Source: a virus. Taken from it: a stretch of 64,000 nt of DNA. A model generated the notes under the pieces. It had not been told where the DNA came from, did not search any database, and was given only the letters and a program-made list of their open reading frames with translations. The position numbers and the translations under genes were made by a program. The first letter of the stretch is position 1. Each line of letters begins with the position of its first letter. Positions 1 to 64,000 of this stretch are shown here, one piece after another. The DNA is taken from IMG/VR virus record IMGVR_UViG_3300042453_002958, positions 1 through 64,000 of that record. The stretch is one strand, 5' to 3'.

Positions 1-92
1 AAGTGACCGGCGTCGCTGGGACCACGATCATCTGGCACGCATACGTCGAGGCGTCGCAAATCTCAAACGACTACACGGCAAACTCTTTGTAA
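1..92 (+). CDS. Collagen-like tail fibre, 3' end only (partial)
   Basis: The reading frame starting at base 3 encodes the last 29 residues of a fibre identical to the C-terminus of the complete protein at 34848-36758, ending in NDYTANSL and TAA. The rest of the gene lies left of the window, so I cannot say whether it is a second full copy or the same gene closing a circle. The family role is host recognition at the distal tail. Confidence 0.85.
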   Translation, partial: VTGVAGTTIIWHAYVEASQISNDYTANSL

Positions 93-126
93 TGCCTGCC
101 AAAAACAGGGAGGCGGCGACGCTCTG
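1..126 (+). repeat. 126-base exact direct repeat, left copy
   Basis: Bases 1-126 are identical to 36667-36792. The repeat covers the last 30 codons of the collagen-like fibre gene, its stop, and 34 bases after it. It may extend further left, beyond the window. Identity ends at base 127, where the left copy runs into a neck gene and the right copy into a glycan cassette. Confidence 0.97.
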
Positions 127-129
127 ACC

Positions 130-531
130 ATGCCGACCGACATCTTTCGCGCCGCGTCGCGGTTTCTCGAGGCCAAGCGGCACGCCGTCGCCACCAGCGA
201 AGTCGTCTACCGGCGCGACGACCGCGCCGTGTCGCTCCAGGCCACGATCGGCCGCACCGAGTACCAGCAGGACGACGGCTACGGGATCGTGACGCGGGCC
301 GAATCCCGCGACTTCCTGATCCGGGCTCTCGACCTCGCGATCGACGGCATCGTCACCCTGCCCGAGCCGGGCGACCGGATCGAGGAGCGCCAATGCGGCA
401 GCACGTTCGTCTATGAAGTGCTGCCGATCGGCGGACAGCAAGCGCACTACCGATACTCCGACCCATTCCGGCAAACGCTGCGCATCCACACCAAGCTCAT
501 CGGCGAAGAGGAGCAGCGATGCCCGCAGTGA
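130..531 (+). CDS. Putative head-tail connector / neck protein
   Basis: A 133-residue protein with no signal peptide or membrane segment. Its size, its place after the fibre gene and just before the tail completion protein, and its mixed alpha/beta composition fit a head-tail joining or stopper protein, but I recognise no diagnostic motif. It overlaps the next start by 13 bases, which suggests translational coupling. Phage B has no counterpart at this place: its glycan cassette sits between fibre and tail completion instead. Confidence 0.55.
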   Translation: MPTDIFRAASRFLEAKRHAVATSEVVYRRDDRAVSLQATIGRTEYQQDDGYGIVTRAESRDFLIRALDLAIDGIVTLPEPGDRIEERQCGSTFVYEVLPIGGQQAHYRYSDPFRQTLRIHTKLIGEEEQRCPQ

Positions 532-947
532 TCGTCGAGCTCGCCGACGCCGTCGTCGCCGCCATCGCCGGGCAGGTGTTTTCCATGCCGCTCACGGCGT
601 CGCGAAAGTACGTCCCGCACTTCGACCTGAAAGAACTCGACGGCGTGCAGGTGACGGTCATGCCGCGATCGGTCGCGCTGACCAACGCCACGCGCAGCCG
701 CGCCGCGCACGAGGTGCTCGTCGACGTGGCCGTACAGCGGAAAGTGCCCTACGGCACCCCCGCCGACGTGGATCCGCTGATGCAGCTGGTCGAGGAAATC
801 GCCGACCACCTGACCCGATTGGGCATGCCGACCGTGCCCGCGTCGTGGGTGCGGATGGCCAACGAACCGATCTACGCCGCCGAGCACATGCGGGAAAAGC
901 GGCTTTTCACGAGCGTGCTGACGTTCACCTACCTAGTGCATCGATAA
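519..947 (+). CDS. Tail completion / neck protein, homologue of the B gene at 39508
   Basis: A 142-residue protein clearly related to the 149-residue protein at 39508-39957. Both share an N-terminal helix, the block SMPLTASRKYVP (SMPVAASRKYVP in B) and a DPLMQLVEEI-type segment near residues 87-96. Conservation in both tail modules, upstream of the HK97 gp10-like gene, supports a structural role in neck or tail completion. Its exact position in the virion is inferred from gene order only. Confidence 0.65.
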   Translation: MPAVIVELADAVVAAIAGQVFSMPLTASRKYVPHFDLKELDGVQVTVMPRSVALTNATRSRAAHEVLVDVAVQRKVPYGTPADVDPLMQLVEEIADHLTRLGMPTVPASWVRMANEPIYAAEHMREKRLFTSVLTFTYLVHR

Positions 948-960
948 CCCGGAGGAATCC

Positions 961-1242
961 ATGTCGCCCGTCATGTCGCTATGGGAACAGATTCGGCTAC
1001 TCAACGAGTGGGCGCCGCTGCTCGGATACGGCCAGCGGTATCTGTCCGAAGTCGACCCGCACCGCCGGGTGCTGGTCGTCGTCGACGCCCTGGAGTGGCT
1101 CGCGTCGAAGACCGCGACCAAGCTCGACGACGAGCTCGTGTCGCACGTCACCGCGATCGCCAAGACGCCCGAGGGCGAGGGCTTCGTGCGGTTCCTCGTC
1201 GCCCAGGCCGACACGGTCGTCTCCGCGGAGGGCCGGGCATGA
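961..1242 (+). CDS. Conserved small protein of the papain cassette
   Basis: Ninety-three residues, preceded by a good GGAGGA ribosome binding site at about 951. The sequence is soluble-looking, with helices such as EWLASKTATKLDDELV. It opens a block of small overlapping genes (961-4248) that separates the two tail completion genes of A and has no equivalent between the same genes of B. By position it parallels the small gene at 50714 that opens B's papain cassette, though I see only weak resemblance. Function unknown. Confidence 0.7.
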   Translation: MSPVMSLWEQIRLLNEWAPLLGYGQRYLSEVDPHRRVLVVVDALEWLASKTATKLDDELVSHVTAIAKTPEGEGFVRFLVAQADTVVSAEGRA

Positions 1243-1487
1243 CCCAGAATCTGCTCCAAGTGCTCGTCGGCATCGGACTCGTCGGATACGCGGTCGTGCT
1301 GCTCGCCCAGCGGGCCAAGACCCTCCGTCTGCCGTGGGGCAAGACGGCCGAGCGGGCGCCGGTCGATGACCTGCGACTCGTCATCGACCTTGCCGCACGG
1401 CTGCGCGACGCCGGCAAGACCGACGCCGTGGCGGTCTGCCAAAAGTTGCTCGACGAGCTGCTCAAGCCGGGGGTGCCCACGCCGTGA
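1239..1487 (+). CDS. Small single-pass membrane protein
   Basis: Eighty-two residues starting at an ATG that overlaps the previous stop (ATGA). Residues about 4-23 are hydrophobic (LLQVLVGIGLVGYAVVLLA), followed by a basic stretch and a helical, charged C-terminal region with two leucine-rich turns. The topology suggests an anchor in the cytoplasmic membrane with a soluble tail. It is tightly packed between neighbours in the protease cassette, so a role with them is likely. Holin function is possible but not shown. Confidence 0.65.
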   Translation: MTQNLLQVLVGIGLVGYAVVLLAQRAKTLRLPWGKTAERAPVDDLRLVIDLAARLRDAGKTDAVAVCQKLLDELLKPGVPTP

Positions 1488-1885
1488 AGCCGTTCGTGCT
1501 ACTCGCCGCCGGTCTGGTGCTGCTCTTCGGCGTGCCGACGCTGCCGGAGGCCGTGCTGTCGTGGAGGCCGTGGCCGACCGTGTCGCCGGCCCCGGCCACA
1601 GCGTCGACGGCCGCCGTGTACGTCTGGGAAAAGGATGACCACGGCGTGCCGCCCCACGTCACACGGGCGGTAGACCGACTCAACCGCGAGCGGCGGGTCG
1701 TCGCCACGATTTTCGAGGCCGACGCGACCGACGGGACCGGCGACGTTCCCGAGCAGTACCGCACCGCGCTCGACGCCGCCCGCAAGGCCGGTCTGCCGGC
1801 CCTCGTCGCCATGGCCGGCCAAACCGTGCTCCGCGTGACGCCGGCCCCCGCCAGCGAAGACGCCGTCATGGAGGCCGTGCCGTGA
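1484..1885 (+). CDS. Exported small protein, unknown function
   Basis: A 133-residue protein read from GTG and overlapping the preceding stop by four bases. The N-terminus (MKPFVLLAAGLVLLFG) is a signal peptide or anchor, followed by a Pro/Ala linker and a compact domain containing VVATIFEADATD and GLPALVAMAGQTVLRV. The domain has a thioredoxin-like look (beta strand, then an Ala-rich helix, then LPALV) but lacks the CxxC pair. It is directly upstream of the papain-like protease and is probably co-expressed with it. Confidence 0.6.
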   Translation: MKPFVLLAAGLVLLFGVPTLPEAVLSWRPWPTVSPAPATASTAAVYVWEKDDHGVPPHVTRAVDRLNRERRVVATIFEADATDGTGDVPEQYRTALDAARKAGLPALVAMAGQTVLRVTPAPASEDAVMEAVP

Positions 1886-2796
1886 ACGCGTTCGACGACA
1901 TCGACCCGCGGCTGATCGACGTGTTCCCCGTGGAGCACGACGGCTACCCCGACCACCTCGCCGCCGAGGACACTACCGACGCCCTGCGCGACGCGTGCGG
2001 CAACGCCGCTCGCGACTTCCCGGACGCGCTCTGGATCGAGCCGCGCGAGTGGGCCGACCGGGCACGCGCGAACGACGCGGCAAACGCGTGGGGTCTCAAC
2101 TACATCGACCGCTTCACGAACCAGGGGGCCGGAGGCGGCCGACCTGGCACCCATGAATGCACCTGCCACAGTCTCCGCGCCAACGCGGAGGCGGCCCGCA
2201 ACCGGGCAAGGGGCGTCAGCTACCCCGACGGGCCGCGGAAGGATGCACGCTACCCCGAGTCGGCCCTCTACGGATCGGTGTGGCTGTCGCCGCTCAGTGT
2301 CTATGCCGAAGCGAACCCCGACCAGTGGGGCGGCGCCAACGTCCGCCGCGTGCTCGAAATCGCCGCCCGCCGCGGCATGCTGCCAGAGACGATCCAGCCC
2401 CGCGACTACGGCTTCCGGCATGCGATCGCCGGCACAGCCGGCCGCGGCGGCATGAATCAGGCCAGCGGCCGCTGGCTGCGGGTGTCGAAGTTCCCGGACG
2501 GCTGGCAAGAAACGGCCGCGCACTTCCGCCCGCTGGAGGTGATCTTCCCGGAAAGCTACGAGCAGGCCGTGTGCTGCGTGCTCCACGGACTCGTCGTCAG
2601 CGTCGGCCGCAACGGCCACGCGGTGCCGTGGGCGCGGTGGAACGCCGCCAAAAAGCTGATGGCCTACCCCGACTCCTACGACATCATCCGCTACGACTCC
2701 GAGCGGACCGCCCGATCGGCATGGCGTGGATCGTTCGCCATCGTGTCGATGACCACGCCCGACGATTGGATGCACCCCGCCGGAGGCAACCCATGA
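1882..2796 (+). CDS. Divergent papain-like cysteine protease
   Basis: A 304-residue protein with a papain-like pattern: NQG at residues 80-82, a Cys cluster THECTCHS (C93, C95) where the nucleophile is expected, and NGHAVPW with H246 as the likely catalytic His. The usual Asn-Ser-Trp third site is not obvious. The B protein at 51587 has a cleaner set (GSC, WNHC, NSWG), and both sit among tiny membrane genes, which supports the assignment. No signal peptide is visible, so export would need a partner or lysis. The substrate is unknown: peptidoglycan peptides, envelope proteins or phage proteins are all possible. Confidence 0.5.
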   Translation: MNAFDDIDPRLIDVFPVEHDGYPDHLAAEDTTDALRDACGNAARDFPDALWIEPREWADRARANDAANAWGLNYIDRFTNQGAGGGRPGTHECTCHSLRANAEAARNRARGVSYPDGPRKDARYPESALYGSVWLSPLSVYAEANPDQWGGANVRRVLEIAARRGMLPETIQPRDYGFRHAIAGTAGRGGMNQASGRWLRVSKFPDGWQETAAHFRPLEVIFPESYEQAVCCVLHGLVVSVGRNGHAVPWARWNAAKKLMAYPDSYDIIRYDSERTARSAWRGSFAIVSMTTPDDWMHPAGGNP

Positions 2797-3632
2797 GATT
2801 CTTTACCCTGCTCGCGATGCTGTTCGCCGCCACCGCCGCGGCGGCCCCGTGCTCCAACTGCGACGGCCACCGCGTCGTCGGCCCCGGCCCGGTGCTCTAC
2901 GCATGCCCGATCTGCGAAGGGACCGGCACCACGCCCGACATGCCGCCGGCCCCCGGCATCGCCGCCGCGGCCCCCGAGCCGGACCCCGAGCCGGCGATGA
3001 TGCGGGCGCTGCCCATCCAGGCCGAGCCGGCGCCGCCGGTCCGCGGCCGACCCCGGCCGGTCGTCGCCCGAATCGAGTCCGCGACCGGGCCAAGCCTGAG
3101 CTGCGGATCCGGGGTGCTGGTGGCGGCCAGCGGAACGCAGGCCATCGTGCTGACCAACTGGCACGTCGTCCGCGGGAGCCGCCACGACGTTCGCGTCTAC
3201 TGGCCGGACGGCTCCAAAAGCCCGGCCCGGGTCGTCGCGTCCGATGACGCATGGGATCTGGCGGCGCTCGTCGTCGCCCGACCGTCGGCCACGCCCGTGA
3301 CCATCGCCGCAACGGCCCCCCGGATCGGCGAGCCGCTGACCATCGCCGGCTATGGACCGCCCCCCTACCGCTACCGCGAGCAACGCGGCCCCGTCACCCA
3401 GTACGCGTCGCCCACGAACGAACACCCCGAGCAGTTCGTCGAGCTCCAGGCCACGGCGCGGCAGGGCGACTCCGGCGGCCCGATCTTCGACGCCCGGGGC
3501 GAGCTCGCCGGAGTGCTGTTCGGCACCCGCAGCGGCCACACGATCGGCCCGTGCTCCACGCGGCTGCGGGCATTCCTCGCCGCCGTCCACTGGCCCGACA
3601 CCTGCCCGGATGGGAGGTGCGCGAAGCGATGA
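2793..3632 (+). CDS. Exported trypsin-like serine protease with DnaJ-type Cys pairs
   Basis: A 279-residue protein. Residues 1-18 form a signal peptide, followed by two CxxC motifs (CSNC 20-23 and CPIC 38-41) with Gly patterns like the DnaJ zinc domain. A Pro-rich linker runs to about residue 90. A complete chymotrypsin-fold triad follows: H124 in TNWHVV, D155 in DAWDLAAL and S227 in RQGDSGGP. The family cleaves peptide bonds in the envelope space. The start overlaps the papain-like gene by ATGA, so two proteases of different clans are translated together. B lacks this gene. The role in the phage is unknown; host envelope processing or lysis is plausible. Confidence 0.8.
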   Translation: MRFFTLLAMLFAATAAAAPCSNCDGHRVVGPGPVLYACPICEGTGTTPDMPPAPGIAAAAPEPDPEPAMMRALPIQAEPAPPVRGRPRPVVARIESATGPSLSCGSGVLVAASGTQAIVLTNWHVVRGSRHDVRVYWPDGSKSPARVVASDDAWDLAALVVARPSATPVTIAATAPRIGEPLTIAGYGPPPYRYREQRGPVTQYASPTNEHPEQFVELQATARQGDSGGPIFDARGELAGVLFGTRSGHTIGPCSTRLRAFLAAVHWPDTCPDGRCAKR

Positions 3633-3967
3633 CGCGAATGCACGAGCTCGCCGACGCCCGCGACTACGCCTGGGCCGCCCTCGCCAAGACGCCCGTGCGC
3701 CGGGCGGTGCTCGGCCGGCTGGCGTGTGACTCCATCGTCCGCGTCGCCCTCGCCGAAATGCCGGACGACGAGCAGATGGCCGCGTGCCGGCTCGAGACGG
3801 AGCCGCACCGCCGACTCGTCGCCCGGACGGCCAAGCGGGTGCGGGATCGCTACGAACAGCAATGCGGATTCGCGTTCACGACATTCCTACTGTCGTGGGC
3901 CATCTCCGCGATCGTGCAGGCGCTCGTGATCCGGTGGTGGAACAAGCGGCGGGAGGCGGACAAGTGA
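3629..3967 (+). CDS. Small protein with C-terminal membrane anchor
   Basis: A 112-residue protein that overlaps the serine protease stop. Residues 1-80 are charged and helical, ending in RVRDRYEQQCG. A single hydrophobic segment (TTFLLSWAISAIVQALVI) then leads to a basic tail (RWWNKRR). The layout matches B's protein at 53592, where VREQWEARHG precedes one membrane segment ending in LWW. I infer homologous members of the papain cassette. Function unknown. Confidence 0.65.
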   Translation: MTRMHELADARDYAWAALAKTPVRRAVLGRLACDSIVRVALAEMPDDEQMAACRLETEPHRRLVARTAKRVRDRYEQQCGFAFTTFLLSWAISAIVQALVIRWWNKRREADK

Positions 3968-4248
3968 CGCAGCAGCAACGCGAAATATGGGAGGCCGCGA
4001 GCAAGTTCGGGGTGCCGTTCGTGGTGCTCGCGGTGCTGCTCTGGATGCTCCGCGAAGCGTCGCAAGCCATCCACGCGACCGTGCTGGTGCCGGTCGTCGA
4101 AAGCCACGTCGAGTTTCTCGACGGCATGGCCAGCACGCTCGAAGTGATCGCCGAAAGCCAGGACCGGCAAGCCGAAGCGATGCAAGAGCTGGCCGAAGGC
4201 CAGCGGGAAATCATCAACCGAATGGGCACCGCCGGGGGCCGACTGTGA
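3964..4248 (+). CDS. Membrane-anchored coiled-coil protein, holin or spanin candidate
   Basis: Ninety-four residues from GTG. A membrane helix (FVVLAVLLWML) near residues 18-29 is followed by a long heptad-like helix rich in Glu, Gln and Ala to the C-terminus. Phages often carry such N-in/C-out proteins in lysis cassettes (holin or inner-membrane spanin), but no family signature is visible. It overlaps its upstream neighbour (3964-3967) and the next gene's GTG. Confidence 0.55.
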   Translation: MTQQQREIWEAASKFGVPFVVLAVLLWMLREASQAIHATVLVPVVESHVEFLDGMASTLEVIAESQDRQAEAMQELAEGQREIINRMGTAGGRL

Positions 4249-4877
4249 TCGTCGCCGTCGAAAACAACACGAAGCGCGTTCGCGACGCGGCCCGGCGGGC
4301 CACGTTCAAGAATCTGGGCCACGCCGGCGCCGGGCTGCGGCTGGCCGCGCAGCGGCTGATCCGCACCCGGAAGGCGTCGAGCGATCCCGGGAAGCCGCCG
4401 CACACGCGGCAAGGGGCGCTCAAGCGGTCGATCCTCTACGCCGTCGAGGGCGACCATACCGTCGTCATCGGCCCGGCGGCCAGCATGATATCGGACGTGG
4501 CACGCGCTCACGAGCATGGCGGGCAACAGCGGCCACGAAGCCTCCGCGGCAAGACTCGCGAGCAGCTGCTCGCCGCCGGCACCAACTGGCGACTGCACGT
4601 CGGCGGCCACGGCCCGATCGGCGACGCCGCCGGAACCGCCTACATCAAGTTCACGAGCGAAGCGCAGGTCGAAAAAAGCGAGCGCTACATCGAAACCGCG
4701 CCCGGCGAAGCGTTCGGCAAGACCAAAAAGGCCCGCGACCAAGCCGAAAAGCGCCGCATTCGTGCCTCGCTCGCCGGCGGCATCGCCGCCACCTACCCCA
4801 AACGTCCTTTCATGGGGCCGGCCCTCATGAACAACCTCGACAGACTGCCCGCCATCTGGGCGAACAGCGTCCGCTGA
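4245..4877 (+). CDS. HK97 gp10-like tail completion / minor virion protein
   Basis: A 210-residue protein from GTG. It has the hallmark order of the gp10/virion morphogenesis family: an N-terminal basic helix, a segment about GKPPHTRQGALKRSI near residues 50-65, and RPFMGPAL close to the C-terminus. B's protein at 39960 shows the same layout (SRPGTPPHTHV and RPFMHPAM). The family joins the tail tube to the neck in siphoviruses. It precedes the tail tube gene, as expected. Confidence 0.7.
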   Translation: MIVAVENNTKRVRDAARRATFKNLGHAGAGLRLAAQRLIRTRKASSDPGKPPHTRQGALKRSILYAVEGDHTVVIGPAASMISDVARAHEHGGQQRPRSLRGKTREQLLAAGTNWRLHVGGHGPIGDAAGTAYIKFTSEAQVEKSERYIETAPGEAFGKTKKARDQAEKRRIRASLAGGIAATYPKRPFMGPALMNNLDRLPAIWANSVR

Positions 4878-4901
4878 CCCCTTTTTTTCACGGAGGATCG
4901 C

Positions 4902-5363
4902 ATGACTCGGATCGGTCTCGAATGCAAACTCTACCGAAACACGGGCACCTACGCCGTGCCGGTGTGGAACGAAATCGTCAACGCCAAGGATGTCACGGTC
5001 CCGATGACCAAGGGCGAGGCCGACACCTCGCGCCGCGGAACGGCGTGGAAGACCCGCAAGGGCACGCTCAAGGACGCAAGCATCGACTTCAAGCTGGTGC
5101 AGCTCGACGGCGACGACGACTTCACCGCGCTGCTGTCGTCCTACGTCAACAACACGCCAATCGAGCTCCTCGCGCTCAACGGCCCGATCGGTACCGCAGG
5201 CGTCCAGGGTCTGCGGGCCACTTGCGAAGTGTTCCAGTTCCAGGACAACCAAGCCCTCGAGTCCGCCGTCGAATACGACGTGAGCTGCAAGCCCACGCCC
5301 GCGACGACGGGCACCCCGGCGGTGCCGGTCGTGCCGACGTGGTTCGTCGTGGCGGGAACCTGA
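4902..5363 (+). CDS. Major tail (tube) protein
   Basis: A 153-residue beta-rich protein directly before the tail assembly chaperone, the standard position of the tail tube subunit. It contains a motif-like stretch RGTAWKTRKGTLKDASIDF, typical of tube proteins that form hexameric rings. The ribosome binding site GGAGG lies after a run of seven T at about 4883. B's counterpart is at 41181, with a second related small protein at 40788. Confidence 0.7.
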   Translation: MTRIGLECKLYRNTGTYAVPVWNEIVNAKDVTVPMTKGEADTSRRGTAWKTRKGTLKDASIDFKLVQLDGDDDFTALLSSYVNNTPIELLALNGPIGTAGVQGLRATCEVFQFQDNQALESAVEYDVSCKPTPATTGTPAVPVVPTWFVVAGT

Positions 5364-5366
5364 TCC

Positions 5367-5924
5367 ATGAGCACGGAAAACACGAAGCCAACGGCCTTCA
5401 CGTTCTCCGACCATGCCGGACGCGCGTGGACGGTGTCGATCACGGTCGGCACCGTCACGCGGGTCCGGGAAATGCTCGGCGTGGACCTCATGCAGGCGAT
5501 CGAGGGCGACCTCGTGCCCAAGCTGATGCACGACCCGGTCATGCTGTGCAACGTGCTCTACTGCGCGTGCAAGCCGGAAGCGGACGCCCGCGGCCTGACC
5601 GACGTGCAGTTCGGCGAAAGCATGGGGGGCGACTCGCTGGCCGCCGGAGAGGAGGCGCTGCTCGAGGCCATCCGTTTTTTTTCCCATCCGTCCCGCCGCG
5701 ACCTGTTCTGGGCGATGGTGGCGAAGACGCGGGAACTGCGGACGCGGGCGGCGGCGATGGGCCGGAAGCGGCTGGACGATCCGCGGCTCGATCGCTACCT
5801 GACGGAGCAACTAAACGCGATGGCGACGATCGAGGGGATCGTCGTCCCCGAGTCACCGCCGACGGAGCCTGGAGACTCGTCTGGCAACTTGCCGGAATCG
5901 TCGGTGTCGACCCCCGCGGCCTGA
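5367..5924 (+). CDS. Tail assembly chaperone, G-type product
   Basis: A 185-residue soluble protein between tail tube and tape measure genes, the place of lambda gpG. B's protein at 41549 has the same length and a shared profile (FTFSDHAGRAW versus FTDTEGRLW; ADARGLTDVQF versus ADGRGLTPEQF). The C-terminal 30 residues are Pro/Ser-rich and disordered. At residues 104-105 two Phe codons sit in a run of eight T, very unusual in this GC-rich gene. The -1 frame stays open to a conserved downstream domain, so a longer GT-type form is likely made too. Confidence 0.8.
   Translation: MSTENTKPTAFTFSDHAGRAWTVSITVGTVTRVREMLGVDLMQAIEGDLVPKLMHDPVMLCNVLYCACKPEADARGLTDVQFGESMGGDSLAAGEEALLEAIRFFSHPSRRDLFWAMVAKTRELRTRAAAMGRKRLDDPRLDRYLTEQLNAMATIEGIVVPESPPTEPGDSSGNLPESSVSTPAA
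5675..5682 (+). promoter_or_regulatory. Candidate -1 frameshift site (run of eight T)
   Basis: CGT TTT TTT TCC in the chaperone frame offers tandem slippage for a -1 shift. B has nine T at the equivalent codons (41829-41837). Phe is otherwise nearly always TTC here. A slip closer to the gene end cannot be excluded. Confidence 0.45.
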
Positions 5925-6208
5925 CGCTGCGGCAGTTGGTGTGGATGGCCGAAGCTCGCAGAAAGGATGAGTGGAATAGGACGGCGCGGGTGTGCAGCAC
6001 GTTGGCAAACTGCCACCGCAATGCCGAAAAGCGACCCACGCCGTTCACCGATGACGACTTCAATCCGTTCGCCGTTCCGGCTTCCCGAAAGCCGGTCCGC
6101 AAGGCTCCAATCACGGCCCTGCGGGTGATCTTCGTGGACCCAGCATCCAAGGTGGAAATATGGCATCCTCGTCCGACATCCGAGCCGGCGCAGCGTATAT
6201 CGAGCTGA
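5683..6208 (+). CDS. Frameshift extension of tail assembly chaperone (T-type domain)
   Basis: The -1 frame relative to the chaperone gene is open to 6208. From about 5861 it encodes a segment clearly related to B's extension: WRLVWQLAGIVGVDP versus IYKLCYELAGVIGVHP, then a shared WNRTA/WGHTS region and FNPFAV/FNPFHE. This is the expected T half of a GT fusion that loads the tape measure. No good start codon precedes the domain, which supports frameshifting rather than separate initiation. The stretch between the T run and 5861 reads as a low-complexity linker in this frame. The shift point is inferred. Confidence 0.6.
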
Positions 6209-7740
6209 CGCTCCGCGACCTCGCGAGCAAGGGGCTCGACGAAGCGGCCAAGCGGCTCCAGCACTTCGGCGACAGCATGGCCTGGACGGGGGCCAAGATC
6301 GCGGCGCTCGGTGCGTCCATCACCGCGCCGCTGGTCGCCATGGCGCACACGGCGGTGGATGCCATGGCCGCCATGGGCGACCAGATGGGCGGCGAGGATG
6401 CCAAGGCCGCGCGGGGGTATCTCGCGGCCATCCGCATGCTCACGACCCAACTGGGATTGTTCCGAAACGCCGTGGCCGGGGCGGTGCTGCCGGCCCTGAC
6501 CGAGCAGGCCGTCGTCCTCGGCCGGCTGGCCGCGCGGGCGGTCGAGTGGGCACGGGCCAACCGCGAGCTGATCGCCACGGTTTTCGGCGTCGGCGTCGCG
6601 ATCGTCATGGCCGGGGCCGCCATCGGGTTCCTCGGTGTCGTGATCGCCAAAGTCGGCAGCGTGCTCGCCGTGATGTCCACGGCCGTCAGCATCGCGGCCT
6701 CCGCGGTCTCGGTGCTCGGGACCGTGCTCGCAGCCATGCTCACGCCAATCGGCGCCGTCATCGCCGGGGTGCTCGCGCTCGGCGCCTACCTGCTCTACGC
6801 GTCCGGGCTCGGCGAAGCGGCCCTCGCGTGGCTCGGCGAAAAGTTCGTGGAGCTCAAAGACGAAGCGATCGCGTCGTGGGGGGCAATCGCCGACGCCCTC
6901 GCCACCGGCGACTTCGCGCTCGCCGGCAAGATCGTTTGGCTCACGCTGAAGCAGGAATGGACGAAGGGCGTGAACTGGATGAACGGCATCTGGCTCGGCG
7001 CCAAAAAGACGTTCCTCGACGTGTGGATGGCGGGATTTTTCCAAATGCAGCGCTATTGGACCGATGCGCTGGCCTACATGGAAACCAACTTCCCCGACAC
7101 CGTGAAGACGATGCGGCAGACGTGGGCGACGTTCAATAACTACATGACGCACGCGTGGAACACGTCCATCGGATTCATTCGCAAAGCGTGGGTCAACCTG
7201 AAAGCGCTGTTCGACGAAGACATCGACGTGAACGCGGAAGTCAACCGCATCAACGAAGAGCAGAACGCCGCCAACGCCCAGGCCGACGCGAAGCTCGAAG
7301 AAGACAAGCGGTTCGCCGAAGAGCGTTCCAAAATGCGGCCCGAAGAGATCGAGCGTGAGCGCCGCCGCAAGCAAGCCGACATCGACAACCGGCAAGCCGC
7401 CGACGCCGACGCCCGCCAGCAGCAGTTCGACGCCGACATGGCCGCGCTCGACGACGAGCTCGCCGCCGCCCGCGCGGAGCTCAACGCCGCCCGCAACAAA
7501 GCAAAAGACCAGCGGCAAGCCGCCGACAAGCAACGCCCGCAGCTCGAGGGGATTGGCGGCGGGCTCGGAATGGAAATGCAGCGGCTGGAAGGCCGCGGCA
7601 CGTTCAACGCCATGGCGGTGCGAGGGCTCGGGGCCAACTCGCTGGCCGAGCGGGCCGCCCGTGCCGGCGAGCAGACCGCGGAAAACACCCGGCGACTACT
7701 CGAAGCCTGGAATCGCGGCGTTCTGCCGGCCTTCAACTGA
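6160..7740 (+). CDS. Tail tape measure protein
   Basis: A 526-residue protein. An N-terminal amphipathic helical region leads into two long hydrophobic, Ala/Val-rich segments at about residues 140-225 that can span membranes. Further helical segments follow, with a strongly charged coiled coil rich in Glu, Arg, Ala and Gln at about 360-460. The C-terminal motif (GLGANSLAERAARAGEQ) resembles planctomycete-type tape measures, and B's larger protein has a similar tail. Length sets the tail length in this family. The start lies within the frameshift domain, a 49-base overlap typical of this junction. Confidence 0.85.
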   Translation: MASSSDIRAGAAYIELTLRDLASKGLDEAAKRLQHFGDSMAWTGAKIAALGASITAPLVAMAHTAVDAMAAMGDQMGGEDAKAARGYLAAIRMLTTQLGLFRNAVAGAVLPALTEQAVVLGRLAARAVEWARANRELIATVFGVGVAIVMAGAAIGFLGVVIAKVGSVLAVMSTAVSIAASAVSVLGTVLAAMLTPIGAVIAGVLALGAYLLYASGLGEAALAWLGEKFVELKDEAIASWGAIADALATGDFALAGKIVWLTLKQEWTKGVNWMNGIWLGAKKTFLDVWMAGFFQMQRYWTDALAYMETNFPDTVKTMRQTWATFNNYMTHAWNTSIGFIRKAWVNLKALFDEDIDVNAEVNRINEEQNAANAQADAKLEEDKRFAEERSKMRPEEIERERRRKQADIDNRQAADADARQQQFDADMAALDDELAAARAELNAARNKAKDQRQAADKQRPQLEGIGGGLGMEMQRLEGRGTFNAMAVRGLGANSLAERAARAGEQTAENTRRLLEAWNRGVLPAFN

Positions 7741-7747
7741 GGAAACC

Positions 7748-8572
7748 ATGCCCGGAACGATTATCGAGCACTTCGAGAGCGGGAAGGCCGTTTCCGGCCA
7801 GGAAGCGACGCGCGAGCTCCGCTACATCGTCACCGACGAGTCCAGCGAAACCGCGGTCGTGACGCTTGCGGCCAACACGGCCCCCGTGTCGGTCGCCGGG
7901 TTCGGCACGGGCCGGATCCTGCGACGGAAAACCATTTCTGTCACGCCCCTCGGCGGCAACGTGTGGGATGTCGTCGTGCCCTACGAGGGCGTCGACGCGG
8001 ACGAAGACGAAAGCCAGCGATCGTTCGAGACCGCCGGCGGCACGTTCCACATGACGCAGTCGATCGCGACGGTCGGCGTGTACCCGGAAGTCGAAGTGCC
8101 CTTCGCGCCCCCGCCCGACTTCAAAGGCGCCATCGGCGTCAACGGCGACAACGTCGACGGCGTCGACGTGACGATCCCGGTGTTCAACTTCACCGAGACA
8201 AAAAGGGTGCCGGCCGCCGACATGACCCGCGCGTATCAGTTCACCCTGTGCAACCTCACCGGCTGCGTCAACAGCGACGCGTTCAAGGGGTTTGCCGCCG
8301 GCGAAGTGCTGTTCCTCGGCGCAAGCGGGTCGCAAAAAGGCGTCGACGAGTGGGAAGTCGCGTTCAAGTTCGCAGCGTCGCCCAACGCGACCGACCTAAC
8401 GGTAGGTGACTTCACGGTCGACGCCAAAAAGGGGTGGGAATACCTCTGGGTGCGCTACGAAGACGCCGCCGACGATGACGCGAAAGCGCTCGTCAAGCGG
8501 CCGGTGGCGGCCTACGTCGAGCAGGTCTACCGGATCGCCGACTTCGCAGACCTGGGGATCGGCGAAGCATGA
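7748..8572 (+). CDS. Distal tail protein, conserved in both phages
   Basis: A 274-residue beta-rich protein starting at 7748 after the tape measure. It shares with B's 44570 protein the core GVDVTIPVFNF / GVDVTVPAFTF, GEVLFLGA near the middle, and the C-terminal VEQVYRIADF / VSSVYEGADF. Position after the tape measure points to the distal tail or baseplate hub. The family is not one I can name. It overlaps the next gene by ATGA. Confidence 0.65.
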   Translation: MPGTIIEHFESGKAVSGQEATRELRYIVTDESSETAVVTLAANTAPVSVAGFGTGRILRRKTISVTPLGGNVWDVVVPYEGVDADEDESQRSFETAGGTFHMTQSIATVGVYPEVEVPFAPPPDFKGAIGVNGDNVDGVDVTIPVFNFTETKRVPAADMTRAYQFTLCNLTGCVNSDAFKGFAAGEVLFLGASGSQKGVDEWEVAFKFAASPNATDLTVGDFTVDAKKGWEYLWVRYEDAADDDAKALVKRPVAAYVEQVYRIADFADLGIGEA

Positions 8573-9471
8573 GCGGCGACTCCTACCGCCGGGTGCAATC
8601 GGGCCAGCCGCTGCGGATCGCGGCGGACGCCTGGAACGAAATGCTCCAGGTGGCCCGCGACCATCGGGCCTCGAGCGCCGTCGCCGCTGGCGGCATCGCC
8701 GGGGCCGTCCGCGACGCGGACATCGTGCTCGTGAAGAACGAAGCCGGGGCAGACGTGCCGCGGTTCGGCGTGCTTGGGATCGACGGTGTGATATTCACGG
8801 CCGCGGAAAACCTTTCGGAGTTTCAGTCGCGGATCGCGTTCCGCGGCGTGGAGCCGGCCTTGCCGGATCACCGCGGGAAGTTCGTGGTCTGCCTCGAGCC
8901 GATCGCGGACGGGAAGATCGGCCGCGCGTGGATTTCGGGGGTGTGCGCGGTTCGCGTGCAGATCAACTCCGCGACGCATCAATACTGCGACGCGATAGAC
9001 GGAGAGACGGAAAAGCTGGCGTCATCTGACAGCGGAAGCGCCCGCATCCTATACCGCGAGGGAACGGAAGGCGACGAATGGTGTGTGGTGCGACTCGGGG
9101 ACGGCGCGTCCGCGCCGGCCATGCGAATCGGCCAGTTCACGGGCGCATGGTACAACGAGCCCGGGGCGACGGGGGCCGACAACGTCAAGCTCGTCAAGTT
9201 ATACGTCCAGCCGGCAAACGCCAGCACGCCGAACGATTGGGTGCCGGAGCTTGACGCAGACGGCGAGGAAGTTCTCGCCGTCACACTCAACCTGTTTTCG
9301 TACATCCCGACGCGCAGCGGAAACGATGCGTTCCTCTGGTGCGCGGTCGTGCCGCTGTCGGATGTCTCTGGCGAATACTGGGCCGGCGGCTACGAAAACA
9401 TCGACGGCCAAGACGTGCCGATCATGCGGCCGTACTCAAAGCTGTGGCTCCTACTTTCCGCGGAGTGCTGA
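8569..9471 (+). CDS. Minor tail / baseplate protein
   Basis: A 300-residue protein. The N-terminal signature (SYRRVQSGQPLRIAADAWN) matches the start of B's 45514 protein (PYRKAQPGEKLTIHAATWN), and both continue with a beta domain containing FGVLGIDGV / WGVLHIDGV. I infer a baseplate component made with its neighbours. It ends TGATG, overlapping the next start, so the two are translationally coupled. Confidence 0.6.
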   Translation: MSGDSYRRVQSGQPLRIAADAWNEMLQVARDHRASSAVAAGGIAGAVRDADIVLVKNEAGADVPRFGVLGIDGVIFTAAENLSEFQSRIAFRGVEPALPDHRGKFVVCLEPIADGKIGRAWISGVCAVRVQINSATHQYCDAIDGETEKLASSDSGSARILYREGTEGDEWCVVRLGDGASAPAMRIGQFTGAWYNEPGATGADNVKLVKLYVQPANASTPNDWVPELDADGEEVLAVTLNLFSYIPTRSGNDAFLWCAVVPLSDVSGEYWAGGYENIDGQDVPIMRPYSKLWLLLSAEC

Positions 9472-12400
9472 TGCCCGCGTTCCTGACCAACACCTCGAGC
9501 GACTGCTGCTGCCCGGAAATGCGGTGCTGCGCGCCGCAAACGGTCGTCGCGACGCCCGGAGGATGGGCCGGGACCAGTATGTCCATCTGGGTGCAGCGAA
9601 TCTACGGCGAAAGCGCACCCGCGCCCCTGCCGCAAGGATACGCCGACCTGTATATCGGCCCGCGTTCGTGCGCGTACGAGATGAACGCGCTCGGGTGCCA
9701 AGTCGAATACGAACTGGTATGGGACGGAACCAAGATGGTGGTGTCGGGCGACTCGATCTACCTAGGGTGCTACGACATCGTGTGGCCGGCGATCGCGTTC
9801 CCGCAAATGATCCCGTTCACGGACTACCAGTTCGAGAACTGCCCCCCCGGGCAAACTGCGGCCTCCGGCCTTGAGGGGCAGGTCTACGTCACTGGGTTCA
9901 ACGCCGACGCAGCGTTCGCAGCAAAATGCACCGAGCCGGAGACCGAGCTGCTGTGCGAAGCGCCGCCGGGTGGTGTCGACAGCATCGTCTACGGCCCCGC
10001 CGGCGGCCACTCCCAGCATCCCGGACGACGAACGTGGCTCAACGACTACAATAGCTCCTATGTCTGTCACCGCATCAAAGGCGACATGCGGCCGGAGTTT
10101 GTCGCCACCGTCAACCGCTCGACGCCCGCGACGCAAGCCGACATCGAAGCCCGGATAGTCTTCGATGTTTACTGCCGCCGCAACTGGGAGTTCTCCGTCG
10201 CATGCAACGACTACATCGTCCCTAGCTTGTCGTGCGCGGTAAGCGATGATCCGCCAGAAAACCCGCCAGCCGGGTCGTGGTTTTGCATCGACTACCGATG
10301 CGGGCCGCGGTTCCCGGACGCCTCCACTGGATCGGTGACGATCTGCGAGCAGCACAAATGCACCGCCCAGGACGGGACGGTGTGGCCCCACCTGATCCCG
10401 ATTTCTCTGACGCAGAACTACACGGCCACGCTCAAGCTGGAGCTCGTGCCCGGCGCCAACTGGACGCCCGGAGCGAACTACGGACTCGTCGGCCCTGACA
10501 CCTACCAAGCCGCCAAGGGCGCCCAGGCGGTGTGGTGGAGGGTCGGCGGCGTCGAGATCATCGCAAAGGGGACCGGCTACGAAGTCGGCGAATCGTTCGA
10601 GGTGGACTTCGATCCGTTCTGGATCCAGCAACTCACCGGGCGCGAAATCAACGTCGGATTCCCGGACTTCGATGTTGGCTGCGCGTCGCCGCTCGTCTGG
10701 CGCGACAAGTACGGGGAGCCGCCCGCCGTCGATGGCCTAGGCGTGAAGCGGTATTTCCAGCGACTGCGGGTGATGCAGGTCGACGACGATGGTGGCATCG
10801 AAGAGCTCGAGATTGTGCCGTGGTTTCAAAACCCGGAGTTCGTTCCAGGGTCGTGCAGCCCAATCACCAATCAGGCCGCAAAAACCAAGCACTACCCGGG
10901 ATACATGCGGGTCATCTGTCACCCCAACAGCGTCGACATCGGAGGGACCGGGTACGCAATCGGCGACTCGATCACGTTTACACCGCTTTCCCCCGCCGTC
11001 GAAACGCACGCGCCCGCCGTCGCCACGGTGGTCGATGTCGATGACGATGGGGCCGTGCTCGATTGGAGGGTCAACGGATCCGACATCTACTACTACGGCT
11101 ACGGGGCCGGGAATCAAAACTGCTACCTGCTCTCCGCTGACGAACGCGGAGCGTATCGGTGGCCTGACAAAACCGACCTCTGCTATCTGCACTGGGAAGG
11201 CGTCGGCGTCCCGGTGCGGCAAACCGACCTCGTCGCGGCCGCCGGCTTTTTCGTGAACACGGGCGGGCTCACCCAAACAAGCGTCACCGTGAGCCGGGTT
11301 CCGTGTCGAACGGCAATCAGCGTCGTCGTCGACTCCTACCGATACCAGCAGCTTGGGTTTCTTGGCGAAGCTGATTCGCCAGAGGGCGCCCAACAGTATC
11401 GGCTACTCAAAAAATACCCGCCGTATCCCAGATGCCCGGGTGGCGGCGCGCAAATCTTTCCCATCATCGGCGACGACGGCGGAAACGAAAGCGCGATCGG
11501 CGGCCCTCTGGTCGGCGGCGAAGTGAAGTCCGGCGGCGGCTACTACGCATTCGCCGACGTGGAGCACGTTGCCCCCACGCTGCCGACCGCCATTCCTGAC
11601 ATCGAAGACGGCTCGGGGGCCATGATCGGCGCGTTCACGTTCGGCGAAGTGCTGAACTTCCCGCAACCAGACTACGCCGACGGCGAAAAGCGCGAGCCGC
11701 CGGCTCGCCGGTTCGCCTACTTCCCGGTCACGGCCGCAAGCATCGCCAACGGCGGGTCCGGCTACCTTGTCGGCCAGGAGTTCGACGTTGCGCCGGTTGC
11801 CGGGGTGCAATGGTCGCACCCGTGGCGAAACTCTGGCGGCGACAACCCCGATCGCGTCGCCAACGGGGCGTGGTATCAGGCGCAAAACCTCACCGCGTCC
11901 GGGCACGTCCCCATCGAAACCACCGTCAACGGGGTGGTGACAATCGACGAAAACTTCGACCACCAGCCGTCCCTATGCCGGCTACGCGTGTCGGAAGTCG
12001 ACGAAGACGGCGCCATCACCGAGCTCGAGGTGTTGCACGGCGGGCTGATGTTCCGGCCGACGTGGTCATCGGGGGTGCGACATCCTGACGTGTACGTCGT
12101 TGTGGGAAGCGACACCGGCGACGGCGCAAGGGCCACGGTCGCGATCAACACGACCAGAACTAGCCCCACGTTCGGCGAAGTCACGGGATGTACGATCGTG
12201 TCGATTCCGGTCGAGGACCGCGCCGACCCTCTGCACTCCACGCCCGGAAATCCGGTCGCGTTTCCGCTTGGTGGCCGCGACTACGCCAACCCCGCGTCGG
12301 GAATGATGTGGGAGCTGCAAAACATGCAAATCGGCAGCACCTTCGGCGGCGCGCCGGCCTCGCTGCTGTCCTATGTGCCGTGGCATGGATGGGTCCACGA

Positions 12401-12938
12401 CGCCTACCACGACGAAAACTCGACGCACGACCTCATCCAAGGAAGCCACCCGCCGTTTCACCGCCGCGCCGAACATTGCACCCTCAATGAGTGCTACCAC
12501 TCGCTCCTAAACAGGTCGTACCCGATGTATCGCCTGTGGACGGGGATGTCTGTGAACGGGCCATACGGTCAAGGCGGCGCGCCGGGGGCGATAGGAACTC
12601 CAGACAGGGTCGAAAGCACCAACCTGTGCGACCAGGGGCAAGGACTAAACTCCTTGTCGCCGCTGCCGTCCGGCAGCCAGTTCGTCAACGGCAACCCAAA
12701 AGGCGCGTATGGCCTCTATCGACTCAAAGGCAAGGTGTCGACGGTCTACGCGCCGGGGCCGGAAGGCGTCGAGTGTGACACTTTCAACTACGAACAGTGG
12801 CGGCAACCATTCAACGGCCCGACGGCGCAAGTCGGCGACTACGTCGTGATCGAGCACGGCTACACCGTATCGCTGTCTGCCGTGATTCCGGTCTATCCCA
12901 ACTGCCCCGACCACGATGACGGGAGGGTGCTGCCGTGA
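9471..12938 (+). CDS. Very large Cys-rich distal tail protein, receptor-binding candidate
   Basis: At 1155 residues this is the largest protein here. The start at 9471 is coupled to the previous stop. The N-terminus is Cys-rich (DCCCPEMRCCA). The rest is beta-rich and studded with Trp, Tyr and Cys. A motif of form G(T/S)GYxxG followed by a beta strand occurs at least three times (GTGYEVG, GTGYAIG, GSGYLVG), suggesting repeated modules. B's equivalent (46289) also has a CxCCGC N-terminus but is only 396 residues. The place after the baseplate genes suggests a central fibre or receptor-binding protein, possibly disulfide- or metal-stabilised. Confidence 0.6.
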   Translation: MPAFLTNTSSDCCCPEMRCCAPQTVVATPGGWAGTSMSIWVQRIYGESAPAPLPQGYADLYIGPRSCAYEMNALGCQVEYELVWDGTKMVVSGDSIYLGCYDIVWPAIAFPQMIPFTDYQFENCPPGQTAASGLEGQVYVTGFNADAAFAAKCTEPETELLCEAPPGGVDSIVYGPAGGHSQHPGRRTWLNDYNSSYVCHRIKGDMRPEFVATVNRSTPATQADIEARIVFDVYCRRNWEFSVACNDYIVPSLSCAVSDDPPENPPAGSWFCIDYRCGPRFPDASTGSVTICEQHKCTAQDGTVWPHLIPISLTQNYTATLKLELVPGANWTPGANYGLVGPDTYQAAKGAQAVWWRVGGVEIIAKGTGYEVGESFEVDFDPFWIQQLTGREINVGFPDFDVGCASPLVWRDKYGEPPAVDGLGVKRYFQRLRVMQVDDDGGIEELEIVPWFQNPEFVPGSCSPITNQAAKTKHYPGYMRVICHPNSVDIGGTGYAIGDSITFTPLSPAVETHAPAVATVVDVDDDGAVLDWRVNGSDIYYYGYGAGNQNCYLLSADERGAYRWPDKTDLCYLHWEGVGVPVRQTDLVAAAGFFVNTGGLTQTSVTVSRVPCRTAISVVVDSYRYQQLGFLGEADSPEGAQQYRLLKKYPPYPRCPGGGAQIFPIIGDDGGNESAIGGPLVGGEVKSGGGYYAFADVEHVAPTLPTAIPDIEDGSGAMIGAFTFGEVLNFPQPDYADGEKREPPARRFAYFPVTAASIANGGSGYLVGQEFDVAPVAGVQWSHPWRNSGGDNPDRVANGAWYQAQNLTASGHVPIETTVNGVVTIDENFDHQPSLCRLRVSEVDEDGAITELEVLHGGLMFRPTWSSGVRHPDVYVVVGSDTGDGARATVAINTTRTSPTFGEVTGCTIVSIPVEDRADPLHSTPGNPVAFPLGGRDYANPASGMMWELQNMQIGSTFGGAPASLLSYVPWHGWVHDAYHDENSTHDLIQGSHPPFHRRAEHCTLNECYHSLLNRSYPMYRLWTGMSVNGPYGQGGAPGAIGTPDRVESTNLCDQGQGLNSLSPLPSGSQFVNGNPKGAYGLYRLKGKVSTVYAPGPEGVECDTFNYEQWRQPFNGPTAQVGDYVVIEHGYTVSLSAVIPVYPNCPDHDDGRVLP

Positions 12939-13447
12939 AAACTGCGTCCGTGTTCTGCCAGTGGCAGGAATCCGAGTCGCTGTGGACGTGCTCCCAGTGC
13001 GGGGCGCAAGTCGCCAAGGCCGCGATCCCGTCGCGGCCTCTCGCCGCGTGTCGCGTAGGAGCAGACGCCAACGGAATACCGTTCCGCTCGATTGCCGATG
13101 CCCGCCGCGACCCCAAGGTTTTCGAGCGGCTCACCACGGGGCCGGGAACCGAGCTCAAGAAACTGCTCGCGGCGTTTGGCATCCGCGCAACCGGCACCTG
13201 CCCGTGCAATCAGTACGCGGTGCAGATGAACGTGTGGGGGCCGGACCAATGCGAAAGCCGAATCGAACAAATCGTGCAGTGGCTTCGCGACGAAGCCGCG
13301 CGTAGACATCTGCCGTTCGCGGCATTCGCTGCGCGACGGCTCATCACACTCGCGATCCGAAACGCCAGAAGGGCTACCGACGACACACCCGCGGCCACGG
13401 ACGGCCGCACACCAACGCCAGGAGGGCCGGATGACACGCAAAGGTGA
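12935..13447 (+). CDS. Small zinc-ribbon-like protein of the tail module
   Basis: A 170-residue protein from GTG. The N-terminal third has a CSQCG pair at about 19-23 and a further Cys at 39 in RPLAACR, a short Cys pattern that recurs in B's 47489 protein (CRVCG and PVAACR). A later CPC at about 88-90 may complete a metal site. The C-terminal part is helical and ends in a Pro/Thr-rich tail. The function is unknown. Its conserved place after the Cys-rich tail protein argues for a virion or assembly role. Confidence 0.55.
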   Translation: MKTASVFCQWQESESLWTCSQCGAQVAKAAIPSRPLAACRVGADANGIPFRSIADARRDPKVFERLTTGPGTELKKLLAAFGIRATGTCPCNQYAVQMNVWGPDQCESRIEQIVQWLRDEAARRHLPFAAFAARRLITLAIRNARRATDDTPAATDGRTPTPGGPDDTQR

Positions 13448-14453
13448 GCTAGGCGGCGACGACATCACGGCCATGGCGCGGCAGCTGGCGGCAACGCACC
13501 CCGACGCGCCGGTCAAGACGCTCGCGCGGCGGCTGGTCAAAGAGTGCAACGGCGCCATAACGCTGACGGCGGCCGAGCGCCGTATCGCGAGGCAGTTCGG
13601 CCGGTCTGGCGAGCGCAGCCGAAAGCAGATGGCCGGCACGGCCGTCGCGATGCGACCCGCGCGAGAAAGCGGATGGACGCCCGAAATGCCGCCAAGCAAG
13701 GCGGACCGCTGGGAACCCTACCGGCTCGAGGCCACCGGGGTCGTGGGAGTGCTGTCCGACATTCACGTCCCCTATCACGACGAGGTCGCTCTCCGGGCCG
13801 CGGTCGACCAGCTGCGGGGCGACCGGGTCGACGCGCTCGTGCTCAACGGCGACATCGCCGACTTCTATTCGATCAGCCGATACACGCGAAACCCCAAAAA
13901 ACGCAACTTCCGCGGCGAAGTCGACGCGGTGCGCGAAATGCTCGGCTGGATCCGCCAACAGTTCCGCGACATACCGATCGTGTTCAAGGCCGGAAATCAT
14001 GAAGAGCGCTGGAACGTGTGGCTTTGGAATCACGCCCCGGAAATCAGCGACGACCCGCGCACGAGCCTCGACCAATGGCTGGGCATGGACGACCACGGCA
14101 TCACGTTCGTCGACGACCAGCGGCCGATCATGGCCGGCGAGCTGCCGATCCTCCACGGCCATGAGAAGGGAAAGGGCATCACGGCCCCGGTCAATCAGGC
14201 CCGGGGCGCGTTCCTGCGACTCCACCACACCGTGCTCGAGGGCCACGGCCACCGGACGAGCGCACACTGCGAGCCGGATATGTTCGGCCGGGAAGTGTTT
14301 TGCTGGAGTACCGGGTGCCTTTGCGACCTGCGGCCGGAGTACGCCCGACTCAACAAGTTTAACCACGGATTCGCCAGCGTCCGCGTCCAGGCCGACGGGC
14401 AGTTCGACGTGTCAAACTTCCGCATTGCAAACGGAAAGGTCCGGTCGTCATGA
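13431..14453 (+). CDS. Calcineurin-like metallophosphoesterase
   Basis: A 340-residue protein with all signature blocks of a two-metal phosphoesterase: D110 and H112 in SDIHVP, LNGDIAD at 138-144, GNHE at 188-191, LHGHE at 241-245 and GHGHR at 271-275. The first 100 residues form a helical, basic N-terminal domain that may bind nucleic acid. B has an equivalent at 48171 in the same order before a dNMP kinase. The reaction is hydrolysis of a phosphoester; the substrate (DNA end, nucleotide or RNA) cannot be read from the sequence. Confidence 0.85.
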   Translation: MTRKGELGGDDITAMARQLAATHPDAPVKTLARRLVKECNGAITLTAAERRIARQFGRSGERSRKQMAGTAVAMRPARESGWTPEMPPSKADRWEPYRLEATGVVGVLSDIHVPYHDEVALRAAVDQLRGDRVDALVLNGDIADFYSISRYTRNPKKRNFRGEVDAVREMLGWIRQQFRDIPIVFKAGNHEERWNVWLWNHAPEISDDPRTSLDQWLGMDDHGITFVDDQRPIMAGELPILHGHEKGKGITAPVNQARGAFLRLHHTVLEGHGHRTSAHCEPDMFGREVFCWSTGCLCDLRPEYARLNKFNHGFASVRVQADGQFDVSNFRIANGKVRSS

Positions 14454-14842
14454 GCGCCCCTGCCGTCACTCGACCGTGGGTCTACATCGCCAGCCCCTAC
14501 ACGAAGGGCGACGCCGCGATCAACACGCGGTTCCAAATGCGGATATGGGACGTGCTCTTCGACCTAGGCGTGGTGCCGATCGCTCCGCTCTGGAGCCACT
14601 TTCAGCACCTGCACAACCCCCGTCCCTATGGCGATTGGGTGGCCTACGATAACGAAATCATCGCCCGGTGCGATGCATGCCTGCGGATGACGGCGACCGA
14701 CGAAGCCACCGGCTACCGGCAGCACGAATCATCGGGCGCGGATGCCGAAGTGCGACTGTTCGAGGCGATGGGAAAACCCGTGTTCCACGACTTCTACTCG
14801 CTCAAGCAATGGATCGACGCCCTCGCGGAGTCGTGCGCATGA
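14450..14842 (+). CDS. Nucleoside 2-deoxyribosyltransferase-like protein (DUF4406 type)
   Basis: A 130-residue protein. The start YIASPYTKG at residues 12-20 followed by an Asn-containing helix, and ESSGADAEVRLF at about 93-104, match the NDT-like Rossmann fold. This family handles nucleosides or nucleotides and includes many phage proteins of unknown substrate. It sits between a metallophosphoesterase and a dNMP kinase, all coupled by ATGA overlaps, which suggests a nucleotide metabolism cassette. B lacks it. Confidence 0.7.
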   Translation: MSAPAVTRPWVYIASPYTKGDAAINTRFQMRIWDVLFDLGVVPIAPLWSHFQHLHNPRPYGDWVAYDNEIIARCDACLRMTATDEATGYRQHESSGADAEVRLFEAMGKPVFHDFYSLKQWIDALAESCA

Positions 14843-15399
14843 AAATCATCGGGTTCGCGGGCCGGATCGGATCGGGCAAGACGCTTGCGGCGTCCATGAT
14901 CCCCGACGCCCACTGCCTGCAATGGGCCGACCCCATCTATCGCGGGCTCGCCGCGATGCTGTCGATCCCGGACGAAGTGCTCCGCGACCGGGCGCAGAAA
15001 GAGCGGTTCCTCGACGTGGGCGGCCTGGACGTGGTGCCGCGCGACCTGCTTCGGACGCTCGGCACCGAGTGGGGCCGCGCGCTCGTCCACCCGGACATCT
15101 GGGTCACGCTGACGATGGACCGGATCGACACGCTCGCCGACGCGATCGGGGCGGACGCGTTCGCCGTCTGCGGGACACGATTCCCGAACGAAGTGAAGGC
15201 GATCCGCGAGCGTGGCGGCGAAGTCTGGTGGGTCGACCGCCCCGGCGTCGCAGTCGGCACGCACTCGAGCGACTTTCAGATCGGCCCGGACGACTGCGAC
15301 GACATCATCCGAAACACGGGCACGGTAGGCCAGCTGCGGCACCGCGTGCTCGGAGCGTATGCAGCGTACTCCGGAAGGGCGGCATGTCGGGCTTCCTGA
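14839..15399 (+). CDS. Deoxynucleoside monophosphate kinase-like protein
   Basis: A 186-residue P-loop protein: GRIGSGKT at residues 8-15, WADPIYRG at about 29-36 and the phage dNMP kinase signature GTEWGR at 75-80 followed by HPDIW. The reaction would be phosphorylation of dNMPs to dNDPs for phage DNA synthesis. B's protein at 49247 is strongly similar (GHIGAGKS, WADPIYRG, GTEWGR, GTRFPNEV) but has an extra N-terminal segment of about 55 residues. Confidence 0.85.
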   Translation: MKIIGFAGRIGSGKTLAASMIPDAHCLQWADPIYRGLAAMLSIPDEVLRDRAQKERFLDVGGLDVVPRDLLRTLGTEWGRALVHPDIWVTLTMDRIDTLADAIGADAFAVCGTRFPNEVKAIRERGGEVWWVDRPGVAVGTHSSDFQIGPDDCDDIIRNTGTVGQLRHRVLGAYAAYSGRAACRAS

Positions 15400-15530
15400 T
15401 CGCGGTGACGGGCGTCATCTACGCCTATGTTTCAATGGATCTGGCCTACCACGACAAGCCGGGTTTGGCCATTGCCTACGCCGGCTACGCGTTCGCCAAT
15501 ATCGGCCTCTATCTCGCCGCCACGAGGTGA
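15384..15530 (+). CDS. Tiny membrane protein
   Basis: Forty-eight residues, starting inside the end of the kinase gene. Two hydrophobic stretches (FLIAVTGVIYAYV and IAYAGYAFANIGLYLA) leave little outside the bilayer. The ribosome binding site GGAAGGG precedes the ATG at 15384. A two-helix protein of this size beside late genes could be a holin or antiholin, but no family is recognised. Confidence 0.5.
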   Translation: MSGFLIAVTGVIYAYVSMDLAYHDKPGLAIAYAGYAFANIGLYLAATR

Positions 15531-15533
15531 CGC

Positions 15534-16178
15534 ATGATTGATCGACTGACGCCCGACGCCGCCGCCTACGTCGTCGCCGCGATGGCGGAAATGCACGCGG
15601 CCGGAGTCAATGTCACGCTCGCCGACGAAGACAGCAAAGCATACGGCGGCAAGCTCGGCGGCTACTTTGACGAAGACGGGCCGACGTTCTTCGTCGCCAC
15701 GGCGGTCTCGCCGCAAGTCTGGCTGTCCGTGTTCATCCACGAGCACCAGCACTACCGGCAATGGCGGGCAAACTCCCCGACCTGGACGGCGCGGCTCGGG
15801 GAAGACTGCTGCGCGTGGTACCTGTTCGACGCGTGGCTCCAGGGGGTCGTCGAGCTGACGCCGCAGCAACGCGACAACGCGATCCGGCTGATCCTTGAGT
15901 GCGAGCGCGAATGCGAGACGATGGTGCTGTCAGAGCTCGAGGCCCGGCCAGGGCTCGGGCTGACGCTCGATTGGTACCACCGAGCGGCCAACGTCTACCT
16001 CGCGTGGTACGGCGTCTGCCGCCTGACGCGGCAGTGGTACCAGCGCTCCCCCTACGCCGACGACGAGCTCGTCTCCCTGATGCCGGCGGACCGGCTGCTG
16101 ACGGTCGAGGAGGCGATCCGGCCGACGCCGGCCGTGCTCGGGGCGATCGCGGCCAAGGTGTTCGCGGACGTGGCATGA
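15534..16178 (+). CDS. Putative zinc metallopeptidase (HExxH)
   Basis: A 214-residue protein. The motif FIHEHQHYRQW (HEHQH at 69-73) gives the HExxH zinc signature at the end of a hydrophobic helix, and an acidic helix with several Glu (ECERECE) follows about 50 residues later and could supply the third ligand. A beta-rich N-terminal half precedes it. This is the typical layout of small zincins. It is the last rightward gene before the convergent integrase, only 13 bases away. A virion, lysis or host-takeover role cannot be told from sequence. Confidence 0.6.
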   Translation: MIDRLTPDAAAYVVAAMAEMHAAGVNVTLADEDSKAYGGKLGGYFDEDGPTFFVATAVSPQVWLSVFIHEHQHYRQWRANSPTWTARLGEDCCAWYLFDAWLQGVVELTPQQRDNAIRLILECERECETMVLSELEARPGLGLTLDWYHRAANVYLAWYGVCRLTRQWYQRSPYADDELVSLMPADRLLTVEEAIRPTPAVLGAIAAKVFADVA

Positions 16179-16191
16179 CAACGGTAGTTCA

Positions 16192-17094
16192 TCACGCCGC
16201 CGGGTTTCCCGGGGGGTGGTCGTCGGGCCGGATCCGCGGCAAGAGCTCCCACGGCTTCGGCTGGCGGGCTCCGGTGATCCGGGGGTCCAGGTAGCTCTCC
16301 CGCGTGATCGAGTCTGAGGAATGCCCCAGATACGCCGTGGCGTCGCCCCCGGCGGCATCCAGGTGGCTCGCCGTGCTCTTCCGAAGGACGTGGAACTGGA
16401 CATCCCTTCCGTCGCCAAGCCCGGCCCGCCGTGTGAGCGTCTTCCACCGCTTGCGAAGGGCGGTCATCGTGGCGCCCCAAAAAAACACCCGCTCGGCCCG
16501 GTGGTGCCGCAGCATGTCGTCCACCATGTCGCAGACCCACGGCGGCAGTTCGTAGGCGCGTTCCTGCCGCTTCCCCTTGCGAGTGTGCGGAGGCACGACC
16601 AACCACGGCCGCCTCCAGTTGTCGCGGGTGATCGCCAGCGTGGCCGTGATCCGCTCGCCGCTGTAGAAGAGCACCGCGATAAGCGTCGGGAAAAACAGCT
16701 TCGCCGGCACCGGCCCGACCCATCCCGTGCTGCGCTCCGCGACCGCGAACAGCCGCGACAGCTCCGCTTCCGTCAACGCCCGCGGCGTCCGCTCGGGGAC
16801 GACCTCCGCGCTGACGCACGGCCGCAGCCTAACGATGCCGCGGGCCTGCGCCAGATTCCAGAGCGCCAGCAACCCCGACCGCTCGCGGGCCACGGACTCC
16901 GGCGCGAGCTTCTCGCCGCGTTTGGCAAGAAACTGGCTCACGCGCAGATCCTCAAAATCCTCGAGCACCGCCGGGCGGCCGAGCCACCGCGAAAACTGCG
17001 TGATCGCGTGCCGCAGCAGCCGGACCGACTCCGGGCTTCGGCCGCGGAGTTTGAGCGGAACGTAGATGTCCGCGAGAAACTGATCGAGCGTCAT
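16192..17094 (-). CDS. int: Tyrosine recombinase integrase of phage A
   Basis: A 300-residue protein. The N-terminal SAM-like core-binding domain spans about 1-95 and the catalytic domain the rest. Active-site residues are R148 (SGERIT), K173 (TRKGK), H235 and R238 (FHVLRK), H258 (LGHSS) and Y268 (ESYLDP), so it should be active. It catalyses site-specific integration and excision of the phage. I start at the internal ATG at 17094 because GGAGGA lies just upstream. The gene converges on the zincin gene and diverges from the repressor candidate, with 202 bases between them. Confidence 0.92.
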   Translation of the reverse strand: MTLDQFLADIYVPLKLRGRSPESVRLLRHAITQFSRWLGRPAVLEDFEDLRVSQFLAKRGEKLAPESVARERSGLLALWNLAQARGIVRLRPCVSAEVVPERTPRALTEAELSRLFAVAERSTGWVGPVPAKLFFPTLIAVLFYSGERITATLAITRDNWRRPWLVVPPHTRKGKRQERAYELPPWVCDMVDDMLRHHRAERVFFWGATMTALRKRWKTLTRRAGLGDGRDVQFHVLRKSTASHLDAAGGDATAYLGHSSDSITRESYLDPRITGARQPKPWELLPRIRPDDHPPGNPAA

Positions 17095-17232
17095 GGCGTG
17101 TCCTCCCTCGTGTGGGATATAGGTCACGCTTCCGTGCGGGGAATGCCCTTCCGTGCTGGGGTGTCGGCCGTGCCGGCTTTGCCGGTCGATCCGTCCGAGA
17201 ATGGTTCGGTCCCACCCCCGCCACTTTCAACC

Positions 17233-17259
17233 GTTGCGATCCCCGTCGGGGACGGCAAC
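17233..17259. promoter_or_regulatory. Inverted repeat between int and repressor candidate
   Basis: Two 12-base arms (GTTGCGATCCCC and GGGGACGGCAAC, 10 of 12 paired) flank a 3-base spacer. It lies 38 bases before the repressor start and 139 bases from the integrase start, so it could be an operator or attachment-related site. Confidence 0.4.
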
Positions 17260-17296
17260 GCAGAATGCCCGGGAAACCGGGGCTAGTCTGTAGGGA

Positions 17297-17581
17297 ATGG
17301 AGCCCGCCATGCCAGCCCCGCGTGATCGACACCCGGGCGGACGGCCGCGGACGCGGGCGCCGTCGCCGCTGTTCGTTCGGATCGAATCCTTGGCACGGCG
17401 TAGGGGGCTTCGTCTCGACCAGCTAGCAGAAATCGCCGGCGTCGGCCGTGCAACGCTCTACCAGCTGAACGACCCGAAGGTGTCAACCGCCCGCGCGATC
17501 GCCGCAGCTCTCGGTGTGACGCTGGACCGTCTAACGCGAGACGAACCCGCCGCGAAGCCGCGCCGCCAACGGTCGGCGTGA
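17297..17581 (+). CDS. Cro/CI-type helix-turn-helix repressor candidate
   Basis: A 94-residue protein with an XRE-type helix-turn-helix at about residues 38-80: LDQLAEIAGVGRATLYQLND, then TARAIAAALGVTLDRL. The N-terminus is basic and Pro-rich. There is no C-terminal oligomerisation or peptidase domain, so it resembles a small Cro-like or short CI-like regulator. It diverges from the integrase. I infer control of lysogeny or of the integrase promoter. An internal start at MPAPRD (17309) is possible. Confidence 0.7.
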   Translation: MEPAMPAPRDRHPGGRPRTRAPSPLFVRIESLARRRGLRLDQLAEIAGVGRATLYQLNDPKVSTARAIAAALGVTLDRLTRDEPAAKPRRQRSA

Positions 17582-17850
17582 TATGCGGCGGATGATAACG
17601 TCGGCCACTCGCGTCACGCGGCCGGGCAACGCGCGATCGGCGGGGTGATATGCGGCACACCCGCCGCTACGGGGAACCGCAGAAACAATGGTTCTCCAAT
17701 CGATGTATCGCCGGTGCCCACGCGGTTCGCAGTAACGGTTTATCCTTCCGCCCGCTGCCGCCCCGAGCGACGCATGATCGCCGTCGGGCATCTGAGCTAT
17801 CGCCGCCGGCGCGGCGTCATGACTCGTGTCGGATCGCATCGCTCGCGTCC
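17582..17850. other. Gene-poor gap downstream of the repressor candidate
   Basis: About 270 bases hold no convincing coding sequence on either strand. Short open frames here have poor codon use and no ribosome binding site. The repressor candidate and the leftward gene at 17851 are convergent, so terminators are expected, but I see no clear hairpin followed by T. Confidence 0.5.
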
Positions 17851-18153
17851 TCACTTGTCCGCCATCTGGATCGAGTGCCGCGCCATGCGCTCCGGCTGGA
17901 TCCGCTTGAAGTAGACGACGAAGACAAGATTGCTCTCGCCGTGATTGCCCTGGAGCAACGCGCCTAACTCGGCCAGCCGCGTCGCGGCCCTCGTGTTGAA
18001 GCGGCGAAACGCGACGCGCAGAAACGTAGTCGGCGGGTCCGCGGCCTCGAACTGGTCGAGGAATATCTGCTCGGGCGCGTCGCGGTATCCGTCCGCGCGG
18101 TAGAGCTGCTCGGCCGCTTCGCGAATCTGCGCGGCTGTCAGTCCGGCAATCAT
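17851..18153 (-). CDS. Small unknown protein, leftward
   Basis: One hundred residues, started at 18153 because GGAGGGACCA lies directly upstream. The sequence is soluble and helical at the N-terminus (AAQIREAAEQLYRADGYRD), then mixed. I recognise no domain. It reads against the flanking rightward early genes, faces the early promoter at 18216 and is adjacent to the lysogeny region, so a lysogeny or superinfection role is possible. Confidence 0.55.
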   Translation of the reverse strand: MIAGLTAAQIREAAEQLYRADGYRDAPEQIFLDQFEAADPPTTFLRVAFRRFNTRAATRLAELGALLQGNHGESNLVFVVYFKRIQPERMARHSIQMADK

Positions 18154-18215
18154 TGGTCCCTCCATGCCGTGGCGGCCGTGATTCTAGCGGTTTGTCCGTT
18201 CTGTGGAAAACCCTC

Positions 18216-18244
18216 TTGACGCGATTGTCCGTGCGCCATAAAAC
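18216..18244 (+). promoter_or_regulatory. Early promoter of phage A
   Basis: TTGACG at 18216 and a weak CATAAA/TAAAAC -10 after 16-17 bases. The flank AACCCTCTTGAC is shared with B's early promoter at 61160, and CCTCTTGAC with the promoters at 25457 and 25841. It would drive the csrA operon. Confidence 0.6.
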
Positions 18245-18307
18245 CCCTCCCCGTGACGCCCAACGTGGGCATCGCCGCGACGCTCACGCGATCGCGAAAA
18301 CGGACTT

Positions 18308-18372
18308 CTCAGGCGAGGGACTGCCACATGACCGCCACCAGCAATCGCGTGGCGTCCCGCATCGACAAGGGA
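18308..18372 (+). promoter_or_regulatory. Leader with paired AGGGA motifs (candidate CsrA target)
   Basis: CTCAGGCGAGGGAC (18308-18321) is identical to 61355-61368 in B. AGGGA occurs at 18316-18320 and again at 18368-18372, each just before a start codon (18328 and 18380). CsrA dimers bind paired GGA motifs that overlap ribosome binding sites, and csrA lies downstream. Confidence 0.5.
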
Positions 18373-18591
18373 CGCACGAATGCGAAACCGAATCGCGGGA
18401 CTGACGACACCGGAGCACGATTCGCTCGACGATGGGCCGCTCGACGATCAGGCGGCCATGGAGTTCGCCCGCTGGACCCCGTCGCAGCGGCGGCTACGCA
18501 GGATGTTCGCACGGATGCAACGTCGGAGGATCCGACGGATTCTGCGGATGCACTCGGCCCCGGTCGCCATGGAGGGCGCCCGGGATGCTGA
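18328..18591 (+). CDS. Possible leader reading frame
   Basis: An 87-codon frame starts with a good GAGGGA ribosome binding site and matches, in position, an ATG 52 bases before the next gene in B. Only its first 20 or so codons have the third-base bias of a real gene; after 18380 it overlaps the next frame. It may be a translated leader rather than a functional protein. Confidence 0.3.
   Translation: MTATSNRVASRIDKGRTNAKPNRGTDDTGARFARRWAARRSGGHGVRPLDPVAAAATQDVRTDATSEDPTDSADALGPGRHGGRPGC
18380..18584 (+). other. Coding segment before csrA with no stop of its own
   Basis: From ATG 18380 (ribosome binding site AAGGGA) the frame shows strong coding bias and encodes a helical, Arg-rich peptide with FARWTPSQRRLRRMF. 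It has no stop before csrA starts in another frame, and stays open through csrA into the gene at 18776, ending at 19039 (219 codons). Codon bias is lost across csrA. Either a 219-residue fusion exists with csrA nested inside it, or a stop or frameshift has been lost. The equivalent B gene (61425, same 52-base spacing) ends normally. Confidence 0.45.
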
Positions 18592-18779
18592 GGCTACGCC
18601 GCAGAGTGGGCGAGCGGATCGTCGTCATCCCGCCGGACTCCGGGCCGATCCGTGTGACGGTCGTGGAAGTGGACGGGGGCAAAGTGTGGATCGGAGTGGA
18701 CGCCGACGCGGACACGAAGATCTACCGCGAAGAGGTATACCGACGAGTGCTCGAGGAGCGACAGCAGCCGCAGGAATGA
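18585..18779 (+). CDS. csrA: CsrA-family RNA-binding regulator
   Basis: Sixty-four residues, the normal CsrA length. It begins MLRLRRRVGERIVV and carries the second signature VWIGVDADADTKIYREEVY, with the RNA-contacting Arg in YREE. CsrA dimers bind GGA motifs in mRNA leaders and change translation or stability. The ribosome binding site GGAGGG lies 8 bases before the ATG. It is the second gene of the early operon, with AGGGA motifs in the leader, so autoregulation or host mRNA control is likely. B has its own copy at 62135. Confidence 0.9.
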   Translation: MLRLRRRVGERIVVIPPDSGPIRVTVVEVDGGKVWIGVDADADTKIYREEVYRRVLEERQQPQE

Positions 18780-19039
18780 TGCCGATGGGTTGCATCGCTG
18801 GCGACGCCATGCCGGGCGACGCGGAGGCGGCGGGGGCCGCGGCCGAAATCGCCGAGCAGGCCGGACTGTGCCGCGGGGATCTGGTGCTGTTCTTCGACGC
18901 TGAACGCGGGTTTCGCCAGCTCACCGCGGCATGGGTGATCCAGGTGACGACGCGCGGAGATGTCGTCGTCGAAACGTGCCTGGAGCGGTGCGAGCTGCTC
19001 GTGTCGGCCAGCCAGATCGCGCGGAGGATCCCGTCGTGA
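18776..19039 (+). CDS. Small early protein, unknown
   Basis: Eighty-seven residues starting in the csrA stop (ATGA). The C-terminal half is beta-rich (RGDLVLFFDAERGFRQLTAAWVIQV), like a small SH3 or KOW-type barrel. It is in the same frame as the coding segment from 18380, so a fused product cannot be excluded. Function unknown; placement suggests early gene control or takeover. Confidence 0.55.
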   Translation: MMPMGCIAGDAMPGDAEAAGAAAEIAEQAGLCRGDLVLFFDAERGFRQLTAAWVIQVTTRGDVVVETCLERCELLVSASQIARRIPS

Positions 19040-19263
19040 AGCAACTCAACCGATCGGCGAGGGTGAGCCGGCGGCCAGCGGACGCTGCCGCGTGGATGCG
19101 AGCCCGGGTGTGGCGTCTGGTGCAGGCCGTGCGGCAGCTGCACGAGTCGGAAGTCTGCGTGTCCGCGAAGACCTACCGACAGGATCCGATGCTCCGAATG
19201 CTGGTCCGCGACACCGCGGACGAAATCGCGGCCGAGCTCCGCGTGCAAGGGGGGCCACTGTGA
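19036..19263 (+). CDS. Small helical early protein, possible homologue of B 62301
   Basis: Seventy-five residues from GTG, overlapping both neighbours. It is helical and basic (ARVWRLVQAVRQLHESEV), with a conserved-looking C-terminal helix. B's protein at 62301, also 75 residues and also just after csrA, has a matching RLLRAVN helix. I infer a shared early gene of unknown role. Confidence 0.55.
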   Translation: MKQLNRSARVSRRPADAAAWMRARVWRLVQAVRQLHESEVCVSAKTYRQDPMLRMLVRDTADEIAAELRVQGGPL

Positions 19264-19421
19264 TGACCGCGTGTTTCGTGGCCGGGATCGCCGTCGGCGT
19301 CGGATGCACCGCTCTGGCGGTGGTGTTCGGCGCGGTGACGGCGTGCTGCTCGCGACGTAGCGATCGGCACTGGGACTGTGTTCGTGACCAACTGTTTTCC
19401 CACGATGGAGGTGAGCGATGA
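19263..19421 (+). CDS. Tiny membrane protein
   Basis: Fifty-two residues. A single hydrophobic helix (FVAGIAVGVGCTALAVVFGAV) is followed by two Cys and a basic, charged tail. It overlaps the preceding stop and ends four bases into the recombinase gene. Early phage membrane peptides can act in superinfection exclusion or membrane anchoring, but nothing here proves it. Confidence 0.45.
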   Translation: MTACFVAGIAVGVGCTALAVVFGAVTACCSRRSDRHWDCVRDQLFSHDGGER

Positions 19422-20254
19422 CCGAATCTGCGATTGCGGTGACACCGGCCAAGCGGTCGGTGCTGATGACGATGGCGACACGCTACGGGATGGAGCCCGA
19501 AGCGTTCGAGGCGACCGTGCGGGCCACATGCGGCATGGCGGGTGCGACACGCGAGGAGTTCGCGGCGTTCCTGCTCGTCGCGAAGGAATACGCCCTGAAC
19601 CCGGCCACGCGAGAAATCTACGCGTTTCCGAAAAAGGGCGGCGGAATCCAGCCGATCGTGTCCATCGACGGGTGGATCACGATGGGGAACAACCACCCGC
19701 AGATGGATGGCCTCGAGGTCGACTTCCAGCACGACGACGCCGGGAAGTTGGTGTCGGCTACGGCCCGCGTCTTTCGGAAGGATCGGTCGCACCCGGTCGT
19801 CGTGACGGAGTATCTGGCCGAGTGCATCCGGCCGACGGACCCGTGGAAGATGCAGCACCGGATGCTCCGGCACAAGGCGGCGATCCAAGCCTTCCGCTAC
19901 GCGTTCGGCTTCTCGGGGATCATGGAGCCGGACGAAGCCGAGGGGGTCGAGAGCCGGGCGGCCAGCACGACCACGCCCGAGCCGCGCGCGGTGCAAGAGC
20001 TGCCACCGCTGACCGAGGCCGAGTGGCAAAAGCTGATGCCCGCGTGGATCCGTGCGGTCGCGGCCGGCCGCAAAACGGGCGGCGACATCCTCGCCTTTGC
20101 CCGGACGCGGTGGTCGCTGACCGACGGCCAAGCCGACCAGATCATGCTGATCGGCGCCACCGTCGCCGATGACGGCGAAATCGTCGAGGCCGTGGCGGTG
20201 GGCCGCGGTGACGCGTGGGAACCGCCGGTCGGCGACGAAGGGGGTGCCGCATGA
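19418..20254 (+). CDS. bet: RecT/Bet-type single-strand annealing protein
   Basis: A 278-residue protein. The core LNPATREIYAFPKKGGGI, then QPIVSIDGW, and PWKMQHRMLRHKAAIQAFRY near residue 150 are hallmarks of the phage RecT/Redbeta (Bet) family. It anneals complementary single strands during phage recombination. It overlaps the YqaJ exonuclease by ATGA, giving a two-component system as in lambda Red. The C-terminal 80 residues are acidic and variable. B uses an unrelated Sak4-like ATPase instead. Confidence 0.88.
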   Translation: MTESAIAVTPAKRSVLMTMATRYGMEPEAFEATVRATCGMAGATREEFAAFLLVAKEYALNPATREIYAFPKKGGGIQPIVSIDGWITMGNNHPQMDGLEVDFQHDDAGKLVSATARVFRKDRSHPVVVTEYLAECIRPTDPWKMQHRMLRHKAAIQAFRYAFGFSGIMEPDEAEGVESRAASTTTPEPRAVQELPPLTEAEWQKLMPAWIRAVAAGRKTGGDILAFARTRWSLTDGQADQIMLIGATVADDGEIVEAVAVGRGDAWEPPVGDEGGAA

Positions 20255-21933
20255 AGATCATCTCGCTCGCCCAAGGCTCGCCGGAGTGGCTCGCGCACCG
20301 CGCCGCCCACTTCAACGCAAGCGACGCGCCGGCCATGCTCGGGTGCTCCCCGCACAAAAGCCGCCGACAGCTGCTCGCGGAGTGTGCCACGGGCATCACG
20401 CCGGAAGTCGACCCGGCGACGCAACGGCGGTTCAACAACGGCCACCGGCTGGAAGCCCTCGCGCGGCCCATGGCCGAGCAAATCGTCGGCGAGCCGCTCT
20501 ACCCGGTGACGGGCACGAACGGCCGCTACTCCGCGAGTTTCGACGGTCTGACGCTCGGGGGCGAAACCGCATTCGAGCACAAGGCGCTCAACGGCGACAT
20601 CCGGGCCGCGTTCCAATCCGGGGCCGACCTGCCCATGCACTACCGCGTGCAGATGGAGCACCAACTGCTCGTGAGCGGGGCCGGTCGCGTGCTGTTCGTG
20701 GCGAGCGATTGGGACGCCGCCGGGAATCTGCTCGAGTCGCACCACCGCTGGGTCGAATCGGACCCGGTGCTCCGCGAGCGGATCGTGGCCGGATGGACGC
20801 AGTTCGCGGCCGACCTAATGTCCTTCGAGCCGGCCGCGCCGGCGGAAGCGGCGCCGGTGGGAACCGCGCCGGAAACGCTGCCGGCCCTGCGGATCGAAGT
20901 CGAGGGCACCGTCATCGCCAGCAACCTCCAGACGTTCCGCGAAACCGCCATCACGGCAATCCGCCACGTCCGCCGAGACTTGACGACCGATCAGGACTTC
21001 GCGGACGCGGAGCTGTCGGTCAAATGGTGCCGGGAAGTCGAGACCCGGATCGACGCCGCCAAGGCTCACGCGCTGTCGCAGACCGCGTCCATCGAAGAGC
21101 TTTTCCGCACGCTCGACGACGTGTCCGCGGAGGCTCGCCGGGTGCGGCTCGACCTGGAGAAGCTGGTCCGCGGGCGGAAGGATGAAATCCGAACGTCGAT
21201 CGTGGTCGACGCCCAGCGGGCGCTGGCGAAGCATGTCGCCATGCTGTCGGCCGAAACCATGCCCTTCGAGCTTCGGCCGCCGGCGGCGGACTTCGGCGGG
21301 GCGGTCAAGGGGAAGCGTTCGATCACGGCCATGCACGACGCCGTCGACCACGCTCTGGCCGACGCCAAGATGGCCGCGGACGCGGAGGCCCGGGTCGTGC
21401 GAGCAAACGTCGCCGCATTCCGCGACATGGCGGCGGGCCGCGAGTCGCTCTTCCCCGACGGCGGGAAACTGATCGGCATGGAGCCGGCGGCGTTCCGCGA
21501 GTTGGTGGCCGGCCGGATCGCCCGGGCTGACGCGGAAAACGCGGAGCGTGCCCGGAAGGCCGCGGAAGCGGCAACGGCGGCGGCGCCGGAAGCGGCCACG
21601 CCGCCGGCCGTGCTCCACCAAACGACCGGCCCGGGGGCGCCGGAAACCGCGGCGGCGGCCGCGGCGGACGACGACTTCGGCGACGGCGACGAAGCGGCCA
21701 GCGAACCGGCCACGCTGAGCCTTGGCGACATCAACGCCCGGCTCGGGATCACGATGTCGGCCGCGTTCATCGCCAACACGCTGCAAGTGGCGCCAGCCGG
21801 GCGGAATCGCCGGGCGCTGCTGTTCACCGATCGCCAGTTCCGGGCCATCTGCCAGCGGCTGGCGTCGCACGTTCACGCGGTGAGCGCGCGGACTCGTGTT
21901 CGGGAAGTTGCAACGATCGGAGATGAATCATGA
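20251..21933 (+). CDS. YqaJ-type exonuclease with long C-terminal extension
   Basis: A 560-residue protein. Residues 1-200 form a lambda-exonuclease/YqaJ nuclease: QGSPEWLAHRAAHFNASDA, then GHRLEAL, D98 in FDGL and E109-x-K111 in FEHKAL. It would resect double-strand ends 5' to 3' and hand single strands to RecT. The extension at about 235-390 is a long charged helical domain resembling DUF1351-type phage proteins. It is followed by an Ala/Pro/Glu-rich linker and a C-terminal DNA-binding-like segment (SLGDINARLGITMSAAFI). The extension roughly doubles the usual length of YqaJ. Confidence 0.8.
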   Translation: MKIISLAQGSPEWLAHRAAHFNASDAPAMLGCSPHKSRRQLLAECATGITPEVDPATQRRFNNGHRLEALARPMAEQIVGEPLYPVTGTNGRYSASFDGLTLGGETAFEHKALNGDIRAAFQSGADLPMHYRVQMEHQLLVSGAGRVLFVASDWDAAGNLLESHHRWVESDPVLRERIVAGWTQFAADLMSFEPAAPAEAAPVGTAPETLPALRIEVEGTVIASNLQTFRETAITAIRHVRRDLTTDQDFADAELSVKWCREVETRIDAAKAHALSQTASIEELFRTLDDVSAEARRVRLDLEKLVRGRKDEIRTSIVVDAQRALAKHVAMLSAETMPFELRPPAADFGGAVKGKRSITAMHDAVDHALADAKMAADAEARVVRANVAAFRDMAAGRESLFPDGGKLIGMEPAAFRELVAGRIARADAENAERARKAAEAATAAAPEAATPPAVLHQTTGPGAPETAAAAAADDDFGDGDEAASEPATLSLGDINARLGITMSAAFIANTLQVAPAGRNRRALLFTDRQFRAICQRLASHVHAVSARTRVREVATIGDES

Positions 21934-22166
21934 TCCGGCGAGCCTTGCGGTGGATCTTCGGGATCGACGCGTTCGAGCGGATGGAGGCCGAGCTGCACCA
22001 AATGGAAGTCCACCGTAAAGCCTACCGTGACAACGCGCGGAGTCTTTCGGAGGAAAACTCGCGGCTCCGAAAAACGATCGCCGAGCAGCGGTCGCTGCTC
22101 GTGATGCTCCGCGACGTGAATCGCGAGATGGACGAACGTATCGGGAAGTTGGAGGGTGTCGCGTGA
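21930..22166 (+). CDS. Short coiled-coil protein
   Basis: Seventy-eight residues. A hydrophobic N-terminal turn (IRRALRWIFGID) is followed by one continuous heptad-like helix (ERMEAELHQMEVHRKAYRD onward) to the C-terminus. It is coupled to both neighbours by four-base overlaps. No known family; a scaffold or dimer partner in recombination or replication is possible. Confidence 0.55.
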   Translation: MIRRALRWIFGIDAFERMEAELHQMEVHRKAYRDNARSLSEENSRLRKTIAEQRSLLVMLRDVNREMDERIGKLEGVA

Positions 22167-22348
22167 AGTCCCCGGAAGCCAGGGAATACGAGCGGCTCGA
22201 CCGGCATATCCGCACGGCAAACAGCGTCCGCGAGCTGCTGATATGGGACGCCGGGCGGGCAATGGCCGCGCTGCCGGCCACGCACGACAAGGCGCTCGCC
22301 CGAGCGGTGGCCGCGCGAATGCAGCACCTGACGGGGCGGAAGCCATGA
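22163..22348 (+). CDS. Small helical protein, unknown
   Basis: Sixty-one residues from GTG, overlapping the previous stop (GTGA). It is entirely helical, with an N-terminal EAREYERLDRHIRTA segment and a basic C-terminus. It lies in the tight recombination-replication operon. No motif recognised. Confidence 0.5.
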   Translation: MKSPEAREYERLDRHIRTANSVRELLIWDAGRAMAALPATHDKALARAVAARMQHLTGRKP

Positions 22349-22701
22349 GCGACTATTGGCCAGAGCGAACGGACTTCGGGCCGCTGTTCTCCGCGCCCAA
22401 GGCCCGCGCGAGCGATCCGCCGACATCCCACGCGGCCGCGCGATCACGCGGCCTGACCGGCCAAAAGCTGCTCGTGTACGAAGCCCTCGCCGCCGGCCCT
22501 GCCGGCCAGACCGAGCTCGGCCAGCGGATCGGGATGGACGCCCACCGCGTCAACAAGCGGCTCGCGGACCTCGAAAGCGAAGGGCTTGCCGCGCCGACGG
22601 GCGACGAAGTTCGCAACGCTGGCGGGTGCCTGGAGCGGGTTTGGCGACGGATCGCAACCAATGCGGAATCGAATGGAGGCCAGCATGGCACGGAAGCCTG
22701 A
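22345..22701 (+). CDS. Winged-helix-like DNA-binding protein
   Basis: A 118-residue protein. After the N-terminal region DPPTSHAAARS, a winged-helix pattern follows: TGQKLLVYEALAAGPAGQTE, then GMDAHRVNKRLADLE as the recognition helix and GLAAPTG as the wing. Phages often place such a protein beside replication genes. It overlaps the next gene's likely start by 17 bases. A role in origin binding or regulation is inferred. Confidence 0.6.
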   Translation: MSDYWPERTDFGPLFSAPKARASDPPTSHAAARSRGLTGQKLLVYEALAAGPAGQTELGQRIGMDAHRVNKRLADLESEGLAAPTGDEVRNAGGCLERVWRRIATNAESNGGQHGTEA

Positions 22702-23731
22702 CACGCGGCACGTTCTGCCGCTGTTTTGCGACGACCTGATCGCGTCCACCGTGGACATGACGCCCGCGTGCTTCGGCGCGTACATGCGGCTCATCTGCTA
22801 CGCGTGGACGCGCGGCGGACTGCCGAACGACGAGCGAGCATGCGATCGGATCGCCGGCGGGATGGAGCCGGGGGATTGGGACACCATCCGGCCGCGACTG
22901 ATCGAGCTGGACGACGGCCGCTTGAGCCACGACCGCCTCGAGCGGGAGCGGGCGGCGGTTGACAGCATGGCCGAGAAGCGATCCGAAGCCGGCCGGAAGG
23001 GAAACGACACCCGCTGGGGATCGCAAACGGATCGCAAAGCGATCGCAAACGGATCGCAAAGCGATCGCAAAGCCATCGCAAACGAATCGCGTGCTTCTTC
23101 GGATTCTGCGCCATGGCCCGTCGACCGGGCCGGATGTCGGGAATCCGATTCGGAATCGAGTTCCATCGACACCCGCGAATCTCCGGCAAAAACCGCGGTT
23201 CGATCGCAAAGCGATCGCAAACGGATCGCAAACGGATCGCAAAGCGATCGCAAAACGATCGCCCCTACTCCTACCCTACTCCTACCCAAGCAAGAGGAAA
23301 GACAATACGCGCGCGCCGACGGCGAAACGCCGCAGCCGGGGGCCGGGAACGCGGGGCCAGAGCCGGGGGCCGACGGGGACCCCGCGGCGGCCACGAAGCC
23401 CGCGGCCCGCCCGCGGCGGCCCGGATGGGTGCATGACGAGTGGGCGCGGATCGTCGAGGTGTGGAACGCGACCGATCGCGCCGTGCCCTGGACGCTCGTG
23501 ACGCCGCCGAACGGATTCGCCGACCTTGCCGCGTCCCCGGGGTGGGTCGCGCAAGCCCTCGCGGCGGTCGCCATGCTCCCCGAGTGCCGACGGTTCGAGC
23601 GGCCCGTGCCGTGGACGCAGTTCGTGCGGGATCTGGACCGGATTATCGCCGGCGAGTTCCGCGATCCGAGGGAGGCCCCGCGCCAGCTGGCCGCAGCCGG
23701 GGGCCGCCCGCAACGAAGGGGAAATCTATGA
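22685..23731 (+). CDS. Replication protein (DUF1376/YdaU-like) carrying the origin
   Basis: A 348-residue protein. The N-terminal domain (LPLFCDDLIASTVDMTPACF, then AYMRLICYAWTRGGLPNDE) matches the DUF1376/YdaU domain of phage replication initiators. A low-complexity middle (residues about 110-195) is encoded by two arrays of 11-base repeats and reads as repeated SQSDRKAIAN. The C-terminal domain (VHDEWARIVEVWNATDRAVP onward) may load helicase. I start at 22685 because GGAGG precedes it. As in lambda O, the origin appears to lie inside the initiator gene. Confidence 0.75.
   Translation: MARKPDTRHVLPLFCDDLIASTVDMTPACFGAYMRLICYAWTRGGLPNDERACDRIAGGMEPGDWDTIRPRLIELDDGRLSHDRLERERAAVDSMAEKRSEAGRKGNDTRWGSQTDRKAIANGSQSDRKAIANESRASSDSAPWPVDRAGCRESDSESSSIDTRESPAKTAVRSQSDRKRIANGSQSDRKTIAPTPTLLLPKQEERQYARADGETPQPGAGNAGPEPGADGDPAAATKPAARPRRPGWVHDEWARIVEVWNATDRAVPWTLVTPPNGFADLAASPGWVAQALAAVAMLPECRRFERPVPWTQFVRDLDRIIAGEFRDPREAPRQLAAAGGRPQRRGNL
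23018..23083 (+). repeat. Iteron array 1 (six 11-base units)
   Basis: Six consecutive units of SSATCGCAAAS (most commonly GGATCGCAAAC or CGATCGCAAAG), each exactly 11 bases, with a seventh degenerate unit after 23083. The period is close to one turn of the DNA helix, so bound protein would lie on one face. Confidence 0.9.
23201..23266 (+). repeat. Iteron array 2 (five 11-base units plus one degenerate)
   Basis: Five units of the same 11-base consensus, 117 bases after array 1 and in the same orientation, then CGATCGCCCCT. The pair of arrays within the replication gene marks the probable origin, 23018-23266. Confidence 0.9.
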
Positions 23732-24321
23732 GCCGGACGTGGGACGAAAACCGCGAGACGATCAACGGGCTCTGGCCGATGGCGCAGTTCACCGCGGAGG
23801 AAGCCGATCTGTGGCGATCCGACCTGGAGCCGCTGAACCAAGACGCGCTGTTCGAGGCGATCCGGCAGGTGAAACGGTCCCGGGACTCAGTCTACCCGCA
23901 ACTCGCTTGGGTGCATGACGCGTATCGCCAGCTGCGGGCGGCGCAGCGTGTCGCCGAGCGGATGCACGACGAGCGCCAGCCGGCCTACTCCGGGGAGCGA
24001 CTCGTGATCGACGCGGAGGATAGCCGCCGGCTTCGGGCGCAGTTCGAGGCGGACATCGGCGCCGCAGCGACGATCGAAGCCCTCGACCACGTCGCCGCTT
24101 CGATCGCGGCGTCGCTCGAGCGGATGGAGGCCGTGGCGGCGGTCGTGCTCTGCGGGAAAGTGCGGGAGGCCCGGCAGCGGCTCGAGCACCCGGAAATCCC
24201 CCAGCGGTCGGCGCCATCCATGCGGTCGGCGCCGCGGGACGCGCGCGAGTGGCACGGCGAAGAGCACTCGCGATCGGAGTTCCTCCGCGTGCTGTCCGAT
24301 TCCGAGCTCGGCCGGGATTGA
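23728..24321 (+). CDS. Replication-associated protein, possible helicase loader
   Basis: A 197-residue helical protein that overlaps the replication gene by ATGA. The N-terminal block (NGLWPMAQFTAEEADLWRSD, then LEPLNQDALFEAIRQVKRS) resembles small phage helicase-loader or primosome proteins that follow initiators. The middle is rich in Ala and Arg helices. There is no Walker motif, so it is not a DnaC-type ATPase. The assignment rests on position and fold impression. Confidence 0.5.
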   Translation: MSRTWDENRETINGLWPMAQFTAEEADLWRSDLEPLNQDALFEAIRQVKRSRDSVYPQLAWVHDAYRQLRAAQRVAERMHDERQPAYSGERLVIDAEDSRRLRAQFEADIGAAATIEALDHVAASIAASLERMEAVAAVVLCGKVREARQRLEHPEIPQRSAPSMRSAPRDAREWHGEEHSRSEFLRVLSDSELGRD

Positions 24322-24353
24322 AGAAGTGCCCCCCGTCGCGACACGATACAACC

Positions 24354-24866
24354 ATGGATGCGAGCACGGACGCGAGCATGAATGCCAGAACGGTCATCGG
24401 CATCGACCCCGGGCCGCGGGAGTCGGCGTTCGTCGCGTGGGATGGCGAACGCGTGGTGTCGGCGGGAGACATGCCGAACCACCAGTTGGTGGCCTACCTG
24501 GACTCCGCGTCGTCGCCGGTCGCATGCGAGTGGATCGAATCGTTCGGGATGTCGGTCGGCCGCGAAGTGTTCGAGACCGTCTTCGCGATCGGGATGTTTT
24601 CCACGCGCGTCGCGAGAATGCGGCTGGTGCCGCGGCGTGACGTGAAGTTGCACCTATGCTCGTCTGTCCGGGCGAAAGACGGGAACATCCGCCAAGCCCT
24701 GATCGACCGCTTCGGCGCCGTCGGCACGAAGCGGAACCCGGGGCCGCTGGCCGGAATCAGCCAGCACCGATGGGCGGCCCTCGCCGTCGCGGTGACGGCA
24801 TTCGACCTAGCGGTCACGGACCACGAAGCCACGTTCCACCGCGATCACGCGAACGTGGTGGCATGA
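24354..24866 (+). CDS. RuvC-like Holliday junction resolvase
   Basis: A 170-residue RNase H-fold protein: D18 in VIGIDPGPRESAF, E59 and E62 in ACEWIESFG, and a C-terminal helix SQHRWAALAVAVTAFD with acidic residues that can complete the metal site. Phage RuvC-like nucleases cut branched DNA before packaging. An alternative start at 24378 would remove a short acidic leader. It follows the replication genes with a 32-base gap. Confidence 0.75.
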   Translation: MDASTDASMNARTVIGIDPGPRESAFVAWDGERVVSAGDMPNHQLVAYLDSASSPVACEWIESFGMSVGREVFETVFAIGMFSTRVARMRLVPRRDVKLHLCSSVRAKDGNIRQALIDRFGAVGTKRNPGPLAGISQHRWAALAVAVTAFDLAVTDHEATFHRDHANVVA

Positions 24867-25372
24867 TGGTCGCAGATCACACCGCCGCCGACGTGCTCGC
24901 GTTCGTGGCCGCGAGTGCCGCGCGCTACGTCGCGCGATCCGGGGGCGACGCGGAGGAAATCACGCAGCGGATCATGCTGGCCATCGGCGAGCCGGTGAGG
25001 CACGGCGAATCCGAGTGGGCCTACACCGTGACGGCGGTGCGGAACGCGGTCGCTTCGATCGCGCGGCACGACCGGCGACTCCGTCGTTTTCCGGCGGTGC
25101 CCGTCGTCTCCGCGCACTCCGGGATCGCGCAACGCGACGCGATGTCCGATCAGGAGCGGATCGAGCTGCGAATCGACATCGACGCGTGCCTGGAGCGTGA
25201 AGGTGAGCAGGTGAGGCGGCTTTGCCGATTGCTCGAGACGATGAGCGTCGCGGAGGCGTCGCGCGTGATGAACGTGCCGCGGTCGACGCTCGCCGGCTGG
25301 CTTGCCGGGCTGCGCGACCGGATGGAGGCGAAGGGGCTGTCGCCGGGCCGAAAAGGTACTCCCGGCGGTTGA
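24863..25372 (+). CDS. Sigma-factor-like transcription regulator
   Basis: A 169-residue protein. The N-terminal helix pair (FVAASAARYVARSGGDAEEI) and RHGESEWAYTVTAVRNAVAS resemble sigma region 2. The C-terminal half (RLLETMSVAEASRVMNVPRS, then TLAGWLAGLRDRMEA) is a region-4-like helix-turn-helix. This layout matches small ECF-type sigma factors. It ends the replication block, just before the promoter-rich segment at 25.4 kb and the late genes, so it may direct middle or late transcription. Anti-sigma partners are not seen. Confidence 0.65.
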   Translation: MMVADHTAADVLAFVAASAARYVARSGGDAEEITQRIMLAIGEPVRHGESEWAYTVTAVRNAVASIARHDRRLRRFPAVPVVSAHSGIAQRDAMSDQERIELRIDIDACLEREGEQVRRLCRLLETMSVAEASRVMNVPRSTLAGWLAGLRDRMEAKGLSPGRKGTPGG

Positions 25373-25456
25373 AAAAAACCCCCACGGCCTACGGAACGAC
25401 CGACTATTCAGTCAAACTTGTCCCACCAAAAAAAAGAATGAACCGGCGGCCCCCTC

Positions 25457-25485
25457 TTGACGTATGGTATCCAGTCGGATATCAT
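25457..25485 (+). promoter_or_regulatory. Promoter with embedded inverted repeat (copy 1)
   Basis: TTGACG, exactly 17 bases, then TATCAT. The spacer and -10 contain ATGGTATCC-N4-GGATATCAT, an almost perfect inverted repeat, so a repressor bound here would block RNA polymerase. It drives the gene at 25538. Confidence 0.75.
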
Positions 25486-25537
25486 ACAGACGTGCGAGCG
25501 AATGAGACTCGCAAAACGAAAACGGGAACCCGCGACC

Positions 25538-25810
25538 ATGACCACGACTGCGACCAGCTGGAAAAAAGGCGACCGCGTGAAACTGACCACGACCACCGCC
25601 GGCCCCGAGTTGCTCGAGATCGTGAGCTTTCGCCGTACCGGCGCCGAGCAGCGCGTCGTGCTCGCGGACGCTGAAACCGCGGCCCGAATCCGGGCCGGTG
25701 AAGTCGACGCCCGAATCGTCGTCCTCACCGGAATCGGCGGCCGCGTTCGCGAGATTGAAACGCAGCGATTCCACCGGCTTGCCGCCCGCGGGCTCGCCGT
25801 CCACGCCTGA
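25538..25810 (+). CDS. Small beta-rich protein under repeated promoter 1
   Basis: Ninety residues with its own promoter at 25457. It contains WKKGDRVKLTTTTAGPELLEI, suggestive of a small SH3-like or KOW-like barrel, then an Ala/Arg-rich helix and a basic end. The leader between promoter and start is about 45 bases. No family recognised. It resembles the B early proteins in being short, promoter-proximal and separately controlled. Confidence 0.6.
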   Translation: MTTTATSWKKGDRVKLTTTTAGPELLEIVSFRRTGAEQRVVLADAETAARIRAGEVDARIVVLTGIGGRVREIETQRFHRLAARGLAVHA

Positions 25811-25840
25811 CCACCAAGGAATAAACCGCCGGCCGCCCTC

Positions 25841-25869
25841 TTGACGAATGGTATCCAATCGGATATCAT
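25841..25869 (+). promoter_or_regulatory. Promoter with embedded inverted repeat (copy 2)
   Basis: TTGACG, 17 bases, TATCAT, with ATGGTATCC-AATC-GGATATCAT across spacer and -10 (8 of 9 pairs). Nearly identical to copy 1, 384 bases downstream, and preceded by the same CCCTC flank. It drives the gene at 25898. Confidence 0.75.
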
Positions 25870-25897
25870 TACGGTAACACGGGAGAGAAAACGAATC

Positions 25898-26386
25898 ATG
25901 TCGACGATCGAAGTGATGGGGATGGCCGAGGAAGGAACTTGCCAGCACTGCGGGACGAACTGCCCTCGCCGGCGGGTTGCTGTCCGCGCCGTCTACGCCG
26001 ACGGCTCCACGGGCGAAGTCGAGCTTTGGGGTGTCGTCTGCGCCGGCTCGGCCCGGTACGGTCGCCGGACTGCGGCGAACGGAAACCGCGTCCGCCAGGA
26101 CGCCGAGCACGCGGACCGCGTCGCGGAGCTGGACCGGCTCGACCGCGAGCGTCGCTTCGCCTACCGCGTCGCCGGCGAAGTGCCGGTCGAGGGCGGGCCG
26201 CGGAACGCCGCGAATCTTCGCTACCGCCGGACCGGACGGCCGATCGTCGGCAGCTACTTCCTCGCCGACGAAGCGGGGCGGATTGTGCGCGTCGACGGGA
26301 CCGATCCCGCTGACGTAAAGCTGTTCGCCGACCGCGGCTTCACGACCCCGGTGTCCTCGCCGGTTCCCACCGCGATCCACGCCTGA
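25898..26386 (+). CDS. Zinc-binding-like small protein under repeated promoter 2
   Basis: A 162-residue protein. CQHCGTNCPRR at about residues 15-25 gives a CxxC-x3-C cluster, with another Cys at about 48 (GVVCAG), so a metal site is likely. A basic helical middle (DRVAELDRLDRERRFAYRV) follows, then a beta-rich C-terminus. It has its own promoter with the shared inverted repeat. Unknown function; nucleic acid binding is plausible. Confidence 0.6.
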   Translation: MSTIEVMGMAEEGTCQHCGTNCPRRRVAVRAVYADGSTGEVELWGVVCAGSARYGRRTAANGNRVRQDAEHADRVAELDRLDRERRFAYRVAGEVPVEGGPRNAANLRYRRTGRPIVGSYFLADEAGRIVRVDGTDPADVKLFADRGFTTPVSSPVPTAIHA

Positions 26387-26403
26387 ACACCACGGAGCAT
26401 TCA

Positions 26404-26667
26404 ATGCGATACTACGAAGTGAAGACCGCGAACACGACCTACTACCTGCGCGCGGATGCCGGCCGCGTCCACCACGACGGAATCAACCGCGACGCCACCA
26501 CCGACGTGTGGGGCGGCCGGTTCCAGTTCTTCACGCTGGCCGGGACGAAAATGCCCCGCGTCGGGTGCCCGATGCACGGCCAAAATGCTACGGGCCGCAT
26601 CCAAACAAGCCCGGTTCGGTCCGTTCGCAGAATCGGGGTCCGCGAGTTCACGCGGGCGGGTGCCTGA
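26404..26667 (+). CDS. Small unknown early protein
   Basis: Eighty-seven residues with a ribosome binding site (GGAG) and 17-base gap from the previous stop. The N-terminus is beta-rich (YYEVKTANTTYYLRADAG) and the C-terminus is basic with an Arg-rich tail. No motif is recognised. It is probably co-transcribed from the promoter at 25841. Confidence 0.5.
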   Translation: MRYYEVKTANTTYYLRADAGRVHHDGINRDATTDVWGGRFQFFTLAGTKMPRVGCPMHGQNATGRIQTSPVRSVRRIGVREFTRAGA

Positions 26668-26669
26668 CC

Positions 26670-26861
26670 ATGAAAATCGACCCCGCCCACTACGTTCGAG
26701 TCGGAACCGCCGCGAAAATCGCCGGAGTGACGCGTGCCTACGTTCGCCGACTGATACACGAGCAAAAGCTCGAGGCGATCCCGCTGGACGGGATCTTTCT
26801 GGTGCGTCGACGTGACGCCGAAGCCCTGAAACGCCACCGCGAGGAGCGCGACCATGACTGA
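26670..26861 (+). CDS. Excisionase-like helix-turn-helix protein
   Basis: Sixty-three residues. VRVGTAAKIAGVTRAYVRRL is a MerR/Xis-type helix-turn-helix, followed by a beta-hairpin wing (AIPLDGIFLVRR) and a short basic helix. B's 55302 protein starts the same way (KIDPKAYVSIQTGARLAGVS), so this is a conserved regulator. It may control the promoters with shared operators or assist excision. The start at 26670 follows the previous stop by two bases. Confidence 0.65.
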   Translation: MKIDPAHYVRVGTAAKIAGVTRAYVRRLIHEQKLEAIPLDGIFLVRRRDAEALKRHREERDHD

Positions 26862-27525
26862 CCTGCCGACGCGACAGAATCCGCTGCTGTTCGACAAAAC
26901 CGACCCCGTCGTCGACCCGGACGTGATCCGAAAAGCGCACGTCACGGTGGTGCGGGAGCGGAAACGCGACATCCGCGATTTGCGACGCAAGGAAAACGCC
27001 GCCGAAGCCGTCTCCGGCCTGCACCTGGACGGCCGCGAAATCTTCGGGCTGACGAAGGGCCAGTTTTCGCTGACCGACATGATCGACGCCGCGCTGGCCA
27101 TCACCGGGCCGGCCGAGTTGCACGTCTCGACCTGGACCGCCGCGAATACGGACGTGTCGAAAATGCTCGAGATGATCGGGTCCGGGAAGCTGACTGCCGC
27201 GCGGTGGCTTGTGGACGTGACGTTCGTGCGACGCGCCCCCCAGCTGGCGGCCCGTATCCGCGAAGCGTTCGGCGCCGACGCGATCCGCGTCACCCGGACA
27301 CACGCCAAGTTTTCCGTGATTCGGAACCAGACGTGGTCGGTCGTGGTGCGCACCAGCATGAATCTCAACCACAACCCGCGGCTCGAAGACTTCACGATCG
27401 CCCACGACCCGGAGCTCGCCGCGTTTCTTTTGGAGGCCATGGACGATGTCTGGAAAACGCAAAAGCGAACAATCGCCGACGGAAGCCACACCGCCGCCAC
27501 CGAGTGGTGGCATCGCCACGGCTGA
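26854..27525 (+). CDS. Phospholipase D-like nuclease-fold protein
   Basis: A 223-residue protein with one PLD-type half site: H150-x-K152 in RTHAKFSVI, then TSMNLNHNPRLEDF with N170 about 20 residues later. Such single-HKD proteins dimerise to form a nuclease or phospholipase site, and similar phage proteins sit just before the terminase. It overlaps its upstream neighbour by eight bases and the next gene by 80. The Asp of classic HKD is not obvious, so activity is uncertain. Confidence 0.6.
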   Translation: MTDLPTRQNPLLFDKTDPVVDPDVIRKAHVTVVRERKRDIRDLRRKENAAEAVSGLHLDGREIFGLTKGQFSLTDMIDAALAITGPAELHVSTWTAANTDVSKMLEMIGSGKLTAARWLVDVTFVRRAPQLAARIREAFGADAIRVTRTHAKFSVIRNQTWSVVVRTSMNLNHNPRLEDFTIAHDPELAAFLLEAMDDVWKTQKRTIADGSHTAATEWWHRHG

Positions 27526-27802
27526 ACCGCCCGCCACGATCGCCGTGGTGCAATGGCTGATAAGCGGCGCGAGCGAGCACGATGTCGTCGAGGCATTGCG
27601 GGCCAAGTACCCCGGGACAGACGCCCGCAAAACCATGGCGGCCGTGTTCGAATACTTCGCGCACGAAGGAGCGCCAGACGCGGACGCCCTCCGCGGGTTC
27701 GTGCTGACCGCATACCGCGAGCTGTACCGCCGCATGCTGGACATCGGCGACTTCGATGGCGCCCGAAAAGTGCTCAAGAATATCACCGAGGTAGGACTGT
27801 GA
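27446..27802 (+). CDS. Putative terminase small subunit
   Basis: A 118-residue protein ending one base into the terminase large subunit's start codon. A Pro/Thr-rich N-terminus is followed by helices, including VQWLISGASEHDVVEALRA that could be a helix-turn-helix, and an Arg-rich C-terminal helix. The position is classic for the small subunit, which recognises packaging sites. There is no sequence signature I can name, so this is a context call. The start overlaps the PLD-like gene by 80 bases. Confidence 0.55.
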   Translation: MSGKRKSEQSPTEATPPPPSGGIATAEPPATIAVVQWLISGASEHDVVEALRAKYPGTDARKTMAAVFEYFAHEGAPDADALRGFVLTAYRELYRRMLDIGDFDGARKVLKNITEVGL

Positions 27803-29904
27803 CGCTCTTCGGCGCCGGCTCCGGCCGCAAGCAAAAACACGCCGACCGCCACGACAAACGCAAGGCCGCAAGCGCCAGCCGCGACAAGGCGGTAAGCGCT
27901 GCCGGTCGCGACATCGGCGAACTGCCCGCCGTCGCCGATCCAGACCGCAAGGCCGCTTGCCGGCTGAACTTTCGGCTGTTTTGCGAGACCTACTACCGAG
28001 ACCAGTTCTACCTCGAATGGTCCGACGACCACCTGGAGATCATCGCGGCGCTCGAGGCCGCCGTGCTGCGCGGCGAGTTGCTCGCGTTCGCCATGAGCCG
28101 CGGCAGCGGCAAAACCGCACTGATCGAGGCCGCGGCCGCGTGGGCGCTGTTCTTCGGTCACCAGCAGTTCGTGGTCATCATCGGCGCCACCGAAGAGCAC
28201 GCCGCGCAGATGCTGGAAAACATCAAAGTGTCGTGCGAGACACGCGAACTCCTCGCGGCGGACTTCCCCGAAGTGTGCTACCCCATCGCCAAGCTCGAAA
28301 GAATCAACAATCGCGCCCGCGGCCAGCTGTTCCGCGGCAAGCCCACCCACATCCACTGGAACGGCGACGACGTGCAACTCCCCACGATCCCGGGATCGCC
28401 GGCATCGGGCGGAATCATCCGCGTCCGCGGCATCACCGGATCCATCCGCGGCATGGCCGTCACGCGGGCGTGCGATGGCCGCAAGGTTCGTCCGTCGCTC
28501 GTGCTCGTGGACGATCCGCAGACCGACAAAAGCGCGCGAAGCCCGTCGCAAGTCGCCCAGCTGGAAAAAGTTTTCAAGGGGGCGGTGCTCGGGCTTGCCG
28601 GCCCCGACGTGCAAATCGCCGGACTCGTCACCGTGACCGTCGTAGCCCCGGACGACCTAGCGGAGCGACTGCTCGACCGCGAGCGGAACCCGGCTTGCCA
28701 TGGCCGGCGAATGAAACTGGTCTACGCGTGGCCGACCGAGACCGAACTATGGGAGCAATACGCCGAGTTGCGGAAGGCCGGCCAGCGGAGCGGCGTCGGA
28801 ACCGCGGACGCCGACAAGCTGTTCGCCGACAACCTCGAGCGGATGACCGCGGGGTGCCGTGTCGGCTGGCCGGCACGCAAGAAAACCGGCGAGATCCACG
28901 CTATCCAATCCGCCTACAACCTCCGCATCGACAAGGGGGAGGCCGTGTTCGCGGCCGAGTTCCAAAACGAGCCGCTGCCGCTCGTCGACCGGGCCGTCGA
29001 AGAGCTCACCGCGCCCGAGATCACGGACAAAACCAACCGCTACCCCAGGGGATTCGTCCCGCTGGCGTGCCAGTATCTGTCGATGTTCGTCGACTGCCAA
29101 AAAGACGTTCTCTACTGGGCCGTGTGCGCGTGGGAAGACACGTTCTCCGGCTACGTCATCGACTACGGCACTTTCCCCGATCAGCGGCGGCCGTACTTCA
29201 CGGTCCGCGAAGTGACGCGAAAGCTGACGGACGTGTCCAAAGCCAAAAGCGTCGAGGGGGCGCTGCTCGAGGGACTGCACTCGCTGACCGCAAACTTCCT
29301 GGGCCGCGAGTGGAAGCGCGAAGATGGCGCCACCATGCGAATCGAGCGTTGCCTTGTGGACGCGAACTACATGAGCGACACCGTCTACCAGTTTTGCCGC
29401 GAGTCGTCGCGGGCCGGCGTGATGCCAAGCCACGGCCAGGGCGTCAAGGCGTCCAGCCTTCCATTCGCCATGTACGCGCGGAAGCCGGGCGACCGCGTCG
29501 GGCACTACTGGCGGATCCCAAACACGGCAAAGCGTCGCGTCATCCGCCACGTCATGATCGACACGAACTACTGGAAATCGTTCATCCACGCGCGGCTCGC
29601 CACGCCGCGGGGCGATGCCGGGTGCCTGAGTCTCTTCGGCGAACACGGCGACCTGCACCGCATGCTCGCGGACCACCTTGTCGCCGAGTATCGCGTCAGC
29701 AACACCGCCAAAGGCCGAACCGTCGAAGAGTGGAGCCCGCGGCCGGGACGGCCGGATAACCACTGGCTCGACTGTCTGGTCGGCTGCGCCGTCGGCGCGT
29801 CGATGCAGGGGGCGACGCTGTCGGGGTCGCAGGGATTCGCGGCCGCGCGAAAGCGGCGGGTTTCGTTCGCCGAGATGCAACGCCAACGGAGGGCCGGGGC
29901 ATGA
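27799..29904 (+). CDS. Terminase large subunit (GpA-like)
   Basis: A 701-residue protein from GTG. The ATPase domain has Walker A SRGSGKT at 100-106 and Walker B LVLVDD at 234-239. The nuclease domain starts near 425 with MFVDCQKD (D432) followed by a second acidic site around LVDANYMSD, and the C-terminus carries the GpA-type DNHWLDCLVGCAVG. It powers DNA translocation into the prohead and cuts genome units. The start overlaps the small-subunit stop (GTGA). Length fits GpA-family terminases. Confidence 0.92.
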   Translation: MTLFGAGSGRKQKHADRHDKRKAASASRDKAVSAAGRDIGELPAVADPDRKAACRLNFRLFCETYYRDQFYLEWSDDHLEIIAALEAAVLRGELLAFAMSRGSGKTALIEAAAAWALFFGHQQFVVIIGATEEHAAQMLENIKVSCETRELLAADFPEVCYPIAKLERINNRARGQLFRGKPTHIHWNGDDVQLPTIPGSPASGGIIRVRGITGSIRGMAVTRACDGRKVRPSLVLVDDPQTDKSARSPSQVAQLEKVFKGAVLGLAGPDVQIAGLVTVTVVAPDDLAERLLDRERNPACHGRRMKLVYAWPTETELWEQYAELRKAGQRSGVGTADADKLFADNLERMTAGCRVGWPARKKTGEIHAIQSAYNLRIDKGEAVFAAEFQNEPLPLVDRAVEELTAPEITDKTNRYPRGFVPLACQYLSMFVDCQKDVLYWAVCAWEDTFSGYVIDYGTFPDQRRPYFTVREVTRKLTDVSKAKSVEGALLEGLHSLTANFLGREWKREDGATMRIERCLVDANYMSDTVYQFCRESSRAGVMPSHGQGVKASSLPFAMYARKPGDRVGHYWRIPNTAKRRVIRHVMIDTNYWKSFIHARLATPRGDAGCLSLFGEHGDLHRMLADHLVAEYRVSNTAKGRTVEEWSPRPGRPDNHWLDCLVGCAVGASMQGATLSGSQGFAAARKRRVSFAEMQRQRRAGA

Positions 29905-30092
29905 TGACCGAGCAAACTGACGCCGTCGGGATCGCGTGCCCGCGGTGCGGGTGCCAAGATCTGCGGACGACAAAAACCATGCGAGTCCGCGACGGCATGA
30001 TCCGCCGCTACCGCTCGTGCCGACACTGCGGCCGGACGATGACGACGCACGAAGTGACGACGCGGCGCGAAGCGGTGCGTCGGCGCGGCTGA
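29901..30092 (+). CDS. NrdR-like zinc ribbon protein (no ATP cone)
   Basis: Sixty-three residues: CPRC at 13-16, then about 24 residues to CRHC at 41-44, followed by GRTMTTHE. This matches the N-terminal zinc ribbon of the ribonucleotide reductase repressor NrdR (CPFC, RRRRxCxxC, RFTTxE), and also resembles Ogr/Delta late activators. The ATP-cone domain of NrdR is absent, so it would bind DNA without nucleotide sensing. A palindrome resembling a NrdR box follows the stop by 10 bases. Confidence 0.6.
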   Translation: MMTEQTDAVGIACPRCGCQDLRTTKTMRVRDGMIRRYRSCRHCGRTMTTHEVTTRREAVRRRG

Positions 30093-30102
30093 CCGCAGCC
30101 GT

Positions 30103-30118
30103 TTCCTATATGTAGGAA
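30103..30118. promoter_or_regulatory. Palindrome TTCCTA-TATG-TAGGAA, NrdR-box-like
   Basis: Perfect 6-base arms. Its core CTATATGTAG fits the NrdR box core CWATATATWG in 9 of 10 positions, although the outer bases differ from the consensus. It lies between the zinc ribbon gene and the gene at 30209 and stands out as an AT-rich island. Confidence 0.4.
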
Positions 30119-30208
30119 GACTCCAGAAATCCGGCGGCGGTGCGCCGCCACTTCGCGCGCAAACGGCGTTTCTTGTCTCCAGAGGAATCATCCTCGGGAG
30201 CGCCGCCC

Positions 30209-30409
30209 GTGCCGGACGACACGATCACCGACGCCATTCGCGAGAACGCCGCCGGCCCCGCAAAGGCCAGCGGCGACTCCATCTCGGTCGAGCAGCACTC
30301 GATCCGCGAGCAGATCGAGGCGGATCGCTACCTCGCCAGCAAGCGGGCCGCGTCCAAGCCGCACCGCGGCCTGCGATTTACCCGCATCGTCCCCCCGGGG
30401 GCCGAGTAG
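30209..30409 (+). CDS. Small virion-module protein between terminase and portal
   Basis: Sixty-six residues, started at GTG 30209 because GGGAG lies 8 bases upstream; a longer start at 30140 has no such site. The sequence (ITDAIRENAAGPAKASGDSI, then SVEQHSIREQIEADRYLASK) has the look of the short protein that sits before lambda-type portals (gpW region). It ends directly before the portal ATG. Probable head-tail joining component. Confidence 0.55.
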   Translation: MPDDTITDAIRENAAGPAKASGDSISVEQHSIREQIEADRYLASKRAASKPHRGLRFTRIVPPGAE

Positions 30410-31909
30410 ATGGGGTGGCTTTCCCGACTGTTTTCGTCGCCGATGGCCGCCCCGCGGACGGTCGCGCGGCATGCGCTCCGCATGATCCGCGGCAGCTATG
30501 ACGCCGCGCGGACGACCGACGACAACCGGAAGCACTGGGCGAACGTCGACAGCCTCTCGGCCAACGCCGCGCTGTCGCCGTCCGTCCGGCAGACGCTCCG
30601 CGAGCGTGCCCGCTACGAAGTCGCGAACAACTGCTACGCGGCGGGACTCGTGCGGACGGTCGCCAACGACCTGATCGGCACGGGGCCGACGCTCCAGATC
30701 GTCGCCCCCGACGGGCACGACGCCAACCCGATCGAGCGTTCGTGGTCGCAGTGGGCCAAGGCCGTGAAGCTCGCGCGGAAGCTGCGGTGCATGCGGCAAT
30801 GCCTCAGCCGCGACGGCGAAGCGTTCGCGGTGATGTTCACGAACCCGAAGATCGACCACCCCGTCAAGCTCGACCTCCGGCTGGTCGAGGCCGAGCAGGT
30901 GACGACGCCCACGCTGATCCGCGAAAACGCGGTCGACGGGATCGTCTTCGACGAGTACGGGAATCCGCTCGCCTACCACATCCTTCGCACCCACCCGGGC
31001 GACGTGCTCCACACGATGGAGTACGACGAAGTGCCGGCCGAATACGTCATCCACTGGTACCGGCTCGAGCGGCCCGGCCAAAAGCGGGGCGTGCCGATCC
31101 TCGCGCCCGCACTGCCGCTGTTTTCCAAGCTGCGGCGGTTCACGCTCGCCGTGCTCGGGGCCGCCGAAGCCGCCGCGATGCAGGCCGGCGTGCTCTACAC
31201 CGACGGCGCGCCGCACGACGAAGACGTGGAGGGCGAAGCGTTTGAGTCGGTCGAGTTCGAGCGGAATATGTTCACGACCCTACCCGGCGGCTACCGCCTG
31301 GAGCAGCTGAAAGCCGAGCAGCCGACGACGACGTACTCCGAGTTCAAGGCCGAGCTGATCGACGAGGCGGCGCGGTGCGAAAACGTGCCGAGCAACATCG
31401 CCCGCGGCAACTCGTCCGCCTACAACTACGCCAGCGGCCGCCTCGACAACCAGATGTTCGGCCGGTCGCAGCACGTTGACCACTCCGAAGTCGAGGAAGA
31501 GGTCATCGACCGCATCTGGGCCGCCTGGATCGACGAAGCGGCCCGCGAGCCCGGCGTAATCCCCGACGGATTCCCGCCGATGGCCGAGTGCTCCCACGAA
31601 TGGTTTTGGGACGGCCGCGAGCACGTCGACCCGAACAAGGAAGCCAACGCGCAGGCCACCCGGCTCGCGAACCTCACCACGTCGCTCGCGGAGGAGTGGG
31701 CCAACCGCGGCCGCGATTGGGAGAAGGGCATGCGGCAGATCGCTCGCGAGCGACAGCTGCTCGCCGAGCTGGGCCTGTCGCTGCCGGACGCCACGCAGGT
31801 GACGACCGCGTCGTCCGCCGCCTCCGCGCTGTCGGACATTGCCGACGGCGACGAATCCGCCGCCGGCCAAGCCGGACTCGCGATCGCCAACCGCAGGGGA
31901 GGCCGATGA
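30410..31909 (+). CDS. Portal protein (lambda GpB-like)
   Basis: A 499-residue protein. The N-terminal SYDAARTTDDNRKHWANVDS, then NNCYAAGLVRTVANDLIGTG, and the central MRQCLSRDGEAFAVMF are hallmarks of the lambda-type portal family. It forms the dodecameric ring through which DNA enters. It begins right after the small protein's stop and overlaps the next gene by ATGA. Full length for the family. Confidence 0.92.
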   Translation: MGWLSRLFSSPMAAPRTVARHALRMIRGSYDAARTTDDNRKHWANVDSLSANAALSPSVRQTLRERARYEVANNCYAAGLVRTVANDLIGTGPTLQIVAPDGHDANPIERSWSQWAKAVKLARKLRCMRQCLSRDGEAFAVMFTNPKIDHPVKLDLRLVEAEQVTTPTLIRENAVDGIVFDEYGNPLAYHILRTHPGDVLHTMEYDEVPAEYVIHWYRLERPGQKRGVPILAPALPLFSKLRRFTLAVLGAAEAAAMQAGVLYTDGAPHDEDVEGEAFESVEFERNMFTTLPGGYRLEQLKAEQPTTTYSEFKAELIDEAARCENVPSNIARGNSSAYNYASGRLDNQMFGRSQHVDHSEVEEEVIDRIWAAWIDEAAREPGVIPDGFPPMAECSHEWFWDGREHVDPNKEANAQATRLANLTTSLAEEWANRGRDWEKGMRQIARERQLLAELGLSLPDATQVTTASSAASALSDIADGDESAAGQAGLAIANRRGGR

Positions 31910-33975
31910 TGGACCGCAAGAGCCGTCGCCGACGCGAACGCATGATCCTCGCCGGGGCCAATCGCCCGTTCGAGCTCTGCGGCTCGGCGGTCGTCAACAT
32001 CGAGGCCGGCGCCCCCGACGCCACGGCACCGGCCACGGTGCTGATCGAAGCGTACTCCGGCGGGCTGATGAACGTGGACGGAATCGGCCAGATGGTGGCC
32101 GACGTGCGCGGCATCGAGGCCGACGGCCGCGTGGTGCTGCTCTCCGGCCACGAAAACACGCTCTCGGCAACGCTCGGCAGCGCGACCGTCCAGGTCGTCG
32201 ACGGCCGGAGGCTGATGGCCACCGGGACGATCAGCCGCACCAACCCGATCGCCGCCACCGCCATCGAGCTGAGCCGCGATAGCGTGCCGCTCCAGGCGTC
32301 CATCGGGGCCGAGCCGATCGAGCCGCCAATCCGCATACGGGGCGGACAGTCGGTCGAGGTCAACGGCCGCACGATCACCGCCGGCCCGGGGGGCTTCCTG
32401 CTCTACCGGCGCACCCGGCTCCGACACATCGCGATTCTGCCCAACGGGGCGGACGCAAAGACCAGTGTTTCCATCGCGGCCGAGGCCGCACCAAACCAGG
32501 AGGGTTTCGACGTGGACTTCAATACTTGGGTCGAGTCGCTCGGCATGGTCGTCGCGGACCTCACCGCCGAGCAGGTCACGCTGCTCCAGAGCGTCTACGA
32601 CAAGCTGATGGCGGCCGAAAAGGCCGACGACGCCGGCGAAGTCGAGACCCCCGAAACGACCGCGACCGTGGCCGCGTCCGCCGTCGCCACCATCCGCGCG
32701 CAGATGGCCGCCGAAACCACCCGCGTCAACGCCATCCGCGCCGTCTGCGGCGATCGGCATGGCGACATCGCCGCCAAGGCCATCGCCGACGGCTGGGACT
32801 CGACCCGTGCCGAGCTCGAGGTGCTCCGCTCGTCGCGGCCGCGCCTCCCGGCCATCCACGCCAAGGAAAACGCCGTGAACACGAAGATCATCGAGGCGAG
32901 CCTGTGCATGGCCGCCGGCATCAACGTCGAGAAGTCCTACTCCGAAGAAACCCTCGACCGGGCCAGCAAGTTCCGCCGGCGCGGCCTCCGGTGGCACGCC
33001 GAGCAGATCGCGGCGGCCAGCGGCAAGGCGATCGACGCCGATCCGGGCACGCAGCAGTGGATCCAGGCGGCGTTCTCCACCAGCGAGCTCTCGGGAATCG
33101 TCGGCAACGTGGCCAACAAGGCTCTCCAGGACGCGTTCGCCATGGCTCCGTCCGTGGCCGAGCAGATCACGGCGACGCGCAGCCACACGAACTTCCAGCC
33201 CAACACCGTCTACTCGCTCGCCCTCAACGGCGAGCTCCAGCTCGTCAGCAAGGACGGCGAGCTCAAGCACCTGCGGATGGCCGAGGAAAGCCGGACCCGT
33301 CAGGTGCAGACCCGCGGCGCGGTGCTGAGCATCACGCGGCAGGATCTCATCAACGACGACCTGAACGCGTTCGCGGACAACGCCAAGGCCATGGGCCGGA
33401 AGGCCGTCCACTCCCGCGAGAAAACGCTGTTCGCCGCGCTCAACGCGACGGCCGCGGGTTCGTCGTTCTTCACCACGGCCCGGGGCAACTACTTCGAGGG
33501 TGCGGCGACCAACCTTCAGTCGTCCAGCCTCGCCACCGCGGTGCAGATGTTCCGCGATCAGGTCGGCCCGGACGGTCTGCCGGTGATGGTCGACCCCACC
33601 ATCCTGCTCGTGCCGACGGCCCTCGAGCAGACGGCCAAGGAGCTCATGAACAGCCAGTACGTCGTCGGGCCGACCACGGCCAAGACGCCGTCGGCGAACG
33701 TGTGGCAGGGTTCGTTCACCCCGCTCGTGTCGCCGTGGCTGTCCAACTCCACGCTGACCGGCAACTCGTCGACCGCGTGGTACCTGCTCGGGAACCCCGC
33801 CGACCTCGCGGCCCTGGAGATCGCCTACCTCAACGGCCTCCAGACGCCGACGGTCGAGTTCTTCGGCATGGACACCAACCCCGAAGTGCTCGGCGTGTCG
33901 TGGCGGGTGTTCTGGGACTTCGGCGTAGCGCTCGCCGAGTACCGCGCCGGCGTAAAGAGCAAGGGCGCGGCCTGA
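31906..33975 (+). CDS. Prohead protease-major capsid fusion protein
   Basis: A 689-residue protein. Residues about 1-190 form a prohead protease-like domain (VLIEAYSGGLMNVDG, LLSGHENTLSATLG). Then comes a helical scaffold-like region, about 200-320, rich in Ala, Glu and Thr. From about 320 a Mu gpT-like major capsid domain follows, with ILLVPTALEQTAKELMNSQY and a C-terminal NPEVLGVSWRVFWDFGVALA. Fusing protease, scaffold and coat in one chain fixes their ratio and implies self-cleavage during head maturation. Separate genes are the norm, so the fusion is notable. Confidence 0.88.
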   Translation: MMDRKSRRRRERMILAGANRPFELCGSAVVNIEAGAPDATAPATVLIEAYSGGLMNVDGIGQMVADVRGIEADGRVVLLSGHENTLSATLGSATVQVVDGRRLMATGTISRTNPIAATAIELSRDSVPLQASIGAEPIEPPIRIRGGQSVEVNGRTITAGPGGFLLYRRTRLRHIAILPNGADAKTSVSIAAEAAPNQEGFDVDFNTWVESLGMVVADLTAEQVTLLQSVYDKLMAAEKADDAGEVETPETTATVAASAVATIRAQMAAETTRVNAIRAVCGDRHGDIAAKAIADGWDSTRAELEVLRSSRPRLPAIHAKENAVNTKIIEASLCMAAGINVEKSYSEETLDRASKFRRRGLRWHAEQIAAASGKAIDADPGTQQWIQAAFSTSELSGIVGNVANKALQDAFAMAPSVAEQITATRSHTNFQPNTVYSLALNGELQLVSKDGELKHLRMAEESRTRQVQTRGAVLSITRQDLINDDLNAFADNAKAMGRKAVHSREKTLFAALNATAAGSSFFTTARGNYFEGAATNLQSSSLATAVQMFRDQVGPDGLPVMVDPTILLVPTALEQTAKELMNSQYVVGPTTAKTPSANVWQGSFTPLVSPWLSNSTLTGNSSTAWYLLGNPADLAALEIAYLNGLQTPTVEFFGMDTNPEVLGVSWRVFWDFGVALAEYRAGVKSKGAA

Positions 33976-34041
33976 GCCGCCCCGTCGCTCGCCTGATCGA
34001 GACCACAACCACAACCACCCCAAGAAAGAAGGACCGAAGAC

Positions 34042-34371
34042 ATGGCGACTGCGGACTACATCCACTCCGGCGACGTGATCGACTTCACGCCGGGCAGCGA
34101 CACGGCGGCCGGCGCCGTCGTCGTCCAGGGCACCCAGATCGGCGTGACCAAGGTGGCCGTGCCGGCCAACACCCAGGGCACGCTCCACGTCCAAGGCGTG
34201 TTCGACATCGCCTGCGCGACGGGGACCACGTTCTCGGCCGGTGCGCTCCTCTACTGGAACGCCGGGTCGCAGCTGGTGACGACGACGAACACGGACGTTC
34301 TGATCGGCCGGGCGGCGGTCGCGAAGACTGCCGGCCAGCTCAAGGCCCGGGTTCGTATCGGCTGCGCCTGA
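34042..34371 (+). CDS. Capsid decoration protein (DUF2190-like)
   Basis: A 109-residue beta-rich protein. ADYIHSGDVIDFTPGSDTAA, then VVQGTQIGVTKVAVPANTQG and a C-terminal RAAVAKTAGQLKARVRI, matches the DUF2190 decoration family that stabilises capsids after expansion. It has a strong ribosome binding site in a purine-rich stretch and follows the capsid gene. A strong hairpin lies just downstream, which may set high expression of head genes relative to later genes. Confidence 0.8.
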   Translation: MATADYIHSGDVIDFTPGSDTAAGAVVVQGTQIGVTKVAVPANTQGTLHVQGVFDIACATGTTFSAGALLYWNAGSQLVTTTNTDVLIGRAAVAKTAGQLKARVRIGCA

Positions 34372-34397
34372 TCGGCCGTCCGGCCTAACTGAAAACC

Positions 34398-34440
34398 GAC
34401 GGGGCGCCGCGCAAGCCCAAGCACGGCGCGGCGCCCCGTC
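34398..34440 (+). terminator. Perfect 15-base-pair hairpin after head genes
   Basis: Arms GACGGGGCGCCGCGC and GCGCGGCGCCCCGTC flank a 13-base loop. No T run follows, so it may be a weak terminator, an RNA-stabilising 3' end or a processing site between head and fibre genes. Confidence 0.6.
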
Positions 34441-34468
34441 TCTCGGTTCGCTCTACGCCGCGTGAGGG

Positions 34469-34843
34469 ATGGCCGTGTCCTCGACCAGTTGCACCGCCGA
34501 TTCGGTCGCGTTCGAGCGGCTCGCCGCCACGCTGCCGCTCGCGTTCAACGTGGGCGACGACTTCCCGTTTCGGCTGCTCATCAACCGGGATCTGACCGGC
34601 TACACGCTGGCCGCCACCATCGTCAACGCGTCCACCGGGGCCACGGCGGCCACGTTCGCCATCACGACGACGCTGACCACCGTGGCGGGCGTCACGAACA
34701 CGCGCGTCAACCTTTCGCTGACCGACACGCAGACCGCAACGCTCGTGCCCCCGACCCAGTACCGATGGAGTTTCCGGTGGACGACCCCCACCGGCGACAC
34801 CCGCACCATTCTCTCCGGCCGCGTCCGCGCGGTGAGGCGGTGA
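34469..34843 (+). CDS. Small structural protein, N-terminal BppU-like fold suspected
   Basis: A 124-residue beta-rich protein. [20 protein letters not shown], then [10 protein letters not shown], has the strand pattern of phage baseplate/fibre adaptor domains of the BppU N-terminal type. It sits directly before the collagen-like fibre and ends five bases from its start. It may attach the fibre to the virion. The family call is tentative. Confidence 0.55.
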
Positions 34844-34847
34844 TGCC

Positions 34848-36758
34848 ATGAGCGACACGATCACGGTCGACGGCGGCGAAACGATCATCGTGGCGCCGGA
34901 CGCGTGCGCGACCGCTGACTGCGAAGTGCTCGTCAGCATCGTCACGGGCCAGGACGGTGCCGTCGGGCCAGCCGGACCGCAGGGGCCGGCGGGTGCAGCT
35001 GGACAAACCGGACCCGCCGGGGCCGCCGGGCCGCAGGGACCGGCAGGGCCAGCCGGGGCAACGGGGGCAACGGGGCCAGCAGGGGCGACCGGGGCCGCAG
35101 GGCCGACCGGACCGCAGGGGCCGGCGGGGGCGGCCGGTGCCGCCGGCCCGCAAGGGCCAGCCGGGCCAGCCGGCACGACGACCTGGGCCGGGATCACGGA
35201 CAAGCCGGCCACGTTCGCGCCGTCCGATCATGCCCACGGCGCCATCACGCCCGACGGAAGGATCGGCGACAACACGACATCAGGGCGATTCGTCGTCACG
35301 ACCGACCTGGGAGACCTGGCCACGGCCGGCGCCTCGACGGGCAGGTCGCTGCTCGGCCTCGGCGGCGCGGCGACGCTGAACGTCGGCACCGCGGCCGGCA
35401 CGGTGGCGGCGGGCAACGACGCGCGGCTCTCCGACGCGCGGACGCCGACGGCCCACACCCACGCCAACCTCGGCACGGAGGATGCAAAGCAAGACTTCTA
35501 CATCAACCTCGCCAACGGCCTGCCAAACATCGAAAACGGCGTGCCGACTGAGGTAAACCATCGCGCCGTGGCGTGGATTCAGAATAGAAGCCACTTCGGC
35601 GCGGGTCGGTTCAATCATTACGGCGAGTTCCCGGCACACGCCGGGCAATATAGCGCGACTTTCGGATGGGCCTGTCACGTCATCGACAACACAACTTCAT
35701 CGGACGGCAATCAAGCGAAGGGCAGTTTCGCCGCCGGTTACGGCAACACTGTCGGCGCGTCGATGTCGTCGGCGCTCGGCCAATACAACCTCGTCCGAAA
35801 CGTAGGGCACGCGATTGGCGCATACAACCAGGTCGGCGGATCGGGCGACCAGATTGTGGCGCACAACTGGACAAGCCCGACCGCAAGCCACTCTGTCGAG
35901 ATCAGCGGAAACAGGTCATCGACGTATCCCGTAGGCACTGTGGTTGCGGTCCTTTTGGCGAGCGCCTCGAATGTGGACTCTTGGCAGCCAAACAAGGTTT
36001 CGGCGGTCTCCTACAACGCCGGAACGAACAGGACCGTGATTACGCTTGTCGCGCCGGCCGAGTTTCAAGCGGCCACGACTGATTTTTTGGAGCAGGCGAG
36101 CGGGATCGGACAATCCAACGTCCTTACTCGCTCTCTGATCTGCACGCTAAACGGCGGCGGCGAGGGGATCGCGATCGGATGGCGAAACATCATCCCGACA
36201 TCCCGCGGGTTCGCAATCGGTACCGATCACAACCTGGTGGGCCAACACGGATTCGCGCTCGGTCGCCAGGTCGTGACGAAGAACGCCTACCAGGGCGGCT
36301 TTGGAACCGGCTACCTGATGAACGGCTCGACGCGGCATATCGCGCAGATGAATATGTGGTGCCTGAAGCGGCGCACCACCGACGCCACGCCGGCGGTGAT
36401 GACGATCGACGGACTGTCCACGGTGGCCTCGACCAACTCCATCATTTTAGAGGAGCGGTCGGTATATCGGATGCGATTTGAAATCGCCGGACGTGGGACT
36501 GGGGACATAGCCTACGGCGAAACAATCACGGCAACCGTCAAGCGAGACGGGTCTTCAAACCTGACGATTGTCGGGCAGGCGAGCTCTAACAAGCACACCG
36601 ACAGCGGCCTTTCGACTGCATCTGCCACCCTAAAAGCAAACGGGACGCTCGACTCCGTAGAGCTGGAAGTGACCGGCGTCGCTGGGACCACGATCATCTG
36701 GCACGCATACGTCGAGGCGTCGCAAATCTCAAACGACTACACGGCAAACTCTTTGTAA
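34848..36758 (+). CDS. Collagen-like tail fibre with YadA-type C-terminal repeats
   Basis: A 636-residue protein. Residues about 38-110 are Gly-x-y collagen repeats ([13 protein letters not shown] type), which form a trimeric shaft. Then comes a typical fibre hinge ([20 protein letters not shown]). The C-terminal half contains left-handed beta-roll signatures like YadA heads ([35 protein letters not shown]). Codon bias drops sharply after about 35470, so the C-terminal host-contact part looks acquired separately from the shaft. The last 126 bases around the stop recur at base 1. Confidence 0.82.
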
Positions 36759-36792
36759 TGCCTGCCAAAAACAGGGAGGCGGCGACGCTCTG
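36667..36792 (+). repeat. 126-base exact direct repeat, right copy
   Basis: Identical to bases 1-126. It covers the end of the fibre gene and its stop. The left copy continues into a neck gene, this one into the glycan cassette. Confidence 0.97.
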
Positions 36793-36860
36793 GCCGCTCA
36801 AATCCCGGGGTTTACACCCCGGCGCGGATCGCTACGCTGCCGGTGAACGGGTGAACACCT

Positions 36861-37901
36861 ATGATCGAACACCTGCACCGACTCGCGGCCCACGCCTACT
36901 ACTGCGGCGAGCACGACGTGGGACGCCGCGCGTGCGAGCGGCTCATGCGCATGGACCTATCCCCGGAGAAGGACGAAGCCGTCCGCTCCAACCGGACGTG
37001 GTACACCAGGCCGCTCGGCGACCTGGTGGACGTGTGGCTCACTCCGCTTGAGCCCGCCGTCCGGGTCGGCTGGTCTCGGTTCAACCCGTCGGTCGTGATC
37101 CACGACGGCGTACCGCTCTACAACGTCCGCACCAGCAACTACCGGATCGACGACAACGGCCAGTACGTCATGCCGCCGGAAGATGCCGGCGTGATCCGCA
37201 CCGACAACCTGCTCTACGAGCGGCCCGGTCTCGCGACCATGCTGCAGTGCGACTACCCGCGGTCGCAGTTTCCGGTCGATGGGCTGGAGGACGTGCGGCT
37301 CAACTCGATCGACGGCCGGCTCTACGCATCGGCCACGCTCCGCAATCTCGACGGACAGGACGGCACCTGCCGGATGGCCTACGGCGAAGTCGTGGACGGC
37401 CGGATCGCGAGTCTCGTGTGCCACGACACGGTGGACGGCAAGCACGAGAAGAACTGGATGCCGATCGTGGGCCAGAAGCGGTGGCTCTACTCGTGCTCGG
37501 CCAACGGCCACGTCTGTCTGGTGGAGGATGCCGGCGACGACTGGACGGTCACGGCCTACGCCGAGTCGCCGCCGGTGGCCCGGGCGTTTCGCGGCGGCTC
37601 GCAGCTCGTGCCGATCGGCGGCGGCGAGTGGCTGGCGGTGATCCACGAGGTCGCGATGGTCAAGGGCCGCCGGGTCTACGAGCACCGCTTCGTGCTGTTC
37701 TCCGAAGCCGACTGGTCCATCGCGGCCGTGTCGCCGCCGTTCGCGTTTCGCGAACCGCGAAAGATCGAGTTCTGCGCCGGGCTGGCCCTCCGCGGCGGCA
37801 AGCTGATCGCCACGTTCGGCGTGCGTGACGCGGAGGCATGGATGGCCGAGATGGCGGTCGAGCAGGTGCGATCCATCCTGGAGAGTCCGACATGGGAGTG
37901 A
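36861..37901 (+). CDS. GH130-like beta-propeller protein (glycan phosphorylase/glycosidase fold)
   Basis: A 346-residue protein. The order GLEDVRLNSIDGRLYASATL, KNWMPI, FRGGSQLVP and IEFCAGLALRGGKLIATFGV fits a five-bladed propeller of the GH130/GH43-like type, where the central Arg-Gly-Gly block lines the active site. The first 35 residues look like a TPR-type helix pair. Known GH130 enzymes act on mannosides with phosphate; the substrate here is unknown. It is the first gene of a three-gene glycan/methyl cassette next to the fibre and overlaps the next gene by 10 bases. Confidence 0.6.
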   Translation: MIEHLHRLAAHAYYCGEHDVGRRACERLMRMDLSPEKDEAVRSNRTWYTRPLGDLVDVWLTPLEPAVRVGWSRFNPSVVIHDGVPLYNVRTSNYRIDDNGQYVMPPEDAGVIRTDNLLYERPGLATMLQCDYPRSQFPVDGLEDVRLNSIDGRLYASATLRNLDGQDGTCRMAYGEVVDGRIASLVCHDTVDGKHEKNWMPIVGQKRWLYSCSANGHVCLVEDAGDDWTVTAYAESPPVARAFRGGSQLVPIGGGEWLAVIHEVAMVKGRRVYEHRFVLFSEADWSIAAVSPPFAFREPRKIEFCAGLALRGGKLIATFGVRDAEAWMAEMAVEQVRSILESPTWE

Positions 37902-38452
37902 GCGTGGACGTGCCGGCCGTGGACACCATCCGGGCACTGCTGGAAGCCAACTGGCGGGACGACGATTGGTTCGGCTGCGACAGCCGGGTGATCTTCCACT
38001 ACGCCATGAAAGCGCAGGTCTGCCGGCGGTTCGCGCCCCGGCGGGTGATCGAGATCGGCACCCGCTGCGGCTACTCGCTGCTCACGTTCGCGACCGTGGC
38101 CCCGCGGGCGTCGTTTCTCTGCATCGACGGGGCGATGGACGCCGACAGCTACGACTGTCTCGCCCACTGGCGGCGGCTGGTGGACCGGCACGAGATCGAC
38201 GCCGACCTGGTCGTGGTGGACTCGCACGCGATCAAGTCGCTCCCGCCGGCCGACTTCGCCCATATCGACGGCGACCACTCCTACGAGGGTGCCCTGGCGG
38301 ATCTGCGGCTCGTGGCTCACTGCCGGGCGATCCTGGCGGACGACTGCGACAACCGCGACGTGCGGCGGGCGGTCGAGACGTTCGCCCGCGAGCAGGCCCG
38401 GACGGTGGAGTATTTCGATGACGGGCTGCGGCAGGGGGCCATCCTGACATGA
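37892..38452 (+). CDS. Class I SAM-dependent methyltransferase (Methyltransf_24 type)
   Basis: A 186-residue protein started at 37892. Motif I is VIEIGTRCGYS (54-60 core EIGTRCG), and a characteristic AHIDGDHSYEGALADLRL occurs at about 129-146. This subtype often modifies sugars or cell-surface glycans. It is flanked by a GH130-like protein and a glycosyltransferase, so methylation of a glycan is a reasonable inference. All three genes overlap, consistent with one functional unit. Confidence 0.8.
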   Translation: MGVSVDVPAVDTIRALLEANWRDDDWFGCDSRVIFHYAMKAQVCRRFAPRRVIEIGTRCGYSLLTFATVAPRASFLCIDGAMDADSYDCLAHWRRLVDRHEIDADLVVVDSHAIKSLPPADFAHIDGDHSYEGALADLRLVAHCRAILADDCDNRDVRRAVETFAREQARTVEYFDDGLRQGAILT

Positions 38453-39504
38453 AGGTCGCCATCTACGCCCTCGCGAAGAACGAGTCCGCCAACGTGGCCC
38501 GCTGGGAGGAGTCGTGCCGGGACGCGGACGTTCGCGTGGTCACTGACACCGGCTCCACCGACGACACCGTGCAGCTGCTGGAGGCCGCGGGGGTCACGGT
38601 GGCCCGCGGTGCCCCGATCCCGTGGCGGTGGGACGACGCCCACAACCTCTCGCTCATGCACGTCCCCGCGGACGTGGACGTGGCGATCCGGCTCGACCTG
38701 GACGAAGCCCTCGACCCCGGGTGGCGGGCGGCCCTGGAGGCCGCGTGGAAGCCGGAGACCACGAAGCTCCGCTACTGGTACTGGTGGTCAGACGCGCTCC
38801 GGTTTCGCTGCGACCGGATCCACTCCCGCACCGGCTACCGCTGGACGGGGGCGACCCACGAGGGGCTCGTGCGGTGGGACGGGGCCGAGGTGCAGACCTT
38901 CAACGACGACGTGGTGATCCGCCACCACCGGCAGCCCGGCAAGATGCACAAGAGCGACCTGTCGCTGCTCCGCCAGGCGGTCCGCGAGAATCCGGCCGAC
39001 GCGCGGATGCAGTGGTATTTCGCTCGGGAGCTCGACTACGCCGGAGAGGCCGAGGCCCGCGATTCGTTCGAGCGATACCTGCGGATGCCGGGCGGATCGC
39101 CGCACGAGCGGGCGTATGCCAGGCGAGTGCTTGCGAGACTGGAGCCATCCAATGCAAGCCGCCACCTGTTTCATGCCCTGACCGAATCTCCGGACGAGCC
39201 CGAGGTGACCGTCGCCGTGGCCGAGAAAGCGTGGGAGATGGGCGACTACGTCGGAACGCTCTACTGGGCACGTCAGGCCGTTTCGTGCCCGGAGGAGTCG
39301 ATGTCGCACGCCAGCGACCCGCGAGCGTATTCGGACGTCGCCCCGGACCTCGCCGCATCGGCGGCGATGAAACTCGGTCGCTACGCAGAAGCCCTCCGCC
39401 ACGCCCGCGAAGCCCTTCGCCGAAGCCCTAGCGACGAGCGGCTGGCCAAGAACGTCCGGCTACTTGAGACAATGGAATCGGAGGACGGCCCAAAGGCCGA
39501 ATAG
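38449..39504 (+). CDS. Family 2 glycosyltransferase with TPR-like C-terminus
   Basis: A 351-residue protein. The GT2 core opens with MKVAIYALAKNESANVARWE, and LDLDEAL at 82-88 supplies the DxD-type metal and sugar-nucleotide site. Residues about 160-340 are helical repeats with TPR character. The family transfers a sugar to a glycan or protein. It is coupled to the methyltransferase by ATGA and leads into the tail genes. A role in decorating virion fibres or remodelling host glycans is inferred. Confidence 0.8.
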   Translation: MKVAIYALAKNESANVARWEESCRDADVRVVTDTGSTDDTVQLLEAAGVTVARGAPIPWRWDDAHNLSLMHVPADVDVAIRLDLDEALDPGWRAALEAAWKPETTKLRYWYWWSDALRFRCDRIHSRTGYRWTGATHEGLVRWDGAEVQTFNDDVVIRHHRQPGKMHKSDLSLLRQAVRENPADARMQWYFARELDYAGEAEARDSFERYLRMPGGSPHERAYARRVLARLEPSNASRHLFHALTESPDEPEVTVAVAEKAWEMGDYVGTLYWARQAVSCPEESMSHASDPRAYSDVAPDLAASAAMKLGRYAEALRHAREALRRSPSDERLAKNVRLLETMESEDGPKAE

Positions 39505-39507
39505 CCA

Positions 39508-39957
39508 ATGTCGATCGCCGTGCAGATTGCCGACTCGCTCGCCGCAGCCCTGTCGGCGTATCCGCTCTCCATGCCAGTGGCTGCTTCCCGCAAATACGTC
39601 CCTGACTACGACGGCACCGAGCTGCAGTCGCTGCGAGTGGCCGTGGTGCCGGGACCGATTGAGACCGAGCGCGTGGCGCGCGGACAAGACCTGTTCACGC
39701 ACTCTGTAATGGTCATGATTGGCAAGGCCACAGACGGCAGTAACGAGCAGATAGATCCGCTCATGCAGCTCTGCGAGGAGATCATGGACGCGATCCGCAG
39801 CGGCACCTTGGGCACTGCGGGGATGCCGGACAATGCGAAATACTTCGGCTCGACGTTCGACGCGACGTTTGACCGCGACAACCTCAACGACCGCCGCATG
39901 TTTCTCGCCCAGATCGGGGTTACGTACCGGGTGCCACGCGAACACGTATTGGTGTAG
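39508..39957 (+). CDS. Tail completion / neck protein, homologue of A 519
   Basis: A 149-residue protein clearly homologous to A's 519 protein (SMPVAASRKYVP, QIDPLMQLCEEI). In B it is immediately followed by the gp10-like gene, whereas in A a 3.3-kb protease and membrane block separates them. That difference shows the block is a movable cassette. Confidence 0.65.
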   Translation: MSIAVQIADSLAAALSAYPLSMPVAASRKYVPDYDGTELQSLRVAVVPGPIETERVARGQDLFTHSVMVMIGKATDGSNEQIDPLMQLCEEIMDAIRSGTLGTAGMPDNAKYFGSTFDATFDRDNLNDRRMFLAQIGVTYRVPREHVLV

Positions 39958-39959
39958 CC

Positions 39960-40730
39960 ATGCAGTTCATGCCAATCGGCGGCAATCCATTCGGGGCCGC
40001 CCTCAGCGGCGGCTTTCGGATCCCGAGTATTTCGCTGCGGGTCAGCACGAGCTTTTTCTTTGACCGGGACGCCGTGAAGTCTTCCCTGAGCGCTATGGAG
40101 CTAAAGGCGCTCTCCAAGGGCTCGATGCGGATCAAGGACTACGCCAAGCGGTCCATTCGCAAGATGGGGGCAGGCCGCCCCCGGCTCAAGATCATGAAAG
40201 ACAACCCCGGGGTGGCGCTGGCCGCGCTCGCCTCCAGGCCGACGACGAGCCAGCGGACGCGACGCACGCTGCAAACCAGGATCATGGAGATTCAGACCAG
40301 GCCGCCGTCTCGCCCGGGCACGCCACCGCACACGCACGTCCCCTACTCGCACATGCTTGGGTTTCGCCGAAACCTGTGGAACTACTTTGATCCGCAGACA
40401 CGGTCGGCGGTGGTCGGTCCCAGCAAGAAGGGCAAGATGCTGCCATACCTGCATGAGTTCGGCGGGACTCAGACTCTGTCGGTTTGGGTATTTCGCAACC
40501 GCTACCCAGGTGGCCAGGTCATCACGAGAACCGGTGCCACAGGAGACCGGCCGAGAAACTCCGCGATGTGGCAGGTGACCTCGCAGCGGCGGACGGTCAC
40601 GTATCCTGAGCGGCCATTTATGCACCCAGCGATGATGCGTGCTGTCGCAAACGGGGATCTCGCGAAGGCGTTCGGCGGCCAGTTCAGCGTGGCGCAGGCC
40701 GGCCGCGGGACGTTCATCCGTGGGTCGTAG
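39960..40730 (+). CDS. HK97 gp10-like virion protein
   Basis: A 256-residue protein. A basic N-terminal helical region (SMRIKDYAKRSIRKMGAGRP) is followed by RPGTPPHTHVPYS near residues 118-130 and YPERPFMHPAMM near the C-terminus, the same order as in A 4245. The extra N-terminal length sets it apart. Role: tail tube to neck joining. A short promoter-like AT-rich stretch with two GTAYACTGAC repeats (40735 and 40751) follows it. Confidence 0.65.
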   Translation: MQFMPIGGNPFGAALSGGFRIPSISLRVSTSFFFDRDAVKSSLSAMELKALSKGSMRIKDYAKRSIRKMGAGRPRLKIMKDNPGVALAALASRPTTSQRTRRTLQTRIMEIQTRPPSRPGTPPHTHVPYSHMLGFRRNLWNYFDPQTRSAVVGPSKKGKMLPYLHEFGGTQTLSVWVFRNRYPGGQVITRTGATGDRPRNSAMWQVTSQRRTVTYPERPFMHPAMMRAVANGDLAKAFGGQFSVAQAGRGTFIRGS

Positions 40731-40787
40731 GCATGTATACTGACGTATAGGTACACTGACCTAGCCGCACAAGGAGCCTCCGCAGCC

Positions 40788-41156
40788 ATGCCAGCCCACA
40801 CGTACTACCTCGGCAAGAACGGGACGTTCACTTTCTCGGCGGGAATCGCCAACAACGACGTCAAGACGGTCACCGTCAATCGCGAGACCGCTGCCGAGGC
40901 AGACGTGACGACCAGGGCAAGCGGTGACGAGCAGGAGTTCGCCTTTGTGCGAAAGAACACGTCGATCGACGTGGTCGTGCTGCACCACACGATCACCGGC
41001 GGCCTCGGGACGACCGGCACGATCACCTGCACGCTGTCGCCGAGCGGGCCGTTTGCCAGCCCTTCGGGCGTGTTCCAGGTCATGAGCATTTCAGAGTCGC
41101 AGGATCTCGACAACGCCGTTGAATGGACTGTCAACCTTCGCAAGACGGCTGGTTGA
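40788..41156 (+). CDS. Small tail protein, tube-like
   Basis: A 122-residue beta-rich protein with a GGAG ribosome binding site. AHTYYLGKNGTFTFSAGIAN, then VKTVTVNRE, and a final LDNAVEWTVNLRKT fit the tail tube or tail terminator fold. A lacks a second tube-like gene. It may be an accessory tube protein or tail decoration. Confidence 0.5.
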   Translation: MPAHTYYLGKNGTFTFSAGIANNDVKTVTVNRETAAEADVTTRASGDEQEFAFVRKNTSIDVVVLHHTITGGLGTTGTITCTLSPSGPFASPSGVFQVMSISESQDLDNAVEWTVNLRKTAG

Positions 41157-41180
41157 TCGGCCCAACGAAACAGGTGGGCC

Positions 41181-41552
41181 GTGGCCAACGAGAAGTTCGT
41201 CCTTGGGCGCGAGTGCGTGTTTCGCGTGGACGGGCTCCTTACGCTGCGGAGCGTCCGTGACGTAGGCGTGAGGAGAACCACGACAGAGGTGGATGCGACT
41301 GGCTACGGCCACTCGTCTCGTTCGTCAGTCGTGACCCACCGCACTTACGAGATCGACGTCGAGGTTTTTGATCCGGAGGAAGTCGAGGCGCTGCGGAACG
41401 CCGAGTCTTCCGACACGCCGATCACTGTGACGACGACCAATGGGCTCATGCCCATAAGCGGCAAGTTCACCATTCACGAAGTCGTCGCCGATGAGGGCAT
41501 CGACGACGCTGTCGTGGCACGATTTTCACTGAGGCAGTGGGGCCACCCATGA
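41181..41552 (+). CDS. Major tail (tube) protein
   Basis: A 123-residue protein from GTG, next to the chaperone gene as expected for the tube subunit. SYEIDVEVF-like strands (seen as RTYEIDVEVFDPEEVEAL) and a central TTTEVDATGYGHSSRS loop fit tube proteins. Slightly shorter than A's (153). It overlaps the chaperone start by four bases. Confidence 0.6.
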   Translation: MANEKFVLGRECVFRVDGLLTLRSVRDVGVRRTTTEVDATGYGHSSRSSVVTHRTYEIDVEVFDPEEVEALRNAESSDTPITVTTTNGLMPISGKFTIHEVVADEGIDDAVVARFSLRQWGHP

Positions 41553-42106
41553 AGACGTTCACGGACACCGAGGGCAGGCTTTGGAATGTTCGCGGGAGTC
41601 TAGGGGCTTTCGAGCGAGTGAAGACATCGACCGGCGTGGACATGCTTGACCTGCCGACCACGCAAAACTGTCTCAAGGAGATCAACAACGTATTCACGCT
41701 GGGGCGCGTGCTCTACGCGATGTGCCAAGAGCAAGCGGATGGCCGCGGGCTGACGCCGGAGCAGTTCGCCGACGCCTTCAATGCCGACACGCTGCACGAT
41801 GCGAGCAACGCTCTGCTCGATGAGGTGGTTTTTTTTTGCCGGAAGGAGATGCGGCCAGTGCTGCAGATGGCGCTGGACAAGGCGAGGCAGGCCGACGCCA
41901 GGATCGTGGAGACGATGCAGTCGAGGGTGCAGAGCATGGAGCGCCACATGGACGTCGCGATCGAGAACCTGTTGACATCTACAAGCTCTGCTACGAGCTC
42001 GCCGGCGTCATCGGAGTCCATCCAGCAGAGTGGACCCTACGCGGGCTCATCTGGGCCGCCACGGCCAAGCAGAAAGAGGCGTGGGGTCACACCTCAACCG
42101 TCGTAG
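41549..42106 (+). CDS. Tail assembly chaperone, G-type product
   Basis: A 185-residue protein, exactly the length of A's, starting at 41549 where MKTFTDTEGRLW aligns with A's FTFSDHAGRAW. The C-terminal 40 residues are Ser/Pro-rich. A run of nine T crosses GTT TTT TTT TGC codons in the same structural place as A's run of eight. The -1 frame continues to a conserved domain. Confidence 0.78.
   Translation: MKTFTDTEGRLWNVRGSLGAFERVKTSTGVDMLDLPTTQNCLKEINNVFTLGRVLYAMCQEQADGRGLTPEQFADAFNADTLHDASNALLDEVVFFCRKEMRPVLQMALDKARQADARIVETMQSRVQSMERHMDVAIENLLTSTSSATSSPASSESIQQSGPYAGSSGPPRPSRKRRGVTPQPS
41829..41837 (+). promoter_or_regulatory. Candidate -1 frameshift site (run of nine T)
   Basis: Nine T in a GC-rich gene at the codons equivalent to A's 5675-5682. 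Both lead, in the -1 frame, to related downstream domains. Confidence 0.45.
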
Positions 42107-42243
42107 CCCAGCACTACTCGATCCACCGCGACCCCAAGAAGCGGCGAGAGCCCTACCAGCCCAACGAGTTCAATCCGTTCCACGAAAAAGCGAAGCCGAA
42201 GATGCTGGACGAGAAATCCCTCGCTGAAATGTTTGGGGACTGA
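41838..42243 (+). CDS. Frameshift extension of tail assembly chaperone (T-type domain)
   Basis: The -1 frame is open to 42243. From about 41975 it encodes IYKLCYELAGVIGVHPAEWT, then LRGLIWAATAKQKEAWGHTS, and NEFNPFHEKAKPKM, homologous to A's extension. It ends two bases before the tape measure start. No separate start codon with a ribosome binding site is seen, so fusion by frameshift is the best reading. Confidence 0.6.
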
Positions 42244-42245
42244 AC

Positions 42246-44561
42246 ATGGCCGGCGCTGGTGGAGTCCGTGCGGGCGGTGCCTTCGTAGAGATCTACGCGA
42301 AGGATACCCGTTTCCAGCAGGCCATGGCCCGCGTGCAGGGACGGCTCAAGGCGATCGGATCCACGATGCAGTCCCTAGGCACGTCGATGTCGCTGGTCGG
42401 CACCGCTTTGGGCATCCCCATGGTGCTCGCCGCCAAGACTGCGGCGAAGTTTGAAGACGCGATGCTCGGCATGAAGGCCGCGGCCGGCCTGACCGACGGC
42501 GAACTAAAGGCCGTCGAGAAGGCGGCCCTCGATTTGTCCAAAACCATGGGGGTCGCGCCGTCCGGCATCGCGGAGGCGTTTCTGGAGTTGCTCAAGGCCG
42601 GCATGTCGCTGGAGCAGGTGCTGGGCGGTGCGGGCAAGGCGGCCGTGGAGTTCGCCCGCGTGTCGGGCGTCGAGATGGCAGAGGCAGCTGTGTTCATGAA
42701 GGTCTCGATGAACACGTTTGGAGTTTCGGCCACCGAAGCCGTCGATACGCTCTCTGCTGCTGCGGACGCGAGCGAAACGTCGATCGCGGCGATGGTTGAA
42801 TCGTTCGGGCTTGTCGGGTCTGCGGGGGCATTGTTCAACCAATCACTGTTCGATATTTCGCAAGGTCTCGCGGTGCTCGCCCGCTTCGGCATCAAGGGCG
42901 AGGAAGCCGGCACGGGGATCAAGACTGCCCTCATGCGTCTCACGTCGCCCTCGATGGAGGCGGAGGAGGCGCTGGCGAAGATCGGGCTGACGCTCGAAAA
43001 CTTTCGCAACGTGGACGGCGAGCTGTTGCCGCTCGTGCAGATCGTCGGCGTTCTCGAAAAGGCGCTTGAGGGCGTAGACCAGGTCATGAGAGACAGGATT
43101 CTCGGCCAGGTCTTTGGCGATCGCGGTATTCGTGTTGTCGGTGCGTTCCTCAACGTAGGCGTCGAAGGCTTCGGTGACATCGCGGACGCGATGGAGGCCA
43201 ACCTGCCGGTCGCGATGAAGTTTCAGATCCTCATGAGCGGAATCACCGGTGCGCTGCAGACCATGTACGCCGCCGTGGAGCGGTTGTCGATTGCGTTCGC
43301 CAAGGCCCTTGGCCCAAACATCGGCTACGCGGCTGCGGCGGCCGCACGATTCATCGACGTCGTGGCGGCCCTCATTGCCGCGTTCCCCGGCGTGGCGACG
43401 GCCGCGGCTGCAGGCACGGCTGCTCTGGTAGGGCTCGGCGTGGTGCTCATCACGACCGGGCTCGCGTTCAAGGTGCTGGCCGCTGCCGTCGGCATCTTCT
43501 CGGCGGCATTGGCCCTGCTCACTTCGCCGATCGGTATAGCCACGGCGGCGCTCGTGGGCGGCGTGGCGATCATGCTCGCGAATATGTACCAGCTATCGCC
43601 GGAGTTTGCGGCAGAGATGGACGCGATTATGGCGGCAGCCATGTCGCTGGATTTCGGCGTCGCGTGGGAGCTGATGAACATAAACCTAGCGATCGCATTG
43701 GTGAAGTTTCAGCAGTATTGGCACGACACATTTTCCGCCGTCAAAAATACCGTGATGGGCGTGAGCGACTTCATTGGCGACATGCTCACGGAGGGGCTCG
43801 ACAGGTTTCTCGGCTTGTTCGGATCGGACATTCTCTGGATGCAGGCCCAGTTGGAGCGTCTCGGCCTGTATTTCAAGGCGGCTTTCGATTGGGATTTCTG
43901 GATCAACGGGCTAGATGACGCCATCGCGGAGGTCGATGCCCGCGTGGAGCGTGAGCGCGAATCGCTGCCCACAGCCGACGCGAGAGCAGCGGCGAGGGAG
44001 TTCGAGCGAGATAGGCGGGCAGAAGAAAGACGCGCGGCTGACGCCGCGGCGGCGGATCTCACTCCGGAAGTCATCGCGGACCTGGAAGCACAACGGGATC
44101 GCATAAAGAGGCGTGCGGCTGCTGAGCGAGAGGCAAGAAAGCAGGAGACGAAGGGCAGCGAGGCAAAGCGTGGAGGGCCTGAGTTTCCGAACATGGACCC
44201 CACCGTTGGCGGCGTGAGCGCCAGGTCGATCGGCACGTTCTCGGCTGCGATCGCCGGGCGGGTCGGTGTCGGTCCGGAGTTGGCAACGATGCACACGATC
44301 GCGGCCAACACCGGAAGGGCTGCAGATGCGCTAGAAGGGATGCTCCGTGGTGACTTCAAGGGGGCCGCTCCGATCGGTGACGTCGAGGCCATGCGAGATG
44401 CCATAGCCGCCGCCGCCAAGAGTCCAGAGGCTGCGGTCGCCGGCGGCGCCGAGTCGCTGGTGACCCCAATGGAAATGACGGCCGCGTCTGTCGGCGAGGC
44501 CGCGCGTCATTTGAGCGAGCTGGTGAAGCTCGCCCGCTCCGGCGGTATCGCGTTCGCATAG
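42246..44561 (+). CDS. Tail tape measure protein
   Basis: A 771-residue protein. The N-terminal TP901-1-type domain (residues about 60-330) contains AAGLTDGELKAVEKAALDLS, the EAGTGIKTALMRLTSPSMEA block and ILGQVFGDRGIRVVGA. Hydrophobic helices at about 360-440 (VALIAAFPGV, LVGLGVVLITTGLAFKVLAA) can cross membranes. A charged coiled coil at about 560-640 (RRAEERRAADAAA) is followed by the conserved C-terminal segment ATMHTIAANTGRAADALEGM. Longer than A's 526 residues, which predicts a longer tail if length scaling holds. Confidence 0.88.
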   Translation: MAGAGGVRAGGAFVEIYAKDTRFQQAMARVQGRLKAIGSTMQSLGTSMSLVGTALGIPMVLAAKTAAKFEDAMLGMKAAAGLTDGELKAVEKAALDLSKTMGVAPSGIAEAFLELLKAGMSLEQVLGGAGKAAVEFARVSGVEMAEAAVFMKVSMNTFGVSATEAVDTLSAAADASETSIAAMVESFGLVGSAGALFNQSLFDISQGLAVLARFGIKGEEAGTGIKTALMRLTSPSMEAEEALAKIGLTLENFRNVDGELLPLVQIVGVLEKALEGVDQVMRDRILGQVFGDRGIRVVGAFLNVGVEGFGDIADAMEANLPVAMKFQILMSGITGALQTMYAAVERLSIAFAKALGPNIGYAAAAAARFIDVVAALIAAFPGVATAAAAGTAALVGLGVVLITTGLAFKVLAAAVGIFSAALALLTSPIGIATAALVGGVAIMLANMYQLSPEFAAEMDAIMAAAMSLDFGVAWELMNINLAIALVKFQQYWHDTFSAVKNTVMGVSDFIGDMLTEGLDRFLGLFGSDILWMQAQLERLGLYFKAAFDWDFWINGLDDAIAEVDARVERERESLPTADARAAAREFERDRRAEERRAADAAAADLTPEVIADLEAQRDRIKRRAAAEREARKQETKGSEAKRGGPEFPNMDPTVGGVSARSIGTFSAAIAGRVGVGPELATMHTIAANTGRAADALEGMLRGDFKGAAPIGDVEAMRDAIAAAAKSPEAAVAGGAESLVTPMEMTAASVGEAARHLSELVKLARSGGIAFA

Positions 44562-44569
44562 GCAAACCA

Positions 44570-45514
44570 ATGGCATATCCAGAAGTTATCGAGCTGTTTG
44601 ATTCAGGCTCCGGCGGCCTGACGACGAACGACAAGGGTGGTCTGGAACGAGAGGTCACCCTACGGTGGCTCGTCTCGCAGAAGGCAAACTACCTGGCTGC
44701 CGAGCAGTGGGCCGTCGCAAACGCACCGCTCTACTGGTCTGGCCACAAGCGGGCCAGGCTCGACATTCGCGGATTGGGCAACTACTGGTGGGAGATCTCT
44801 GCCCAGTACGTGAATCTGTCGATTGAGTCCGACGAGGAGGAGCCGGATCCGCAGTCACAGGACTCCGGGTCTGGTTGCCAGGGGGTCTCGACGAGTATTT
44901 CGTTCGACACGAGCAGCGGCACCGCCCATATCACTCAGGCGAATAAGACAAACACGGCCGGGCTCGCGGGGGCCACCGGGCAGGCCAAGTACGCCAAGGC
45001 CGGCGAGACCGCGCCGGATACCGAAGGGGCCATCGACATCGAGGGGGACCAGGTCCGCGGCGTGGACGTGACGGTTCCGGCGTTCACGTTCTCGGAGACC
45101 TGGACGTTCCCAGCGGCGTGCGTCGTCGAGTCGTACCTTGAAACGCTCTACGAGCTTTCCGGCAAGATCAACAACGCGCCGTGGCGGATGTTTGGAAAGG
45201 GCGAGGTGCTGTTTCTCGGCGCTCGCGGCCAAGCCGAGCGCGGGGCGACGACTTGCCAAGTCACGTTCTCGTTCTCTGCCAGTCCGAATAAGACCGGCAT
45301 ACAGATCGGCGCAATCACCGGCATCGACAAGGGTGGCTGGGACTACCTCACGGTTACCTACGACACGGTTGCCGCCGCCGGGTCGCTCATCAAGCGGCCT
45401 CGATACGTCTACGTCAGCAGCGTCTACGAAGGCGCAGACTTCTCTCGGCTCGCTATCGGTGGCACACAGTTCCCAAGCGTGTACCAGCCGAAAAAGAACT
45501 TTGAGGCAAAGTGA
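44570..45514 (+). CDS. Distal tail protein, homologue of A 7748
   Basis: A 314-residue protein. GVDVTVPAFTFSETWTFPAA, KGEVLFLGARG and a C-terminal YVSSVYEGADFSRLAIG match A's protein in order. The N-terminal 100 residues differ, including NYWWEISAQYVNLSIESDEE. Baseplate or distal tail role by position. Its stop overlaps the next start. Confidence 0.65.
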   Translation: MAYPEVIELFDSGSGGLTTNDKGGLEREVTLRWLVSQKANYLAAEQWAVANAPLYWSGHKRARLDIRGLGNYWWEISAQYVNLSIESDEEEPDPQSQDSGSGCQGVSTSISFDTSSGTAHITQANKTNTAGLAGATGQAKYAKAGETAPDTEGAIDIEGDQVRGVDVTVPAFTFSETWTFPAACVVESYLETLYELSGKINNAPWRMFGKGEVLFLGARGQAERGATTCQVTFSFSASPNKTGIQIGAITGIDKGGWDYLTVTYDTVAAAGSLIKRPRYVYVSSVYEGADFSRLAIGGTQFPSVYQPKKNFEAK

Positions 45515-46305
45515 TGTCCTCCGGCGACCCGTATCGCAAGGCGCAGCCTGGCGAGAAGCTCACCATCCATGCGGCGACGTGGAACCGGATGGTGGACCTC
45601 GTCAGGCCGGCGGCTTCGTCGGCCCCAGGCGAGGAGTTTTCGTACCGGCGGACCAACTTTCGCGTCTATTGCCGAAATGATACGAGCGAAACGATACCGC
45701 AGTGGGGGGTGTTGCACATCGACGGCGTATTGCCTACGCCAAGCGGTGCGACTGGAGCCGAGGCCGACCAGTTTCAGTCGTCGCCAGCGATCATTGGCAT
45801 CACGCCAACCGGGACGACCAACGCTGGCTTCGTGGTTGCGGTGGAGCCGATTGAGAAAGATCAGTTGGGGATGGTGGCGATCGACGGCGTCGTCCAGTGC
45901 AAGTTGGACATCAAGGCTGCGGATCATCGGTTTGCCACGCCCAAGCCCGGCTCGGCGACCGAGCTGCAGACGGCGTCGTCCGGCGAGGCTGCGATTCTCT
46001 GGAAAGAGTCGGGCACCGGGACTGGCAAGTGGGGGCTCGTTCGGATTGGGGCCGGGGCGGGGGGCGGCGTGATGGTTGGCAAGATCACCGGGACGTGGGC
46101 AAAGGGTGGCACGCAAACGGTTTGGGAGCACACGGGCGCGGGCGAGCAGGTCAGCGGGCCTAGCGGGCCGGTTTCCATTACCGGCGTGAACAGATTTGCC
46201 AGCGTGTCCGCGACGGGGTCTGCGGCGAAGTGGGTGGCCGTGGCCAACGTCGATTCTCATTGGCACCTCATCGCGGCGGAGTGTTCTGATGATCCTCCTG
46301 CCTAA
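45514..46305 (+). CDS. Minor tail / baseplate protein, homologue of A 8569
   Basis: A 263-residue protein, started at ATG 45514 (coupled TGATG) rather than the adjacent GTG. PYRKAQPGEKLTIHAATWNR and PQWGVLHIDGV match A's. The C-terminus differs. It overlaps the next gene by 17 bases. Confidence 0.6.
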   Translation: MSSGDPYRKAQPGEKLTIHAATWNRMVDLVRPAASSAPGEEFSYRRTNFRVYCRNDTSETIPQWGVLHIDGVLPTPSGATGAEADQFQSSPAIIGITPTGTTNAGFVVAVEPIEKDQLGMVAIDGVVQCKLDIKAADHRFATPKPGSATELQTASSGEAAILWKESGTGTGKWGLVRIGAGAGGGVMVGKITGTWAKGGTQTVWEHTGAGEQVSGPSGPVSITGVNRFASVSATGSAAKWVAVANVDSHWHLIAAECSDDPPA

Positions 46306-47479
46306 CTGCACCTGCTGCGGATGCTCGGAAGAATGTTGCCGCACGCGCACCTACTCATACGAAGACACCGAGCCTCCAGGCAAATGGTTTGACGAATGTC
46401 CGAACATCGGAAACTGCGCCGATGGAGAAGATGCCGTCGTCGGCGACTGCGCTGATGATGTGATAGAGGGATACATTGTCGAGCGTTTCTGCAAGCAGTC
46501 GATAGCAGGCAAGGAGATCCACGCATTTCTGCGGGAAAACTCCAAGATCGACGACTACGGGACGATCGCGGGAATCGACACTATCGAGGAGTGCGGAATC
46601 CTCGGGATCATAGAGGCAGATCACGACATCACCAGCGAGTTGGAGTTTGAGGATGACGGGGCTTACTTGATCGCAAAGGTTCCGTTCCGCGCTGAAAACA
46701 GTCAGCTCGGCGGACCAGTCGGTGCTGCGGGCGTTGTGATCTGTTGGTGCTGTGTTGATCCGCAAGAGCCGCCGCCCGAAGGCGGCGTGTGCCCTTGCTG
46801 TGCCGGACCGCCGCCCCCTCCCCCGCCGTCTTGCTGCTCAAAACTGGATACGTGCGAGGATGGAACTCTTATCAAGAGGTGCGGTAAATACGTCCCGTCT
46901 CAATGTTGTAGCTCGCACCAAGAAGATAGTGAGTCTGCGGTCGAGATATGCGGAGGCGAGAGTCCCCCCGTTATCTCTTGCGAGGAGAACGGCCACTTCC
47001 CTGCGACCAATGCTCCGCACGACTGCCTAAACAGCGAGTTCCAGGGCGGCGCGTGGGTTACTGTTTCCGACTGGTCTGCTTTTGATCCGGCCGAGACAGA
47101 CCCAGACCTGATCGCGCTGTATGCCGAGGTTGACTCAAAGGTGAACCAGTCGTTTTTTGTTCCGTTTACTTGTCTAGGCGCAGCCACGAAGACGTTCGAT
47201 CTTGGCGTCGGAGCCGGAGCCGATAGGACAACTGCCGGCACTCGCTGCAATGACGCGAACTGGTTTGCAGAAGTGAGCGTCAATCTCTGCGCAAGAACTG
47301 CATCCGTAACTGTCAGCAACGACAGTTGCTGGTCTGCTACGGCTGTAGGAATAAACCTCTCGGACCTTACGGCTATCGGCGTTCCGTGCAACTCGTGGAC
47401 CGGGTGCATCTGCGAGGGGTTCAGTGGAGAGAACGAAGGATTCGGAGGCGGCGAGGTTGCCGTTTCCGCCTCCGCATAA
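46289..47479 (+). CDS. Cys-rich distal tail protein
   Basis: A 396-residue protein starting within its neighbour. The N-terminus CTCCGCSEECCRTRTYSYED has a dense Cys cluster, and a second cluster follows a Pro-rich hinge (CPCCAGPPPPPPPSCCSKLD) near residue 185. Many further Cys pairs follow. G+C is lower than in neighbours, suggesting recent exchange. By position it parallels A's 1155-residue protein. It may be a receptor-binding tip with metal or disulfide cross-links. Confidence 0.55.
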   Translation: MILLPNCTCCGCSEECCRTRTYSYEDTEPPGKWFDECPNIGNCADGEDAVVGDCADDVIEGYIVERFCKQSIAGKEIHAFLRENSKIDDYGTIAGIDTIEECGILGIIEADHDITSELEFEDDGAYLIAKVPFRAENSQLGGPVGAAGVVICWCCVDPQEPPPEGGVCPCCAGPPPPPPPSCCSKLDTCEDGTLIKRCGKYVPSQCCSSHQEDSESAVEICGGESPPVISCEENGHFPATNAPHDCLNSEFQGGAWVTVSDWSAFDPAETDPDLIALYAEVDSKVNQSFFVPFTCLGAATKTFDLGVGAGADRTTAGTRCNDANWFAEVSVNLCARTASVTVSNDSCWSATAVGINLSDLTAIGVPCNSWTGCICEGFSGENEGFGGGEVAVSASA

Positions 47480-47488
47480 TGGTGGTGC

Positions 47489-47899
47489 ATGAACGAAATG
47501 TGTCAGTTTGAGCGGCAAGAAGACGGTGGCCTCGCGTGCCGAGTTTGCGGCCTGCGTGCCCCAAAAAGCTCCTCCAGTCCCGTCGCTGCTTGCCGTCCCC
47601 GTCGCCCGATAGTCTCCGCAGAACCGCAAGTCCCGATCTTTCGGAAAGCGGGAAACTTCGCGGTATCGGCAGCCAAGCACGTCGCCGCCGGGGCTCCACG
47701 ATGCACGGACGAGCAGGTCGCAGCGCGTTACGCGATCTGCGTCGGGTGCGAGCACTACGACGGGAGCGAGTGCCGGAAGTGCGGATGCCCCGTCGTTCGG
47801 AAACGCCAGTGGGTCAGCAAACTCTCCTGGGCCGGAGAGTCGTGCCCGGCCGGCAAATGGGGGCCGGTTACCGGGGTTGACGCCCCTCCCCAGCCGTAG
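47489..47899 (+). CDS. Small zinc-ribbon-like protein of the tail module
   Basis: A 136-residue protein. CRVCG at about 17-21, PVAACR, then CVGCEHYDGSECRKCGCPV at about 85-103 give two Cys clusters, the second resembling a zinc knuckle. Parallels A's 12935 gene in position and the N-terminal Cys pair. Unknown role; possibly virion-associated. Confidence 0.55.
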   Translation: MNEMCQFERQEDGGLACRVCGLRAPKSSSSPVAACRPRRPIVSAEPQVPIFRKAGNFAVSAAKHVAAGAPRCTDEQVAARYAICVGCEHYDGSECRKCGCPVVRKRQWVSKLSWAGESCPAGKWGPVTGVDAPPQP

Positions 47900-47940
47900 A
47901 CACTCGACCAGGTGGACGGCGGTACACCGCGGAGGTGCCG

Positions 47941-48192
47941 ATGGCTGATCGTCTCGTGGATCGGATCGCGGACCGGGTTTCGCGGCTGGAGCGAAAACCC
48001 CGCAACTTCTTCGAGCGGCTCCCGCCGGAGGCGCAGGCCGAGCTGCTCGACGTTCGCCGGCGGTTTCAGTCCGGTGAGCTGCAGACCTCCGCGTCGGCTC
48101 TCGCCGACCTCTTGATCGAGGAGTCGGCGGCCGACGGGATCGAGTTGTGCGGACCCCAGGGGCTGCGGGTATGGCTGACGCGAAACGACTGA
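47941..48192 (+). CDS. Small helical protein with helix-turn-helix-like segment
   Basis: Eighty-three residues, started at 47941 (GGAGG before it). ERLPPEAQAELLDVRRRFQS, then TSASALADLLIEES, is helical and could be a helix-turn-helix. It overlaps the phosphoesterase gene by 22 bases. Similar small proteins accompany packaging or regulation genes, but this one is far from the terminase. Function unknown. Confidence 0.5.
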   Translation: MADRLVDRIADRVSRLERKPRNFFERLPPEAQAELLDVRRRFQSGELQTSASALADLLIEESAADGIELCGPQGLRVWLTRND

Positions 48193-49250
48193 CCGACCGG
48201 GTGGTCGAGCGTGCCGAGCAAGCCGACCGGCTCGCGGCCGACGCCGAGATCGCCCGGCTGCGTTCGGAGGTGGCGTCGTACCGCAAGCGGTACAGCGACG
48301 CCCTCGCGGCCATCGACCGCGAGCGTGACCGGGCCGACGCGGCCCTCTCGCTCCGGGGGCTGGAGCCGGTGCGGAGCAAGCCGCCCGGCAAGCGGACCGC
48401 CAAGCGGCACGCGGCCACCATGGTTTTCATGCTCTCGGACATTCACTGCGAGGAGCGGGTGGACCCGGCGACCGTCAACGGCGAGAACGACTACTCGCTC
48501 GACGTGTGCCAGCGGCGGCTCGACGAGTTGCAGCGGCGGCTGTTCACGATGCTCGACCACGAGCGGGGGCTGGCCGACATCCGGCGGATGGTGGTTTGGC
48601 TGGGCGGCGACTTCATCACGGGGCACATTCACCCGGACTGCGTGGAGGTCACGCAGCTGACCCCGCCCAACGCGACCCGGTGGATCGGCGAGCGGCTCCG
48701 CGGGATGCTCGACGCGATCGCCGAGCGGGTCGAATCGGTGATCGTCTGCACCAACGCGGGCAACCATGGGCGGAGCACCGAGAAGCTCCGGATCGCCACC
48801 GAGCTGGACCACTCGTGGGAGCAGCTCATGTACCACACGCTCGCCCGGGAGGAGCGAAACGCCAACGTCGAGTGGCGGATCGCGACCGGGCACCTCGGCT
48901 ACGTGGACCTGGACGGGTTCATTCTCCGCACGACCCACGGCCACTCGATCCGCTACGCCGGCGGCGTCTACGGGTTGGCCCTGCCGGCCAGCAAGGCGAT
49001 CGCGGCGTGGGACGTGAGCCGCCGGGCGGACCTGACGATCTTCGGGCACTATCACAACTGGGGTTGGCTCCGCGGTGCCCGCTACGTCTCGAACGGCAGC
49101 GTGATCGGCTACTCCCCGTACGCCGTGTACATCAAAGCGAGCAGTGCCGAGCGGCCCTGCCAGGGGCTCGTGGTGATCGACCACGGGCGGCACGAAGTGA
49201 CGAAAGCATACCCATTGTTTTGCGACGCGGACCTACGGGAGACCGCGTGA
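48171..49250 (+). CDS. Calcineurin-like metallophosphoesterase
   Basis: A 359-residue protein with an N-terminal coiled coil (residues about 1-60, RLRSEVASYRKRYSDALAAI) and the phosphoesterase blocks SDIHCEE, WLGGDFITG, TNAGNHGR, THGHS and GHYHNWG. Metal ligands are all present. It matches A's 13431 enzyme in place, before a dNMP kinase, but has a different N-terminal domain. Substrate unknown. Confidence 0.85.
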   Translation: MADAKRLTDRVVERAEQADRLAADAEIARLRSEVASYRKRYSDALAAIDRERDRADAALSLRGLEPVRSKPPGKRTAKRHAATMVFMLSDIHCEERVDPATVNGENDYSLDVCQRRLDELQRRLFTMLDHERGLADIRRMVVWLGGDFITGHIHPDCVEVTQLTPPNATRWIGERLRGMLDAIAERVESVIVCTNAGNHGRSTEKLRIATELDHSWEQLMYHTLAREERNANVEWRIATGHLGYVDLDGFILRTTHGHSIRYAGGVYGLALPASKAIAAWDVSRRADLTIFGHYHNWGWLRGARYVSNGSVIGYSPYAVYIKASSAERPCQGLVVIDHGRHEVTKAYPLFCDADLRETA

Positions 49251-49981
49251 CGCTTCTCTCCGACGACTACATCGCCAAGGCCACGGCCGACGCTCGCCGC
49301 TACCAGGGCCAGTGGTGCGGCACGGCGGGCAACCTTGCCGCACACACGATGCGGCTCATCCGCGAGCGCGAAAGGATTCTCTCGATGCTGGAGCTACGCG
49401 ACGGGGTTCGGATCATCGGCATCGCCGGCCACATCGGGGCGGGCAAGAGTCTGGTGGCGTCCATGATCCCGGAGTCCACTCACATTCAATGGGCCGACCC
49501 GATCTACCGCGGGCTGTCGGCGATGTTCGACGTGCCCGAGGAGGTTTTGCGGGGCCGGGTCCAGAAAGAGGGGGCGATGCCGGGGGCCGAGACCACGGTG
49601 CGGCACTGTCTCCGCACGCTCGGCACCGAGTGGGGCCGCGACCTGATCCACCCGGACCTGTGGGTTCGGCTGACCATGCAGCGGATCGACATGCTCGCGG
49701 ACCAGACCGGGGCCAACGTCTTCGCCATCTGCGGCACGCGGTTCCCCAACGAAGTCGCCGCGATCCGCGAGCGTGGCGGGGAGGTTTGGTGGGTGAGCCG
49801 GCCCGGCGATGAGCCGGCCGACTGCCCGCACGTCAGCGATCGGATGATCGGCCGCGACGACTGCGACGTGGAGATCCAGAACGGCGGCACCATCGACCAG
49901 CTCCGGGCGTCGGTTCAAGCGGCATGGGCGGATTTTCTGCGCGCCCGCGGCGTACCTGAACACCCGTACAATGGTGAATAG
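49247..49981 (+). CDS. Deoxynucleoside monophosphate kinase-like protein
   Basis: A 244-residue protein from GTG. After an N-terminal 55-residue helical region (KATADARRYQGQWCGTAGNL) comes the P-loop GHIGAGKS, then IQWADPIYRGL, LGTEWGRDLIHPDLWV and CGTRFPNEVAAIRERGGEVW, closely matching A's kinase. The added N-terminus may regulate or localise it. It would feed dNDPs to phage DNA synthesis. Confidence 0.85.
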   Translation: MTLLSDDYIAKATADARRYQGQWCGTAGNLAAHTMRLIRERERILSMLELRDGVRIIGIAGHIGAGKSLVASMIPESTHIQWADPIYRGLSAMFDVPEEVLRGRVQKEGAMPGAETTVRHCLRTLGTEWGRDLIHPDLWVRLTMQRIDMLADQTGANVFAICGTRFPNEVAAIRERGGEVWWVSRPGDEPADCPHVSDRMIGRDDCDVEIQNGGTIDQLRASVQAAWADFLRARGVPEHPYNGE

Positions 49982-49986
49982 AGACC

Positions 49987-50217
49987 ATGGACTCCCTGTT
50001 TCGCCAGACCGCCCGCGGCCGTGAGCCGCTCGCATCGTCGAGCGAAGCGGGGCACCACGTTCACTACCAGCCGTCGCGGCGGGTTGGGATTGGCTCGATC
50101 ACCAGCCGCCGGCCCGGGCAACCCAAGCCGCTCACGTTCTACGAAATGCTCGCCCTTCAGCTCGGCGTCACGCTCGCCGAGGCCAAACGACTCCACGCTC
50201 TAGGAGAGACTCGCTGA
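49987..50217 (+). CDS. Small protein, unknown
   Basis: Seventy-six residues. A basic, His-rich N-terminal half (EAGHHVHYQPSRRVGIGSIT) is followed by a helix (TFYEMLALQLGVTLAEAKRL). It is coupled to the next gene by a one-base overlap. No family recognised. Confidence 0.5.
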   Translation: MDSLFRQTARGREPLASSSEAGHHVHYQPSRRVGIGSITSRRPGQPKPLTFYEMLALQLGVTLAEAKRLHALGETR

Positions 50218-50711
50218 TGGCCAACTCACTCTCGGTCGCCGGCAACACCCGGATCTCGTGGTCGCTGTCGGACGCGGACGCCCAGCCGCAGGTGTCGATG
50301 TCGGCCCAGCGGTCGTCGGCCCGGGCGATCACCAACGGCACCGGCCCCAACCAGGCCACCGTGGCGTTCACCACCGCGCTCACGATCACGGGCGTGGGTT
50401 CGTCCACCATCAACGTCAACGCGGCCCCGGTGACGTCGTTCGGGTTCGCGGGCAAAGCCGTGTTCACGAACATCCGCGAGATGCTGGTCTCGGTGCCCAC
50501 CGGCCCGACGGGCGGCTGGGTGCTGTTCAGCGCCCCCACCGGCACGACCGGGGCGACGGGCGTGGCGGTCCGCGTCGGCGGGCAGCTGCACCTGGTGGAC
50601 TACCTCACCGGGATCTCGACGGCCACCGGGGCGTGGACGTTCCAGAACGGCCCGACCGGCACGTACGGCGTGGACTTCACGGCGATCGGTCTCGGCTCTT
50701 ACGCGGACTGA
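50217..50711 (+). CDS. Beta-rich structural protein
   Basis: A 164-residue protein rich in Thr, Gly, Val and Ala. Repeated short strands (ATVAFTTALTITGVGSSTIN) and a Gly-Pro-Thr-rich loop (PTGPTGGWVLFSAPTGTTGA) suggest a virion surface or decoration protein. No catalytic motif. The position between nucleotide metabolism and the protease cassette is unusual for a structural gene. Confidence 0.5.
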   Translation: MANSLSVAGNTRISWSLSDADAQPQVSMSAQRSSARAITNGTGPNQATVAFTTALTITGVGSSTINVNAAPVTSFGFAGKAVFTNIREMLVSVPTGPTGGWVLFSAPTGTTGATGVAVRVGGQLHLVDYLTGISTATGAWTFQNGPTGTYGVDFTAIGLGSYAD

Positions 50712-50713
50712 CC

Positions 50714-51049
50714 ATGACCGCTGATTTCAGCCGCGTCGAGCTCTACCTGTCGGACGCCCGCAAAGCCGCGGCGGACGGGCTGACGTGGGCAGAGTTCGGC
50801 GAGCTGCTGGTGGCGTTCTTGAAGATCGCCATGGCCATGTACGACGAGGTCGCGAGCATGACCGGCGAGCAGAAGAAAGCCGCCGTGCTCGCCGGGGTTG
50901 GCCGGCTATTCGACGTGGCGGCCGACAACTGCATCCCGCTCATGCTCTGGCCGGTGTGGGGGCTCGCCCGCGGCCCGGTCCGGCTCCTGGTGCTGGCCCT
51001 CGCCAGCGGTGCCATTGAACAACTTCTCCCGCTCGTGAGGGTCCGATGA
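50714..51049 (+). CDS. Small protein opening B's papain cassette, membrane-tail type
   Basis: A 111-residue protein with an amphipathic N-terminal half (DARKAAADGLTWAEFGELLV) and a hydrophobic C-terminal stretch (IPLMLWPVWGLARGPVRLLV). Overlaps the next gene by ATGA. It could be membrane-associated. By position it matches the small first gene of A's cassette (961). Confidence 0.55.
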   Translation: MTADFSRVELYLSDARKAAADGLTWAEFGELLVAFLKIAMAMYDEVASMTGEQKKAAVLAGVGRLFDVAADNCIPLMLWPVWGLARGPVRLLVLALASGAIEQLLPLVRVR

Positions 51050-51600
51050 TCGCTCTCGCTCTGATCGCCGCCGCGGCCGTGGCGTTTGGCTGGCCGCAGC
51101 TCGCTCCGCTCGTCGAGAAGGCCAAGGCCGTGGCCCCCACGCTCACGCCCCGCCACTACGCCGGCATCGCCCTGGTGGCTGCGGCGATCGCGTATGGGTT
51201 TGCCCCCGGCCCCGGCCCGGCCCCCGGCCCGTCGCCGGCACCCGATCCCGGCCCGCTGTCGCTGCGGGGGTTGTTCGCCGGCCCCACGGCGTCCGAGGAC
51301 GCCGTCTTGGTGGGGGCCATGTGCGACGAGATCGCGGACGAGATCCAGTTTGCCGCTGGCCAGCCGGAGGGCTATCTGGCCACCGGGGTGGCTGTCGATG
51401 AGCTGCGGCGGCGGGTCCGCGAGTTTCGCTGCCGGGGTATTTCGATCGGGGACCGGCAGCCGGCAGCCCGGGACGCGATCGCCAAGTTTCTCGAAGGGGC
51501 GGTCGGCACGGACGGCGGCCCGCTGAGTGCCGAGCAGCGATCGGCGTGGGTGGCGGCGTACCGCGACGTGGGGAGGGCGGCGACCGATGCGGCGAAGTAG
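51046..51600 (+). CDS. Membrane-anchored protein with Pro-rich stalk
   Basis: A 184-residue protein. A hydrophobic N-terminus and a second hydrophobic segment (IALVAAAIAYGFA) near residue 50 are followed by a Pro-Gly stalk (PGPGPAPGPSPAPDPGP) and a helical domain of about 110 residues. The arrangement places the domain outside the cytoplasmic membrane, held off by a stalk. It directly precedes the papain-like protease and overlaps it by 14 bases, so partnership is likely. Confidence 0.6.
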   Translation: MIALALIAAAAVAFGWPQLAPLVEKAKAVAPTLTPRHYAGIALVAAAIAYGFAPGPGPAPGPSPAPDPGPLSLRGLFAGPTASEDAVLVGAMCDEIADEIQFAAGQPEGYLATGVAVDELRRRVREFRCRGISIGDRQPAARDAIAKFLEGAVGTDGGPLSAEQRSAWVAAYRDVGRAATDAAK

Positions 51601-52732
51601 CGAATGGACCTGGTCGGCGATCGCGTTCGTCGTGTTCGCGGCGGTGCTGGGCACGCTCGTGTCCCGCTACGTGTCGCGGATCGCCGACAGGGTCGAGACG
51701 AACTACGGTTACCTGCCGGACCCGGAGGGGACGCGGGAGTTTCTCCGCGAGCTCGACCAGCCGATGTTTCGCCAGGCCGGGGCCGAGGTGATCGCCGGGG
51801 CCAAGGGCCACGACGCATACCTCTATCGGTTCGCTGACCGCTGCCACCGGCAGAAGTACGGCAAGCCATTCGGGCCGTGGAACCAGGGGCCGCACGGGTC
51901 GTGCGTGTCGTTTGGCTGGGCGATGGGCTCCTACGTTGGCCAGTGCGTTGACCACGTCGCGGGCGGGCTGGCGGAGTGCCCGCTGCTGGTGGCGACCGAG
52001 CCGATCTACGGCGGCTCGCGGACCGCGGGGCGGATGCCGCCGGTGGTCACGGCCGGGTATTCGGACGGCTCCTACGGCGGGGCCGCGGCCCGCTGGGTGT
52101 CGGGCCGGTGCCGCGACACCACCGTGGGCGGGATCCTGTACCGGCAGAAGTACGGCGACGTCGATCTCTCGGCGTACTCGATCGACCGCTCCCGGGCGTG
52201 GGGCAACTCGGGCGTGCCGAAGCCGCTCGCGGTGCTGGCCAACCAGCACACCGCCACGGCCGTCGCCCTGTGCGAAGACTGGGACTCCCTGGTCTCGGCT
52301 CTTGAGTCGGGCATGTGCGTCCCGGTGTGCTCGAACGTCGGGTTCGCGTCCGGCGACCGCGACGCCGATGGGTTCTGCCGACGGGCGTCCACCTGGAACC
52401 ATTGCCTCGTGGCGATCTCTGTGAAGTACGCCAAGAACAACGGCCCGGGCTCCGCCACCCCGATGAAGAATCCCCGCGACGGCGTCCTGCTGATGAACAG
52501 CTGGGGCTCCTACGTGGGCGGGGGCAAGCACCCGCTCGATCAGCCGGACGGCTCGTTCTGGATCACGCGGGCCGACGCCGAAGCGATTCTTGCCCAGGGC
52601 GATTCGTTCGTAATCGGCTCGGTCAACGGCTTCAAGTACCGCGACCTCGACCACGCCGGCTGGCTGCAGCCGGCCCCGGCCCCAACCGACGCCGCGAAGG
52701 TGCCGGCCATCAACCACTCGCTCGCTCTGTAG
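51587..52732 (+). CDS. Membrane-anchored papain-like cysteine protease
   Basis: A 381-residue protein. An N-terminal membrane helix (SAIAFVVFAAVLGTLVS, about 10-26) is followed by a long linker. The C1-type catalytic set is complete: Q100 and C106 in NQGPHGSCVSFGWA, H272 in TWNHCLVAIS and N304 in LLMNSWGS. The enzyme hydrolyses peptide bonds and is tethered to the membrane. Several extra Cys suggest disulfides outside the cytoplasm. A carries a divergent relative at 1882. Lysis, envelope entry or cleavage of a host surface protein are open options. Confidence 0.85.
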   Translation: MRRSSEWTWSAIAFVVFAAVLGTLVSRYVSRIADRVETNYGYLPDPEGTREFLRELDQPMFRQAGAEVIAGAKGHDAYLYRFADRCHRQKYGKPFGPWNQGPHGSCVSFGWAMGSYVGQCVDHVAGGLAECPLLVATEPIYGGSRTAGRMPPVVTAGYSDGSYGGAAARWVSGRCRDTTVGGILYRQKYGDVDLSAYSIDRSRAWGNSGVPKPLAVLANQHTATAVALCEDWDSLVSALESGMCVPVCSNVGFASGDRDADGFCRRASTWNHCLVAISVKYAKNNGPGSATPMKNPRDGVLLMNSWGSYVGGGKHPLDQPDGSFWITRADAEAILAQGDSFVIGSVNGFKYRDLDHAGWLQPAPAPTDAAKVPAINHSLAL

Positions 52733-52740
52733 GTGACCCC

Positions 52741-53001
52741 ATGACCAAGCGTGCCATCGTTCTCTCGTGTCTCGCGTGTCTCGTGGCCGGTTATTTGGCC
52801 GCTTCGGTCCCGGGCTTCGACCCGGTGAACCCGTTCAACCCCCGGCCCCAGCGGCCGTTTCTCCAGCTCATTTCGCGGCTGGCGAAGCTCGGGTTGTGGG
52901 TCACGGTTTTCGCCGAGCCAGCCCCGCGGCCGGTCGAGCAGCAATACGCCGCCGCACACTGTGACGACAGGACCATGATCTGCCACGCGGAGGGATGGTG
53001 A
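52741..53001 (+). CDS. Exported or membrane small protein
   Basis: Eighty-six residues. A signal-like N-terminus (RAIVLSCLACLVAGYLAASV) is followed by a Pro-rich segment and a hydrophobic helix (LISRLAKLGLWVTVFAEPAP). Two Cys near the C-terminus may bond. It follows the protease gene by 8 bases. Spanin-like topology is possible but unproven. Confidence 0.5.
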   Translation: MTKRAIVLSCLACLVAGYLAASVPGFDPVNPFNPRPQRPFLQLISRLAKLGLWVTVFAEPAPRPVEQQYAAAHCDDRTMICHAEGW

Positions 53002-53252
53002 TGCTTCAACTTGTCGTTTGGGTCGTTTTCGGATGGATCGCGGGCTCCGTCGCGGAGTGGTTGTGGCCACCTGCGAAGCCGCACGCCAAGTGGCAGACGA
53101 TCGCCATTGGCGTGATCGGATCGGTGGCCGGTGGTTTGGCCGGTTCGCTCGTGAGCGGCGACCACTACCGGCCGGCCGGGATCGTGCTGTCGGTGCTGGG
53201 GGCGGTGGCGTGCATGTTCGTCTGGCGCAAACTCGATGAGGTGAAGCCGTGA
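53001..53252 (+). CDS. GlsB/YeaQ-like small membrane protein
   Basis: Eighty-three residues with three hydrophobic segments (VVWVVFGWIAGSVAEWLWP, IAIGVIGSVAGGLAGSLV, IVLSVLGAVACMFVW). The G-I-G-S-V-x-G-G pattern resembles transglycosylase-associated (GlsB/YeaQ/YmgE) proteins. Such a protein near a lysis-type cassette could act as a holin. I start at 53001 because the ribosome binding site is too close to the earlier ATG at 52995. Confidence 0.55.
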   Translation: MLQLVVWVVFGWIAGSVAEWLWPPAKPHAKWQTIAIGVIGSVAGGLAGSLVSGDHYRPAGIVLSVLGAVACMFVWRKLDEVKP

Positions 53253-53581
53253 GCATGGTGTGGCGGTGGGTTATTTCGATGCTCGTGTGGCTGTCGGCCG
53301 ACCACGAGCGGATCGCCACCGAGCCGGCCCGGGCGGCTGCGGCCGTGGCGGTGGCCCGCGCGTCGATCATCGAGCAGATGGAGGCCCGGCCCCTGCCCCC
53401 GGCCCCGCCGGGGCCGACGGCGTGCAAGTGCTCGGCCACCTGCGTGCGTGGGTCGTGGCGGCCCGATGGCCGCATCGAGGCCCGGTGCGATTGCACCTGC
53501 CCGCGGTGCGTGGCGGAGCGGGCGAAGCCCGGCACGGTTCGATCGGGGACGTGCCAGAGCGGTACGTGCCCGCCCCGGTGA
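53249..53581 (+). CDS. Membrane-anchored Cys-rich small protein
   Basis: A 110-residue protein from GTG. A short hydrophobic N-terminus (VWRWVISMLVWL) leads into an Ala-rich helix, a Pro-rich hinge and a Cys cluster (CKCSATC and CDCTCPRC) typical of a metal or disulfide knot. It is the sixth small gene of B's cassette. Unknown function. Confidence 0.5.
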   Translation: MSMVWRWVISMLVWLSADHERIATEPARAAAAVAVARASIIEQMEARPLPPAPPGPTACKCSATCVRGSWRPDGRIEARCDCTCPRCVAERAKPGTVRSGTCQSGTCPPR

Positions 53582-53591
53582 GGGCGACCAG

Positions 53592-54005
53592 GTGAACGAC
53601 GCGATCGTCCAGCTGCAGGCACACGTACGCTACCGGCTGGGCACGCGGGTGACCTACGCCCATGCGTGGCGGGTCGATGCCCTGAGCCGGCTGGTGCTCC
53701 GGCATTGGCCGCACGCCCACCTGGAGGATGCCGTGGTGGCCGGTGGCCGCCACTCGATCGCGGTCACCCATGCCATGACCTTGATGCGGTCGCAGGTCCG
53801 CGAGCAGTGGGAGGCCCGGCACGGGTCGGGGCCGCTATGGGATCTCGTGCTGGGTGGCACGGTCACGGCCACCGGCATGATCCTGCTCGATCTCTGGTGG
53901 CCGAGCCCGGGGTGGCGGTCAATCCTGGTGGCGATGTCGCGGTCACTGGCTGACGATCGCCAGCACGGCGTCGATGGCGTCGTGGATCGCCCGGGCCAGT
54001 TGTGA
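53592..54005 (+). CDS. Small protein with C-terminal membrane segment, like A 3629
   Basis: A 137-residue protein from GTG. Helical N-terminal part, then VREQWEARHGSG and a membrane segment (LVLGGTVTATGMILLDLWW), followed by a charged tail. The layout matches A's 3629 protein, which suggests a shared cassette member. Its 3' end overlaps, on the other strand, a small leftward gene at 53943. Confidence 0.55.
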   Translation: MNDAIVQLQAHVRYRLGTRVTYAHAWRVDALSRLVLRHWPHAHLEDAVVAGGRHSIAVTHAMTLMRSQVREQWEARHGSGPLWDLVLGGTVTATGMILLDLWWPSPGWRSILVAMSRSLADDRQHGVDGVVDRPGQL

Positions 54006-54080
54006 GTCTGTGCCAAGCTCTTGGCCGATCCGCACGAGCACGAGCGAGCGGACGATGGCGGACCATGTGGTGCGGGTCAT
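53943..54080 (-). CDS. Tiny leftward protein, 45 residues
   Basis: Reading leftward from an ATG at 54080, which overlaps the stop of the next upstream gene (ATGA), the frame encodes a helical peptide beginning MTRTTWSAIVRSLVLVRIGQ and ending DAVLAIVSQ. The four-base overlap and coding bias favour a real gene. It overlaps the end of the convergent rightward gene by 63 bases. Function unknown. Confidence 0.5.
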   Translation of the reverse strand: MTRTTWSAIVRSLVLVRIGQELGTDSQLARAIHDAIDAVLAIVSQ

Positions 54081-54475
54081 GGCTGCCCGCCATTCTTCCG
54101 CTCGTTGTCGATCAGCTCCTGCAGGCTGTCGAGGAAAGAATCATCGCACCCGTCGATGGCAGTCTTGGCCATCCTCAGCAACTGTTCTTCGAGGATTTCG
54201 TTGTTTGCAAGTTCAAAGACGAGGTCTTCAGTTAGATCTGGCAGTGTCCATTTTGCTTCACGCTTCAGGTCGTCAATGCAACGGGCGATGGCATCCACCA
54301 CGCTCCTTGTGTCGTCTCGGAGCTGCCCATTCCGCTTCTCGTCGTTGGCGAACCATTCGGGCGCAGGATTCACCTGACGGGCAACTGATCTTTTCGTTGA
54401 GAAACAGTCGCGGTGCGACTGCTCGTCGGAGTCGGCCGGGTTCCATTCAATGCGGATAGAGAAAAACGGCTTCAT
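54077..54475 (-). CDS. Unknown leftward protein of lower G+C
   Basis: A 132-residue protein, helical and acidic in the C-terminal two thirds (RSVVDAIARCIDDLKREAKW), with no membrane segment. G+C and codon choice are clearly lower than in the neighbours, suggesting recent acquisition. It overlaps the prim-pol gene's stop by four bases. I recognise no family. Confidence 0.6.
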   Translation of the reverse strand: MKPFFSIRIEWNPADSDEQSHRDCFSTKRSVARQVNPAPEWFANDEKRNGQLRDDTRSVVDAIARCIDDLKREAKWTLPDLTEDLVFELANNEILEEQLLRMAKTAIDGCDDSFLDSLQELIDNERKNGGQP

Positions 54476-54963
54476 GAAAAAACCTCCTGTGCCAAGAGTT
54501 GAGCCGGAAACGATGCCACGTCAACGTCCGCCGGGCTGGTTGTCCATTCGTAGGTGACGCCGTCCGGGTGCCGGGACGGCGGCAGCACGGACTGGGCGGC
54601 CCGCCCACCGAGCCGTATTTCGATGCTGTCAAACTTCACGACCGCCGACTCCGGCATCCAGGGTTCCCAGCGAAAAAGCCGGTGCTCCCCGCGGGCCGAC
54701 CGCCAGGTCGGGGTGGGCAGGTCGAGCACGCCGAACGCGGCCAGCTGCTCCCGGCCGGCGGGGTCGTCGTATTCGACGTCCACGACCCCGGACCCGGGGC
54801 CGAGCAGGAGCCCCACGTTGTCGCCGGCGGCGAGCCACCGGGCCACGTCGTCCGGGCTGGTTGTGCCACGGTGCTGCCAGCCGGTGCCGAGCGGGCGTTT
54901 CGCCCGGCGGGCGACGCGGACGAAACGGCAACCGGCGGCGGCGAGGGCGGAGATGGGGGTCAT
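54472..54963 (-). CDS. Stand-alone primase-polymerase (prim-pol) domain protein
   Basis: A 163-residue protein that begins at 54963. GDNVGLLLGPGSGVVDVEYD carries the acidic metal ligands (D62, E64), followed by RGEHRLFRW (H94) and QSVLPPSRHPDG, the three signatures of the bifunctional prim-pol family. Full replication proteins usually add a helicase; here only the catalytic domain is present. It would make primers or short DNA. It belongs to the leftward cluster under the promoter at 55243. Confidence 0.78.
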   Translation of the reverse strand: MTPISALAAAGCRFVRVARRAKRPLGTGWQHRGTTSPDDVARWLAAGDNVGLLLGPGSGVVDVEYDDPAGREQLAAFGVLDLPTPTWRSARGEHRLFRWEPWMPESAVVKFDSIEIRLGGRAAQSVLPPSRHPDGVTYEWTTSPADVDVASFPAQLLAQEVFS

Positions 54964-55193
54964 GCGGCACCCCCTTCGGCCCGAACGAAGTACGGGGCCA
55001 TGCCATCGGCCATGATCTCGTCGCACGTCTCCCAAGCGTCCTTGAGTGTGGCGAAGCGCTTCACGCGGTCGGACTCCGGGGCGATCGGGGTGATCCGGCC
55101 GCCACATTTCAGCAGGCAGCAGATTTGCGACGTGATGATCGCGAGCACGTAGTAACCGGCGGTCGAGGTCTCGGTGTAGATCGGGGCGGTCAT
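54960..55193 (-). CDS. Small leftward protein, unknown
   Basis: Seventy-seven residues, started at 55193 after the CCACAACCAGGAG leader. A hydrophobic segment with Cys (YYVLAIITSQICCLLKCGG) precedes a charged C-terminus (VKRFATLKDAWETCDEIMAD). It is the first gene after the promoter at 55243 and is coupled to prim-pol by ATGA. Confidence 0.55.
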   Translation of the reverse strand: MTAPIYTETSTAGYYVLAIITSQICCLLKCGGRITPIAPESDRVKRFATLKDAWETCDEIMADGMAPYFVRAEGGAA

Positions 55194-55242
55194 GGTCTCG
55201 GTCTCCTGGTTGTGGCCGCGGGTTTCGTCCCGCGTCGGTCTA

Positions 55243-55271
55243 GTTATATTCGATCGGCAAATAGGTGTCAA
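55243..55271 (-). promoter_or_regulatory. Leftward promoter with CGATCGGCAAATA spacer (copy 4)
   Basis: On the minus strand: TTGACA, exactly 17 bases, TATAAC. Its spacer, on the plus strand, reads CGATCGGCAAATA, shared with three other leftward promoters in the cluster. Confidence 0.8.
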
Positions 55272-55301
55272 GTGGTGAGAAAAGTTTTTTTGGTTGTGGG
55301 G

Positions 55302-55535
55302 TCAGGCCCGGCCGTCGGCCTTGTGGATCCGGGGCCGCCCGCGGCCGACCGGGTCGCGAGTCCATTTCTCGCAAGCGGTGCGGAGGGCGAAGAAATAGCC
55401 GTCGATCTCGATACCGGCGATGCCCCCGGCCCCCGGCCCCTTCTTGACGAGCTCGCGGAGATAGTAGCGCGAGACTCCGGCGAGCCGGGCTCCGGTCTGA
55501 ATCGATACGTACGCTTTGGGGTCGATCTTTGCCAT
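55302..55535 (-). CDS. Excisionase-like helix-turn-helix protein, like A 26670
   Basis: Seventy-seven residues. KIDPKAYVSIQTGARLAGVS, then RYYLRELVKKG, is a MerR/Xis helix-turn-helix with a wing (GIEIDGYFFALR) and a basic tail. It parallels A's 26670 protein from the first residues on. It may bind the shared spacer elements. Its own -10 lies so close to the start that its mRNA may be leaderless. Confidence 0.65.
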   Translation of the reverse strand: MAKIDPKAYVSIQTGARLAGVSRYYLRELVKKGPGAGGIAGIEIDGYFFALRTACEKWTRDPVGRGRPRIHKADGRA

Positions 55536-55540
55536 GGGTG

Positions 55541-55569
55541 CATTATTGCCGGGCGGCTGCGGCGGTCAA
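55541..55569 (-). promoter_or_regulatory. Leftward promoter of the helix-turn-helix gene
   Basis: On the minus strand, TTGACC followed after 16 bases by AATAAT (or 17 by ATAATG). The -10 ends about 6 bases before the start codon at 55535, so transcripts would start at or near the ATG. Confidence 0.5.
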
Positions 55570-55609
55570 GCCGGGTTGTCTGCTGGTTGTGCATGGGTTG
55601 TCCGTGCGG

Positions 55610-55849
55610 TCAGTCCGCGAACATGGGGACGCAACGGGCGACCGGCTGCCGGGCCGGGCCGACCGGAGCACCGGCGGCGTCCAGGTCGAGCAGGAAGCGG
55701 TCCGCGGCCCGGCGGGCATCGGTGCCGGGCTGGGCGTGGCGGTCCGCCTCGCGGGCATCGGCGAGCGCGAGGGCGTCAACCGCCCGGCGGATGCTGTCGG
55801 GCATCGCGGAGTAACGGGAGGCGAGTCGGGCGAAGGTGGCAGCGGTCAT
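55610..55849 (-). CDS. Small helical leftward protein
   Basis: Seventy-nine residues, Ala/Arg-rich helices (SIRRAVDALALADAREADRH). The leader is CCACAACCAGGAG, as in other genes of the cluster. No family recognised. Confidence 0.5.
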   Translation of the reverse strand: MTAATFARLASRYSAMPDSIRRAVDALALADAREADRHAQPGTDARRAADRFLLDLDAAGAPVGPARQPVARCVPMFAD

Positions 55850-55891
55850 GGCGTCGGGCTCCTGGTTGTGGGTTGGTTGTGGTGGGGTCGG

Positions 55892-56170
55892 TCAGTTGGG
55901 CAGCCTGCAGTTGCGAGCGTGGCGGTCAATCGTCTCGCACCAGGTGCGGACGGCCGCCCGGGTGTCCGCCATCGTGGCCGGGCTCGTGCGGACGTCGAGC
56001 GTCCAGGTGTAGCCGTCGAAAGCGAAACAATCTGCGAGCCATCGGCGGCCGGAAAAGTCGCGGCGGATGTGCACGCGGCCGGTTAGCTGGCCGGCCGGGT
56101 TGTGCACGGCATATCCCGCCGTGGTCGCCGTGGCGGTCGTGCCGTGCGCGAACGTGATGAACGTGGCCAT
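55892..56170 (-). CDS. Small beta-rich leftward protein
   Basis: Ninety-two residues, started at 56170 after the CCACAACCAGGAG leader. A Thr-rich N-terminal sheet (TFITFAHGTTATATTAGYAV), RRWLADCFAFDGYTWTLDV and a helical end. It may be a small barrel. Unknown role. Confidence 0.55.
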   Translation of the reverse strand: MATFITFAHGTTATATTAGYAVHNPAGQLTGRVHIRRDFSGRRWLADCFAFDGYTWTLDVRTSPATMADTRAAVRTWCETIDRHARNCRLPN

Positions 56171-56274
56171 GGTTGTGCTCCTGGTTGTGGCGGTTGGTTG
56201 TCGGGTGGCGATGTGCCAGCCGGCCCGGTTCCCGCCGTCCTCCGTGGGGCGGCGGTGGCCGGGGCGGCCGGGCG

Positions 56275-56883
56275 TCACGGGTAGCCGCGGACCTCGTCGA
56301 GCACGGCCCCGGCTGCGGCTGTCTGCCGGCGGATCCGGGCGATGATGCCCGCGGACGTCTTGAGCTGCGGCACCTTGACGAACGGGTGAACGGGCTGCCG
56401 GTCGGCGAGTCGCAGCCCGGCGGACGGGCGACGGTAGACGTGGTAAGGCTCCCAGCGCTGGCCGGTGTGGGCGGCCCGCCACGACTGCGCCGCGGCGTCG
56501 ATGGCGTACTCGATCGCGGACAGTTCCGCGACCGCGGCGGCGACCGCGTCTTGCCGGGCAGCTTCACGAGCGGCCCGGGCACGATCGGCGGCGGCGGCTT
56601 CCAGCCGATCGGCGTCGGCACGGATCGCGTCCACGGTGGCCGGTGTGATGCTGGCATAGGTGAACACGCACACGCTCCCGACGATCGCGGTGCGGCCGTC
56701 GTCGAGGTTGTGGAGCGTGAACAGGTAGCGCAGCCCGTGGTGGCCGCACGAGCAGCGGCCCACGGCCCGGGGTAGTTCGCAGCAGTCGCCCCGATACTCC
56801 CAGCGGGAGCCGTCGCCAAGGGCAGCGGCGAGCCGTTCGGCGTAGTGGCAGCGGTTACGGGCTTGGGTGGCGGTCGTGGTCAT
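56275..56883 (-). CDS. Leftward early protein with zinc-finger-like N-terminus
   Basis: A 202-residue protein. CCELPRAVGRCSCGHHGLRY at about 34-53 offers a C2HC-like metal site, followed by LFTLHNLDDGRTAIVGSVCV. Residues 80-140 form a long Ala/Arg helix, and a C-terminal segment is basic. It is the first gene after the promoter at 56931. DNA or RNA binding is plausible. Confidence 0.6.
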   Translation of the reverse strand: MTTTATQARNRCHYAERLAAALGDGSRWEYRGDCCELPRAVGRCSCGHHGLRYLFTLHNLDDGRTAIVGSVCVFTYASITPATVDAIRADADRLEAAAADRARAAREAARQDAVAAAVAELSAIEYAIDAAAQSWRAAHTGQRWEPYHVYRRPSAGLRLADRQPVHPFVKVPQLKTSAGIIARIRRQTAAAGAVLDEVRGYP

Positions 56884-56930
56884 GGTCTCGGGTCTCCGGT
56901 GGTTGTGGCCGTCGTGGCCGTGGTGGTGGT

Positions 56931-56959
56931 GTTATATCCAATCGGCAAATAGGATGCAA
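56931..56959 (-). promoter_or_regulatory. Leftward promoter with CAATCGGCAAATA spacer (copy 3)
   Basis: On the minus strand: TTGCAT, 17 bases, TATAAC. The spacer differs from its relatives by one base in the CGATCGG core. Confidence 0.75.
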
Positions 56960-56977
56960 GGGGTCAAGAAAAGTTTT

Positions 56978-57292
56978 TCAGTCCAGGTGCTCCGCGAGCT
57001 CCCACGCGGCCCGGGCCGCGGCGGCGGCGATGTCGTCCACGCTCGGCCGCTGGCGCTTCCCGCCGCGGCGGCGGCGGTTCAACTCGTCGGCACAGTAGTT
57101 GATTTCGTCGGCGTAGTAGCCGTGGTTCGGCTGGTCCGGCCATGCTTCGAGCGTGGCGCGGCAATCGGCGATCACGTAGAGCAGTTCGGCGTCCGATCGG
57201 CTGCGGCACAGTTTGGGGTAGGCCGCGTGGTCGATGTGCTTGGTGGCGGCGGGGTGGTCCATCCAGCCGGTCGCGTTGGTTGTGGTGCTCAT
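56978..57292 (-). CDS. Small acidic leftward protein
   Basis: A 104-residue protein started at 57292. Helical: SDAELLYVIADCRATLEAWP, GYYADEINYCADELNRRRR, then an Ala-rich helix. Two aromatic-Cys motifs (YVIADC, INYCAD). The leader contains CCACAACC. No separate promoter is seen, so it is probably read from 58470 along with the 335-residue gene. Function unknown. Confidence 0.55.
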   Translation of the reverse strand: MSTTTNATGWMDHPAATKHIDHAAYPKLCRSRSDAELLYVIADCRATLEAWPDQPNHGYYADEINYCADELNRRRRGGKRQRPSVDDIAAAAARAAWELAEHLD

Positions 57293-57398
57293 GGTCTCGT
57301 CTCTCCGTTGGGGTTGGTTGTGGGTTGTCGGGCGACGCGCCCGGCATCCCCCTGGCCGGCCGCGGCGGATGCCGGGGCCGGCGTGGGGGCGGCCGTGC

Positions 57399-58406
57399 TC
57401 AGCGCTTCGGCTTGCCGCCGTAGGCGGCGGTCGAAAACACTTCGGCCGACTCCGGCAGGTAGGCGGAGCTGCTGACGGTCCAGCCGCCGTATCGGCTGTC
57501 TCCGAGATAGTTGCCGCCGCCCATGCTGTAGTTTTCGCGGTGCTCGATGGACTCCTCGCGGATGTGCCACTCCAGCGGCACGACCGGCCCGTGTGCCGTG
57601 TGCAGGGGCTGCAGCGGGTTCGCGGCCGCGTGGGCTTCGGCAGCGGCCCGCGTCGGCAGCGGCCCGGCGACCAGGTCGCGGTGCCAGCCGGACACGGTGC
57701 CAGCGTAGACCCGTTCGCCGCGGTCGTCGGTGTAGTCGGTGCTCGTGACCGGCTTGACGTACCAGCGGCCAAGGCCCGGCCCGTAGTCGGCCGTGGGCTT
57801 GAACGCGGCCGCGGCTTTCCGCAGCTGGGCGAACGACTCGCGCTTCCCGCGGCCGAAGCCGATCACGACCTCGCGGGCGGTGCGGTGGCCGAAGTAGTCG
57901 CTCTGGCTGTCCGACTCATCGACCCGAAACTTTGCAAAGATCACGCGGTCGGCGCCCGCGTCGCTCATCGCCGTGGCGAGCGCGTCGCGGCTCATCGTCC
58001 GCAGCTGCGGCACGTCGTCGTACGCCACCGCGTCCGCCTCCGCACGGGCCATGCGGCGCTCCTCGGCGTCGCGGTGGCGGCTGGCCATTTCTTCAAGGCC
58101 GCGGACCGTCTCGGCGACGTCGTCCGCGAGATACTGCCGGCCGTCGTTCGTGGCGCAGTTGTAGACCAGCGGCGGCCAGCCGTGATCGTCGGCACGCTCC
58201 GCGATGATTTCGAGCGCGGCGGACGCGATTTCGGTTTTCGTTATCGGCTCCACCGTGTCGCCGTACTGGTCCGCAAGCGCGGCCGCGTTCGCGGCGGCCA
58301 CGACGGCGAGCAGGTCGGCCACGTCGGCCAACTGGCCAAGGCCAAGCCGCACGGCGGCGGCGGCGAAGGATGCGAGATTCGACACTTCAAGGTTCGCGAC
58401 GCTCAT
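57399..58406 (-). CDS. Large unknown leftward early protein
   Basis: A 335-residue protein. The N-terminal 60 residues are Ala-rich and helical (ANLASF-like start, ADVADLLAVVAAANAAALAD). A mixed middle contains the Tyr-rich DSQSDYFGHRTAREVVIGFG, and the C-terminal part is beta-rich (YSMGGGNYLGDSRYGGWTVS). No signature is recognised. It has its own promoter (58470) and the CCACAAC leader. The size and control suggest an important early function. Confidence 0.6.
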   Translation of the reverse strand: MSVANLEVSNLASFAAAAVRLGLGQLADVADLLAVVAAANAAALADQYGDTVEPITKTEIASAALEIIAERADDHGWPPLVYNCATNDGRQYLADDVAETVRGLEEMASRHRDAEERRMARAEADAVAYDDVPQLRTMSRDALATAMSDAGADRVIFAKFRVDESDSQSDYFGHRTAREVVIGFGRGKRESFAQLRKAAAAFKPTADYGPGLGRWYVKPVTSTDYTDDRGERVYAGTVSGWHRDLVAGPLPTRAAAEAHAAANPLQPLHTAHGPVVPLEWHIREESIEHRENYSMGGGNYLGDSRYGGWTVSSSAYLPESAEVFSTAAYGGKPKR

Positions 58407-58469
58407 TTGAGATTCTCCGTTCTTGGTGTTGTGGGCCGGTTTTCCCGCCGGCCCGATCGGGTTGTGCAG

Positions 58470-58498
58470 TTATAGCCGATCGGCAAATAGAAGTCAAA
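58470..58498 (-). promoter_or_regulatory. Leftward promoter with CGATCGGCAAATA spacer (copy 2)
   Basis: On the minus strand: TTGACT, 17 bases, TATAAC. Its -35 overlaps the stop of the upstream gene ending at 58494. It drives the 335-residue gene. Confidence 0.8.
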
Positions 58499-59078
58499 AG
58501 GGGGCAGGTGCAAGGGCCGCACGAGTACGGGGCCGGCCGGCCGTCGGATGCCGGGCAAACCACTGGCAATCGGCGAGCGAGACCCGCCAGTTTCGGCCGA
58601 TCTTGTGGCCGCGGACCTTGCCGGCCTTCACGAGTTGCCGCAGCCATTGTTCGGTAACGTCCGCGATCGCGGCCCCTTCGACCAGGCCGACGAACGTCTC
58701 CGCGGCCCCGTTGTCCGCGGCCAGCTCCGCGAGCCGGGCGATCGTCTCGCCCATGACATCGTCGGCCGGTCGCATTGTGGGGGCCGACTCCGCGAGCTCC
58801 GCGAAAAGGTCGTCCGCGGTCATGCCACGATCGGCGGCGGTAACGTCAAGGCCGCGGATGTAGGTTGCATCCCCACCGGCAAGCGCGGCCCGGTTCCGGA
58901 TCCGCCAGTGTCCGCCGTGCTCGTCTCCACAACTGGCGGAGAAGGCCCCGCGGCGAAACTCGCCGATCCGCTCCAGCTCTGCGGCTTCGATCGCCCTGGT
59001 CTCGCGGTATGCGGCCAGCACGTCCGCCCAATCGAGTCCGGCGGCGGCGGCGGCTTGCTTGTGGGCTTGCGTGTTCAT
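58494..59078 (-). CDS. Leftward early protein with C-terminal helix-turn-helix
   Basis: A 194-residue protein started at 59078 (leader CACAACACGGGAG). The N-terminal half is helical and acidic, with AGLDWADVLAAYRETRAIEA. The C-terminal 50 residues (DVTEQWLRQLVKAGKVRGHK, then IGRNWRVSLADCQWFARH) form an excisionase-type helix-turn-helix with wing. It is the promoter-proximal gene of the leftward cluster and a good candidate for the regulator of the shared spacer elements. Confidence 0.68.
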   Translation of the reverse strand: MNTQAHKQAAAAAGLDWADVLAAYRETRAIEAAELERIGEFRRGAFSASCGDEHGGHWRIRNRAALAGGDATYIRGLDVTAADRGMTADDLFAELAESAPTMRPADDVMGETIARLAELAADNGAAETFVGLVEGAAIADVTEQWLRQLVKAGKVRGHKIGRNWRVSLADCQWFARHPTAGRPRTRAALAPAPF

Positions 59079-59103
59079 GGTCTCTTGCTCCCGTGTTGTG
59101 ATG

Positions 59104-59131
59104 ATAATAGCCGATCGGCAAATAGAGTCAA
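59104..59131 (-). promoter_or_regulatory. Leftward promoter with CGATCGGCAAATA spacer (copy 1)
   Basis: On the minus strand: TTGACT, 16 bases, TATTAT. Start of the leftward cluster; the spacer core is identical to copies 2 and 4. Confidence 0.8.
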
Positions 59132-59300
59132 GCCCCATCACAAAAAAAACAAGAAGCCCGGAAACCGCGGGCGATCGTGCGGAGCATATTGCCGATCGGA
59201 CACTTGGCAAACGCGAAACCGGACCCCGGCCGGTCGTGCTCGTGACGGTCCGCGGGCGGGCGGAGACCTGGTGCAGGTCGTCTCGTCGTCTCGTCGTCTC

Positions 59301-59356
59301 GTCGGTCGGTCGGTCGGTCGGTCGGTCGGTCGGTCGGTCGGTCGGTCGGTCGGTCG
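59301..59356. repeat. Tetranucleotide repeat (GTCG)14
   Basis: Fourteen perfect copies of GTCG, followed by six TCG and preceded by short TCGTC repeats. Copy number could vary by slippage. The minus-strand frame through it reads TDRP repeats but lacks gene features. Confidence 0.9.
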
Positions 59357-59390
59357 TCGTCGTCGTCGTCACCAGCTCGCCGGGCCGGCC

Positions 59391-59463
59391 ATCGAAATAC
59401 CAGCCGAGGCCGGCGGGCCGGCGATCGAAATACCCCACGCGAGGGGTGCCCCACCGAAATACC
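59391..59463. repeat. Three CGAAATACC direct repeats (candidate integrase arm sites)
   Basis: ATCGAAATACC at 59391 and 59424 is preceded each time by CCGGC; CCGAAATACC lies at 59454. Spacing is about 30-33 bases, three helical turns. Such repeats near an integrase gene often bind its arm-binding domain. Confidence 0.5.
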
Positions 59464-59520
59464 ACCTAGGGGGGGTGTGTTGCGTTTTGCAACACCCCCA
59501 CCTAGGTGGGGGGGTAACAG
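59464..59520. repeat. Long imperfect hairpin with CCTAGG arms
   Basis: GTGTTGC and GCAACAC form the inner stem around GTTTT, and G/C runs plus CCTAGG boxes extend both arms. Two further short GC hairpins follow (about 59525-59582). They could end convergent transcripts, or the palindrome could be an attachment core. Confidence 0.55.
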
Positions 59521-59661
59521 GGACGTTGCGCCCCCCACGGCGGGGGGGTCCTTCGCCCCGCGGCACGCGGGGTGCCCCGGCTGCGAACTACACCCAATCG
59601 ATGACTGCCGCCCGAAAGGCCCCCAAGAGCCGCAGGACGCCCGCCGCTGATCGCGGCGTGC

Positions 59662-60648
59662 TCACGCCGCAGGATCCTCTTTCCCCCGGAACTGGAGCAC
59701 GTCCGGGGGTCCGCTCGACGCCCCCGGCGGCGTCGATGGGGGTGTCGGCTGATCGTCTAGGTCGAGCGGCGGCAGCCAACCCAAGCCACCGTAGTCCGTA
59801 GGGCATATGTCGGGATCGACATATCTCTGCTGGAGATTCGGATCCGTGTGATCGAGCAGCCGCGTGGCCGCCGAGCTGCCGCCAGCGAGGGCGGCAAAAC
59901 TCGCGGCCGTCCGTCTCAGCCCGTGGAAGCCCCTGTACCGCACCCCGGCCGACTCGCACAAGACTTTCAGCGAGGCCCACTGCGACCTGGTCCGCCGATC
60001 CCACGGCCACACCAGGTCGTCGGGGCCGCGGCGGTGCTCGGCGAGCATCGCGGCCAGCTGCGGCGTGATCGACCGCTCGATGTCGCGAGTCGAGCCCTTT
60101 CTGGTCGCCCCGAGCAGCACGATCCGGCACCGCTCCAGGTCCACCTGTCCCCAGCGGAGCGCGGTGAGTGCCGAGAATCGTTCGCCGGAGCACACCGCGG
60201 CGTAGATGAGAGTCGGCCACCACCATCGGGCCGGAAGCCCGCCGACCTTGCCGATCCGCTTCTTGCCGTACCGGATGAGCTTCTCCACGTCTTCGGCCGT
60301 GTAGGCCCGGCCGACAGGCAGCCGCGTCGGCACCTTGATCTTGGGCAGCTCCGGAAACTCCGCGGCCCACCGCTTGCGGGCGGCGTAGGTCCAGACCGCG
60401 GCGATCATGACGCGATCCTTTCGCACGCTCGCGGGACTGGGCCGCCGCCCGGCCCACGCGATCGTCTCGGCCCGCCACCGCAGGTAGCGGGCGACGACCA
60501 GGTCGTCGAAGTCGTCGGTCGTCGCCGGCCGACCCAGGAACCGCTCGAACCGATCCCACAGCATCCGGTACAGCCCGGCCGTGTGGGGCTTCAACTCCCG
60601 CAGCAGAGCGTACCGCTCCGCGACCTCCCGAACCGTCATGGCACCCAT
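59662..60648 (-). CDS. int: Tyrosine recombinase integrase of phage B
   Basis: A 328-residue protein from the ATG at 60648 (GGGAGAG before it). Active-site residues are R157 (SGERFS), K184 (TRKGS), H242 and R245 (FHGLRR), H267 (LLDHTD) and Y276 (QRYVDP). The N-terminal core-binding domain spans about 1-105. A Pro/Ser-rich tail of about 35 residues follows the Tyr. It is only distantly similar to A's integrase, so the two phages probably use different attachment sites. Confidence 0.92.
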   Translation of the reverse strand: MGAMTVREVAERYALLRELKPHTAGLYRMLWDRFERFLGRPATTDDFDDLVVARYLRWRAETIAWAGRRPSPASVRKDRVMIAAVWTYAARKRWAAEFPELPKIKVPTRLPVGRAYTAEDVEKLIRYGKKRIGKVGGLPARWWWPTLIYAAVCSGERFSALTALRWGQVDLERCRIVLLGATRKGSTRDIERSITPQLAAMLAEHRRGPDDLVWPWDRRTRSQWASLKVLCESAGVRYRGFHGLRRTAASFAALAGGSSAATRLLDHTDPNLQQRYVDPDICPTDYGGLGWLPPLDLDDQPTPPSTPPGASSGPPDVLQFRGKEDPAA

Positions 60649-60858
60649 CGTCGTCTCTCCCTCATGGTTGATCGGGGCAGACTACCACACCTGCACACCC
60701 GTACATCCATGACGGTGGGGGGTACGACCCCCAGGCTTCGACTCCCCTCGCCTCCACTCGACATCTGCCCGGCACCCCGACTCTCTCACCGCGACGACCC
60801 GCAAGCAAGCAACGGGTTCGAGCGGGTGCAGTCGGGGGGCCGGGACAGGTTGGACAGT

Positions 60859-60886
60859 TGATTCGGCTGACGCCAGCGTTAGTATG
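60859..60886 (+). promoter_or_regulatory. Candidate promoter of the helix-turn-helix gene at 60892
   Basis: TTGATT, 16 bases, TAGTAT, ending 5 bases before the start codon and overlapping its ribosome binding site region. A near-leaderless message would result. Moderate match only. The 243-base gap from 60649 contains nothing else I can name. Confidence 0.4.
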
Positions 60887-60891
60887 GAGAC

Positions 60892-61116
60892 ATGATCGTG
60901 GCGCTACCTCCCAACCGCAAGCTGATCGGCACCCGCGACGCCGCCAAGATCCTTGGCATAAGCATGGGGCGGCTTCGCCAGCTCGCCCTCGACGGGACGG
61001 TGTGGAGTGACCACGCCGCAGCAAACGCTCGCGTGTTCGACGAGACAGAGATCCGCAAGCGGGCCAAGGTGCCCAGGACTACTGGGCGCAAGCCCGGCGG
61101 ATTTCGGGCCGGCTGA
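60892..61116 (+). CDS. Helix-turn-helix regulator, repressor or Xis candidate
   Basis: Seventy-four residues. LIGTRDAAKILGISMGRLRQ, then LALDGTVWSD, is a MerR/Xis-type helix-turn-helix. The C-terminal part is basic (ETEIRKRAKVPRTTGRKPGG). It diverges from the integrase, the place of phage A's repressor candidate, so it may be the lysogeny switch or an excisionase. Domain type differs from A's XRE protein. Confidence 0.65.
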   Translation: MIVALPPNRKLIGTRDAAKILGISMGRLRQLALDGTVWSDHAAANARVFDETEIRKRAKVPRTTGRKPGGFRAG

Positions 61117-61159
61117 TTTCAGCGGCTTTTTCATGGGGACTCCTTTTCGGAGAACCCTC

Positions 61160-61187
61160 TTGACACGTTCTGACGCTCGCGTATATT
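61160..61187 (+). promoter_or_regulatory. Early promoter of phage B
   Basis: TTGACA, 16 bases, TATATT, a near-consensus sigma-70 promoter. The flank AACCCTCTTGAC matches A's early promoter at 18216. It drives the csrA operon after a leader of over 180 bases. Confidence 0.8.
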
Positions 61188-61372
61188 TCCGCACCGTCGT
61201 TCATACGCTGTCGTCTGAACGACGCGGGCCGAGAAGTTTCGACTCCTCCACTCAATGTTTCTCGCGGGCTAGACGGCACAAAAAAACGAGTTGACCAACA
61301 ACTGAACTTGCGTACACCTAGGACATGCCACTCATCACGGTGATGGGTGGGCCACTCAGGCGAGGGACGCCG
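61188..61372 (+). other. Long 5' leader of B's early operon
   Basis: About 185 bases without a gene. It is less GC-rich than its surroundings and contains a run of seven A (near 61280), CCTAGG at 61317, and a hairpin-like ATCACGGTGATGG stretch near 61334. It may fold into a regulatory RNA element, but no known riboswitch is recognised. Confidence 0.4.
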
Positions 61373-61417
61373 ATGAAAACGAGAAAGAACGCATCGGCGG
61401 CCCGACTCACGAAGGGA
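61355..61417 (+). promoter_or_regulatory. Leader with paired AGGGA motifs (candidate CsrA target)
   Basis: CTCAGGCGAGGGAC (61355-61368) is identical to A's leader. AGGGA lies at 61363-61367 and 61413-61417, each a few bases before an ATG (61373 and 61425, 52 bases apart as in A). The downstream operon encodes CsrA. Confidence 0.5.
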
Positions 61418-61424
61418 GCCGGTC

Positions 61425-61736
61425 ATGGACATGGACGTCGAGATAAGAAACCTGCGGACCAAGGGCCGCGAGATCGAGGAGATCGCGGAGCTCTACGGGC
61501 TGGACGTGGCCGACGTGGAGGAGAGGCTGGCGTCGGCGTGGCGGGATCCACGATTCGGCGGCAAGGCCGAGCCGAACGAGTACCTCATCATGCTGGAGGC
61601 GAGCGCGGTGCGGATGCACTGGTCGCCGGAGGAGGAGTCGCGGCGACGGGGGCAGCGGAACGGCTGGACGCCGCCGGATGCGTCGGAGTCGATCTTCGCC
61701 AAGCCCGTCGCGAGCTTGCGGTACAGGTCTGCGTGA
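61425..61736 (+). CDS. Small early protein with helix-turn-helix-like N-terminus
   Basis: A 103-residue protein. REIEEIAELYGLDVADVEER could be a helix-turn-helix, followed by MLEASAVRMHWSPEEESRRR. The ribosome binding site AAGGGA is also a candidate CsrA site. It occupies the place of A's 18380 segment, whose FARWTPSQRRLRR resembles this HWSPEEESRRR stretch. Possible early regulator. Confidence 0.6.
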   Translation: MDMDVEIRNLRTKGREIEEIAELYGLDVADVEERLASAWRDPRFGGKAEPNEYLIMLEASAVRMHWSPEEESRRRGQRNGWTPPDASESIFAKPVASLRYRSA

Positions 61737-62077
61737 CCGCCGGCACCCTGCGGGCCAGAGCCCGGGACGCCATGGACTGCTGCCACGGCCGGCTGCCGCT
61801 CAACGAGACGATCGACCTGTCGATCGACGAGCGAATCGAGCAGGGCGACGCCGAGGCTCTGTTCGACGCCGTCGTGGAGGCCATGGAGACCCTCGCGGAC
61901 CTGCAGGACCGGATCGCCGAATCGTACATGTGTGACGCCGACACCATGCGGCGGCTCGCGGCCGTGCGGCTCCGAAAGGAGCTGACGGGCCGGGACTGGC
62001 GTGGTGCGGCGTGGCCGGAGCAGGAGACCGCCGCGACGGATCGCGGCGGGAGGGAGGCCGGCGGAGCCGGTCGCTGA
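61733..62077 (+). CDS. Small acidic helical early protein
   Basis: A 114-residue protein from GTG, overlapping the previous stop (GTGA). Helical and acidic (LSIDERIEQGDAEALFDAVV, ADLQDRIAESYMCDADTMRR), with a low-complexity Gly/Arg end. Unknown function. Confidence 0.5.
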   Translation: MTAGTLRARARDAMDCCHGRLPLNETIDLSIDERIEQGDAEALFDAVVEAMETLADLQDRIAESYMCDADTMRRLAAVRLRKELTGRDWRGAAWPEQETAATDRGGREAGGAGR

Positions 62078-62134
62078 CAGGACGGACACCCGGCGAGCCA
62101 CGGTAGGCAAGCCGGCCAATACACGGAGGGGCTC

Positions 62135-62452
62135 GTGCTGATTCTCAGCCGCTACCAGGGACAGGCAATCCGGATCGGTCCGGACGTGACGGTCGTGGTG
62201 ACCGCGATCAAGCAGGCCAACGGCTGCCGCCCCATGGTGAAGCTGGGCATCGACGCGCCCCAGTCCATCACGGTGATCCGCGAGGAAATCGAGGAGCGAT
62301 ATGGCGCACCAGACGACGGCGACCAGCGATGCCGCGAGGCGTCGAGAGGCGAAGCAGGCACTGGGGCTCGCCCGTGCGTGCCGGCTTCTCCGAGCAGTGA
62401 ATCTCATGCTCACGTCCGCGGCGGCTGTCCGCGGCCAGAGCAGGGTGTTTGA
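62135..62452 (+). CDS. csrA: CsrA-family RNA-binding regulator with overlapping tail
   Basis: A 105-residue protein from GTG (GGAGGGG upstream). Residues 1-57 are CsrA: MLILSRYQGQAIRIGPDVTV, then VKLGIDAPQSITVIREEIEE, with the RNA-contacting Arg in IREE. The remaining 48 residues are low complexity and overlap the next gene by 152 bases, so either the normal stop has been lost or an extended form is made. Key CsrA residues are intact. Role: control of host or phage mRNAs via GGA motifs. Confidence 0.85.
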   Translation: MLILSRYQGQAIRIGPDVTVVVTAIKQANGCRPMVKLGIDAPQSITVIREEIEERYGAPDDGDQRCREASRGEAGTGARPCVPASPSSESHAHVRGGCPRPEQGV

Positions 62453-62528
62453 TGGCGACTTGCGGATGGTCCGCGAGGCCGCAGAGCTGATGAACGAGTG
62501 GGCCAAGGACGAGGGCACAAAAACATGA
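62301..62528 (+). CDS. Small helical early protein, possible homologue of A 19036
   Basis: Seventy-five residues, starting inside the csrA frame's tail (GAGGAG-like ribosome binding site about 62290). Helical: ALGLARACRLLRAVNLMLTS, then LRMVREAAELMNEWA. It matches A's 75-residue gene after csrA in length, order and helix pattern. It overlaps the ATPase start by four bases. Confidence 0.55.
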   Translation: MAHQTTATSDAARRREAKQALGLARACRLLRAVNLMLTSAAAVRGQSRVFDGDLRMVREAAELMNEWAKDEGTKT

Positions 62529-63418
62529 AGATCACAAGAGGTATCCGACAGACACCGAGCCGCGTGGTGATCCACGGGGTCGAGGGCATCGGCAAGAGCA
62601 CGCTGGCGGCACAGTTCCCGAACCCGATCGTGCTCGACACCGAAGACGGCACCAACCACCTGGACGTGGCCCGGGTGACGTGCGGCGACTGGGCGACGTT
62701 CAAGGCCGCACTGGTCGAGATCGCGGGCGACACGCAGGGGTTTCAGAGCATCGTGATCGACTCGATGGACTGGGCCGAGCGGCTGCTGATCGAGAAGCTC
62801 TTGAAAGATGCCAACAAGCGGAGCATCGAGGACTTCGGTTTCGGCAAGGGCTACACGATGGTCGCGGAGGCCGTGTCGCGGCTGCTCGACGACCTGGACG
62901 TGATCGTCGGCAAGGGCATGAACGTCGTGCTCGTGGCCCACACCAAGGTCGCCCGCACGAGCCCGCCGGACATGGACGAGGGCTACGACCGCTTCGAGCT
63001 GAAACTGACCAAGCAGAGCGGGCCGCTCGTCAAAGAATGGGCCGACGCGATCCTGTTCGCCAACTACAAGACGCGGCTGGTCGAGGGCCAGGACGGCCGG
63101 ACGCGGGCCAAGGGCGGCAAGGAGCGGGTGCTGCACACCGAGCGGGCCGCGGCGTGGGACGCGAAAAACCGCTGCGGTCTCCCGGCCGAGATCCCCATGG
63201 ACATCGCGGCCCTTGCCCCGCTGTTCGCCCTGCCGAAGCCGCGGTCGTGGCGGGACCGGGTCCGCGAGGCCGCGACTGTCGAAGCCCTTGGGGCGATCGG
63301 GGACGACGTGGATGCCGCGGAGTCGTCGGGCAAGTTGCAGCCGGACCAGGCCGACGCCCTGCGGCAGATGATCGCGGGCCGGCACGACGAGATCCAGCCG
63401 CAGGAGGCCACAGCATGA
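62525..63418 (+). CDS. Sak4-like RecA-fold ATPase (AAA_24 type)
   Basis: A 297-residue protein. Walker A is GVEGIGKST (18-26) and Walker B is IVIDSMD (D79). MNVVLVAHTKVARTSPPDMD and the QSGPLVKEWADAILF block complete the phage AAA_24/Sak4-like pattern. This family promotes single-strand annealing with a partner single-strand-binding protein; the next genes fit that role. It replaces A's RecT and YqaJ pair. A charged C-terminal tail of about 60 residues has TPR-like helices. Confidence 0.85.
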   Translation: MKITRGIRQTPSRVVIHGVEGIGKSTLAAQFPNPIVLDTEDGTNHLDVARVTCGDWATFKAALVEIAGDTQGFQSIVIDSMDWAERLLIEKLLKDANKRSIEDFGFGKGYTMVAEAVSRLLDDLDVIVGKGMNVVLVAHTKVARTSPPDMDEGYDRFELKLTKQSGPLVKEWADAILFANYKTRLVEGQDGRTRAKGGKERVLHTERAAAWDAKNRCGLPAEIPMDIAALAPLFALPKPRSWRDRVREAATVEALGAIGDDVDAAESSGKLQPDQADALRQMIAGRHDEIQPQEATA

Positions 63419-63615
63419 CCGGCACCCAGGTCGAGCGGGACGAGCAGACCGCCCACGAATCGGTGATGCAGGTGATCGAGGACGCCGTGACCGCGTTCAA
63501 GCGGGGCGGCATGAGCTACGACCGGGCCGCGACGGTGATCGGCACGGCACTGGCGAAAGAGTCGGCGCGGCCGGCTCGGATCGGTGAGACACACGCACCA
63601 GAGGTTACGACATGA
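63415..63615 (+). CDS. Small helical early protein, unknown
   Basis: Sixty-six residues, overlapping the ATPase stop and the next start. Helical, with ESVMQVIEDAVTAFKRGGMS and a Thr-rich C-terminus. Likely a partner in the recombination operon. Confidence 0.5.
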   Translation: MTGTQVERDEQTAHESVMQVIEDAVTAFKRGGMSYDRAATVIGTALAKESARPARIGETHAPEVTT

Positions 63616-64000
63616 ACTGGGACGATTTCGGCACGGTCGATGAGGGCGAGTCGGGCGTGGTGGAGCAGCTCTGCCCGGAGGGTGCCCACACGGCCACGAT
63701 CGGCTGGTTGAAGATGCAGCCGAAGGAGTGGGCGGAGTGTGAAGCCAACCCCAAGGGCATGTGCCTGACGGTGCGGCTCGACGTGAAGAAGGGCATCAAA
63801 GCCGTCTTCGACACGATCCCCTGCCACCGCCGGGCGACCATCGAGGCGCTCTGCCGGTCGGCCCGGATCGACCCGCCGCGGGGCGATTGGGACGAGAGCG
63901 AGTTGAAGGGCTGCGTCGTGACGTTCGAGAGCGTCATTTCGCTGTCGAAGAAGGGCAACGACTACGTGCTGATAAAGGGCTACAAGCCCAACGCGGACCC
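63612..64000 (+). CDS. Putative single-strand DNA-binding protein (DUF669-like), cut by window edge
   Basis: The first 129 residues are visible. A beta-rich start (DFGTVDEGESGVVEQLCPEG), HTATIGWLKM and LTVRLDVKKGIKAVFDTIP fit the DUF669-type proteins that follow Sak4-like ATPases in phages and bind single strands. The rest lies outside the window. The pairing supports the recombination role of the upstream ATPase. Confidence 0.6.
   Translation, partial: MNWDDFGTVDEGESGVVEQLCPEGAHTATIGWLKMQPKEWAECEANPKGMCLTVRLDVKKGIKAVFDTIPCHRRATIEALCRSARIDPPRGDWDESELKGCVVTFESVISLSKKGNDYVLIKGYKPNAD

Follow-up and report, generated by a model that had tools for sequence, protein, structure and literature searches.

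A conserved, exchangeable protease cassette in siphophages of most likely planctomycete hosts and its possible role in lysis

Every near-complete phage that we examined in a group of temperate siphophages, whose hosts are most likely Planctomycetota, carries a cassette that combines a papain-like protease with small membrane proteins. We tentatively favor the view, to which we give a near-even chance, that this cassette is a late-expressed lysis or egress module in which the papain-like protease stands in place of a peptidoglycan-cutting endolysin. The walls of planctomycetes, for a long time described as disulfide-bonded protein, are now known to include peptidoglycan too. Phage exit from these bacteria appears to be little studied, and our literature search found no publication on a planctomycete phage lysis enzyme. 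The cassette is a concrete, conserved candidate, a set of about seven genes that may serve to break open hosts whose envelope is unusual and rich in protein, and its families, which lie outside Pfam and PHROGs coverage, are now named and bounded. If the reading is true, it would reveal a protease-based lysis strategy, enzymes that open hard-to-lyse bacteria, and wholesale replacement of lysis genes. The wider proposal, an undescribed egress strategy in which papain- and trypsin-like proteases with CxxGxC redox or Cys-ribbon partners replace murein endolysins across Planctomycetota phage lineages, is possible but doubtful.

Two phages in one record, each with a cassette

The window, the first 64,000 nucleotides of viral record IMGVR_UViG_3300042453_002958, holds sequence of two phages, as the preliminary description had supposed. 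Positions 36667 to 36792 are an exact copy of positions 1 to 126, the sequence of phage A forms a closed circle of 36,666 bp, and the end of the record (76975 to 77375) is 90% like the collagen-like gene of phage A. Therefore, assembly has fused closed phage A with phage B, which is nearly complete, in one record, and the repeat and the collagen-like end rule out a single 77-kb phage.

In phage A, block A (961 to 4248) consists of seven genes whose neighbors share 4-base stop/start overlaps (ATGA or GTGA), and an overlap of the same kind, here a GTGA junction at 4245, joins the last of them to the gp10-like tail gene (Table 1). The block splits this gene from a tail-terminator-like gene, which belongs to a single protein family across 17 phage genes. 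In phage B, the two tail counterparts adjoin, and the gp10-like genes of the two phages are homologous (hhalign 98%, E 5.6e-14). Block B (50714 to 54005) follows the dNMP kinase gene (49247), with genes at 49987 and 50217 in between. This layout is the one originally described, but the accompanying claim of shared members stood only in part on profile comparison. The VRxxxE/TM proteins A6 and B7 are homologous (hhalign 82%, E 1e-5); no homology was detectable between opening genes A1 and B1 or between the stalk proteins, and neither BLASTP nor two hhalign comparisons found any between protease A and protease B.

Table 1. Cassette genes, flanking genes, and the phage A occupant of the slot after the dNMP kinase
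Feature	Coordinates	Strand	Description	Match or note
Upstream flank of A	528..947	+	Tail-terminator-like	Counterpart 39508-39957
A1	961..1242	+	93 aa, soluble, helical; first of cassette A	Weak phrog_402 match
A2	1239..1487	+	82 aa, one N-terminal TM, conserved PVDDLRLVIDLAARLRD...LLDELLKP segment	
A3	1484..1885	+	133 aa, signal-anchored "stalk," directly upstream of protease	Hydrophobic N terminus, conserved family
A4	1882..2796	+	304 aa, papain-like cysteine protease, no signal sequence	Motif
A5	2793..3632	+	279 aa, trypsin-like serine protease	PF13365, E 4.7e-22
A6	3629..3967	+	112 aa, VRxxxE protein, one C-terminal TM	
A7	3964..4248	+	94 aa, N-terminal TM, then coiled coil	Weak phrog_1402 match (unknown function)
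Downstream flank of A	4245..4877	+	HK97-gp10-like	Overlaps A7 by 4 bases; counterpart 39960-40730
Phage A, slot ii	15384..16178	+	48-aa membrane peptide and 214-aa HExxH metallopeptidase-like protein	
B1	50714..51049	+	111 aa, opening protein, C-terminal half hydrophobic	
B2	51046..51600	+	184 aa, membrane-anchored "stalk," directly upstream of protease	
B3	51587..52732	+	381 aa, membrane-anchored papain-family cysteine protease (predicted C1A fold)	
B4	52741..53001	+	86 aa, TM protein, conserved C-terminal [IV]xHAxGW	
B5	53001..53252	+	83 aa, glycine-rich, multi-TM	Related to Transgly_assoc (GlsB/YeaQ-like)
B6	53255..53581	+	108 aa, Cys-ribbon protein, ends CQSGTCPPR	
B7	53592..54005	+	137 aa, VRxxxE protein; last of block B	

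Proteases and their small neighbors

Structure prediction, proposed earlier as a check on the members, was informative for protease B (B3) but not for protease A (A4). Because the AlphaFold model of A4 was poor (pLDDT 40) and a structure search with it found no fold match, A4 is papain-like by motif only. Its putative catalytic residues are Q81, C93, H246, and D272, with Asp where papain has Asn; among its relatives, Q81, H246, and D272 are invariant (62 of 62) and C93 is kept in 62 of 63. The relatives have the Q-to-C spacing of papain (+6), the copy in the window has a 6-residue insertion between the two residues, and a divergent relative in contig G417 reads GHAVAVAGW at the His. The B3 model (pLDDT 88.6, pTM 0.83) predicts a papain fold of family C1A: its top Foldseek match in the PDB was xylellain (3ois; E 1.5e-9, prob 1.00), followed by cathepsins, papain, and the S-layer protease Cwp84. 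Across 37 sequences, Q100, C106, and H272 are invariant and N304 is present in at least 90%. Protease B is thus like C1A enzymes (xylellain, cathepsins, Cwp84) in predicted fold and in the Q-C-H-N set, and it differs from them in having no sequence match to Pfam Peptidase_C1, in its N-terminal membrane anchor (a TM segment was predicted in 59 of 59 relatives), and in its phage cassette context. Neither protease matched the PDB by sequence or profile or the INPHARED phage genomes by tblastn.

The initial member list for block A included the papain-like protease and overlooked the exported trypsin-like protease A5 and its CxxGxC tail. A5 consists, in order, of a signal peptide, a CxxC...CxxC ribbon, the trypsin domain, and a C-terminal CPDGRCAKR tail. 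Its PF13365 domain and His-Asp-Ser triad place it among the trypsin-like peptidases, from which it differs in the preceding ribbon, the tail, and the phage cassette context; the triad and the four ribbon cysteines are invariant in 58 of 58 relatives. Proteins ending in CxxGxC occur exactly once per phage in 18 of 18 phages, always within the cassette, and the proteins that bear the tail have a trypsin domain, a thioredoxin domain, or only the ribbon. The relatives of B6 keep the tail in 28 of 33 cases, and B6 also lies between B4 and B7 in contigs G408 and G414.

Small single-TM proteins are present in the cassettes. TM segments were predicted in 50 of 52 relatives of A2, 48 of 50 of A7, and, as one segment each, 51 of 51 of A6, and in 0 of 50 relatives of A1. 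The match of A1 to phrog_402 (unknown function) is weak (E 9.9e-5 over 27 residues), A2 had no significant match in Pfam or PHROG, and B5 scored slightly below the curated cut-off of PF04226 (E 6.7e-5). The predicted anatomy of A7 is spanin- or holin-like, with no functional family match. A3 is probably exported; a thioredoxin-like fold suspected for it was unsupported on testing. In block B, relatives of B2, B4, and B5 occur in 79, 61, and 41 of 80 B-type loci, respectively. A first scan detected B1 relatives in 70 loci of the B type and 25 of the A type, and in a second scan a B1 homologue opened 53 of 69 A-type loci; phage A itself is without one. A B1 relative occurs in a planctomycete genome (L142), B2 relatives precede the protease in L112, L113, L141, L142, and L144, and in Blastopirellula-type loci the protease is followed by a B4-like C-terminal pattern (INHAQGW, IDHRQGW).

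Distribution and exchange of the cassettes

Cassette relatives were found in more than 130 (A) and more than 580 (B) viral stretches and also in Planctomycetota genomes. We collected contigs through their capsid protein and then searched them; all eight of at least 35 kb had exactly one B-type protease. The shorter contig G417 has a cassette of the A type, and the sequence of G416 stops short of the cassette slot. The two types were never seen together in one phage among those examined. Co-occurrence, another check suggested at the outset, was very strong: the other cassette A genes co-occur in 22 to 27 of 29 first-scan loci, compared with 8 to 10 for the adjoining tail genes, which is far beyond chance.

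The proposal that the cassette is movable also held, since A-type cassettes lie at three different sites and in two head lineages unrelated to each other: between the tail terminator and the gp10-like gene (site i), after the dNMP kinase in the exact slot of the B type (site ii), and between the prohead protease and capsid genes of phages with an unrelated head module (site iii). In slot ii, the A and B types are mutually exclusive and nonorthologous, with the first (B1) and last (B7) genes in common; B7 also follows A-type cassettes there in L012, L014, L017, L019, L021-L024, L026, and L028. This slot ends the late plus-strand operon, before lysogeny genes on the opposite strand. Phage A has in it a membrane peptide and an HExxH protein (HEHQH motif, weak DUF6782), a pair that many relatives also have, though not all of them, and that occurs at other locations as well. 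In relatives, the slot has this pair or a protein judged SPFH-like by eye, or else the kinase is directly followed by the opposite-strand genes; no canonical endolysin was seen replacing the cassette there.

The absence of a standard endolysin, first remarked for the window, extended to both phages and their relatives. None of Amidase_2, Phage_lysozyme, Peptidase_M15_4, or CHAP was found in 15 phage records, a search that could miss a divergent enzyme, and the 25 top Pfam families for the 103 proteins of A and B included no peptidoglycan hydrolase. The cassette TM proteins likewise had no significant match to holin or spanin models. At some planctomycete-genome loci, thioredoxins lie in the operon (PF13899, E 5.5e-7; PF00085, E 1.5e-6), and holin-like two-TM proteins identified by eye, with no significant PHROG support, lie beside the related protease (L145, L147, L148) or are fused to its partner (L149).

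A possible lysis module and its alternatives

Lysis cassettes are typically self-contained modules that can replace one another, and the cassette described here is late, compact, exchangeable, and present once per phage. We favor lysis or egress because of the single B protease in the capsid-selected contigs and the A cassette in G417, the replacement of one type by the other in one slot, the translational coupling of cassette A to tail genes and the position of slot ii at the close of the late operon, the lack of a recognizable endolysin in the 15 records, and the thioredoxins and holin-like proteins of the planctomycete-genome loci. Head maturation is handled by another protease (capsid-fused in A and B, a separate S78 in G418), which rules out that role for the papain-like enzyme. 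The likely hosts argue in the same direction: PMC3035269, citing Liesack 1986, describes the planctomycete envelope as Pro/Cys-rich protein stabilized by disulfides. However, planctomycete sacculi are peptidoglycan and lysozyme sensitive (PMC4432640), and therefore a protease alone may not suffice.

In the mechanism that we propose, protease B would be anchored outside the membrane, and protease A would be cytoplasmic and released late via one of the small membrane proteins. Each would have as its partner a Cys-ribbon protein that is exported and ends in CxxGxC; besides the ribbon, this partner would carry a trypsin domain in the A type, a thioredoxin domain in some planctomycete prophages, and no further domain in the B type. 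Protease and partner would cut, and possibly reduce, the disulfide-stabilized protein envelope, and A2, A6, A7, B1, B4, and B5 may be holin- or spanin-like membrane partners. Several points count against lysis. Sites i and iii sit inside head and tail genes, the HExxH protein of slot ii could be the lytic enzyme of phage A, protease A lacks an export signal and is papain-like by motif only, and the TM proteins, judged by sequence, are not recognizable holins or spanins.

Alternatively, the anchored proteases might trim host surface proteins such as receptors during lysogeny or infection and so block other phages. Membrane anchors and exported proteases would suit surface trimming, slot ii borders the lysogeny module, and nearly all of the near-complete phages examined have genes annotated as integrase-like. 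We consider such exclusion unlikely, since the stop/start coupling to tail genes suggests late expression and since universality and mutual exclusion of types exceed what optional exclusion genes usually show.

The location of sites i and iii, together with one cassette in every near-complete phage examined, would also fit a virion assembly or maturation module that processes tail or fiber proteins, with site i as the functional context. This is improbable, because most members have predicted signal or TM segments, unlike assembly factors, because the cassette shifts among three sites and occurs with two head modules that are unrelated, and because head maturation proteases are already there. 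It is more improbable still that the CxxGxC tail, for all its regular occurrence on differing domains, serves the papain-like enzyme as a substrate or redox tag within a phage-encoded protein-sorting or redox system; it may simply bind metal or belong to the ribbon. Packaging and injection of the cassette proteins to breach the envelope at entry would accord with late coupling to tail genes and envelope-directed enzymes but is very improbable, given predicted signals and anchors that imply export from the cytoplasm rather than packaging, and given that, in the examined loci, fusions of cassette proteins to tail or tape-measure proteins were not noticed.

Read as a lysis module, the cassette can be compared with the canonical holin-endolysin-spanin cassettes, lambda SRRzRz1 and P2 Y-K-LysABC, of which the latter also lies among tail genes. 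It is like them a small, mobile late module of TM proteins plus an enzyme, with nonorthologous replacement and one copy per phage. It differs in having a papain-like protease rather than a recognized peptidoglycan hydrolase, an added exported trypsin or Cys-ribbon protein, and TM proteins outside the holin and spanin models. In the broad sense, the papain-like superfamily takes in CHAP and NlpC/P60-type lysins (PMC10318531), which share with our proteases that superfamily and the place of a late-cassette enzyme; CHAP was not found in the 15 records, however, and the solved structures nearest to protease B are proteinases, not CHAP lysins. Compared with SAR endolysins that act with pinholins, protease B is not a glycosidase or transglycosylase but has a similar N-terminal TM anchor and a predicted position outside the cell membrane.

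Composition of the two cassettes

The record holds two phages, A and B, each with a cassette of small genes, and relatives of their proteases define A-type and B-type cassettes elsewhere. Cassette A comprises seven genes that overlap via ATGA or GTGA, and the same overlap joins it to the gp10-like tail gene downstream. TM counts across the cassette families were taken from simple hydropathy. The preliminary description had the two blocks share an opening gene, a stalk protein, the protease, and a VRxxxE protein; the VRxxxE proteins are indeed profile homologous, whereas no other member showed profile homology between the types.

In the type B protease, Q100, C106, and H272 are kept and N304 is present in at least 90% (37 sequences, down to 25% identity). 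Its AlphaFold model (pLDDT 88.6) matched xylellain, cathepsins, papain, and the Clostridioides difficile S-layer protease Cwp84 in Foldseek. Across 63 sequences of the type A protease, Q, C, H, and Asp are conserved with almost no exception, and a divergent copy in contig G417 carries HQGGSHEC and GHAVAVAGW. Because its AlphaFold model was poor and a fold search with that model gave noise, we call it putatively papain-like from its motif only.

Proteins ending in CxxGxC numbered 11 among the 627 predicted proteins of 11 phages, one per phage and all within the cassette, although these counts are approximate given our simple, self-made gene caller. The bearer belongs to the family of gene 2793 (named by start position) in the A type and to the 53255 family or a neighbor in the B type, and seven more phages show the same pattern, including G408 and G414, in which the gene caller overlooked the gene and we read it from the DNA. 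At two planctomycete-genome loci, the protease is directly followed by a Cys-ribbon lipoprotein-like protein whose C terminus reads SSGCSSGRCR or SRGCRGGRCR; one of these two proteins has a thioredoxin domain exceeding Pfam's cutoff.

Placement and distribution

The proposal that the cassette is movable was borne out by A-type cassettes at several sites. Locus maps placed them between the tail terminator and the gp10-like gene and also past the dNMP kinase, with relatives of phage B genes B49987/B50217 before and B53592/B54472 after, the exact B-type position. In G418, a phage with an HK97-type head, the A cassette is flanked by the S78 prohead protease and capsid genes, an arrangement that G403 matches as judged by gene order.

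Each of the eight searched contigs of at least 35 kb picked by capsid alone had one B-type protease. Three shorter contigs were also searched, two of them picked by capsid (G417 and G416) and one by the gene at 15534 (G418). G417 and G418 each have an A cassette, and G416 ends within the tape-measure gene. No contig examined carried both types.

Neither protease was found among INPHARED phages. In IMG/VR, type A was found in 29 stretches at first and then 133, and type B was found in 589. Because protease B relatives occur in Planctomycetota genomes (Blastopirellula marina, Gemmata, and one Planctomycetota MAG; 12 of 392 sampled genomes), Planctomycetota are the most likely hosts.

Endolysin search and possible role

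As the preliminary description had noted for the window, no standard endolysin was seen. With positive controls, Amidase_2, Phage_lysozyme, Peptidase_M15_4, and CHAP gave no match even at an E value of 1 in 15 phage records, and no canonical endolysin appeared among the best 25 of 38 to 77 families listed for 103 A and B proteins and for 111 unassigned proteins of seven relatives. Phage A may have a second lytic enzyme in its HExxH protein at 15534, which occurs in only part of the phage group.

The combination of late coupling, export signals, universality, exclusivity, and nonorthologous replacement suggests that the cassette performs an essential late task at the envelope. Given that no endolysin was found and that published work describes the planctomycete envelope as disulfide-bonded protein rich in Cys and Pro (PMC3035269), our best guess, put at slightly under an even chance, is a protease-led lysis or egress module. 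The chief argument against protease-led lysis is the report of lysozyme-sensitive peptidoglycan sacculi (PMC4432640). Release without lysis has been reported for one cultured planctomycete phage (PMC10945688). Rival roles for the cassette are exclusion, virion maturation, entry, and sorting or redox work.

Structure of the record

The IMG/VR virus record is 77,375 bases long, and the window is its first 64 kb. Because of an exact 126-base repeat and a record end 90% like the collagen-like gene of phage A, the simplest reading is an assembly fusion, via this shared gene, of closed phage A (36,666 bp) and an almost complete phage B; the exact end overlap of A looks k-mer-like. About 1.2 kb is missing from within the collagen-like gene of phage B. 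A and B are both temperate siphophages, each encoding a GpA-type terminase, a lambda-type portal, a fused protease-capsid, and an integrase.

Features of the record and of one related locus
Position	Strand	Feature
1-126, 36667-36792		Exact repeat
961-4248		Cassette A: 93-aa helical protein; TM protein; signal-anchored protein; papain-like protease (putative); trypsin-like protease with signal peptide and CxxC ribbon (PF13365, E 4.7e-22); VRxxxE-TM protein; TM/coiled-coil protein
1882-2796		Protease A
2793-3632		Exported protein with CxxGxC C terminus, otherwise unlike 53255-53581
15384-16178		48-aa membrane peptide and HExxH metallopeptidase-like protein, a second mobile pair; in other phages (L225-L231), either 3' of the dNMP kinase or between the terminase and portal genes
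22997-23101, 23180-23284		Two arrays of an 11-base repeat (GATCGCAAA[CG]G...), phage A replication region, in or beside the gene at 22685
50714-54005		Cassette B: opening protein; anchored stalk; anchored protease; TM protein with HAxGW at C-terminal end; Transgly_assoc-like multi-TM protein; Cys-ribbon protein; VRxxxE protein
51587-52732		Protease B
53255-53581		Exported protein with CxxGxC C terminus
55228-59125		37-base element, four copies, common GATCGGCAAATAG end, operator-like; phage B lysogeny region
57116-57205	+	Predicted tRNA-Arg (tcg); surrounding phage B lysogeny genes on - strand
76975-77375		Final 400 bases, like the phage A collagen-like gene
L259:6558-7082		174-aa protein, SPFH/stomatin-like on reading, in the slot past dNMP kinase of one relative
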